NCBI GenBank assembly: GCA_019261985.1
Contig: JAFAQY010000043.1
Location: 1-33,973 of the forward strand
Source of the DNA: Bryobacterales bacterium
GTDB taxonomy: Bacteria; Acidobacteriota; Terriglobia; Bryobacterales; Bryobacteraceae
DNA: 33,973 nt
Direction: 5' to 3'
Made by a program: the position numbers and the translations under genes. A model generated the notes under the pieces. It searched no databases. It worked only from the letters and a program-made list of their open reading frames with translations, and was not told the DNA's origin. Shown piece after piece: positions 1 to 33,973 of this stretch (its first letter is position 1; the number at the start of each line of letters is the position of its first letter).

Positions 1-81
1 AATACCCGGATTTGCTCCAGGCCTACCTTCTGCCTTGCTTGCATTCGGATGATCAATCCTCAGCATGCGGCGTGTGCGCTC

Positions 82-139
82 CTTCAGGCTCATCTTGCGT
101 GAGAAACAAACCCTTTCTTCAGGCTCATCTTGCATGAGA
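82..139. repeat. Two direct copies of a 23-bp imperfect repeat upstream of the first operon
   Basis: The stretch beginning CTTCAGGCTCATCTTGC occurs at 82-104 and again at 117-139, a spacing of 35 bp, with one difference (GTGAGA versus ATGAGA). Each copy has a small inverted repeat, CTCAT-CTTGC-ATGAG in the second. The pair sits just upstream of the predicted promoter at 152-181, so it could be a tandem operator or a local duplication. No binding protein can be named. The rest of 1-151 shows no gene I can support. Confidence 0.55.
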
Positions 140-151
140 TAAGACTAGCGG

Positions 152-181
152 TTGACATGGCGGACGATGTTCAGGTAGCAT
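152..181 (+). promoter_or_regulatory. Predicted sigma-70-type promoter for the secreted-protein operon
   Basis: A consensus -35 box TTGACA (152-157) is followed after 18 bases by TAGCAT (176-181), an acceptable -10 box. A ribosome binding site GGAGA (232-236) lies 9 bases before the ATG at 246. The 5' leader would be about 55-60 nt. No transcript data are available. Confidence 0.5.
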
Positions 182-245
182 CGGAGTCCGATTGGGTCGA
201 GAGTAACTTGCTCAGGTCCGCTAGCCGTCTTGGAGAATTAGAAGC

Positions 246-1073
246 ATGTATAACGCGATTCGCGGCTCGATGTTTGTGGCAGCCGCACTTGGGGTTTTGT
301 CAGTTCAGGTGAGCGGCCAAGCGCCCGCGGCCGCCGGCCGTGGTCCAGCTCCGGCGGCGTATCGCGCACCTCGCGCGGCCGACGGGCATGCCGATCTGAA
401 CGGCATTTGGCAGACGATGAACACCGCGAATTGGAACCTGCAAGATCACCCTGCGTATGCGGGGCCCATGTGGGAACTGGGCGCGATTGGCGCGGTTCCG
501 GCGGGCGAGGGAGTAGTGCAGGGCAACGAGATTCCATATCTGCCCGATAAACTGGCGCAGAAAAAGGCGCACTTCGAAAACCGGCGCACGGACGATCCCG
601 AAGCCAAATGCTATATGGGCGGAATTCCACGCAGCAACTACATGCCTTACCCGTTTCAGATCGTGCAGTCCCCCGCGGGCATTCTATTCGTTTACGAGTA
701 TGCGAGCTCAAACCGTTTCGTGAATATGGGCAAGCCTGTTGAGGCTGGTTCGGATACATGGATGGGCACCAATAACGGGAAATGGGAAGGTGACGCATTA
801 GTAATAGATGTGACTGGATTGAATGGTCTGGCGTGGTTCGATCGCGCGGGCAATTTCGCCAGTGATAACGTGCATGTTGTCGAGCGCTGGACGCGGACGG
901 ATCGGGATCATTTGTTATACGAGGCGACAATCGAAGATTCAAAAACGTTTTCGCGCCCCTGGAAGATCAGCATGCCGATCTACCGGCGGGTGGAAAAGAA
1001 TGCGCAGATCCTGGAGTTCAAGTGCGTGGAGTTTGCGGAGGAGTTGCTTTATGGCAAATATAAGAAGAAATAG
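246..1073 (+). CDS. Secreted protein of unknown function, paralogue of the next genes
   Basis: This 275-residue protein begins with a signal-peptide-like segment (MYNAIRGSMFVAAALGVLSVQVSGQAP; likely cleavage around residues 24-26) followed by an Ala/Pro/Gly-rich linker. Its C-terminal half shares a conserved core with the proteins at 1051-2058 and 2533-3564: a MG.N.G.WEGD.LVID stretch, then VVERWTR and a YEATI.D....RPW segment. No catalytic motif of a known enzyme class was recognised. The start is supported by GGAGA nine bases upstream and by the promoter at 152-181. The gene overlaps the next one by 23 bases, indicating translational coupling. The call as a member of an uncharacterised exported family is firm; the function is unknown. 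Confidence 0.8.
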   Translation: MYNAIRGSMFVAAALGVLSVQVSGQAPAAAGRGPAPAAYRAPRAADGHADLNGIWQTMNTANWNLQDHPAYAGPMWELGAIGAVPAGEGVVQGNEIPYLPDKLAQKKAHFENRRTDDPEAKCYMGGIPRSNYMPYPFQIVQSPAGILFVYEYASSNRFVNMGKPVEAGSDTWMGTNNGKWEGDALVIDVTGLNGLAWFDRAGNFASDNVHVVERWTRTDRDHLLYEATIEDSKTFSRPWKISMPIYRRVEKNAQILEFKCVEFAEELLYGKYKKK

Positions 1074-2058
1074 CTGCTTCTTGCTCTCGATTGCATTCGC
1101 GATTGGGGCTGCGGCTCAAACCACAAAACCTTACACTCCGCCGAAGACGCCCTGGGGCGATCCGGATCTGCAAGGTGTTTGGCCCGGGAACATGGGCGTT
1201 CCAATGCAGCGGCCGCTGAATCTCGGAACGCGCGCGGAATTGACGGATCAGGAATTCGCGCAAAAAGTGGAGCAGGCCCAGCGTCAGGCCGCGGTCGATT
1301 CCGAATCCCCTGCCGCAAGCGATTCTCGTCCGGGAATAGGGCCGCCTTCTTATTGGACGGAGCGCGGCAAACCCACGAAGCAGGCCTCCCTCATCGTCCA
1401 GCCTGCCGATGGGCGGCTGCCTCCGCTGACCGCGGAAGAGCAGAAGTTGCGAAAAGAAGCGCGGGACGGAAAAGGCTTTACGGGTGAATGGCGCGGCGAA
1501 GCGGCGCGTCCCGACGATCTAAACCTTTATTACCGTTGCATCACGCGGGGACTGCTCGGATCGGTGATTCCCGTGGTCTATAACAACGGAAACCAGATTA
1601 TTCAATCGCCCGGCTATGTTGCCATTCGCAACGAAATGATCCACGAAACCCGGGTTATTCCCCTGGATGGACGCCCGCACGTCGGAAGCGATATTCGAAC
1701 CTACATGGGCGATTCGCGCGGCCACTGGGACGGCAATACGCTGGTAATCGAGACCACCAACCTAACTGATAAGGACGCTATCGGCTCGAACGGCGCGGGA
1801 TATCCAGGCGACCCGGGCCATCACAGCGCGGATCTGAAGGTGGTTGAGCGCCTGACGCGCGTGGACGCTGAGACGATCAACTACGAAGCGACCATCGACG
1901 ATCCTAAAACATGGACCAAGCCTTGGACCATGCGCATCGTTCTCAAAAAGGATGCCCACTACGATCTTCTGGAATACGCCTGCCACGAAGGCAATTACGC
2001 TATGGGCGATATTCTTAGTGGCGCCCGGGCGGATGAAGCCGCGGCTAAATCCAAGTAA
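1051..2058 (+). CDS. Secreted protein of unknown function (paralogue 2)
   Basis: The start is placed at the ATG at 1051 because the frame then opens with a good signal peptide (MANIRRNSCFLLSIAFAIGAAAQ); the reading frame stays open further upstream but runs through the previous gene. The mature protein begins with a YTPPKTPWGDPDLQGVWP motif that is nearly repeated in the protein at 2533-3564. The C-terminal region has the shared core RGHWDGNTLVIETTN, VVERLTR and YEATIDDPKTWTKPW, ending with YACHEGNYAMGD. The two long paralogues look alike over almost their whole length, so they are probably tandem duplicates. No enzyme motif was recognised. The protein should be periplasmic or outer-surface. 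Confidence 0.8.
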   Translation: MANIRRNSCFLLSIAFAIGAAAQTTKPYTPPKTPWGDPDLQGVWPGNMGVPMQRPLNLGTRAELTDQEFAQKVEQAQRQAAVDSESPAASDSRPGIGPPSYWTERGKPTKQASLIVQPADGRLPPLTAEEQKLRKEARDGKGFTGEWRGEAARPDDLNLYYRCITRGLLGSVIPVVYNNGNQIIQSPGYVAIRNEMIHETRVIPLDGRPHVGSDIRTYMGDSRGHWDGNTLVIETTNLTDKDAIGSNGAGYPGDPGHHSADLKVVERLTRVDAETINYEATIDDPKTWTKPWTMRIVLKKDAHYDLLEYACHEGNYAMGDILSGARADEAAAKSK

Positions 2059-2109
2059 ACTTATAAGCGGACCCGCTTTATGAGCGCGGTATCCAAGCAG
2101 GGAGACAGA

Positions 2110-2523
2110 ATGCGGACGAAACTAGCAATCTTGACGGTTGGCGCGGGCTTGGTTCTTGCGGTTGCGCCGGCGTGGGCCCATCATGCGTTCCAGGCGGAAT
2201 TCGACGACAAGAAACCGGTGCATCTGAAGGGCAAGGTCACCGAGATGGAATGGATCAACCCCCATTCATGGATACATATTGACGTGCCGAACCCGGACGG
2301 AAGCGTTACCAATTGGATGGTGGAGTGCGGGAGCCCGAATATCATGCTGCGGCGCGGCTTCACCAAGCGGTCGCTCGAAGTGGGCACCGAGCTTGAAGTT
2401 CAGGGTTACCAGGCAAAGAACGGCACCAATCGCGCCAACGGCAGTTCGGTGACGTTCAAGGACGGCAAGAAGCTGTTTGTGGGCGGGTCAAATCCGGACA
2501 TTCCCGAAAACCAGAAGAATTAG
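2110..2523 (+). CDS. Secreted DUF6152-like small protein
   Basis: The ATG at 2110 is chosen over the in-frame ATG at 2080 because GGAGAC lies at 2101-2106 and translation then opens directly with a signal peptide (MRTKLAILTVGAGLVLAVAPAWAHH). The mature domain starts AHHAFQAEFDDKKPVHLKGKVTEMEWINPHSWIHIDV and later has a MVECGSPN segment. This pattern (H-H-x-F near the cleavage site, then G.V...EW.NPH) is what I know from DUF6152 proteins, a small exported beta-rich family of unknown function often found beside other secreted proteins in Acidobacteria and Proteobacteria. It lies between two of the paralogues, 51 and 9 bases away, so it is probably cotranscribed and may act with them. Confidence 0.78.
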   Translation: MRTKLAILTVGAGLVLAVAPAWAHHAFQAEFDDKKPVHLKGKVTEMEWINPHSWIHIDVPNPDGSVTNWMVECGSPNIMLRRGFTKRSLEVGTELEVQGYQAKNGTNRANGSSVTFKDGKKLFVGGSNPDIPENQKN

Positions 2524-2527
2524 GAGG
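2522..2527 (+). promoter_or_regulatory. Strong ribosome binding site for the gene at 2533
   Basis: AGGAGG lies five bases before the ATG at 2533 and overlaps the stop codon (TAG) of the preceding gene. It fixes the start and suggests coupled translation. Confidence 0.8.
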
Positions 2528-2532
2528 ATCAC

Positions 2533-3564
2533 ATGCGCCGTCTTCTTCCAGCCGTTTCGTTTGTGTCCATCGCTGCCGCCGCGTTGCTCGCGCAGAGTGC
2601 GGCTCCGGCAAAGAAAGCTTACACTCCGCCCAAAACGTCCTGGGGCGACCCCGATATTCAAGGCGAGTGGCCGGCGACCGCAAACATTCCATTGCAACGT
2701 CCAGCCGCCCTCGGGGAGCGTGCGTCGTTGACCGACGAAGAGGTGGCGCAGCGAGAGAAGCAGGCGCAAAATACGGCGGAATCGGACAGCGAAGAGTTCG
2801 TCAGTTCGAGCACCAGCGTGACGATCAATCCGCCATCGTACTGGGTGGAGCACGGAGCAGTGAATCGCCAGGCGTCGTTAATTGTCGATCCAAAGAATGG
2901 AAGAACGCCGCCGCTGACGTCCGCCGGACAAGCTTACGTCAAGTCTCTGCGTGGCGGACTTGGGCCGGGCAGCCATTTTCCTGAGAAAGTCGATTCGTGG
3001 GAAGACTTCGATATTTATAGCCGCTGCATCACCCGCGGGTTGATGAGCAGCATGCTTCCGACGCTATACAATTTCGGCAATCAAATCATCCAGGCGCCGG
3101 GGGTCGTGGTGATACGCAACGAGATGATCCATGAAACGCGCGTGATCCCGCTGGACGGGCGTCCGCACGCCGGCAAGGACATCAAGACTTACATGGGCGA
3201 CTCGCGAGGGCACTGGGAAGGCAATACTCTGGTGGTGGAAACGGTCAATTTCAACGACAAAACCGGCGCTGGCGGAGCGTTCTTCAGCGATGCCGCCAAG
3301 CTGACCGAGCGTTTCACGCGGACCGGCCCGCAAGAACTGGCCTATGAAGCTACTGTAGACGATCCGAAAACATGGACAAGGCCCTGGACCATCCACATGC
3401 CGTACAAGATGGACAAGAGCTACATCGTATATGAGTACGCGTGCCACGAAGGAAACTACATGATGCTGGACGCGCTTACTGCCGCCCGTCAGCTAGAGGG
3501 GCAGGGTAAGGATACGAAGGTATCGAACGATAACTTCGTCCGGCCCGCTACCGGCAGCAAATAG
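2533..3564 (+). CDS. Secreted protein of unknown function (paralogue 3)
   Basis: This 343-residue protein opens with a signal peptide (MRRLLPAVSFVSIAAAALLAQSAAPA). It then has the YTPPKTSWGDPDIQGEWP motif shared with paralogue 2, a mid-protein RCITRGLMSSMLPTLYNFGNQIIQ segment, and the C-terminal core RGHWEGNTLVVETVNF, LTERFTR, YEATVDDPKTWTRPW and YACHEGNYMM. It probably folds into two domains, with the C-terminal one shared by all three paralogues. It ends three bases before the convergent sugar transferase gene, with no obvious rho-independent terminator between them. Function unknown. Confidence 0.8.
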   Translation: MRRLLPAVSFVSIAAAALLAQSAAPAKKAYTPPKTSWGDPDIQGEWPATANIPLQRPAALGERASLTDEEVAQREKQAQNTAESDSEEFVSSSTSVTINPPSYWVEHGAVNRQASLIVDPKNGRTPPLTSAGQAYVKSLRGGLGPGSHFPEKVDSWEDFDIYSRCITRGLMSSMLPTLYNFGNQIIQAPGVVVIRNEMIHETRVIPLDGRPHAGKDIKTYMGDSRGHWEGNTLVVETVNFNDKTGAGGAFFSDAAKLTERFTRTGPQELAYEATVDDPKTWTRPWTIHMPYKMDKSYIVYEYACHEGNYMMLDALTAARQLEGQGKDTKVSNDNFVRPATGSK

Positions 3565-3567
3565 ATC

Positions 3568-4230
3568 TTAACCGGCATCTCTTCCCGTAAATACACGAAG
3601 GGGCGTGCGCAGTAGAATCATCGCATCCAACCGCAGGCTCTGGTGAGCGACGTAAAACATGTCGAGACGCCGGCGCTGGGCATAAGTTAAGCGGTTGCGG
3701 CCCATCACTTGCCAAAGTCCGGTAATACCGGGCGCTGTTGTCAGCACGTATTCGGCGCCGTCCCCATAGAACGCACTCCACTCGGCAAATGTGATCGGGC
3801 GCGGGCCTACCAGCCGCATGCGGCCAGTGATCACATGCAATAACTGCGGAAGTTCGTCGATTGAGAAGCGGCGGCAAAGGCGGGCGAAGCGGCTGGTGAC
3901 GCGCGGGTCCGAGGATCCTTTCGCGATCGGAACGTGGGTGTCCGCCAGATATTCGATCCAGCGCCGCGGAGTCTCCCGCGCTTCTTTTCCCCACATGGTC
4001 CGCATCTTTAGCATCCAGAACCCGGCGCCATATTGGCCGACGCGGCGATGCGCGATAAACGGCGAGCGGCGAGAGAGAACGGCGATGGAGAGCGCGGTGG
4101 CCGCGATTACAGGCGCGGTCAGGATCAGAACCATCGCGGCGACGAAGCGCTCGACAAACGATTCGAACAGCGGCTTCGGGGAAACGCGCGCACACGCCGG
4201 GTTTATGAGCTGAATGGAGGGAGCGGTCAT
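3568..4230 (-). CDS. Polyprenyl-phosphate sugar-1-phosphate transferase (bacterial sugar transferase family)
   Basis: This family moves a sugar-1-phosphate from a nucleotide sugar to undecaprenyl phosphate, the first step of exopolysaccharide or O-antigen synthesis at the inner face of the cytoplasmic membrane. The 220-residue protein has one hydrophobic segment (about 28-52), then KMRTM (75-79), a catalytic-region IDELPQLL (124-131), GRMRLVGPRP (136-145) and PGITGLWQV (167-175), the ordered signatures of PF02397. It lacks the large multi-span N-terminal region of WbaP/WcaJ, so it is the short monotopic form. It is the last gene of a leftward operon with the TIGR03437 protein and an O-antigen ligase-like protein. 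The sugar used cannot be read from the sequence. Confidence 0.93.
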   Translation of the reverse strand: MTAPSIQLINPACARVSPKPLFESFVERFVAAMVLILTAPVIAATALSIAVLSRRSPFIAHRRVGQYGAGFWMLKMRTMWGKEARETPRRWIEYLADTHVPIAKGSSDPRVTSRFARLCRRFSIDELPQLLHVITGRMRLVGPRPITFAEWSAFYGDGAEYVLTTAPGITGLWQVMGRNRLTYAQRRRLDMFYVAHQSLRLDAMILLRTPLRVFTGRDAG

Positions 4231-4239
4231 CGAAGTGTG

Positions 4240-5034
4240 TTACTGGATCGCGATAACGACTTGATTCGTGCTTGTGATGTTACCCATCTGGAGCTGAATC
4301 GGCACGGACGACCCCGATGACACCTGTGGAACAACGAGATTGATTTGGTTCACGCCGGGAAATTGCGGCGAGAGTCCGTGAAAGAGCACCTGCGCGGAAT
4401 TACCGCCAATGAGCACCGTCGGAACAGCGAGCGTGTTGCGAACCATATCGAGCGAGGCCGCTCCATTCGCGGGAGTGTTATCGACGGCGCCGAGACCGGT
4501 CGCATACAGGATCAAAACATCTCCAACCGCGGCAGGGTGAGTGACAATTCCGGAAATCGCGCCCGGAGGGGCGGCAACCGAGCCGTCGCGATTATTTACA
4601 GCTACCGCGTAGCCCGCCCCCGCTGGGATGCTGAAGATGCCGGGCGCGGCAGGCCCCACGTTTACCGGGACCGAAACGGACGCCCCATGCGTATTTTGCA
4701 CCGAGACGTTCACCGTACCCGAGGTCACGCCTGGCGGCAATGCGTTCCAAGGCATCTGCGCGTTTATTTGCCCCGTGGACACAAACGACAAAGGAATCGG
4801 TGCGCCGTTAACGGAAACGGAGGCGCCGCCCAGATTTGCCGACCAAGGCACCGTATCGCTCGATAAAAGGCTATCCGCGAGCGAGTTGCCGAAAATGGCG
4901 ATGAGTGAACCGGGCGCGACCGGTTGTGCAGCCGCGAAGCTGGCTGCATTCACCACACCTCCCGTGAAGATGGAAGGCTGCGCGGAAGCAGAAACCGCCA
5001 GCAATAACGTCAGCAAGAAGATTAAAGTTCGCAT
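4240..5034 (-). CDS. Exported free-standing TIGR03437 (Solibacter-type C-terminal domain) protein
   Basis: The start at 5034 is chosen because GAGGAG (5039-5044 on the complement) lies four bases upstream and translation opens with a signal peptide (MRTLIFLLTLLLAVSASAQP); the open frame to 5130 lacks these. The 264-residue product is almost entirely one TIGR03437-type domain: GGVVNAASF, PGSLIAIFGNSL, VSVNG.PIPL.FVS..QINAQMPW, then VGDVLILYATGLGAVDN and a final VNQINLVVP region. In Acidobacteria this domain usually ends much larger secreted proteins; here it stands alone. It is probably a beta-sandwich exposed outside the inner membrane. Its place between a polymerase-like and a sugar-transferase gene suggests a surface or glycan-associated role (inference). 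Confidence 0.85.
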   Translation of the reverse strand: MRTLIFLLTLLLAVSASAQPSIFTGGVVNAASFAAAQPVAPGSLIAIFGNSLADSLLSSDTVPWSANLGGASVSVNGAPIPLSFVSTGQINAQMPWNALPPGVTSGTVNVSVQNTHGASVSVPVNVGPAAPGIFSIPAGAGYAVAVNNRDGSVAAPPGAISGIVTHPAAVGDVLILYATGLGAVDNTPANGAASLDMVRNTLAVPTVLIGGNSAQVLFHGLSPQFPGVNQINLVVPQVSSGSSVPIQLQMGNITSTNQVVIAIQ

Positions 5035-5077
5035 AAATCTCCTCGTAAATAAGGCAGGTGCTCCGTTCAGTTGGGAC

Positions 5078-6907
5078 TCACGGCAACGGGGCATTGGAAC
5101 TGGCCAGCGCCGCGAAAGTGGCGGCGACATCGGGGTTTTTGCCGGCGTTTAATTGGAGCGCAAGGGAAGCTTCGGCTTGAGCTTCTTGCAGGCGTCCTTC
5201 GGCGGAGAGAAGACGCGCGAGCGCCCAGTGAGGTTTGTACCAGTTTGGCCCCACTCCAATGGTGGCGCGCAGCGCCGATTCGACAGCGCTCGCATCTAGT
5301 CCCGAAGCTGCGAAGATCGCGAGCATGAAAAGACCGTTTTGACGGTACTCGGGTTCATGCGCGGCCAAGGCGGCGGCCGCCGTCGCGATCTGAGAGAAGT
5401 AGATGCGGGACGGCAGGTCAGTAGATTTGGCTGCGACCTCGGCAAATCGCCGCGCGAAATGCAGATCCGCTGAAACGCCCGCCGAGTTATGTTGCAAAAC
5501 GGCACGATATTGTTCGGCCGCGCCCGGCAGGTTTCCCGAGTCGAGCAGGCGATCGATGTCCGCTAACTGCGCATCCGCCCATAGCAGGCGGAATGCGAGC
5601 GCGGCAACGAGGACCCCCGGTAACGGGAGCCATCGCAGAAAAGGTAGCTGGGCCGGCCTGGTATCGACGTGCGGATACATGCCCGCGAGCAGGCCGGAGC
5701 CCAAATAGAAATAGAACGCAGTCGGTGCCGTGAACGCGATGAACTGATGAGCGATTAGCACGCCCACGAATCCGGCCAATACACCTGCTTTTAGAGGCAT
5801 CGGAACCGCGCGCTTTACACCGGCGAGGATGCCGATTACAGCGAAGGCCAGCAAGCCGGCAGCCCCGCCAACCCCTTGCGAGGCGAGCGAATCCAGCAGG
5901 ATATTGTGGGGCGATTCGTGCATGAAGTCCGGATAGGCGCGCGCCAGTTCCGCGGATTGAAAGCGGGGGAACTCGGCTACGAAGGTGTCAGGACCGAAGC
6001 CTGTCAGCGGCTTATCAGCCGCCATGCGCAATGAATCGCGCCAAAGAAGCAGACGCGCTCCGCCGGCGCGGTCCTCTCCGATCCAGTGGACGCGCGCGCG
6101 CAGACGGGCGCCTGCCGGGGAGACATAGAAAACGAGCAGGGCCGCGGCAGCGAACGCCATAGCGGCTAGCATCGTACGCAGACGCGGACGGAACAAAACA
6201 CAATACACCAAGAGCCCTGCAATTAGCGCAAGCACCGCTCCGCGAGAGCCGCTTAAAACGATCGCGCCTACACCGGCGGCTGTGGTCGCGATCCATACAA
6301 GCTTGGGAAAAATGCGGGACTCTTCTATCGCAAGCGCGATACCCGCAAAAACCGGTACCAGCAGAAAGGCCGAGAAGTAATCGGCGTGGCCCATCGTCGA
6401 CGGCGGACGGACAATCGTGAACACGTCCTCACCCGCTTGGTATACGGACGGCCTCAGAAGCGGGTCCCAACTGAAATATTGGGCGATTCCGTATACGGAG
6501 GCGAGCAGGCCGGCGGCGCAGGTGCTTTTTAAAACGGCACGCAACCGCGCCGGGTTTCCGGCAACGAAGGCCGAGAGCAGCAGTGAGCTTACGATCACCG
6601 CACACTCGGTGAATGCGCCGTAGCGCCTCCAGTTGGATCCATTCCAGGCGATCGACGGGTTGTTTGAAGCCGCGGCTGTGGCGATCGCGACCAGCAGCGA
6701 CGCCGCGCCTGCAATTCCATAGGCGCGGCCGAATGCCGTTCCGATGAACGACTGCAAGCGGTCAAACCGAAAGAAGGTGGCGGTCAGGCCCGCGGCTGCC
6801 GCAAGGAAAATCAGCCCGACTTTGGGCGTGATGTCGTAATAGAAAACCAGATGAGGCGCGACGGCGAGCGGGAGCAAAAACAGGAAAGCCGATGCCGCGA
6901 AAAGCAT
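5078..6907 (-). CDS. O-antigen ligase/polymerase-like membrane protein with C-terminal TPR-like region
   Basis: This 609-residue protein has about a dozen hydrophobic segments across residues 1-430, then a soluble Ala-rich helical tail (about 440-609) resembling tetratricopeptide repeats (for example ADIDRLLDSGNLPGAAEQYRAVLQ). In the large periplasmic loop it has GFGPDTFVAEFPRF followed by HESPHNILLD near residues 327-336, the arrangement typical of Wzy_C/O-antigen ligase proteins (PF04932), whose conserved His and Asn lie in that region. Such enzymes polymerise or ligate lipid-linked glycans, or glycosylate pilins. It heads the leftward operon and is divergent from the Wzz-like gene, whose start is 36 bases away. 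Whether it is ligase or polymerase cannot be settled here. Confidence 0.85.
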   Translation of the reverse strand: MLFAASAFLFLLPLAVAPHLVFYYDITPKVGLIFLAAAAGLTATFFRFDRLQSFIGTAFGRAYGIAGAASLLVAIATAAASNNPSIAWNGSNWRRYGAFTECAVIVSSLLLSAFVAGNPARLRAVLKSTCAAGLLASVYGIAQYFSWDPLLRPSVYQAGEDVFTIVRPPSTMGHADYFSAFLLVPVFAGIALAIEESRIFPKLVWIATTAAGVGAIVLSGSRGAVLALIAGLLVYCVLFRPRLRTMLAAMAFAAAALLVFYVSPAGARLRARVHWIGEDRAGGARLLLWRDSLRMAADKPLTGFGPDTFVAEFPRFQSAELARAYPDFMHESPHNILLDSLASQGVGGAAGLLAFAVIGILAGVKRAVPMPLKAGVLAGFVGVLIAHQFIAFTAPTAFYFYLGSGLLAGMYPHVDTRPAQLPFLRWLPLPGVLVAALAFRLLWADAQLADIDRLLDSGNLPGAAEQYRAVLQHNSAGVSADLHFARRFAEVAAKSTDLPSRIYFSQIATAAAALAAHEPEYRQNGLFMLAIFAASGLDASAVESALRATIGVGPNWYKPHWALARLLSAEGRLQEAQAEASLALQLNAGKNPDVAATFAALASSNAPLP

Positions 6908-6943
6908 ATTGGTTGAGACTGACTGGGAAATTCAGAGGAACGC

Positions 6944-8035
6944 ATGGCTTCTGAGCGTGACTTCGATCCCGTCGATTATGTTTATTTTCTGCGGGGACAC
7001 TGGCGGGTAATCGCCGGCGCGGTAGCGCTTGCCGCGATTATCGCAGCGGTCGCCTGCCTGCTTCTCCCGAAGCAGTACACCGCTACAGCCACGCTGGTAA
7101 TCGAGCCGCCCGGCGTTGATCCACGCGCCGCGATCGCGGTCAGTCCGGTGTATCTCGAATCGCTGAAATCGTACGAAGCGTTCGCGTCCAGCGATTCGCT
7201 TTTCGCCACGGCGCTTCAGAAGTTTGGGTTCGGCACGACGGGAGCGCCGATTGAGTCGCTGAAGAAGCGAGTGTTGCGGGTTGAAAAACTCAAAGACACG
7301 AAGCTGCTGGAGATTAACGTAACACTACCCGATCCGAAGCGCGCGCACGAGGTGGCTCAATACCTGGCTGAGCAGACCGTGGCTCTGGATACCGCGGTGG
7401 CGCGCTCCGGCGATCGTGAGTTACTGGAAGATGCTGAGCGCAAGTTTGAACAAGCGAAGGCAAACCTGGATAAGACGCGCGTTGAATCGGACCGTTTGAA
7501 GTCGGCGGGTTCGGAGGCGCTGCTCGAAAGCGAAGGGGAGGCTCTCGCGACTTTGCAGGGCAAGATAGAAGCCGACCGGATTGACACTAGCGCAATGGTA
7601 TCGGAAAGCGTGGCGCGCGGAGATCAATCGACGGCTGAAGAGGTGCGCGCGCGTGTTGCCACGCTCGAAAGCCAGCTGGCCGGGCTGCAGAAGAACTTGA
7701 GCGCGAAGTCGGCGGCGCTGGCGGGTATCGTCGAGCAGAAGCGCCGCGTGACGGAGGATTTGAAGACTGCGCAGGATGTTTACGACACTGCACGGAAGCG
7801 CGAATACGAAGTTTCAAATGTCGTGAAATTTCGTACTGGGCAATTGCATATCATCGACCCGGGAATTGTTCCGCAAAAGCCAAGCTTTCCGAACCTGCCC
7901 CTGGCTCTGTTTTCAGCGGCGATCCTTTCTTGCGGAGCCTGCCTCTTGTGGCTGACCGCGCAGTTCGGCTTCGCCCGGCGCAAGGAGCAAAGTCCGCGGG
8001 CTGGATTGAGGGTGGCCGGTGGCGGCGGTCGTTGA
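6944..8035 (+). CDS. Wzz-like polysaccharide chain-length determinant / co-polymerase
   Basis: The 363-residue protein has the layout of a polysaccharide co-polymerase. An N-terminal membrane segment (about 20-42, after FDPVDYVYFLRGHWR) is followed by the KQYTATATLVIEPP start of the Wzz domain. A long periplasmic coiled coil runs from about 145 to 295. A Pro-rich PQKPSFPNLP stretch then precedes a second membrane segment (about 322-345). No Walker motifs follow, so it lacks the fused tyrosine-kinase domain of BceF/Wzc-type proteins. It would set glycan chain length with one of the two polymerase-like proteins. It overlaps the next gene by 17 bases. Confidence 0.88.
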   Translation: MASERDFDPVDYVYFLRGHWRVIAGAVALAAIIAAVACLLLPKQYTATATLVIEPPGVDPRAAIAVSPVYLESLKSYEAFASSDSLFATALQKFGFGTTGAPIESLKKRVLRVEKLKDTKLLEINVTLPDPKRAHEVAQYLAEQTVALDTAVARSGDRELLEDAERKFEQAKANLDKTRVESDRLKSAGSEALLESEGEALATLQGKIEADRIDTSAMVSESVARGDQSTAEEVRARVATLESQLAGLQKNLSAKSAALAGIVEQKRRVTEDLKTAQDVYDTARKREYEVSNVVKFRTGQLHIIDPGIVPQKPSFPNLPLALFSAAILSCGACLLWLTAQFGFARRKEQSPRAGLRVAGGGGR

Positions 8036-9410
8036 GGCGTCGCGATATCGGGACTATGCATTTCCGCTCGCCATCGCCGTAAGCTCGGGTTTAGGCGCTG
8101 CGGCTTCGCGGTCGCCGTCCGCGGCATTGATTGCGATCGCATGCATGGCTGCGGCGCCGATCCTGTGGTGTGCGTTCGCTGCGCCTGTTCGATGGCCTTT
8201 GTTATTCTGCGCGGCGGCGATTCTCTCGCCTCCCGTTTCGATTGGCGGCTTCCAGGCGCACCCCGCGATTATCGTCGCGGCGGCGGGAGTTTTGGGGGGC
8301 TTGGCGAACCTTAACCGCTGGTCGATTCGATCGACAGCTCTGAATTTCTCGCTAGGCGCGGTGCTCGCCTCCTCGGGAATGAGCCTCGGGTTCGCGGCAC
8401 TTTATTCGGGGTGGTTGATCGCCGCGGGGTCCGCCGCGCGATGGCTGTTGTTGGCGGCCGCGATCTATGTTTATTTCACTTCATCACAGGGGCCCGGTCA
8501 TCGACATGCGGCCCAGGCGGACACGACAGCGCGCTGGTTGTTTTGGATCGCCCTTGCAGCGGCCCTCTTCGGCTGCATTGACTTCCTGTATCAATTGCCG
8601 GCGCCGGCCGGATTCGGCGCGCAGTTTATTTGGCTCGATTCCGGCGTCTACCGCCGAGCTCAAGGCTTCTTCTATGATGCGAGCGCGCTGGGAAATCTCT
8701 GCGCCTTGTTTGTAGTGATGAGCGTAGCAGCACTGATGAGCAAGAAAATCCTGCCGCGGCCCGTTTCGGCGCTCGGTCTGGTGGTCTTCCTCGCCGCGCT
8801 GCTGCTATCGTACTCGCGAGGAGCATTGGGCGCCGCGGCGATCGGATGTTTGGCGTTGCTGTTGCTCGACTGTAAAACATGGGGTAAGCGGCGGATTGTG
8901 ATCGCCGTGGCCACCCTGGTTGCGATTACGGGGGCGGCCTTCGCTCTGGTGCTTCCCGAATTTGCCTCTACATACATCGCGAGATTCTCCTTCAGCTCCG
9001 GCGCGGGTGCAACGCCCGAGCGCTTTTTTTCCGGGAGGCTTGAAACCTGGCGCGCCGCCGCGGCCTTCCTGGCGGCGCATCCTTGGGAGCTCGTGTTCGG
9101 GATCGGCTACAAAACGCTGCCGTATACGCGGCACTTGGGACGCCCGCTGATTGCGGACAACATGTATCTGTCCACGTTAATGGAAACGGGCCTGTTCGGA
9201 CTGCTCGCGTTATTAGCTTTGAATATCGCGATTCTTCGCGCCGGCTTCCGCGGCGCCCGGCGCGGCTCGTTCTTCGGCAAATGGATCTTTTGTTTTTGGC
9301 TTGGCGAGATGTTCCATATGTTCCTCGCAGACGTTCTCACCTTTTGGCGAGTGCTGCCGGTGTTCTTTTGGGTGCTCGCGCAGGTAATGAATGAAGATAC
9401 TCCTGGTTGA
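8019..9410 (+). CDS. Second O-antigen ligase/polymerase-like membrane protein
   Basis: This 463-residue polytopic protein starts at a GTG inside the end of the Wzz-like gene. It has roughly ten to twelve hydrophobic segments. The Wzy_C-like core includes LLLSYSRGALGAAAIG and, in the large loop, a FGIGYKTLPYTRHLGRPLIADNMYLSTLMETGLFGLLALL segment, typical of exopolysaccharide polymerases (G.G......DN.YL....E.G..G). Unlike the protein at 5078-6907 it has no TPR tail. Placed directly after the chain-length protein it is the better candidate for the polymerase, leaving the other as ligase or a second polymerase (inference). It overlaps the glycosyltransferase by 20 bases. Confidence 0.83.
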   Translation: MAAVVEASRYRDYAFPLAIAVSSGLGAAASRSPSAALIAIACMAAAPILWCAFAAPVRWPLLFCAAAILSPPVSIGGFQAHPAIIVAAAGVLGGLANLNRWSIRSTALNFSLGAVLASSGMSLGFAALYSGWLIAAGSAARWLLLAAAIYVYFTSSQGPGHRHAAQADTTARWLFWIALAAALFGCIDFLYQLPAPAGFGAQFIWLDSGVYRRAQGFFYDASALGNLCALFVVMSVAALMSKKILPRPVSALGLVVFLAALLLSYSRGALGAAAIGCLALLLLDCKTWGKRRIVIAVATLVAITGAAFALVLPEFASTYIARFSFSSGAGATPERFFSGRLETWRAAAAFLAAHPWELVFGIGYKTLPYTRHLGRPLIADNMYLSTLMETGLFGLLALLALNIAILRAGFRGARRGSFFGKWIFCFWLGEMFHMFLADVLTFWRVLPVFFWVLAQVMNEDTPG

Positions 9411-10530
9411 CCAGTTCGGCGAGATCGGCGGTGCGCAGCGCTGCCTGCTGGAAGCCGCGGCGGGGTTTCGGGACCGCGGATGGGAACTGGCCGCGGCCGT
9501 ACCCGCCGGAAGCCCGCTGACCGCGGCATTGGCGCGGCATTGCCGCCGGGTGCACGGAATCCTCTGCGGGCCGTTCCGTTCTTCCACAAAGAGACTGGAT
9601 GATGGACTTCGATTCGCGGCTCAAGTTCCGCTGCAGGCGGCGATCCTTGCCCGATTGGTCAGACGCGAGCACGTTGACGTTGTTTACGTGAATGGACCCA
9701 GACTGCTGCCCGCAGCATGTCTGGCGCGCATGGGCCGGGCGGTAATCTACCATGCACATTGGATGCCATCTCAACAATCCGCATCTAAAATCGCCCGCGT
9801 GGCGCTGAACTGGAGCAGCGCGAGTGTAATCGTTCCGTCGCGCCTTGCCGTGCAGTGGCTCGGGAGTTCTGTCCGGCGCGAACGCACTTTCACGATTTAT
9901 AACGGCGTGGCATCGGGTGTGGCGGAAGCTCGCCGTAGCGAGTCGATCGCGCATATCGCGGTGCTGGGGCGAATTTCGCCGGAGAAAGGTCAACTTGAAT
10001 TCGCGCGCGCGGCCCGCATTGTTTGCGAGAGAATCCGCGGTTTGCGGTTTACCATTTGTGGCGCGCCGATGTTTGCCGATCGCGAGTACGTCGATCAGGT
10101 GCGAGGTTGCGCGCAGGGCGCGGTTCAGTTTCAAGAATGGACCCAGGATGCGCCCAAATTTTTGAGCGGAATCGATCTGCTTGTGGTACCGTCGCTCAAC
10201 GATCACATTCCGAGGGTGATTCTAGAGGCGTTCGCAGCCGGCGTTCCCGTACTGGCCTTTCCTTCCGGTGCAATTCCGGAACTGGTTGTGCATGGTGAAA
10301 CGGGATTATTGGTAAAGGAACGGACGCCAGAGGCGCTAGCCGAAGCGATTCTTGCCGCCGTGGCAAAGCCCGATGCGCTTAGTGAAATGGCGGCGCGCGC
10401 ACACCGGCTCTGGCGGGAACGTTATACTCTAGGCCGGTTCCAAGCGGAAATCTGCGATGCAGTGGAAGTCGTATACGAGCGGCGCCACCGGAATCCGCTC
10501 AAGAGCGCGCGGGCCAGAGCGGCGGCGTGA
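9391..10530 (+). CDS. GT4-type glycosyltransferase
   Basis: This 379-residue protein has the two-domain GT-B layout. Its N-terminal domain starts MKILLVDQFGEIGGAQRCLLE (GGA motif) and contains VVYVNGPRLLP and YHAHWMPS. Its C-terminal domain starts near residue 187 with IAVLGRISPEKGQLEFARAA, a typical GT4 donor-domain entry, and has LVVPSLNDHIPRVILEAFAAGVPVLAFPSGAIPELV, which matches the conserved E...EA.A.G.PV region except that the first acidic position is an Asp. It probably transfers an activated sugar to the lipid-linked repeat unit in the cytoplasm. Its 3' end overlaps the convergent NTP_transf_5-like gene by 109 bases. Donor and acceptor are unknown. Confidence 0.9.
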   Translation: MKILLVDQFGEIGGAQRCLLEAAAGFRDRGWELAAAVPAGSPLTAALARHCRRVHGILCGPFRSSTKRLDDGLRFAAQVPLQAAILARLVRREHVDVVYVNGPRLLPAACLARMGRAVIYHAHWMPSQQSASKIARVALNWSSASVIVPSRLAVQWLGSSVRRERTFTIYNGVASGVAEARRSESIAHIAVLGRISPEKGQLEFARAARIVCERIRGLRFTICGAPMFADREYVDQVRGCAQGAVQFQEWTQDAPKFLSGIDLLVVPSLNDHIPRVILEAFAAGVPVLAFPSGAIPELVVHGETGLLVKERTPEALAEAILAAVAKPDALSEMAARAHRLWRERYTLGRFQAEICDAVEVVYERRHRNPLKSARARAAA

Positions 10531-11546
10531 TACCCGAGACGCTCGAAAAAGCCGGCGTGTTGGTGGGGAAGACGGAATGGAGTTAGCCGGCGGCGCAGCA
10601 CAGCCGCGCGGTCATACCATTTTTCGAGCAGCATCAAATGCAGCCAGATCGCGTCCTTATTCGGGGTAATCAGGTTTTCAATCGGGGACCAGGCGAACTG
10701 GTTGAACCAGGCATCGATCTTGGGCGGTAGTCCGGGCAGAACTACCGGCGAACCGAACCATGCGGCTGCGAATCGAAATCCGCAAAGCTCCAGCAGGTCT
10801 GGATTCTGGGGCGGGATGGAAACGCAGGCCAGTTCGAATGCGTGTGCCGGGCGCGCATCGTTCCGCAACACATGTCGCAAGACGTGTAAAGAGGCAAAGC
10901 GGATGCGGTCTATTTCGGAAAGAGCCGGGATTGTAAGGCAGTTTATTTTGAGAACAGTTTTATGCCGCCAAACTTGCGGCATATCGACAAGGATTCGGTC
11001 GTGGGCCGGATGCCAAAGCGAATCGTGCAACTCGATCGAAATCGGTACGTCCGGATCGAAGTAATCTCCACGCCATTTCCACTCGGATGGTTTCACCAAT
11101 GGGCGCGAATGTTCGGCGGACAAGGAGCGTTCGCCGTGAGAGCGATAACCGGCTTCGAACAAGGCCCGGGTTGCCGATTCGCGGTCCTCCGGGCGGCACA
11201 AGATGTCCAGATCGTATTGGACACGGTCCTCGGGCGAGATCCCAAAAACATTTTGATGGGTGAAGCCTTTGAGGAGCAGGAACTCGATGCCCGCGGTGGT
11301 TAGGATTTCGGCGACTTCGTAATACGCGGTGCGCAGGCGCCCGCGCTTGCTAAGGTTCTTCGCACGACGCAATTGGATTTGATCCTGAATATGCGCGGGC
11401 AGACCGTCCACGTGGCGCAGATACAGGGTTAGTTGGAAACGGTCGGTGAAAGCTAGGAGTGCATTCCAATCCACGTCGTAAGGACAAGCTGAAGCTTGTC
11501 CTACTGCTAGCATTTGGAAGGCGGCGCGGATGTGGGGCGGGATCAT
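10422..11546 (-). CDS. NTP_transf_5-like nucleotidyltransferase-fold protein
   Basis: The 374-residue protein resembles the uncharacterised nucleotidyltransferase family PF14907: helix-rich N-terminus, AGIEFLLLKGFT (about 85-96), then VQYDLDILCRPED (109-121) with the Asp-x-Asp pair (D112, D114) expected to bind metal, and later ISIELHDSLWHP. The family is often found in capsule or exopolysaccharide loci, but its substrate is not established as far as I know. Its ATG overlaps the stop of the HprK-like kinase gene as ATGA, so the two are translationally coupled. Residues 15-22 (VGQASACP) are encoded by a perfect 10-2-10 palindrome (11481-11502) and look like an in-frame repeat insertion. Confidence 0.78.
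   Translation of the reverse strand: MIPPHIRAAFQMLAVGQASACPYDVDWNALLAFTDRFQLTLYLRHVDGLPAHIQDQIQLRRAKNLSKRGRLRTAYYEVAEILTTAGIEFLLLKGFTHQNVFGISPEDRVQYDLDILCRPEDRESATRALFEAGYRSHGERSLSAEHSRPLVKPSEWKWRGDYFDPDVPISIELHDSLWHPAHDRILVDMPQVWRHKTVLKINCLTIPALSEIDRIRFASLHVLRHVLRNDARPAHAFELACVSIPPQNPDLLELCGFRFAAAWFGSPVVLPGLPPKIDAWFNQFAWSPIENLITPNKDAIWLHLMLLEKWYDRAAVLRRRLTPFRLPHQHAGFFERLGYHAAALARALLSGFRWRRSYTTSTASQISAWNRPRV
11481..11502. repeat. Perfect palindrome inside the NTP_transf_5-like gene
   Basis: Ten-base arms (AGGACAAGCT and its complement) surround a two-base centre. Read on the - strand together with the preceding bases it begins GTAGGACAAGC, a relative of the GTGGGGCAGGC element at 20926-20966, and is translated as V-G-Q-A-S-A-C-P. 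It is in frame and introduces no stop. Confidence 0.75.
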
Positions 11547-12427
11547 ATCAGGTTTTCAATTGCGTGCGCGGCGTCATCGGCGTGTTCGTATTCGAGAAGC
11601 AACGGTGAATCGATTACGCTGCAAAGATGATGCTCGGCTCGGGTTGTGTCTCGCGGACGGAGATATTTGAGGAAGTACTCGACGGCCGCGTCTTTATCGA
11701 AATGGAGCCGGGCGACCGGACCTGGTCTGCGCCTGAGAAAGACGCATTGGCCAATGACCGCCGATCGCATCGTCTTTAACCCGTGCGCTGAAGCATCGAT
11801 ATCAATGGCCTGCTTTCCATTCGGCGCCGTTTGCGCGGGAAGCTCGGCGAGCGAGGGAAAAAGCTTGCGCGCCGGCGGGCGGAGGCGAATTGTCGTCGAG
11901 GCTCCAACCCCAATGCGAGCGCATCCCGACGCCAAATGGACCGCATCGTCCGATACGAGCGTCAGGCCTCGGCGCGCGCACGCGTAAGCCAGAGAACTCT
12001 TGCCCGCTCCCGAGTCGCCGCACAGGAGAACGCCCGCGCCGGCACGGCTGACGCACGCGGCATGGAGCGGCGTGAAGAAAATTGCATCGAGTGCTGTTAA
12101 AACCAGAGCCTCCAATAAGTGATGGCGAAACAGCGCTGTGCCGAGCGCATCCGCTGTGCAGTTGACGCATCCCTTGCGTTCGCGTGGATCGAATTCCGCG
12201 TAATTCGATTCATCGGCGTAGAAGAAGAGCGATCCCGAGGTCGAGCTGAACGCAGGCTTCGAGCGCGGGGGTGGCCCGGGGCGAATCGTGGCGGTTATTT
12301 CAATGTGCGCCACATCGAACAGCGGAGGCCAGGAACCCCAGAGCGCGGCGGCTTCATTCAGCACCTCAGGCGATTCCGTGGCGATCCGCACTGGATAGCC
12401 CAACGGGAAAAGTGTCGCGGCAGGCAT
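11543..12427 (-). CDS. HprK-like serine kinase / P-loop ATPase of an exopolysaccharide locus
   Basis: The 294-residue protein has a Walker A motif GDSGAGKSS (137-145), followed by ARRGLTLVSDDAVHL, where the SDD (159-161) matches the acidic metal site seen in HPr kinase/phosphorylase-like proteins. The N-terminal third (1-120) is not the usual HPr kinase domain. The later segment (IRLRPPARKLFP...DIDA...RSAVIGQCVFLRRRPGP) fits the HprK-related proteins seen near polysaccharide and peptide-modification loci. It may phosphorylate a protein or small molecule, but no HPr or PTS gene is present. It abuts the flippase gene with no gap and overlaps the NTP_transf_5-like gene as ATGA, so the three form one leftward operon. 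Confidence 0.78.
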   Translation of the reverse strand: MPAATLFPLGYPVRIATESPEVLNEAAALWGSWPPLFDVAHIEITATIRPGPPPRSKPAFSSTSGSLFFYADESNYAEFDPRERKGCVNCTADALGTALFRHHLLEALVLTALDAIFFTPLHAACVSRAGAGVLLCGDSGAGKSSLAYACARRGLTLVSDDAVHLASGCARIGVGASTTIRLRPPARKLFPSLAELPAQTAPNGKQAIDIDASAHGLKTMRSAVIGQCVFLRRRPGPVARLHFDKDAAVEYFLKYLRPRDTTRAEHHLCSVIDSPLLLEYEHADDAAHAIENLI

Positions 12428-13852
12428 CTAGCGTGGCTCCATGAACAACTTTGGCTCGCGGCGGTAAAGCAATACGGTTAAGCCCACGAGAGAAACGATC
12501 TGAACGAAAACGGTAGCTAAGGCAATCCCGGCGACCCCCAGGTAGCGTGAAAAAACTAAATCGAGCACAACACCGGAGATCAGAGCCAGAACACCTATTC
12601 GCGCGAGCAACGCATTCGCGGAAATCGCCGATGCGAGTCGCGCGCCGATCGCCAGCAGCAGAGCGAAGGGGAGTTGCAGGAGCGAGAAGCGCTGCACGTG
12701 AGCCACAAGCCGCGCGGAGTCATGATGGAAAGCTCCGCGTTCGAATAAGACTCGTATTAAAGCCTCGGAGCCGCGAATGCACCCCGCTGCAAGCAAGAAC
12801 GCTATCGCGGCGGATGCCGCGCCACATATCAGAACGGTAGCGCGAACGCGCGCCCAATCTCGCGCCGAAGCCAAATGCGATAGAACCGGCAAGATCGTAA
12901 CGCCGATTGGCATCGCAATCACTTGCAGCATCACCGTAGTTAGCCGGGTGCCGTATACAAAGGCCGACACCTGACCGGGACCAAGCCTGCCGGCGATGGA
13001 CTGATCTATCAACACGCATGCCGAGGACAAACCCGAGCTCGCCAGCAGCGGCAGGTACTGCCTGGCGATCCCCGCCATCGCAGGATTGCGCCACTTGCGC
13101 CAATGCGGCACGACCGGATATCCCAGGCGCGATGCCGCGATCGCCAGGGCGAAACATTCGAGTGCAACTCCGGCAACTGTGCCGATGCATAGGACGCCAA
13201 CGCCCGAGCGCCGCGTGAACGCATAAAGACATGCGATACACATGAACGGAGATGCGATCGGGGCAATCGCCGGCAGTGCAAATAATCCGTGCGCATTCAG
13301 CACCGCGCGCCAGACCGCGCTGCACGCGCTCATCGGCAACCAGCACAGGAGCCCTAAGAACAGCACCGTCGTCAGCCGGAGCTTTTCTTCCGGAAAACCT
13401 CCCGCGGCGAACGGCATCAGCCAGTGACTGGAGGCGGCGAGTGCTCCCGTTATTATGAGCATGATTGTTGCCGCCGAGGACAGGGCGGAATCCGCCAATT
13501 CCCGCCCCCCCGTGGGGCCCTCTGCTTCGCGAGCCCGTACCAGTTGAGGCACCAGCGCTCCGGTGAGGCTTGCGCCTATTAAATCGGCGACGAAAGACGG
13601 CAACAAGAATGCGATAAGAAATGCATCCAGTTCATCGCCGGCGCCGAAGAATCGCGCCATGAAAATCGTCTTCCCCGCCCCGGCAAGTTTGGCGGCCGAC
13701 GTGAGAACGCCAACGGTGAGGGTATGAGTGAATAACTGAGTGCGAGAACCTTCTTCCTTCGCGCGTGCCAGCCGATTGGCAACCGGCTGCAGGTTGGCAA
13801 CCTGCCCCACAGTGGTTAATGACTGTGCCGCGCCGGTTAACGGAACAGTCAT
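12428..13852 (-). CDS. MurJ/MviN-like lipid flippase of the exopolysaccharide locus
   Basis: This polytopic protein of about 474 residues follows the MurJ/MviN pattern: LTVGVLTSAAKLAGAGKTIFMARFFGAGDELDAFLIAFLLPSFVADL at the start of the membrane part, then about 12-14 hydrophobic segments to a C-terminal LLYRREPKLF. MOP-superfamily members flip lipid-linked precursors, so here it may flip the glycan repeat unit rather than lipid II (inference). The ATG at 13852 is used; an in-frame GTG at 13864 also exists. About 40 residues precede the family-typical start, and part of them (VGQVANLQPVANRLA) is encoded by a palindromic repeat at 13770-13810. A GTG at 13810 inside the repeat is another possible start. 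No clear Shine-Dalgarno sequence settles it. Confidence 0.85.
   Translation of the reverse strand: MTVPLTGAAQSLTTVGQVANLQPVANRLARAKEEGSRTQLFTHTLTVGVLTSAAKLAGAGKTIFMARFFGAGDELDAFLIAFLLPSFVADLIGASLTGALVPQLVRAREAEGPTGGRELADSALSSAATIMLIITGALAASSHWLMPFAAGGFPEEKLRLTTVLFLGLLCWLPMSACSAVWRAVLNAHGLFALPAIAPIASPFMCIACLYAFTRRSGVGVLCIGTVAGVALECFALAIAASRLGYPVVPHWRKWRNPAMAGIARQYLPLLASSGLSSACVLIDQSIAGRLGPGQVSAFVYGTRLTTVMLQVIAMPIGVTILPVLSHLASARDWARVRATVLICGAASAAIAFLLAAGCIRGSEALIRVLFERGAFHHDSARLVAHVQRFSLLQLPFALLLAIGARLASAISANALLARIGVLALISGVVLDLVFSRYLGVAGIALATVFVQIVSLVGLTVLLYRREPKLFMEPR
13770..13810. repeat. Short member of the GTGGGG palindromic repeat family inside the flippase reading frame
   Basis: Two adjacent palindromes are present: 13770-13788 (AGCCGATT-GGC-AACCGGCT, one mismatch) and 13789-13805 (GCAGGTT-GGC-AACCTGC, perfect), followed by the terminal CCCCAC (13805-13810). 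Compared with the 110-bp copies, only one end is present. It is translated in frame as VGQVANLQPVANRL at the N-terminus of the flippase. Confidence 0.78.
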
Positions 13853-13856
13853 AACC
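13814..13856. promoter_or_regulatory. Inverted repeat at the divergent flippase/glycosyltransferase starts
   Basis: The arms GGTTAATGACTGT (13814-13826) and ACAGTCATAACC (13845-13856) are complementary over 12 pairs with a single-base bulge, separated by 18 bases. The right arm covers the flippase ATG (13850-13852) and lies 10 bases before the GTG of the glycosyltransferase gene. It could be an operator for both directions or an RNA hairpin. Nothing in the sequence identifies a regulator. Confidence 0.4.
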
Positions 13857-13866
13857 AGCAGCACAC

Positions 13867-14982
13867 GTGCGCGTTGCCATCGTCCACTATTGGTTACTCG
13901 GGATGCGAGGCGGAGAAGCCGTCATCGAATCGCTGTGCCGCATGTTTCCGGACGCGGACCTTTACACGCTCTTCTACGATCCGGAGCGCGTTTCCGAAGT
14001 GATCCGGTCGCACAGAGTCACTCCGTCGTACCTGAACCCGCTGCGAAGATTCTACCGGTCGTTGTTGCCGTGGATGCCGGCTGCGCTTGAGAGCTTCGAT
14101 CTGCGCGGATACGATCTCGTCATCAGCAGCGAATCGGGACCGGCTAAGGGCGCGCTAACCCCTGCGAGCGCGCGCCATGTCTGTTATTGCCATACGCCGA
14201 TGCGCTATCTTTGGGAGCTTTATCCGGACTACCTGAACGAATGGACGCATAACGGCCTTAAGCGCATGCTTATCCGATCGGCGGCAAAGCGGCTGCGGCT
14301 TTGGGATTATGCGTCATCCGCGAGAGTAGATCGCTTTATTGCCAATAGCGGCAACGTGCGGCAGCGAATTTGGAAAACCTACCGGCGAGATTCCGACGTG
14401 GTCTATCCTCCCGTGGCGGTCGAGACGTTTTTTCATCGTCCCGCGGAAGATTATTTCTTGGCCGTGGCGGAGTTGGTTTCATACAAGCGGCTCGAGCATG
14501 CCGTCCGGGTATTCTCGCGGACGGGGCGAAAGCTGCGAGTTGTGGGAGATGGGCCGGAGTACAAGAATTTGAAGCAGCGGGCCGGGCGCACGATTGAATT
14601 CTGCGGACGTGTTCCGGCTTCGGAGCTGAGGGAGTTGTACGCGCGGTCGCGCGCGCTGATTATGCCGGGTGAAGAAGATTTCGGCATCACGATTGTGGAA
14701 GCCTTAGCCAGCGGCAAGCCCGTGGTCGGGCTCGCCAGGGGCGGACTGCTGGAAATTGCATCGCTTGCGACATCACCGTGTTGTGTACTTTACCCCACCG
14801 CGTCGGAAGACGACCTCGAGAAGAGTCTCAGGCGCTTCGATGCGTGTGAAACGGAGTTCGTCCCTCTCCGGCTGCAGACTTTTGCACAGCGCTTTTCGGA
14901 AAAGCAGTTCGAAGAGAGCATGTGGGCGGTTTTACAATCGGCTGACCGCGCGTCCGAGCCTGTTCCCGATTCTTTCGTCTGA
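13867..14982 (+). CDS. GT4-type glycosyltransferase heading the radical SAM operon
   Basis: This 371-residue GT-B protein starts at GTG 13867 (MRVAIVHYWLLGMRGGEAVIESLCRMFPDADLYTLFYDP), a start typical of WbaZ-like mannosyl/rhamnosyltransferases. It contains VCYCHTPMRYLWELYPDY and FIANSGNV near the domain boundary. The donor domain has VVGDGPE.K.L and MPGEEDFGITIVEALASGKPVVGLARGGLLEI, including the E-x7-E motif. It is the first gene of a + strand operon reaching 23824 and lies 8 bases before the first radical SAM gene, which links that operon to glycan assembly. The start lies only 14 bases from the divergent flippase ATG, so its promoter must overlap coding sequence. Confidence 0.9.
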   Translation: MRVAIVHYWLLGMRGGEAVIESLCRMFPDADLYTLFYDPERVSEVIRSHRVTPSYLNPLRRFYRSLLPWMPAALESFDLRGYDLVISSESGPAKGALTPASARHVCYCHTPMRYLWELYPDYLNEWTHNGLKRMLIRSAAKRLRLWDYASSARVDRFIANSGNVRQRIWKTYRRDSDVVYPPVAVETFFHRPAEDYFLAVAELVSYKRLEHAVRVFSRTGRKLRVVGDGPEYKNLKQRAGRTIEFCGRVPASELRELYARSRALIMPGEEDFGITIVEALASGKPVVGLARGGLLEIASLATSPCCVLYPTASEDDLEKSLRRFDACETEFVPLRLQTFAQRFSEKQFEESMWAVLQSADRASEPVPDSFV

Positions 14983-14990
14983 AGGTCGAA

Positions 14991-16505
14991 ATGAAGCAGG
15001 TTGGAATGGCTTCGAAGAAGATCGTCTTTTTCTTTCCCTCTTTTACTAGCTCCGAGGCGACTGCGCCGCTCGGAATTCTCGCGATTTCCACTCCCCTGCT
15101 TCGCGCCGGCTATCAGGTCAAGCTGATCGACTCGACAATCACGCCTAACTTCAAACAGCGCGTGATTGAGGAATTGGCCGATGCGCTGTGCCTGGGAATC
15201 TCGCTGGTCACGGGGCCGATGATCCGTGAAACAGTGGCGATCGCGCGCGAGGCCAAACGGCTTTATCCCAACAAACCGGTGATTCTCGGGGGCTGGCATC
15301 CGTCTTTATTGCCGGATCAGACTCTAGCGGCCGAGTACGTCGACATCGTTGTGATCGGGCAGGGGGAAGAAGCCCTGCTTGAGATCGTGCAGCATATCGA
15401 AGCAGGCGAGCTTCCGCGCGGAGTACGCGGGGCGGGATACAAGGAAAACGGCCGAATGGTTTTCAATCCCCGGCGCGAGCTGCGTCCGCTTTCGGAAATG
15501 CCGCCAAAGGCTTACCAGGTTGCGGACTTCGATGCCTATGAGCGCCTTTGCGGCCGGCGCTGGGCGATGTACACCAGCAGTCTGGCGTGCCCGTTCAACT
15601 GCGGATATTGCACCAATGAAGGCGTGTACGGCCGCAAGTGGAACGCGCTGGCCCCGGAGCAGGCGAGCGAGGAATTGTGCGATCTGGCCTCGCGATATCG
15701 TCTGCAACTGGTCTGGGTGGTGGACGACAACTTTTTGGTCGACCGGGATCGCGCGCTGCAGATCGCGGAAGGAATTCTTCAGCGGGGCGTCCGGTTCGAG
15801 TGGAGCATCCAGGCATCAACAAATTTGGTCACACGGCTGAGTGTGGACGAACTGAAGCTGATGCGCCGCGCGGGATTGACGCAGGTCGCGCAAGGCGCGG
15901 ACTCGGGCTCGCCAAAGGTGTTGCATTTGATGAACAAGGATTTTCAAAAGCTGGAAACGATCTATGAGGCCGCGGATCGTTTGTCGCAGGCGGGCATCCG
16001 GCCATCCTTCAACGTCATTTTCGGCTATCCGGGTGAGGGGCGTAAAGAGCGCCGCGAATCGATCCGCTTAATTATGAAGATCTGCCGCACCTATCCGGGC
16101 GCGGAATTCTGGACCAATATTTTCACTCCATATCCGGGCGCGCCGATTATGAACAAGGCGTTCGAGCTAGGCATTCACGCGCCCAAGCGCCTGGAGGAAT
16201 GGGCCGATTTCTTCCCCAAATACACCGTTCTGCCGTGGCTGAAAGGCCGGGAGCATGAGCAGGTGCAGGCGATTCGCGACTACATCCGCATGGCTTTTCG
16301 GCGCGTGAACATCGGCAGATGGCGCAAAGGACTGCTCGCGAAGCTGGTGTATCAATCGATAGCGCCTTTCGCGCGCTGGCGGCTGGACCACGATTTCTAC
16401 TTCTTTCCGTTCGAAGTGTGGCTCAAGCGCGCCATCGACCAGATGCCAGCGCGGCCTGAAAAGGCCGCGCCGCAAAAACTCCCTTCCGAGGCACTCGCGT
16501 GTTAG
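14991..16505 (+). CDS. B12-binding-domain radical SAM protein 1
   Basis: The 504-residue protein has an N-terminal Rossmann-like B12-binding-type domain (about 10-140: PLGILAISTPLLRAGYQVKLIDSTI, then VILGGWHPSLLP and VDIVVIGQGEEALLEIV), followed by a radical SAM core with CPFNCGYC (C200, C204, C207) for the 4Fe-4S cluster. Further family features are VVDDNFL, QGADSGSPKVLHLMNKD and FNVIFGYPGEG. Relatives include cobalamin-dependent C-methylases, BchE and hopanoid-associated HpnJ-type enzymes; the exact reaction cannot be assigned. An ATG at 15006 is an alternative start. Near the 3' end, 16451-16468 forms a 7-bp stem with a GAAA loop. The gene overlaps the next one by 7 bases. Confidence 0.88.
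   Translation: MKQVGMASKKIVFFFPSFTSSEATAPLGILAISTPLLRAGYQVKLIDSTITPNFKQRVIEELADALCLGISLVTGPMIRETVAIAREAKRLYPNKPVILGGWHPSLLPDQTLAAEYVDIVVIGQGEEALLEIVQHIEAGELPRGVRGAGYKENGRMVFNPRRELRPLSEMPPKAYQVADFDAYERLCGRRWAMYTSSLACPFNCGYCTNEGVYGRKWNALAPEQASEELCDLASRYRLQLVWVVDDNFLVDRDRALQIAEGILQRGVRFEWSIQASTNLVTRLSVDELKLMRRAGLTQVAQGADSGSPKVLHLMNKDFQKLETIYEAADRLSQAGIRPSFNVIFGYPGEGRKERRESIRLIMKICRTYPGAEFWTNIFTPYPGAPIMNKAFELGIHAPKRLEEWADFFPKYTVLPWLKGREHEQVQAIRDYIRMAFRRVNIGRWRKGLLAKLVYQSIAPFARWRLDHDFYFFPFEVWLKRAIDQMPARPEKAAPQKLPSEALAC
16451..16468. other. 7-bp GC hairpin with GAAA tetraloop inside the end of radical SAM gene 1
   Basis: GCGGCCT and AGGCCGC flank GAAA, giving a perfect GNRA-capped stem about 30 bases before the GTG start of the next gene. 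It encodes part of a low-complexity tail (RPEKAA). It may slow ribosomes or stabilise mRNA between the two genes, or be coincidental in GC-rich DNA. Confidence 0.4.
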
Positions 16506-17845
16506 TTCTTCTCACGCACGCAAACCATCTTTATTCGGATCGCAAGCAGGTCCAGAAGATGCAGCCGTATCCGCCATTGCAGACTCTGCTGGCCGCGGCG
16601 ATGCTGCGCGAACAGGGCGTGGAGGTCGCGTTCTTCGATACGACATTCAATCGGGATTTTGTTTCGGCGTTGGATCGCGTACGGCCGGATTTAGTTGCCG
16701 TCTGCGAGGACAATTTCAATTTCCTTACGAAAATGTGCCTGGAGCAGAATCGGCGTTTGGCATTGGAAATCGCGCAGGCTGCCGGTGCGCTGGGTATACG
16801 CGCCGTAATCAACAGCTCGGATGCGACAACCAATCCACACGTCTATTTGGAAAGCGGATTCGATTCCGTAATTCTAGGCGAATTGGAAGATACCTTGGCC
16901 GATATCTCCGAATCCGCTTCTTGTGGCGATTTGCCGAAGGCGGGTACGGCTTCTGACAGGGGCCTTGGTCATCCTCGCGCGCCGATATCCGATCTCGACC
17001 GGATACCGCCTCCGGCGTGGGACTTAGTCGACTTAGAGCCGTATCGTCGCGCCTGGGTCGACGCTCACGGCCACTTTGCGATTAATTTAGTAGCTAGCCG
17101 GGGCTGTCCGTACCGGTGTAACTGGTGCGCGAAGCCGATCTACGGCTCGATGTATCGCTTCCATTCGCCGGATCGCGTCGCCCGCGACATGCAGCGGATC
17201 AAAGAACTGTGCCGGCCCGATCAGATCTGGTTCGCCGATGACATTTTCGGCCTTTCGGGGAAATGGGTGCGCGAGTTTGCTTCCTGTGTCGAGCGGCGAA
17301 ATGCGGCCATTCCTTTTCGTATTCAATCGCGATGCGATCTGATGACTCGCGATACAGTTGCGGCGCTGCGCCGGGCTGGCTGTGTCGAGGTATGGATGGG
17401 CGCGGAGTCCGGCTCGCAACGCGTGCTGGACGCAATGGACAAGGGCACTCGGGTCGCGCAGATCGATGAAGCGCGCGAGAATCTACGGCGGCACGGCATT
17501 CGCGCGTGCCTGTTTCTACAATTCGGTTACCTCGGCGAAGAGTGGGAGGATATTGAGTCGACGATCAAAATGATTCGCCGCGTACAGCCGGACGACATCG
17601 GGGTTTCGGTGTCGTACCCGATGCAGGGGACGCGTTTCTACAACATCGCCAAGGCGCAGATTGGAGCCAAGGCGAATTGGTCCGATAGTGGCGAGCTCGC
17701 GCGAATGCTCCGAACGCAGTTCCCATCGGACTTGTACCGCGCGCTGGCGGAGGCGCTGCATCGAGAGGTGCGGCGAAACGGATCGGCGGCGGAATTACGG
17801 CGGGCCTGGGAAAGAGTCGAGGATTTTCGATGCGTGTCCTGCTGA
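16499..17845 (+). CDS. B12-binding-domain radical SAM protein 2
   Basis: This 448-residue protein starts at a GTG inside the previous gene. The N-terminal B12-binding-type domain spans about 1-140 (MLVLLTHANHLYSDRKQVQKMQPYPPLQTLLAAAMLREQGVEVAFFDTTF, then FDSVILGELEDTLADI). The radical SAM core contains SRGCPYRCNWCAKPIYG (C203, C207, C210), WFADDIFGL, VWMGAESGSQRVLDAMDKGTRVAQ and FLQFGYLGEEWEDIE. Matching segments occur in protein 3 downstream, so the two are probably old tandem duplicates. The reaction is unknown; candidates include C-methylation or oxidative cyclisation of a glycan or lipid component. The overlap with gene 3 is 16 bases. Confidence 0.88.
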   Translation: MLVLLTHANHLYSDRKQVQKMQPYPPLQTLLAAAMLREQGVEVAFFDTTFNRDFVSALDRVRPDLVAVCEDNFNFLTKMCLEQNRRLALEIAQAAGALGIRAVINSSDATTNPHVYLESGFDSVILGELEDTLADISESASCGDLPKAGTASDRGLGHPRAPISDLDRIPPPAWDLVDLEPYRRAWVDAHGHFAINLVASRGCPYRCNWCAKPIYGSMYRFHSPDRVARDMQRIKELCRPDQIWFADDIFGLSGKWVREFASCVERRNAAIPFRIQSRCDLMTRDTVAALRRAGCVEVWMGAESGSQRVLDAMDKGTRVAQIDEARENLRRHGIRACLFLQFGYLGEEWEDIESTIKMIRRVQPDDIGVSVSYPMQGTRFYNIAKAQIGAKANWSDSGELARMLRTQFPSDLYRALAEALHREVRRNGSAAELRRAWERVEDFRCVSC

Positions 17846-19143
17846 CGCACGGCTTCTTCCTCGCGGAAGATCCAAAAGAACAAACCGTGATGCGGCCGTA
17901 TCCGCCGCTCGGGATCTTGTATCTTTCGGCGTACTTGAGAAAAAAGGGATTCGATGTTGAAGTCTATGATTCGACGTTTGGATCGAAGCGGGAGCTCTTC
18001 GATATTTTGGAGCACGATGCGCCGGGATGGCTCGGCGTATATGGGAATTTGCTGACTCGGGGTAACGTGGCGGAGATAGCCGGGCACGCACGCGCGAAGG
18101 GGTGGCGTGTAGTGCTCGGCGGCCCCGAGCCCGCCAATTATGCGCAAGAGTATCTCGAAGCCGGTGCTGAATTCATCGTCGCGGGCGAAGGCGAGCTCGC
18201 GTTCGAGCAGTTGCTGCTAGGCAACTCCTCGCCGCCTGGGGTGATTTATGGCGATATGTCCGGTCAGGTGGTTCGCACTCCGCCCGCGGCAATGATTGCC
18301 GATCTTAATTCCCTGCCGTGGCCGGATCGCGAGCGCATCGGACTTGATCGATATTTGAACGTTTGGCGTGCCCGGCACGGCATTGGTTCCGTTTCGCTGA
18401 TTACGGCGCGCGGATGTCCTTATCATTGCCGCTGGTGCAGCCACTCCGTTTATGGGAAAACGCACCGTCGCAGGAGTGTGACCGCCGTTGCCGAGGAAGC
18501 GGAATGGATTCTTCACCGCTATAGCCCGGAAATGCTGTGGTACGCCGATGACGTGTTCACCATTCATACAAGCTGGACATTGCAGTACGCGGCGGAGATG
18601 AAACGCCGCGGTATTCGCGTGCCATTCGAATGCATAACGCGGGCAGATCGCTTCAGCGCTCCCGTCGCGGAGGCGCTGGCGCAAATGGGATGCTTTCGCG
18701 TGTGGATCGGATCGGAGAGCGGATCGCAGCGCGTGCTGGACGCGATGCAACGCGGCGTGAAGGTGGCGCAGGTGCAAGCGGCGGTCGAGCTTGCGAAATC
18801 GAACGGGCTCCAAGCGGGCATGTTTCTGATGTGGGGTTACGAAGGCGAGGAGCTCGAGGACATTGAAGCGACGGTGGAACATGTCCGCAAGTGCCGCCCG
18901 AACGTGTTTCTTACAACCGTCGCATATCCCATAAAAGGGACGCCCTATTATCAGCAGGTCGAAGACAGGCTGATCCGGCTGGGCGAATGGCGGACGTCGA
19001 CCGAACGCGATGTTCGCATTACCAGCCGCCGGTCGCAGCGCTTTTATGAACATGCCGACAATTTGCTGAGGCTCTCGCTTGAGCAGCCTCAGGATAGCTC
19101 GCGGATTGAGGCCGCGCGAGCTGAGTTGGAAGCAGCAGCATGA
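17830..19143 (+). CDS. B12-binding-domain radical SAM protein 3
   Basis: The 437-residue protein starts MRVLLTHGFFLAEDPKEQTVMRPYPPLGILYLSAYLRKKGFDVEVYDSTF, a classic B12-binding radical SAM opening, and continues through VVLGGPEP and FIVAGEGELAFEQLL (about 115-130). The 4Fe-4S motif is CPYHCRWC (C196, C200, C203). WYADDVFTIHTSW, VWIGSESGSQRVLDAMQRGVKVAQ and FLMWGYEGEELEDIEATVEHVRKCRPN follow, parallel to protein 2. This family contains anaerobic cyclases and hopanoid-type enzymes as well as methylases. Its stop overlaps the start of the next methyltransferase as ATGA, so the products are probably made in a fixed ratio. Confidence 0.88.
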   Translation: MRVLLTHGFFLAEDPKEQTVMRPYPPLGILYLSAYLRKKGFDVEVYDSTFGSKRELFDILEHDAPGWLGVYGNLLTRGNVAEIAGHARAKGWRVVLGGPEPANYAQEYLEAGAEFIVAGEGELAFEQLLLGNSSPPGVIYGDMSGQVVRTPPAAMIADLNSLPWPDRERIGLDRYLNVWRARHGIGSVSLITARGCPYHCRWCSHSVYGKTHRRRSVTAVAEEAEWILHRYSPEMLWYADDVFTIHTSWTLQYAAEMKRRGIRVPFECITRADRFSAPVAEALAQMGCFRVWIGSESGSQRVLDAMQRGVKVAQVQAAVELAKSNGLQAGMFLMWGYEGEELEDIEATVEHVRKCRPNVFLTTVAYPIKGTPYYQQVEDRLIRLGEWRTSTERDVRITSRRSQRFYEHADNLLRLSLEQPQDSSRIEAARAELEAAA

Positions 19144-19772
19144 ACAGTCCGTTCGATACCGTGGCGCCTGATTATCAACATCTGTGGTCCGACACCGGCC
19201 GCGGCCGGTCGCAGAGGTCTGAGGTGTGGCGGCACATAGATCCCTTGTTCCGGCAAGGCGATCGCGTTCTGGATATCGGCTGCGGCACGGGCGACGATGC
19301 TCTTCATTTGTGCGGTTTCGGGGTACGCGTGGTTGGGCTCGATTCATCGCCCAGAATGGTGCAGATCGCGCGCACCCGTGGCGTGCATGCGCGATTGATG
19401 CCGTTAGAGGATCTAAGCCGGCTTAAAAGTTCGTATGCGGGAGCGATCTCCAACTTCGGAGCACTGAACTGCGTTCGCGATTTGCGGCCGGTTGCGGAGG
19501 ATCTATCGCGCGTGATTCGTCCGGGTGGGCCGCTTGCGATCTGTCTTATGGGCAAGTTCGCGCTGGTGGAAATACTTCGGTTTATCGCACGGCTTGAATG
19601 GCAGCGTGCCGCCAGGCGCTGGTCCGGCCGGACGACGTGGCGGGGTTTGGACATCTACTATCACGCGTGGCGCCAGGTTCAAAAGGATTTCGCGCCTACA
19701 TTTGTAATGCACAAGCGGGTGCCGATCGGGTGGGGAGATCACCAACTCTTCATATTCCGGAGAAAGGCATGA
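19140..19772 (+). CDS. Class I SAM-dependent methyltransferase 1
   Basis: The 210-residue protein has motif I VLDIGCGTGDDALHL (43-57), then VVGLDSSPRMVQIAR (motif II, acidic Asp) and a VIRPGGPLAICLMGKF post-I region, matching Methyltransf_11/25-type enzymes. A C-terminal insert (WQRAARRWSGRTTWRGLDIYYHAWRQ) probably forms the acceptor pocket. It could methylate a sugar, lipid or other small molecule at O, N or C; the acceptor cannot be read. It overlaps both neighbours by 4 bases (ATGA at each junction), so it is tightly coupled to radical SAM protein 3 and methyltransferase 2. Confidence 0.85.
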   Translation: MNSPFDTVAPDYQHLWSDTGRGRSQRSEVWRHIDPLFRQGDRVLDIGCGTGDDALHLCGFGVRVVGLDSSPRMVQIARTRGVHARLMPLEDLSRLKSSYAGAISNFGALNCVRDLRPVAEDLSRVIRPGGPLAICLMGKFALVEILRFIARLEWQRAARRWSGRTTWRGLDIYYHAWRQVQKDFAPTFVMHKRVPIGWGDHQLFIFRRKA

Positions 19773-20542
19773 TTGGTGCCGCAATGCGCCGTCAGTTTCT
19801 GGCGGACTATGCCAGGATCCGGGCCGCGGAAGGACGCGGCGCCGATACCAGCGCGTATTATCGCTCGCTTCCGTTCGCGGATCTCACCGGCCGCAACTCC
19901 GGGCAGTGGCGGATTCGGGCACGCACGTTCGAGTATTTTCTGCGGCACATTATTCCTCGCGGGGCTTGCCGGATTCTGGATTTAGGCGCGGGAAACTGCT
20001 GGCTCACATACCATCTGATGCTGCTGGGACATTCGGTAGTGGCGCTGGACATCTTTGCCGACGAACGCGATGGGTTGCGCGCGCGCAGGCATTATCCGGT
20101 GGAGGTTCGCGCCGTCGAGGCTGATTTCAACACGCTCCCGTTTAACAACTCGAGTTTCGATCTATTGATCTTCAACTCGTCGATTCATTATTCCAGCGAT
20201 TACGTGCAGACGTTGCATGAGGCGCGGCGGTGCCTGCGGCCCGGCGGCCGGGTAGTTATTTTAGATTCGCCCGTGTACAGGCGCTGTGAGCACGGCGAAG
20301 CCATGCGGGCCGAACGGCAGTTGGATTTTGAGCGCCGCTTCGGAGGACGCTCGGCAGCTTTGGGCAGCATCGAATATTTCGATCTCGAAACTTTGAGGAC
20401 GCTCGCAAGCCGGCTTTCAATCCGCTGGAAAATCCACCGGCCCTGGTACGGGTTTCGCTGGCATCTTCGTCCGGCTATTGCGCTATTGAAGCGCCGGCGG
20501 CCGCCTTCGCGCTTTTGGATTTTGGAGGCCGCGTTTCAGTGA
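19769..20542 (+). CDS. Class I SAM-dependent methyltransferase 2
   Basis: The start at ATG 19769 is preferred because it forms an ATGA junction with the previous gene; the frame is open back to 19598 but that part lies wholly inside the upstream gene. The product has 257 residues. The N-terminal part (DYARIRAAEGRGADTSAYYRSLPFADLTGR) precedes motif I ILDLGAGNCWLTYHL (69-83), then VVALDIFADERDGL, FDLLIFNSSIHYS and CLRPGGRVVILDSPVYR. It belongs to the Methyltransf_11-like group seen in O-antigen and natural-product loci. The acceptor is unknown. It ends in a GTGA junction with radical SAM gene 4. Confidence 0.85.
   Translation: MIGAAMRRQFLADYARIRAAEGRGADTSAYYRSLPFADLTGRNSGQWRIRARTFEYFLRHIIPRGACRILDLGAGNCWLTYHLMLLGHSVVALDIFADERDGLRARRHYPVEVRAVEADFNTLPFNNSSFDLLIFNSSIHYSSDYVQTLHEARRCLRPGGRVVILDSPVYRRCEHGEAMRAERQLDFERRFGGRSAALGSIEYFDLETLRTLASRLSIRWKIHRPWYGFRWHLRPAIALLKRRRPPSRFWILEAAFQ
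20524..20528 (+). promoter_or_regulatory. Ribosome binding site deciding the start of radical SAM gene 4
   Basis: GGAGG lies ten bases before the GTG at 20539 and inside the end of the preceding gene. It favours GTG 20539 over the in-frame ATG at 20515, which would place the site inside the coding region. Confidence 0.6.
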
Positions 20543-22032
20543 TCGTTTTCTTGCATCCGCGCAGTATCCGCCGCGCGAGGAACCGCCGGTTTCCGCTCTC
20601 CGTGCTGGCGCTGGCAGCGGTGCTTGAAGGACGCGAAGAATACGAGATCGTGGACGGCAATATCGATCCCGATCCAGCGGCATCTCTAGGCCGGGTCATG
20701 CGCGAGCGGCCGGCGCGCGCGCTATGCGTGTCGCTGATGCCGGGGCCGCAAATGGTCGCGGCGATCGGGCTATCGAGATGGTTCCGTGCCAGCTACCCCC
20801 ATGTGCCAATTATCTGGGGCGGCTATTTCCCGTCGCTTTATCCCGATACGGCTCTGAACGCGCCATATGTCGATGTCGTCGTTCGCGGCCAAGGGGAAGA
20901 CACATTTCTCGAATTGCTGGCATCTGTGGGGCAGGCTTCAGCCTGCGGTGGGTTTCAGCCCTCCGCTCTACGGCATATCCCCGGTATTTCGTATCGCGAT
21001 CAGTTCGGGCTGCACGTTCACACGCGCGATCGCGGCATTCGCTCGCCGGGCGATTTTCCGTGGATGCCGTATCACAGCCTGCGCGAGCCGCACAAATATC
21101 TGGCGCGGACGTTTCTTGGAAACCGCACGGCGGTGCACCAGGCAAGCTACGGCTGCCCTTTCCGGTGCAAGTTTTGCGGCGTTACGGAAGTCGCCGGCGG
21201 CAGGCAGAAATGCGAGAAGCCGGAGAGAACGGCGGCCATTCTTACGAAGCTGCAGCACGATTTCGGCATCGACGCCGTCCAGTTTTACGATAACAACTTC
21301 TTCCTCCGCGAGGACGACTCGGCCGAACTGGCGGAGCGCATCGGTCCTTTAAACCTTCAGTGGTGGTGCGAGGGACGCATCGATATTCTGTTGCGCTATT
21401 CCGATCGCACGCTGGCTGCCCTTCGCCGCTCCGGCTGCAAGATGATTTTTCTGGGCGCGGAGTCCGGATCAGATGAAATCCTGCGCGCCATGGATAAGCA
21501 GCTCACTTCATCGCAGACGCTGGATCTCGCCCGCCGCATCCGCCAGTTCGGAATTATTCCCGAGTTTTCCTTCGTCATCGGCAATCCGAAAGATCCGGAT
21601 ACGGATCTTCGCACAAATATGCAGTTCATCCGGAAACTCAAGAGCGCGAACCCGGATGCGGAGATCATCATTCAGCACTACACGCCGACGCCGCACCCGG
21701 ACGGTATGTATGGCGACATCGACGACAAGATAGCGTTTCCGAAAACGCCGGATGAATGGGCAACTCCGCGCTGGTACAACTTCACTGTGCGCGAGGATCC
21801 CGCTTTGCCATGGCTGCCTCGGCGGACGAAACGTCTGATCGACGCGTTTGAGACCGTGATGTCCTGCCGCTGGCCGACAATTCAGGATTCGCGCCTGTCG
21901 CGCTGGGCACGCGCTATGCTCAAGGGCCTAAGCTGGTGGCGCTACGCATTCAATTGCTACAAATGGCCGCGCGAGCTGCACCTGGCGCAGATGGTGCTTC
22001 GGCCGCGCGATCCGCGCGTCGAGAGTTTATGA
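20539..22032 (+). CDS. B12-binding-domain radical SAM protein 4
   Basis: With the GTG start the protein has 497 residues. The B12-binding-type domain (about 1-128) includes FPLSVLALAAVLEGREEYEIVDGNI, IIWGGYFPSLYPDTAL and VDVVVRGQGEDTFLELL. The 4Fe-4S motif is CPFRCKFC (C206, C210, C213), followed by QFYDNNFFL, WWCEGRIDIL and FLGAESGSDEILRAMDKQL. It resembles protein 1 more than proteins 2 and 3 (GGYFPSLYPD versus GGWHPSLLPD). Residues about 130-145 (VGQASACGGFQPSAL) are encoded by a palindromic repeat at 20926-20966, placed between the B12 domain and the linker where length change should be tolerated. The substrate is unknown. Confidence 0.87.
   Translation: MIVFLHPRSIRRARNRRFPLSVLALAAVLEGREEYEIVDGNIDPDPAASLGRVMRERPARALCVSLMPGPQMVAAIGLSRWFRASYPHVPIIWGGYFPSLYPDTALNAPYVDVVVRGQGEDTFLELLASVGQASACGGFQPSALRHIPGISYRDQFGLHVHTRDRGIRSPGDFPWMPYHSLREPHKYLARTFLGNRTAVHQASYGCPFRCKFCGVTEVAGGRQKCEKPERTAAILTKLQHDFGIDAVQFYDNNFFLREDDSAELAERIGPLNLQWWCEGRIDILLRYSDRTLAALRRSGCKMIFLGAESGSDEILRAMDKQLTSSQTLDLARRIRQFGIIPEFSFVIGNPKDPDTDLRTNMQFIRKLKSANPDAEIIIQHYTPTPHPDGMYGDIDDKIAFPKTPDEWATPRWYNFTVREDPALPWLPRRTKRLIDAFETVMSCRWPTIQDSRLSRWARAMLKGLSWWRYAFNCYKWPRELHLAQMVLRPRDPRVESL
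20926..20966. repeat. GTGGGG palindromic repeat inserted in frame in radical SAM gene 4
   Basis: After GTGGGG, the palindrome GCAGGCT-TC-AGCCTGC (20931-20946) is perfect. It overlaps a second palindrome, GCGGTGGG...CCCTCCGC (20945-20966), with one mismatch. It is translated V-G-Q-A-S-A-C-G-G-F-Q-P-S-A. The same family occurs at 11481, 13770, 22040 and 23790. Confidence 0.78.
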
Positions 22033-22039
22033 CAACGTC

Positions 22040-22149
22040 GTGGGGCAGGTTGCCAAACCTGCGCGCGATTGCCAATCGCGCTGTTCGGGGTCGGAAAAAA
22101 GGTCCGCAGGCGGGTTGGCAACCCGCCGCAGGATGGCATCCTGCCCCAC
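22040..22149. repeat. 110-bp GTGGGG...CCCCAC palindromic element, copy 1
   Basis: The element begins GTGGGG and ends CCCCAC. It holds four palindromes in order: GCAGGTTGCCAAACCTGC, GCGATTGCCAATCGC, an irregular centre at about 22081-22107, GGCGGGTTGGCAACCCGCC and GCAGGATGGCATCCTGC. Its reverse complement closely matches 23790-23897. It lies between radical SAM gene 4 and methyltransferase 3 and is the only clear gap in the operon. It has no room for a protein of its own, so it looks like a MITE- or REP-like element. Confidence 0.85.
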
Positions 22150-22160
22150 TGTGTTTAACC

Positions 22161-22790
22161 ATGGAGGCTCGCGAGGCATATCGTATTCTGGCGGCGAGCT
22201 ACGATCGCGAGCCGAATGCATTGATCTCGCTTGAGGAGCGCACGATGCTGCCGCTTCTTCCCGAGCTTCGGGGGCGTACTGTCATCGATGTTGGCGCGGG
22301 AACGGGCCGTTGGGCTTCGTATTGCCGCGCGCGGGGAGCCGCGGCAATTGCATTGGACTTCTCTCATGAGATGCTATGCCGCTGCGCGTGCCCGGCGGTT
22401 GAAGCCGATGGTCGTCTGCTTCCTTTCCGGGATTCCTGCGCGGATCTGGCGATATGCGCTTTTGCTCTCGGCTACGCGCCCGGAGCGTTTCGCGAGTTGC
22501 GGCGAATCGTGAGGCCGGGAGGGATGATCCTGGCAAGCGATGTTCACCCGGAAGCGATCAGGAGCGGTTGGACGCGCAGCTTTCGGCACAACCCCGCGAC
22601 GATTAGCGTGGCGCATGAACAGTATTCGATAACACAGTTGACGGCATCCGATATTGTCTTAACGCGCCTCTTCGAGCCGAGGCTGGGCGAGCCGGAACGG
22701 GCGATCTTCGATCGGGCGGGCTGCGCCGATCGGTTCGATGATGCTACACGAGTCCCGGCGATATTCGTCGCGCAATGGGTTCGCACGTGA
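22161..22790 (+). CDS. Class I SAM-dependent methyltransferase 3
   Basis: The ATG at 22161 is chosen because the frame upstream runs through the repeat element and the preceding gene, and homology-like sequence begins here (MEAREAYRILAASYDREPN). The 209-residue protein has motif I VIDVGAGTGRWASY (41-54), then IALDFSHEML, ADLAICAFALGY and LRRIVRPGGMILASDVHP, matching Methyltransf_11-type enzymes. No strong Shine-Dalgarno sequence precedes the ATG. It is separated from the operon by the 110-bp repeat and overlaps the amidohydrolase by 16 bases; the pair is bracketed by inverted repeat copies. The acceptor is unknown. Confidence 0.85.
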   Translation: MEAREAYRILAASYDREPNALISLEERTMLPLLPELRGRTVIDVGAGTGRWASYCRARGAAAIALDFSHEMLCRCACPAVEADGRLLPFRDSCADLAICAFALGYAPGAFRELRRIVRPGGMILASDVHPEAIRSGWTRSFRHNPATISVAHEQYSITQLTASDIVLTRLFEPRLGEPERAIFDRAGCADRFDDATRVPAIFVAQWVRT

Positions 22791-23824
22791 TTGTCGAGGG
22801 GATCGATCTCGATCTGGATGAGCTCCAGATCATGCCCGGCCTGGTTAACGCGCACGATCATCTTCATTTTTCATTGTTCCCGCGGCTCGGGTTGGGCCCG
22901 TACGAGAATGCGACGGAATGGGCGCGCGACATTTATCATCCCGACCGCGAGCCAGTCCGGTCCCATTTGGCCGTGCCTAAATCATTGCGGCTCATCTGGG
23001 GCGGTCTGCGGAATCTGCTTGCCGGCGTGACCACTGTTTGCCACCACGACGAATATCACCCGGCGTTCGATTCCGGTTTCCCGATCCGTGTGGTGAAACG
23101 ATTCGGATGGGCGCATTCGCTCGCCTTCACCGAAGATGTGCGCGGAAGATTCGAGACCACACCGGCGGATCAGCCGTTCATCATCCATTTGGCTGAGGGG
23201 ACCGATGCGGACGCCGCCGGAGAAATCTTCAAGTTGCACGAACTGGGCGCGTTGACGGAGCGGACCGTGGTCGTCCATGCTGTTGGACTCACCGCCGAAG
23301 GATGGGATTTGCTACGCCGTGCTGGAGCGGCGGCGGTCTGGTGCCCGCGATCGAATCTGTTCACCGTCGGGCGTACTTTGCCGCGACAAGTAATCGATTC
23401 GGGAGTAAGGATCGCGTTAGGAACCGATTCATCCCTGACGAGCGAGGGCGATTTTCTAGACGAGATTCAATTCGCAAAAAGTATGACCGCATGCGCGCGC
23501 AAGATTGCCATTCAGGGCGCGCACGATGTACTGAGAACGCCGAAACACCGGGGCGATTGGATTGCAACACGCCGGTTTGGCGAAGCACCTGAGCTAGTCG
23601 TGATTGATGGGGAAATCCGGCTGATCAGCCCCAAGTTAGCTAAGTACTTACCCCAGTCCGTTTGTGAGTGCTTTCATCGGATTCAGGTCGAAGACCGGCC
23701 GGCCGTGCTGGTCCGTTGGGATGTTCCAGCGCTGTTGGAGGAGACGAGCAGGTATTTGAATCCGATACGGCTTGCAGGCCGTTTGGTTTGTGGGGCAGGA
23801 TGCCATCCTGCGGCGGGTTGCTAA
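22775..23824 (+). CDS. Amidohydrolase-superfamily metal-dependent hydrolase with repeat-derived C-terminus
   Basis: The 349-residue protein has the TIM-barrel amidohydrolase signature: PGLVNAHDHLHF with the metal-binding HxH (H27, H29), FIIHLAEG (H138, E141), VVVHAVG (H168) and GTDSSLTSEGDF (D218). The order and spacing fit the cytosine-deaminase/TRZ-like branch, which acts on C-N bonds of small molecules. The N-terminal beta region is short (about 22 residues before PGLVNAH) and the C-terminal one is reduced. The last residues (GAGCHPAAGC) and the TAA stop are encoded by the palindromic repeat at 23790-23897, so the original C-terminus may have been replaced. An in-frame GTG at 22790 is an alternative start. 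Confidence 0.83.
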   Translation: MGSHVIVEGIDLDLDELQIMPGLVNAHDHLHFSLFPRLGLGPYENATEWARDIYHPDREPVRSHLAVPKSLRLIWGGLRNLLAGVTTVCHHDEYHPAFDSGFPIRVVKRFGWAHSLAFTEDVRGRFETTPADQPFIIHLAEGTDADAAGEIFKLHELGALTERTVVVHAVGLTAEGWDLLRRAGAAAVWCPRSNLFTVGRTLPRQVIDSGVRIALGTDSSLTSEGDFLDEIQFAKSMTACARKIAIQGAHDVLRTPKHRGDWIATRRFGEAPELVVIDGEIRLISPKLAKYLPQSVCECFHRIQVEDRPAVLVRWDVPALLEETSRYLNPIRLAGRLVCGAGCHPAAGC

Positions 23825-23897
23825 CCCGCCTGCCGACGTTTTACAAACCCCAACCAGCGCGATTGGCAATCGCGCGCAGGTTAGCAACCTGCCCCAC
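23790..23897. repeat. 108-bp GTGGGG...CCCCAC palindromic element, copy 2 (inverted relative to copy 1)
   Basis: It begins GTGGGG and ends CCCCAC, with palindromes in the opposite order to copy 1: CAGGATGCCATCCTG, GGCGGGTTGCTAACCCGCC, an irregular centre at about 23830-23856, GCGCGATTGGCAATCGCGC and GCAGGTTAGCAACCTGC. It lies between two convergent genes and supplies the TAA stop of each: the amidohydrolase at 23822-23824 and PilZ at 23881-23883 on the complement. The strong hairpins could also act as a bidirectional terminator or mRNA stabiliser. Confidence 0.85.
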
Positions 23898-24216
23898 TCG
23901 TCCGGAATTCATGCTGCTGGACCTCAATGGCGGCGCGATCTTCCGTAACCCGGACTACCCGGCCTCGAACCACCAAGTTAAGCGCACATTTGTCGTTGAG
24001 CTGAGCCGGCCAACTGATGCACATCTCCAAACGCAAGCCGAGAGTCAGCGCGGCTGGCGGTTTAAAGCAGACGCCGTGGCTTGAGATGTCGATGGTCTCG
24101 CCCTCGCCCGTTTCAGCCGGGGTCCTCTTACTTAAGACACGATAGCGAACGCGCGTCTGAATTGGGAACCGCTCCGATTGCCGGCGCTCATTACCCAACC
24201 GGCGATTATCTTCCAC
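23881..24216 (-). CDS. PilZ-domain protein (putative c-di-GMP receptor)
   Basis: This 111-residue protein is essentially one PilZ domain. The c-di-GMP-binding arginine motif is RQSER (12-16) and the second motif is DISSHG (43-48, DxSxxG form). Beta-strand-rich sequence with RLEMCISWP and VVRGRVVRV follows. Both ligand motifs are intact, so binding is likely. The start is GTG at 24216, with no strong ribosome binding site. The last residues (SGAGC) and the TAA lie in the palindromic repeat at 23790-23897. Being next to exopolysaccharide-related genes it may link c-di-GMP to surface glycan production, though free-standing PilZ proteins have many roles. Confidence 0.85.
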   Translation of the reverse strand: MEDNRRLGNERRQSERFPIQTRVRYRVLSKRTPAETGEGETIDISSHGVCFKPPAALTLGLRLEMCISWPAQLNDKCALNLVVRGRVVRVTEDRAAIEVQQHEFRTSGAGC

Positions 24217-24264
24217 ATGGGAAGTTTGCCTTGGGAATCGCCGCTGGCCAATAGTTTCTTCGGG

Positions 24265-25593
24265 CTACTTAGGCCTTATTTGAGTACCAGGACCCTTTCT
24301 CCGCTCCTTAATCTCGGACAACCGCTCCGCTATGCGCTGCTCCGCGCCGCGGCCGCTGGGTTCATAGAACACAGTGCCGCGCAGGTTCTCGGGAAGGCAT
24401 TCCATGTCGCTCATCGCGTCCTCAAACTGGTGCGCATGCTGATAGCCGGTCCCGTAGCCCCACGCTTTCATAAGCCCGGTCGAAGCGTTGCGAAGTTGCA
24501 TGGGAACAGGTTCCGCCGTGGTGTTGGCGACGGTTTCCATGGCTTTGTTGAGAGCGCGATAAGCCGCGTCCGATTTCGGCGCTACGGATAAATAGATCGC
24601 GAGTTGAGCCAAAGCCTGATCGCCCTCGGGAACTCCGAGAAAGTGGACGGTTTGCTGCGCCGCGATGGCTTGTTCCAACGCCCGTGGATCGGCTAGCCCG
24701 ATGTCTTCGATCGCCATGCGGACCAAGCGGCGCGCGATGTACAAACGGTCCTCGCCGGCTTCGAGCATTCGCGCCAGCCAGTACAGCGCTGCGTCCGCAT
24801 CGGACGAGCGCACGCTCTTATGAAGCGCGGAAATAAGATTAAAGTGTTCTTCCCCGGCCTTGTCGTAAAGCAGCGTTTTTCGCTGCATCGCGTTTTCGAC
24901 CGCTTCCGGCTGAATCGCGCCATCGCGCGCGACAGTCCCGGAAAGCTCCAGTATGTTGTAAGCAGTGCGGGCATCGCCGCTCGAATAAATCGCGATCTGT
25001 TCCAGCAGTTCGTGTGAGGCAGTCAGGTTCAGCACTTTCAGAGCGCGTCCCAGCAGCGTAATGATCTCCTCGACAGTCAACGCGCGCAAAGCATACACAC
25101 GCGAACGCGAGAGAAGAGCCGAGATCACCTCGAAGGATGGATTTTCCGTGGTTGCGCCGATCAGGATGATATCGCCGCGCTCGACGTACGGCAGAAATGC
25201 ATCCTGCTGAGCTTTGTTGAAGCGGTGAATTTCGTCCACGAACACGAGAGTGCGCAGGCCCATGCGGCGGGCGCGCTCGGCATCGGCCATTACCGCTTTG
25301 ATCTCTTTAATTCCGCTGAGGACGGCGCTAAAGGGGACGAACTGGCAGCGCGTCATTCGCGCGATCAAGCGCGCTAACGTGGTTTTGCCGACGCCGGGCG
25401 GCCCCCACAAAATAAGGGATTGCAACTGGTCGCGCTCAATCTGCACCCGCAGAGGTTTGCCAGGCCCTAAGATGTGCTCTTGGCCGACGAAATCCTCCAG
25501 TCGCTCGGGACGCATGCGCTCGGCAAGCGGACGGGGGACTTTGTCCTTGTCATCGGGGGGACGATCGAGCGGAGCTGCATCGAACAGGCTCAC
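24265..25593 (-). CDS. rarA: Replication-associated recombination protein A (RarA/MgsA) AAA+ ATPase
   Basis: RarA acts at stalled replication forks and resembles clamp-loader ATPases. The 442-residue protein matches the family closely: PLAERMRPERLEDFVGQEHILGPGKPLR at the start, Walker A GPPGVGKTT (64-72), Walker B FVDEIHRFNKAQQDAFLP (118 on, D120-E121) and sensor GATTENPSFEV. The C-terminal tetramerisation region includes KSVRSSDADAALYWLARMLEAGED and ALNKAMETV. Length is near that of Escherichia coli RarA (about 447). Its start overlaps the stop of the upstream RNA methyltransferase by 4 bases, so the two are coupled. Confidence 0.96.
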   Translation of the reverse strand: MSLFDAAPLDRPPDDKDKVPRPLAERMRPERLEDFVGQEHILGPGKPLRVQIERDQLQSLILWGPPGVGKTTLARLIARMTRCQFVPFSAVLSGIKEIKAVMADAERARRMGLRTLVFVDEIHRFNKAQQDAFLPYVERGDIILIGATTENPSFEVISALLSRSRVYALRALTVEEIITLLGRALKVLNLTASHELLEQIAIYSSGDARTAYNILELSGTVARDGAIQPEAVENAMQRKTLLYDKAGEEHFNLISALHKSVRSSDADAALYWLARMLEAGEDRLYIARRLVRMAIEDIGLADPRALEQAIAAQQTVHFLGVPEGDQALAQLAIYLSVAPKSDAAYRALNKAMETVANTTAEPVPMQLRNASTGLMKAWGYGTGYQHAHQFEDAMSDMECLPENLRGTVFYEPSGRGAEQRIAERLSEIKERRKGPGTQIRPK

Positions 25594-26402
25594 GGCCGGC
25601 CTGTATCGCCGCTCTTGCGAGTTCGTTGGCGGCTAGCTTCATAGAGCAGAATGCCCGCGGCTACGGCGGCATTGAGCGATTCGACCCCGCTGGTCGGGAT
25701 TCGCACGCCGGTGGCCCGGCGTTGAAGCGAGGGCGTGACACCGCGGCCTTCGGCGCCAATGACGATTGCGCACGCGCCGGTAAGATCGGTCTCGAATATC
25801 AGCTTCTCCGCGCGAGGATGCGCCGCAAACAAGCGCACGCGTTTTTGTTCCAGCGCGACCGAGAAGAGGCTTTCATCCAAGGACGCCGCAACCGGAAGGC
25901 GGAACAACGATCCCGCGGATGCGCGCAGGCATTTCGGGTTATACGGGTTCACGCTGCCGCTAAGAAAAGCGGCCCCGGTTGCGCCGAACGCTTCCGCAGC
26001 GCGGACGATAGCGCCGGCATTTCCGGGATCTTGAATGCCGTCCAACATGGCCACCAGGGGACGTCCGCGCAGCAGTTGATCGAGTGTCCATGTGGGCGGC
26101 CGGACCAGTGCGATCACGCCTTGAGGCGTTTCCGTGGCCGCCAGCTTTTCGAAATTGTTCTCGGTGACCACCACAACTCTGGTGTGCTTGAGCCCGCGAA
26201 CATGCGCGGCGACCGTTGTTTTCACCGGCTCCGCGGCGATAACGACGGAGATCTCACAACGGCTGCGCAGCGCTTCTTCCAGCAGATGGAATCCCTCGGC
26301 TACGGCCAAGCCATCGGTCGTAAGCGAACCGCGCGCGGAGGCACGCCGGACTTCCTTGAGAAGGGAGTTCTTCTCACTGACCAGCGTTTCCATGGTCTGC
26401 AT
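25590..26402 (-). CDS. TrmH/SpoU-family RNA 2'-O-methyltransferase
   Basis: This family methylates ribose 2'-OH groups in tRNA or rRNA using SAM and a knotted SPOUT fold. The 270-residue protein has an N-terminal substrate-binding-like part (about 1-95: VAEGFHLLEEALRS), then LVAMLDGIQDPGNAGAIVRAAEAFG (DPGN 125-128), IVIGAEGRGV (213-222) and the C-terminal VRIPTSGVESLNAAVAAGILLYE with the ESLNAAVA signature. It is RlmB- or TsnR-like; the target nucleotide cannot be assigned. ATG 26393 is an alternative start. It lies 44 bases from the divergent YdcF-like gene. Confidence 0.93.
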   Translation of the reverse strand: MQTMETLVSEKNSLLKEVRRASARGSLTTDGLAVAEGFHLLEEALRSRCEISVVIAAEPVKTTVAAHVRGLKHTRVVVVTENNFEKLAATETPQGVIALVRPPTWTLDQLLRGRPLVAMLDGIQDPGNAGAIVRAAEAFGATGAAFLSGSVNPYNPKCLRASAGSLFRLPVAASLDESLFSVALEQKRVRLFAAHPRAEKLIFETDLTGACAIVIGAEGRGVTPSLQRRATGVRIPTSGVESLNAAVAAGILLYEASRQRTRKSGDTGRP

Positions 26403-26446
26403 ATAGTAAAGGCCGCTACAATGGCCTTGAACGTTCAGAATATCCT

Positions 26447-27049
26447 ATGAAACGGCTGTTCCCGACCATTGCAGCGGGGGCTCTAGCGCTGGCCTTAGTT
26501 GCCGGCGGGCTGAAGATCAGGGCCGTGGCGCGCGATATCCGGCGGCAGTCTGCCATCGACGAGGTGCGGCCGGCGGATGTGATTGTCGTGCTGGGAGCCG
26601 CTGAATACCGCGGCCGGCCGTCGCCTGTATTGCAGGCCCGGCTGAACCATGCGCTGGTGCTGTACCTGCAAGGCCTCGCGCCGCGCATCCTTACCACCGG
26701 CGGAAAGGGTGGCGATTCGACCTATTCCGAAGGCGAGGTCGCGCATGCGTATCTGAGCCGTCACGGAGTTCCTTCCGAAGCGATCCTGGTGGAATCAGAA
26801 GGCGATAGCACGGCGCGGAGCATAGCCGGCGCGGCAGAGATCATGCGGCTGATGAACCTGAAGTCCTGCATCGTGGTGAGCGACGGGTACCATATTTATC
26901 GCGTGAAAAAGATGCTGGAGGGCATGGGCATGAAGGCATATGGCTCGCCGCGGCCGGCTGGTCCGCCGGCCGAAGGCTGGCGCGAGGAGTGGGTCTACAC
27001 GCGGCAAGCCATCGCTTACGAGTTGTGGCGGATTGGAATTCCTATTTAG
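26447..27049 (+). CDS. YdcF/SanA-like DUF218 membrane-anchored protein
   Basis: The 200-residue protein has one N-terminal membrane segment (about 5-25) and a DUF218 domain: ADVIVVLGAAEYRGRPSPVLQARLNHAL (43-70), ILTTGGKGGDSTYSEGEVA, ILVESEGDSTARSIAGAAEIM and SCIVVSDGYHIYRVKKMLEG. These match the YdcF/SanA family, linked to envelope integrity and possibly to lipid-carrier metabolism, without a settled reaction. The domain would face the periplasm. Its last ~100 bases recur, degraded, at 29969-30052, about 3 kb downstream. Confidence 0.88.
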   Translation: MKRLFPTIAAGALALALVAGGLKIRAVARDIRRQSAIDEVRPADVIVVLGAAEYRGRPSPVLQARLNHALVLYLQGLAPRILTTGGKGGDSTYSEGEVAHAYLSRHGVPSEAILVESEGDSTARSIAGAAEIMRLMNLKSCIVVSDGYHIYRVKKMLEGMGMKAYGSPRPAGPPAEGWREEWVYTRQAIAYELWRIGIPI

Positions 27050-27072
27050 CGGACAGGGGCCAAACGTTCGGG

Positions 27073-27780
27073 CTACGCCGATGTGTCCACGGCCTTCGCA
27101 AGCGCCGCTCGGGCCAACAGCCTCGTTGAATCCAGTACGGGCAGCGGAAATTCGTGCCCTTCCGCCAGTAGCGGAAGCTCCGTGCATCCAAGTATGACCG
27201 CCTCGCATCCGCAGGTCTTCATTCGCGCCGCCACAGCATACAGAGATCTGAACGATTCGCTGGTTGTTACGCCACGCACCAGTTCCTCGAAAATAATATG
27301 GTCGACCTCCTGTCGTTCCCTGCTGTCTGCGCGCTCGAAATCAACACCCGCGCGCGCCAGTTTCTCCGGATAGACATCGCTCTCAACCAGCGCCTTCGTG
27401 CCGGTCAAACCCACCTTTTTATAGCCGCGGCGGAGCGCTTCCTGCGCAACCGTGTCCGCAATATGAAGCCATGGCAGGGGTGCACGCGCGCCAATCAGCG
27501 GCATCGCTTTGTGCGCGGTGTTGTCAGGGCAGATCAGAAAGTCAGCCCCGATTCGCGCCAGCTTTTCACCAGATGCCACCAGAAGATCCGCGACAGATTG
27601 CCAGTCGTCATTGCGCATGCAGTCTACGTGGGCGGCAAATGGAAACGTGTGCATGCTGATTTCCGGATGATTGTGCGGCCCCATCAGCACTTCGCCCTCG
27701 CCGCAGATCGTGCGGTAGCAAAGCGCGGCGCCCTCAGCGCTGCACGCTACGATGCCGATGTGCTTTGCATTCTGCCTCAC
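27073..27780 (-). CDS. Aspartate/glutamate racemase-family protein
   Basis: The 235-residue protein has both active-site cysteine regions of the Asp/Glu racemase superfamily: ADFLICPDNTAH (C84) and CEAVILGCTELPLL (C199), in the two halves of the pseudosymmetric fold, with KKVGLTGTKALVESDVY between them. The N-terminal GIVACSAEGAALCYRTI is also typical. Members racemise Asp, Glu or related amino acids without a cofactor. It overlaps the upstream PLP enzyme by 4 bases, so the two probably act on linked substrates, such as supply of a D-amino acid or a specialised amino acid. Substrate not assignable. Confidence 0.88.
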   Translation of the reverse strand: MRQNAKHIGIVACSAEGAALCYRTICGEGEVLMGPHNHPEISMHTFPFAAHVDCMRNDDWQSVADLLVASGEKLARIGADFLICPDNTAHKAMPLIGARAPLPWLHIADTVAQEALRRGYKKVGLTGTKALVESDVYPEKLARAGVDFERADSRERQEVDHIIFEELVRGVTTSESFRSLYAVAARMKTCGCEAVILGCTELPLLAEGHEFPLPVLDSTRLLARAALAKAVDTSA

Positions 27781-28772
27781 AGGTCCGATCGTCTCCGATT
27801 CGAATTTACAGAGCGAAACGGAGTGCCCCGGAGCCGCTTGCTATTTGCTCCATAATGCTTGAGGTATTTGAGCCCCGTGTCTACCATGACCGTAACGATC
27901 GTCGCATCCGGCCCAAGACGATCTGCTATCCGCAGCGCTCCGGTTATATTCGCGCCGGTCGAGGTGCCCGCAAACACGCCTTCTTCCAAGGCAAGGCGAA
28001 TAGCCATGGCGAGGGCGTCGGCAGTGGGCACTGTTTCGACTTGATCAACGATGTCTGGTTGCCAGAGTGGCGGAACGAAGCCCGTGCCGATTCCATCGAT
28101 TTTGTGAGCTCCCGGTTTGCCGCCGGAAAGCACGGGTGATTCGGCCGGTTCGACAGCAACAATTTTGATTTCGTGATTCCTACGCCGCAAACTCTCTGCG
28201 TTCCCACGTAAACAGGCGGAAGTACCAACTGACTGTACAAAGGCATCGATTTTGCCGCCGGTCTGTTCCCAAATCTCATCACCCATCGAACGATACCCGA
28301 CGAGCTGATCCGCATTGTTCAACTGATTGCTCCAAAAGGCGCCCGTTCTATCTTGCAAAACGGAAGCGGCTTCGATCATGCGTCGAAATAGCGTCTCCGT
28401 CATTTTTCCTTCGTCGCTGGGGATAATCTGCAGCTTTGCGCCCAAAATTCGCATGTGATCGAGCTTCTCTTTCGTGAACGCATCCGAACTGACAATATGC
28501 AGTTCATAGTGCTTCACGGCGCAGATCATTGCGAGCGAGGTACCCGTGCTGCCGCCGGTATACTCCACCACCGAACCGCCCGGCTTCAAGCGGCCATCCG
28601 ACTCTGCGGCTTTGATCATCGCCAGTGCCATGCGATCCTTCATGCTTCCGCTTGGATTCTCGCTCTCCAATTTCAAAAAAATCCGCGCTCCGCTCTCAGG
28701 AACAATGTTTCGAAGTTGTAATAGAGATGTGTTGCCGATCGCATCGAGAATAGTCTGCGGCTGCTGATTCAT
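27777..28772 (-). CDS. Cysteine-synthase-like PLP-dependent enzyme
   Basis: The 331-residue protein is a fold-type II PLP enzyme of the cysteine synthase/cystathionine beta-synthase group. LDAIGNTSLLQLRNI opens the fold. The expected PLP lysine is K45 in ENPSGSMKDRMAL. The loop YTGGSTGTSLA (71-81) replaces the usual TSGNTG, and FAGTSTGANI follows. The altered loop suggests a different acceptor or product from ordinary O-acetylserine sulfhydrylase; beta-replacement or desulfhydration are both possible. It is the first gene of a leftward operon with the racemase and is divergent from the GlxA-type regulator, which may control it. Confidence 0.88.
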   Translation of the reverse strand: MNQQPQTILDAIGNTSLLQLRNIVPESGARIFLKLESENPSGSMKDRMALAMIKAAESDGRLKPGGSVVEYTGGSTGTSLAMICAVKHYELHIVSSDAFTKEKLDHMRILGAKLQIIPSDEGKMTETLFRRMIEAASVLQDRTGAFWSNQLNNADQLVGYRSMGDEIWEQTGGKIDAFVQSVGTSACLRGNAESLRRRNHEIKIVAVEPAESPVLSGGKPGAHKIDGIGTGFVPPLWQPDIVDQVETVPTADALAMAIRLALEEGVFAGTSTGANITGALRIADRLGPDATIVTVMVDTGLKYLKHYGANSKRLRGTPFRSVNSNRRRSDL

Positions 28773-28831
28773 TACGTTGCGTGTTCGCTGGCGCTAGCGA
28801 TGCAGGCGGGCATCTGGAACTTCCTTCAATT

Positions 28832-28846
28832 CGAGATTAAGTCTCG
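28832..28846. promoter_or_regulatory. Small inverted repeat between the PLP-enzyme operon and the AraC-type regulator
   Basis: CGAGA and TCTCG flank TTAAG in the 125-base divergent region 28773-28897. Its location fits an operator for either direction, but a five-base arm is weak evidence. TATCAT at 28885-28890, seven bases before the regulator ATG, could be a -10 box, with no convincing -35. Confidence 0.25.
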
Positions 28847-28897
28847 TTACGCTCCGTTTCCAGAGGCAAACCTGCCAATTTCAGTATCATATTTGCC

Positions 28898-29857
28898 ATG
28901 CGTGTGAACGTCCTTGCTCTGGACGACGTTTTCGATCTTGGCTTATCGGCGGTTCTCGATTCATTCCAAACCGCGAATGAGTTAATCGAACTCTGCGGGA
29001 TCGCAGTTCCGCGCTTTGAGGTGCGAATAGTGGGAATGCGCGACGCCGTTCGGACGTCCCAGGGGCTGAAGGTTCCCGTGCAAGCGATTCCGTCGCGCGC
29101 ACCGGATTGGGTTGTCGTGCCGGCGATCGGATTCAAAATGCCCGATCCGCTTGAGCACGCCCTGTCGCGGCCAGACATCCGGGATTCTTCCTCGGTTCTT
29201 CGTGAATGGTCGCAGCACCGCGCTCTAGTAACCGCCGCCTGCATCGGAACTTTCGTACTCGCTGAGTCCGGTCTGCTTAATCATCAGCGTGCGACCACGA
29301 CATGGTGGCTTGCGCCCCTGTTTCGCAAGCGCTACCGAACGGTCGTGCTGGACGAGTCAAACATGATCGTGAAGTCGGAGCGATTCGTCACGGCGGGCGC
29401 AGCCCTGAGCCACATGGATCTCGCTCTGTGGCTGATTCGCGGCGTAAGTCCCGCGCTTGCCGCACTGACCGCCAAATACCTGATTGTCGATTCGAGGCCA
29501 TCGCAATCCGCCTACGTTTTGACCGATCATCTCATCCATTCAGACCCTGTGGTTCAACACTTCGAAGGCTGGGCACGAGGGCGACTCTCTCAAGGTTTTT
29601 CGCTCGACGCGGCGGCCAAGGCGACCGGTTGCAGCAAACGAACACTGGCGCGGCGAATGCAAGCGGTCCTTGGAAAATCGCCGCTTGCCTATTTTCAAAG
29701 CCTTCGCGTGGAGCGCGCGGTTCACTTGCTGAAGACAACAAACGCGACGATTGACGAGGTCGCTGAGCGCGTCGGCTATACTGAAGGCGCCATTCTCGGC
29801 GCGCTCCTCAGACGCACGCTTGGCCTCGGCGTGAAGGAGATCAGAAAAAGCCAATAA
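28898..29857 (+). CDS. GlxA-type AraC family transcriptional regulator (DJ-1/PfpI-like domain)
   Basis: The 319-residue protein has an N-terminal DJ-1/PfpI-like domain (about 1-190: VNVLALDDVFDLGLSAVLDSFQTAN, DWVVVPAIGF, LVTAACIGTFVLAESGLLNHQRATTTWW) with a cysteine in the AACIG nucleophile-elbow position. The C-terminal AraC helix-turn-helix pair (about 220-315) includes SLDAAAKATGCSKRTLARRMQAVLGKSPLAYFQSLRVERAVHLLKTTNATIDEVAERVGY. In this family the first domain senses a ligand rather than acting as a peptidase. It is divergent from the cysteine-synthase/racemase operon, its most likely target (inference). Confidence 0.92.
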   Translation: MRVNVLALDDVFDLGLSAVLDSFQTANELIELCGIAVPRFEVRIVGMRDAVRTSQGLKVPVQAIPSRAPDWVVVPAIGFKMPDPLEHALSRPDIRDSSSVLREWSQHRALVTAACIGTFVLAESGLLNHQRATTTWWLAPLFRKRYRTVVLDESNMIVKSERFVTAGAALSHMDLALWLIRGVSPALAALTAKYLIVDSRPSQSAYVLTDHLIHSDPVVQHFEGWARGRLSQGFSLDAAAKATGCSKRTLARRMQAVLGKSPLAYFQSLRVERAVHLLKTTNATIDEVAERVGYTEGAILGALLRRTLGLGVKEIRKSQ

Positions 29858-29968
29858 ACCACGGCACTACCGCCGCGAGACGTGGTCAAGATCGCCACAG
29901 CATTAGCTGCTCGTCGACGCGTCCCTCGCTTCATTGGCCACGAACTCATCCCGAGCCGCCCGGATGCC

Positions 29969-30052
29969 CGCGGCCAGCGGGTCCACCGGCTGAAGGAGGG
30001 CGCGAGGAGTGGGTCTACACGCGGCAAGCCATCGGATTGGGATTCCGATCTA
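29969..30052 (+). pseudogene. Relic of the 3' end of a second ydcF-like gene
   Basis: This stretch aligns with 26949-27050, the end of the YdcF-like gene. Bases 30001-30034 are identical to 26981-27014, after which 16 bases (27015-27030) are missing and the match resumes with GATTGG. Read in the ydcF frame it gives PRPAGPPAEGGREEWVYTRQAI, like the intact protein (PRPAGPPAEGWREEWVYTRQAI), then diverges because of the deletion. No upstream ydcF sequence was recognised in 29858-29968, so only a fragment remains or was copied. Confidence 0.7.
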
Positions 30053-30081
30053 GGGGCCAGGGGCCAGACGCCAGGGGCCAG
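30052..30081. repeat. Four tandem copies of a 7-bp unit (AGGGGCC)
   Basis: AGGGGCC is repeated at 30052, 30059 and 30073, with a variant AGACGCC at 30066. A single AGGGGCCA also follows the intact ydcF-like gene at 27055-27062, so the tandem array may have expanded from the duplicated flank. Confidence 0.7.
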
Positions 30082-30091
30082 TAAACGCACG

Positions 30092-30546
30092 CTAACTCGG
30101 TTGCATGGCCGCTTGCAGTTCCTCCATCGAGACATCCTTTACGTGCGTGTGGATGTACCATTCGAGGCCGAATGGGTCGGCAATAATCCGCTACGGTCGC
30201 CGTAGAATTGATCGGCGAGCGGCCGTTTAATAGTAGCTCCGGCGGCCACCGCCTGCTCCACTGTCTTATCCGCATTTTCGACGTATAGCAGGACGGCCAC
30301 CGGCGAGCCGCCATAGTGCTGCGCGCCATACACGTTCATCTCGGGAAATTCATCGGAGAGCATGATATGCGAGTCGCCGATCTTGACTTCCGCGTGCGAT
30401 AATTTTCCACCCGGCCCGGCCATCCGCATGATCTCCACCGCGCCGAATGCTTTTTTGTAGAAGTCGATTGCCTGCGCCGCACCCTTGACATGCAGATAAG
30501 GAGTGGCGGTGTGATAACCCTCCGGTATCGGTTGTACGTTTGCCAT
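30092..30546 (-). pseudogene. VOC (PhnB/glyoxalase-like) gene with a single-base frameshift
   Basis: From ATG 30546 (GGAGG on the complement at 30557-30561) the product reads MANVQPIPEGYHTATPYLHVKGAAQAIDFYKKAFGAVEIMRM, a PhnB-like vicinal-oxygen-chelate protein, through to ADQFYGDRSG. It then goes out of frame and would stop at 30139. In another frame the expected ending continues as DPFGLEWYIHTHVKDVSMEELQAAMQ to a stop at 30092-30094. One base missing in 30179-30186 explains this: restoring it gives the family-typical SGxIADPFG. It is either a recent inactivating mutation or a sequencing error. The substrate of intact relatives is usually unknown. Confidence 0.82.
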
Positions 30547-30612
30547 GTGACTCGAACCTCCGGCCTTCATTTTGTCAAAACCGTCCGATAGAATACGCGA
30601 GGGAGATTACAA

Positions 30613-32514
30613 ATGCGTAAATTCAGATCCGTAGGGCGCAGGGGCTTTTTAAAGGGCGCGGCTGCCGGCGCGGCGGCGATTGTCTCCACTCCGCCTGTTC
30701 TACGCGGCCAACAAACCGAGCAGCCCGCGCGTCCCAACGGCGGTGCACGGCCGAATCCGACGACGCTCGCCGCCGACACCGGTTCCGCGCCGGCCGAAGG
30801 CGGTGAAGCGAGGGTCGTTGAAAATCCCGGTTCTGACTACATGGTCGAGGTGCTCAAGTCCCTGAACCTCACTTACTGCGCGTCGAATCCGGGCTCGACG
30901 TTCGACGGGCTGCACGAATCGCTCATCAATTACGGGAGCAACTCGAATCCCGAATTTTTGACCTGCTGCCATGAGGAGTCTTCCGTCGCGATGGCGCACG
31001 GCTACGCCAAGATCGAGGGCAAGCCGATGATGGCGCTGATGCATGGCACCGTGGGCTTGCAGCACGCATCGATGGCGATCTATAACGCCTATGCGGATCG
31101 CGTGCCCATTTATATGGTGGTCGGCAACCACGCTGACGCCGCAGTGCGCGGCGCGGGTGTGCAGTCGTATCACAGCGCGAACGACATGGGCGCGCTGGTG
31201 CGGGATTTTACGAAATGGGACGATGCACCGCAATCTCTGGGCGCCTTCGGCGAGGCCGCGGTGCGGGCGTACAAAGTTGCGATGACGCCGCCGATGGGGC
31301 CGGTGCTTATCGTGGCCAGCCACGAAACCCAGACCAATCCGAATATGCAGCGCAACCTGCGCGTACCCAAACTTACGCTGACCGCGCCTCCGGCGGGCGA
31401 TTCCTCTGCGGTCGCCGAAGCCGCGCAGATGCTGGTGAACGCCGAGCGTCCGCTGATCATGAGCCAGCGCACGGTTCGGACACCGAACGGGATGAAGCTG
31501 CTGGTGGAGCTTGCGGAGACTTTGCAGGCTCCGGTGAACAGCAATGAGCGTATGGAATTTCCAAATCGCCATCCGCTGGCCGGAAACGGCGGGGCGGGTT
31601 ATCAGCCCGATGTGACCCTCTGTTTGGAAGTCGCGGATGTGGCGGGAACGGCTCGCGCGAATCATGCGCGCGGGGCGAAGACGATCAACATCTCTTCTGT
31701 CGATCTTTTCATGAAGAGCAACATTCAGGATTTCGGCCATTACGGCGCGGACCTGGATCTCGACATCGGGGCGGATGCCGAGGCAACCTTGCCCGCGTTG
31801 ATCGAAGCCTGCAAGAAGCTGACCCCCGCCGACCGGAAGCGCGCAATGGAGGATCGCGGCGCGAAAATCGCCGAGGCTCATCGCAAGCAGCGCATCCAAG
31901 CTATTGAAGAGGGCCAGCAGGGTTGGAACGCAAGCCCGGTGAGCTTAAACCGGCTGTGCGCGGAGCTGTGGCCGTTGATTGAAAAAGAAGACTGGTCGCT
32001 GGTATCGTGGCAGGGCTTTATTAGCGGATGGCCCGGACGCCTTTGGAATTTCGACAAGCCTTACCAGTACATCGGCGGACAAGGAGCGGGCGGCATTGGG
32101 TACAATGCTCCGGCATCGGTGGGCGCGGCGCTCGCGAACAAAAAGTACGGGAGGCTATCGATTAACATTCAATGCGATGGCGACCTGAACTACGCTCCCG
32201 GCGTGTTGTGGACGGCCGCGCATCACAAAATCCCGCTATTGACGATCATGCACAACAACCGCGGCTATCACGCCGAGGTGATGATCCTGGAGCGCCGCGC
32301 CAGCCAGCGCAACCGCGGCCAGGAGCGCTGCCATATCGGCACCAAACTCTGGGAGCCGGATATCAATTACGCAAAGATGGCCGAAGCCTACGGTCTGTAT
32401 GGCCAAGGCCCGATCACAGACCCGAAGGATTTACCCGCGGCGCTTGCGCGCGGGATCGAGCGGGTTAAGAAGGGGGAGCCGGCGTTGATCGATGTAGTCA
32501 CCCAGCCGAGGTAA
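30613..32514 (+). CDS. Tat-exported thiamine-diphosphate-dependent enzyme (acetolactate synthase-like)
   Basis: The 633-residue protein begins with a twin-arginine signal (RRGFLKG at 9-15, hydrophobic to about 28), then a Pro/Gly-rich linker to about residue 70. The TPP-enzyme fold follows: N-terminal Pyr domain with HEESSVAMAHGYAK (expected catalytic Glu E121) and GTVGLQHA; a central domain; and a C-terminal PP domain with QGAGGIGYNAPASVGAAL. The GDG-NN cofactor motif appears as C521-D-G ... N548-N549, so the first Gly is Cys. Tat export fits a cofactor-loaded folded enzyme, but a periplasmic TPP enzyme is unusual. The reaction (decarboxylation or carboligation) is not assignable. A GGGAG ribosome binding site (30601-30605) supports the start. 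Confidence 0.88.
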   Translation: MRKFRSVGRRGFLKGAAAGAAAIVSTPPVLRGQQTEQPARPNGGARPNPTTLAADTGSAPAEGGEARVVENPGSDYMVEVLKSLNLTYCASNPGSTFDGLHESLINYGSNSNPEFLTCCHEESSVAMAHGYAKIEGKPMMALMHGTVGLQHASMAIYNAYADRVPIYMVVGNHADAAVRGAGVQSYHSANDMGALVRDFTKWDDAPQSLGAFGEAAVRAYKVAMTPPMGPVLIVASHETQTNPNMQRNLRVPKLTLTAPPAGDSSAVAEAAQMLVNAERPLIMSQRTVRTPNGMKLLVELAETLQAPVNSNERMEFPNRHPLAGNGGAGYQPDVTLCLEVADVAGTARANHARGAKTINISSVDLFMKSNIQDFGHYGADLDLDIGADAEATLPALIEACKKLTPADRKRAMEDRGAKIAEAHRKQRIQAIEEGQQGWNASPVSLNRLCAELWPLIEKEDWSLVSWQGFISGWPGRLWNFDKPYQYIGGQGAGGIGYNAPASVGAALANKKYGRLSINIQCDGDLNYAPGVLWTAAHHKIPLLTIMHNNRGYHAEVMILERRASQRNRGQERCHIGTKLWEPDINYAKMAEAYGLYGQGPITDPKDLPAALARGIERVKKGEPALIDVVTQPR

Positions 32515-32561
32515 ACCGGCCGCCCCTACACGGTCTATGCCGGAGTCAGGTTAGCTCGCAC

Positions 32562-32589
32562 TTGTCATTAACGGTATATTCGCTATAAT
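32562..32589 (+). promoter_or_regulatory. Near-consensus sigma-70 promoter for clpX
   Basis: TTGTCA (32562-32567) and a perfect TATAAT (32584-32589) are separated by 16 bases, 39 bases upstream of the GTG start at 32629. This is the best promoter match in the window. Confidence 0.75.
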
Positions 32590-32628
32590 CGAATTTTCAG
32601 GGGGACCCATGCTGAATAGGAGACTCCG

Positions 32629-33906
32629 GTGAAGCGCGCTGGCACCGACGATTCGTTGCGTTGTTCTTTCTGCCATAAGAGCCAAGACGTTGTTGGTAAA
32701 CTGATCTCCTCCCCATCGGATTATCCGCGCGCCTACATCTGCGACGAATGCATCGCCGTATGCAATTCGATCCTCGATGACGACCGTCACGAGCAGCAAT
32801 ATGGCACGCCGCACAAGCTTCCTAAACCACTGGAGTTGAAAGAGTATCTCGATCAGTACGTGATCGGGCAGGAAGCTACTAAGAAGAAGCTCGCCGTAGC
32901 GGTTTACAACCACTACAAGCGCATTCAAATGAATAAGCAGCGCACCGGCGAGGTGGAGCTTTCGAAATCTAATATCTTGCTGATCGGGCCGACCGGCACC
33001 GGAAAGACGCTGCTTGCCCAAACGCTGGCGCGCATCCTCGACGTGCCGTTTGCGATCGTCGATGCGACTACGCTCACCGAAGCCGGCTACGTTGGCGAAG
33101 ATGTAGAAAATATCATCTTGCGGCTGCTGCAGAATGCCGACTGGGACGTGCAGCGGTGCCAGCAGGGGATTATTTATATCGACGAAATCGATAAGATCGG
33201 CCGCAAGGACGAGAACCCTTCCATCACGCGCGACGTTTCGGGCGAAGGCGTCCAACAAGCGCTGCTGAAGATCCTGGAAGGGACCATCGCCAATGTTCCT
33301 CCGCAAGGCGGGCGCAAGCATCCTCACCAGGAATTCACTCCGGTGGACACCACGAATATCCTGTTCATCTGCGGCGGAGCGTTTATCGGCCTGGAAAAAA
33401 CGATTTCGCGCCGCATCGGTACCCGAACCATCGGCTTCTCGAATCCCGAAGAAGTAGCGCAGCAGGCTGGGCGGCGGCCGTCGAGTTCCGGCCGGCGGGA
33501 TGTGACGCTCCTGGAACAAGTCCAACCGGTGGATCTTATTCGAGGCGGTTTCATTCCCGAGTTTATTGGACGTTTGCCGGTGGTGGCGGTGCTCGAAGAT
33601 CTCAGTAAGGATGCATTGGTGCAAATTCTGACCAAGCCCAAGAACGCGATCGTGCGCCAATACCAAAAGCTGTTCGAGTTCGAGGGTGTTAGACTGAAAT
33701 TTAGCGACGACGCTCTCGAAGCCATTGCCCAACTTGCCATGGAGCGCAAAGTAGGGGCGCGCGGGCTCCGCATGATCCTGGAGGATCTGATGCTGGACCT
33801 TATGTACTACCTGCCTTCCTACAAAAAGGTCCGCGAGTTCCTGGTCACCAAAGAGATGGTGATGACGCAAAAGATCAACATGGCCTTGCTCGAGAAAGCG
33901 GGCTAG
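32629..33906 (+). CDS. clpX: ClpX, ATP-dependent unfoldase subunit of the ClpXP protease
   Basis: ClpX unfolds tagged proteins and feeds them to ClpP. The 425-residue protein has the complete set of features: N-terminal zinc-binding domain with C12, C15, C38 and C41; Walker A GPTGTGKT (120-127); pore loop GYVG in [12 protein letters not shown]; Walker [10 protein letters not shown] (D185-E186); an RKH loop (GGRKHP); the ClpP-docking IGF loop (RTIGFSNP); and [12 protein letters not shown] in the small domain. It starts at GTG 32629 with AGGAGA at 32618-32623; an ATG at 32609 is out of frame. clpP is not next to it upstream, contrary to the common clpP-clpX order, and it has its own promoter. 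Sequence after 33906 shows no gene before the window ends. Confidence 0.98.
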
Positions 33907-33973
33907 GCGCGCCGCTGGACAGAGGTTTCAAAAAACCACCGAAATGCTGAGTTCCAAAGAAAAATCCGACACA

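Follow-up and report, generated by a model that had tools for sequence, protein, structure and literature searches.

A conserved acidobacterial cassette of B12-type radical SAM enzymes and methyltransferases beside polysaccharide genes: a possible tailoring set for a surface glycan

What might a bacterium make with a run of genes that places several B12-type radical SAM proteins and methyltransferases directly beside an exopolysaccharide (EPS) locus? The question is raised by the 33,973-nt stretch of acidobacterial DNA analyzed here (the window), for which an earlier note had proposed a modified sugar, lipid or glycolipid and had named no known pathway with this gene set; our searches likewise matched none. 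To our knowledge, operons in which five or six radical SAM enzymes act together are rare, and a radical SAM cassette is not a recognized component of Wzx/Wzy-dependent EPS loci. In the literature searched (open-licence PMC papers), neither a description of such a cluster nor a multi-radical SAM operon tied to a structural polysaccharide was found. The reading that we tentatively favor is that these genes form a conserved acidobacterial tailoring set for a surface polysaccharide, the presumed substrate being a glycan building block.

All nine open reading frames at positions 13867-23824 are present, unbroken and transcribed in the same (+) direction (Table 1). By Pfam, four are B12-type radical SAM proteins and three are class I methyltransferases; the remaining two are a GT4 glycosyltransferase and an ATZ/TRZ-type amidohydrolase, as had been read from the letters alone. 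The accompanying claim that the genes mostly overlap fails at two junctions: g1 and g2 are separated by 8 bp, and g7 and g8 by a gap of ~128 bp, since aligned g8 homologues begin at the position matching 22161 and a REP-like repeat occupies 22056-22149. Judged from these homologues, g8 probably starts at 22161 rather than 21936; the start of g6 is probably 19769 rather than 19598. The GC content is 0.57-0.62 throughout the window, so composition gives no sign of a recent foreign island and this origin was rejected. No Rfam match to a cobalamin riboswitch was obtained in the window or in four related loci (L135, L136, L138 and L157), and the sole match in that scan was 6S RNA in L135.

Table 1. 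Features of the cassette and of the adjoining EPS locus (positions in the window)
Feature	Position	Strand	Basis
g1, GT4-type glycosyltransferase	13867..14982	+	Pfam Glycos_transf_1, 66.4 bits
g2, B12-type radical SAM	14991..16505	+	Pfam B12-binding + Radical_SAM; 63-72% identity to 8 orthologues
g3, B12-type radical SAM	16499..17845	+	Pfam B12-binding + Radical_SAM; alignment with relatives
g4, B12-type radical SAM	17830..19143	+	Pfam B12-binding + Radical_SAM
g5, class I SAM methyltransferase	19140..19772	+	Pfam Methyltransf_25/11; alignment with relatives
g6, class I SAM methyltransferase	19769..20542	+	Pfam Methyltransf_11 (on longer frame 19598-20542); alignment with relatives
g7, B12-type radical SAM	20533..22032 (GTG 20533 or TTG 20515 start)	+	Pfam B12-binding + Radical_SAM; alignment with relatives
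g8, class I SAM methyltransferase	22161..22790 (open frame from 21936)	+	Pfam; alignment with homologues
g9, ATZ/TRZ-type amidohydrolase	22775..23824	+	Pfam Amidohydro_1
MurJ/Wzx-type flippase, adjoining EPS locus	12428..13864	-	Pfam MurJ
HprK-like kinase	11543..12427	-	Pfam Hpr_kinase_C
NTP_transf_5 nucleotidyltransferase	10422..11546	-	Pfam PF14907
Remaining EPS locus: Bac_transf, TIG-domain protein, 2 Wzy_C proteins, Wzz-like, GT4	3568..10530		Pfam

A contig scan with g7 as query and anchor, from which the best 80 of 209 relatives were kept as related loci, revealed a conserved set, g2-g10, of ten genes: five for B12-type radical SAM proteins, one for a radical SAM/SPASM protein, three for methyltransferases and one for the amidohydrolase (tblastn matches below 70 bits were dropped from gene content). 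Gene order is collinear, as far as the locus reaches, in 71 of these 80 loci in the window's class, and clustering is kept in rearranged form outside that class, where a codon-model gene caller was used for distant GC-rich loci that a longest-ORF-first caller handled poorly. Close homologues scattered through unrelated contexts, which the earlier note had named as evidence against its proposal, were thus not what was found. Its nine-gene set is a conserved grouping, but the relatives' set is larger, with a fifth B12-type gene (g2b) and the SPASM gene (g10), both missing from the window locus, and it lacks g1. This glycosyltransferase gene, present and co-directional as claimed, occurs in 13 of the 80 related loci in varying orientation; it is part of the neighboring EPS locus, outside the core cassette. 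The window's genome carries its fifth B12-type gene elsewhere, close to a Wzy gene on a different contig, and g10 was not found in it at a search threshold of E 1e-70.

Phylum-wide searches, confined to Acidobacteriota (E 1e-120 for g7 and g4, 1e-70 for g10), placed g7 in 34, g4 in 36 and both in 32 of 396 genomes (hypergeometric p ~2e-40, a value that ignores kinship), with the two genes within 15 kb on one contig in 27 of the 32. The collinearity of related loci and this coincidence across genomes reject a chance grouping; the grouping is far beyond chance. HpnR (TIGR04367) is uninformative as a co-occurrence control because it had no match at E 1e-120 in the 396 genomes or even in 14 named control genomes. 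Carriage is patchy across the phylum, and carriers include named strains of Granulicella, Edaphobacter, Terriglobus and Silvibacterium. Many soil Acidobacteriota therefore inherit, as a unit, an apparently undescribed set of some ten enzymes, of which as many as six are radical-type.

The domains PF02310 and PF04055 score above curated cut-offs in g2, g3, g4, g7 and g2b, and the CxxxCxxC motif is invariant in g2, g3, g4 and g7 when each is aligned with 8 to 11 relatives, in agreement with the four intact proteins originally described. With an N-terminal B12-binding domain, a Radical_SAM domain and this motif, the four have the architecture of class B enzymes and may use cobalamin. The suggestion that their relatives are B12-dependent methylases holds in part. 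In PDB profile searches, g2 is nearest, by a small margin, to TokK (54.7 bits; MgmA, 47.9; AprD4, 47.6), and the sequence of g4 is nearest to MgmA (76.7 versus 61.4 bits for AprD4). In contrast, g3 is clearly nearest to AprD4 (96.6 versus 77.7 bits for MgmA), g7 gives a near tie (AprD4, 62.5; MgmA, 60.2), and the predicted fold of g4 is nearest to AprD4 although its sequence is nearest to a methylase. Because AprD4 is a diol dehydratase, these matches of g3 (sequence) and g4 (fold) mean that a methylase role is not established for each radical protein; conversely, the g4 sequence match and the g7 near tie leave the dehydratase reading firm only for g3.

AprD4 (PDB 6fd2), the radical SAM 1,2-diol dehydratase of apramycin, shares the overall fold of a radical SAM domain with a B12-type N-terminal domain and is the best solved match in profile searches with g3 (clearly) and g7 (marginally) and in the fold comparison with g4. 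Its substrate is a glycoside, its identity to g4 is ~20%, and window proteins score 49.7-87.4 bits on its NCBIfam model, which has a cut-off of 500. As far as we know, AprD4 itself does not bind cobalamin. No dehydrogenase or reductase family was recognized by Pfam among the nine proteins, so that AprD4-type deoxygenation is incomplete as seen, with no AprD3-like reductase. The cobalamin-dependent methylases TokK, OxsB, CysS, TsrM, MgmA and gentamicin GenK/GenD1 are distant in sequence from the cassette proteins; unlike them, the cassette combines five B12-type proteins with a SPASM protein and lies beside Wzx/Wzy loci. For g4, as for g9 below, similarity of fold alone is no proof of function.

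The best NCBIfam scores are to BchE for g2 (119.4), g4 (108) and g7 (107.5) and to PhpK for g3 (109.4), with cut-offs of 360-650, and the HpnJ and ladderane B12 models also score on the window's radical SAM proteins. Among the matches listed, no window protein reaches the cut-off of the BchE, HpnJ, HpnR, ladderane B12, PhpK or AprD4 model, nor that of any other, and membership in a known equivalog family was rejected. These scores, and the presence among carriers of Edaphobacter aggregans, which is reported to contain branched GDGTs, would suit a cassette that modifies a membrane lipid, for example by methylating or cyclizing branched tetraether or hopanoid lipids. However, the listed matches all lie far under their cut-offs, an amidohydrolase nearest to nucleoside deaminases and glycan-related neighbors are ill-suited to such a task, and carriage in 34 of 396 genomes contrasts with diabolic-acid-type lipids, which are widespread in Acidobacteriota. 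We regard lipid modification as quite improbable.

In g9, the metal-site residues are intact (HDH 27-29, H138, H168 and D218) and E141 is invariant, which by sequence gives it the HxH, H, H, D site expected of ATZ/TRZ amidohydrolases. Its predicted fold is nearest to adenosine/MTA deaminases; the fold search gives ranges only, and residues 30-135 could not be aligned with the two solved relatives compared. Identity to MTA/adenosine deaminases, TrzN and AtzA is ~20%, and the NCBIfam 5'-deoxyadenosine deaminase model gives 27.1 bits against a cut-off of 522. Unlike these relatives, g9 falls under every NCBIfam cut-off listed and is often joined to a methyltransferase: g8 and g9 share one open frame in 24 of the 57 loci having both (among the best 80 of 209 relatives), counted as frames spanning both matches, one of which (L113) ends at a contig end. 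It is a distinct possibility, if one that we lean against, that g9 serves only to clear away the 5'-deoxyadenosine or S-adenosylhomocysteine released by the radical enzymes and methyltransferases and catalyzes no step toward the product, a role compatible with any other reading of the cassette.

The window's EPS genes encode Bac_transf, MurJ, two Wzy_C and two GT4 proteins (one of them g1), the content of a Wzx/Wzy-type locus. A Wzz-like protein scores 24.3 bits, just under the Pfam cut-off of 25.5; no export porin was recognized in the window and no NDP-sugar synthesis gene among the 29 window ORFs scanned. Many relatives, like the window, have Bac_transf, flippase, Wzy and GT genes close by, a content shared with Wzx/Wzy-dependent EPS loci, and in one relative the cassette continues the Wza/Wzx/Wzy operon in a single-direction run (Wza-Wzx-Wzy-GTs-HprK-g2-g2b-g3-g4-g5). 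A panel of EPS-type genes (HprK-like, NTP_transf_5, GT, Wzy, Bac_transf and MurJ) was scored in the 42 of the 80 loci with long flanks (g7 preceded by 9 kb or more and followed by 4 kb or more): at least one panel neighbor occurs in 31, one other than HprK-like or NTP_transf_5 in 20, and none in 11. The proposed link to a polysaccharide locus is thus recurrent and strong, but at this flank range it is not universal.

Recurrent neighbors include the HprK-like gene (27 of the 80 loci) and NTP_transf_5 (21). Their distances to g7 were read by hand in 18 chosen genomes, namely the 15 of the window's class that carry g7 and are G000 or in family f11, plus G468, G030 and G055, two of which (G239 and G308) look near-identical and are not independent. 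In 14 of the 18, NTP_transf_5 is no more than 23 kb from g7, and in 4 it is far away or on another contig; HprK-like, sought with one protein and perhaps under-counted, is far away or on another contig in 5. The recurrence of these two families, together with the SPASM protein, recalls systems that modify peptides; the many models on which g10 scores include the peptide maturases ScmE and PapB, and MgmA, nearest to the g4 sequence, is a protein methylase. Yet the HprK-like protein is far below the cut-offs of the HprK_rel models, and in related loci we recognized neither a precursor-like ORF nor a leader peptidase or PqqD-type protein among ORFs of at least 80 aa, a size limit that a shorter precursor would escape. 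There are also small ORF families (124-183 aa), each recurring in 4-7 loci; these lie at the locus edge, and the one scanned had no Pfam match. Maturation of a peptide or protein is, in our judgment, very improbable.

Multi-step sets of radical SAM enzymes and methyltransferases are typical of natural products, and the cassette could instead make a diffusible or cell-bound small molecule, aminoglycoside- or nucleoside-like, with EPS genes merely as frequent neighbors. Related loci, in which selected proteins rather than every one were annotated, contain P450-type genes (7 of the best 80 of 209 relatives; Pfam done for one) and, in some cases, sulfotransferase, PIG-L and GNAT genes, all of which would fit such a product, as would the 11 of 42 long-flank loci with no panel neighbor. 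A sugar epimerase/dehydratase gene was seen in one distant locus. AprD4, GenK and GenD1 act on aminoglycosides (PMC5461906). Against this explanation, the Wzx, Wzy, GT, NTP_transf_5 and HprK-like context recurs, and no PKS, NRPS or aminocyclitol synthase was recognized among the selected proteins scanned; we consider it unlikely, though a serious rival.

In the polysaccharide reading, the radical SAM enzymes would alter the carbon skeleton of a repeat-unit sugar or its precursor. Candidates for cobalamin-dependent C-methylation are g2 and g2b, and g3, perhaps with g4 and g7, would be a putative AprD4-like dehydratase or deoxygenase; g4 and g7 might just as well be methylases. The methyltransferases g5, g6 and g8 would then cap hydroxyl or amino groups, and g9 may strip an amine or a comparable group from the intermediate that they work on, or else clear a nucleoside by-product. 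The neighboring Wzx/MurJ, Wzy, GT, HprK-like and nucleotidyltransferase genes would assemble, activate and export the glycan. We infer the substrate, the order of steps, the division between methylases and dehydratases, the use of cobalamin and the roles of the HprK-like and NTP_transf_5 proteins; the observed basis consists of the domains, intact motifs, conserved set, co-inheritance, polysaccharide context, g8-g9 fusion and fold neighbors of g4 and g9. Counted against the polysaccharide reading are the long-flank loci with no EPS panel gene, P450-type genes that a free natural product would explain as well, the missing AprD3-like reductase and NDP-sugar synthesis gene, the failure to find g10 in the window's genome, the distant NTP_transf_5 and HprK-like genes in some chosen genomes, and, for the dehydratase step, the nearness of the g4 sequence to MgmA and the near tie of g7. 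The full version, in which five or six radical SAM steps that mix C-methylation with AprD4-like dehydration yield a surface-glycan building block and a methyltransferase-amidohydrolase fusion belongs to that pathway, is improbable as a whole.

The cassette is widely recurrent in a phylum that ranks among the commonest in soil, and its presence in named Granulicella, Edaphobacter, Terriglobus and Silvibacterium strains makes it genetically testable. If the polysaccharide reading is false, the genes still encode an unstudied pathway with several uncharacterized radical enzyme families. If it is true, aminoglycoside-like radical chemistry would enter cell-surface biology and unusual sugars would be predicted there, and a mixture of C-methylation and AprD4-like dehydration would define a new class of bacterial surface sugar.

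The nine genes that the earlier note had read as an operon are real and intact, as judged from open reading frames and Pfam matches (see table). The overlaps it described are present, at 4-16 bp, at the other junctions when the tabulated g7 start is used, and are absent from g1-g2, where there is an 8-bp gap, and from g7-g8, where a REP-like repeat occupies the space ahead of the g8 start.

Features of the window
Feature	Assignment	Position	Remark
g1	GT4 glycosyltransferase	13867-14982	
g2, g3, g4	B12-type radical SAM proteins		
g5, g6	Methyltransferases		
g7	B12-type radical SAM protein	20533 (start)	Start taken for junction lengths
g8	Methyltransferase	~22161 (start)	Where homologues begin
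g9	Amidohydrolase	22775-23824	
MurJ-type flippase, HprK-like kinase, NTP_transf_5 protein		Upstream of cassette	Opposite strand
Wzy, Wzz-like, GT4, Bac_transf genes		Farther upstream	Beyond NTP_transf_5
19-base sequence	Palindromic core	20928-20946	Within g7 coding region
REP-like repeat	Inverted copies	22056-22149 / 23790-23882	Flank g8 and g9; 53 nt at 94%, 44 nt at 89%
REP-like repeat	Related copy	13773-13810	5' part of MurJ frame
67-nt repeat	Direct, 91% identity	26948-27014, 29968-30034	

The 19-base sequence lies at a point where the window's g7 protein carries a short in-frame insertion missing from ten aligned orthologues, and it has 189 copies genome-wide (at most 2 mismatches) versus 0 for a reversed control pattern. 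The peptide VGQASAC is common to g7 and the N-terminal vicinity of the NTP_transf_5 protein. The sequence looks like a repeat tolerated inside genes.

A g7 profile scan of one genome per species yielded 209 relatives, and the best 80 of these, which were used for analysis, are all titled as acidobacterial taxa; placement was checked by look-up for Bryobacterales, Terriglobia, Silvibacterium and Candidatus Solibacter, and the remaining taxa, including Granulicella, Edaphobacter and Terriglobus, we take to be acidobacterial. Most of 20 neighbourhoods keep the order g2-g3-g4-g5-g6-g7-g8-g9 to their contig limits, the exceptions being two that are rearranged (L031, L044) and one with g8-g9 only (L026), and 8 of the 20 encode an additional g2-like protein, g2b. 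The amidohydrolase g9 is present in 24 of 151 related genomes. Clustering the genes of the 80 loci revealed a tenth member, g10, a radical SAM/SPASM protein (by Pfam, with cysteines invariant in alignment) that is found in 60 loci and adjoins g9 in 49 of those. Among 42 loci with long flanks (at least 9 kb before and 4 kb after g7), g7 and g8 occur in 42, g2, g4 and g5 in 39 each, g3 in 38, g10 in 37, g9 in 35, g6 in 33 and g2b in 25, and g2, g3, g4, g5, g7 and g8 occur all together in 35. The core genes present share a single strand and a common order in 71 of the 80 loci; nine are rearranged (L068, L085, L087, L088, L093, L101, L104, L106, L112), including a split form in which g2-g7-g8 is separate from, and at times divergent to, g2b-g3-g4-g5-g10 (L085, L087, L088, L093, L112). 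The clustering proposed earlier is genuine, with a core revised from nine genes to ten and the glycosyltransferase g1 placed outside it.

Outside the window's class, the cassette genes are still present but in a different arrangement, with identities of about 28-56%. Two such genomes (G332, G473) have g7 matches with E-values of 2.2e-273 and 2.0e-260, as high as family f11 within the window's class, which suggests either that the cassette was transferred horizontally or that a contig is misplaced; g7 elsewhere outside the class scores near 1e-120 to 1e-173.

Across 396 genomes drawn from the phylum Acidobacteriota, g7 was found in 34, g4 in 36 and both in 32, with the pair at most 15 kb apart on one contig in 27 of the 32 and on separate contigs in 5. 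Three of the six genomes with only g7 (G261, G410) or only g4 (G198, G433, G492, G515) are less than 90% complete. Of 28 genomes with g10, 27 also carry g7 or g4. At four loci (L079, L095, L099, L106) g4 lies outside the locus stretch, yet it was found elsewhere in all four genomes; in each, another match of lower score, which is presumably g3, begins at a distance of 1.5-1.9 kb. L104, the fifth genome searched, carries both g3 and g4 within its own locus. The cassette genes behave as one pathway.

In the window's genome, g2b lies not at the cassette but on another contig (C25), where it is 60% identical to a relative's g2b and one small ORF separates it from a Wzy_C protein. No g10 orthologue was found in this genome at the thresholds used, so the strain's product may be shortened; with genome completeness at 98.8%, g10 could also lie on a missing contig. 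In a close relative (L045, whose g7 is 72% identical), g10 is present.

Additional gene families also occur near the cassette among the 80 loci. A P450-like family at seven (L050, L057, L062, L064, L086, L114, L119; for example L050 14223-15356, with a Pfam p450 match for one representative) is a possible additional tailoring step, and a sulfotransferase family, assigned by Pfam from one member, is found at six (L058, L066, L097, L099, L103, L122; for example L066 15724-16875).

The individual enzymes belong to known superfamilies and no match was found for the whole system; literature searches of open-licence papers, judged from listings, found no description of such a gene set. The pathway put forward in the earlier note is real and, as far as searched, undescribed. 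A neighbour from an exopolysaccharide panel (HprK-like, NTP_transf_5, GT, Wzy, Bac_transf, MurJ) occurs in 31 of the 42 long-flank loci, one other than HprK-like or NTP_transf_5 in 20, and none in 11. In 18 chosen cassette-bearing genomes, with 27 NTP_transf_5 genes in all, one lies less than 23 kb from g7 in 14, and an HprK-like gene lies less than 20 kb from it in 13. In one genome (G393) the cassette prolongs a single-direction run of genes: NTP_transf_5 (28% by tblastn), SLBB/Poly_export, one gene with no Pfam hit, Polysacc_synt_3 (Wzx-type), Wzy_C, GT2, GT4, WecG, GT87 and HprK-like (slightly below the Pfam cut-off), followed by g2, g2b, g3, g4 and g5. Pfam annotation of chosen neighbours outside the window's class identified GT4-type glycosyltransferases (L138, L140, L141), GT87 (L140), a Wzx-type protein (L142), FkbM methyltransferases (L136, L141), PIG-L deacetylase (L141, L143), GNAT (L138, L141), a sugar epimerase (L141) and NTP_transf_5 (L136, L153). 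Other neighbours give no pointer to glycans: ferrochelatase plus an additional radical SAM/SPASM protein (L141), CotH kinase, porin and a phospholipase-D-like protein (L136), and a two-component sigma-54 regulator pair (L153). Our best reading, held tentatively, is that the cassette tailors a surface glycan; the chief rival explanation, that it makes a free natural product, we consider rather unlikely.
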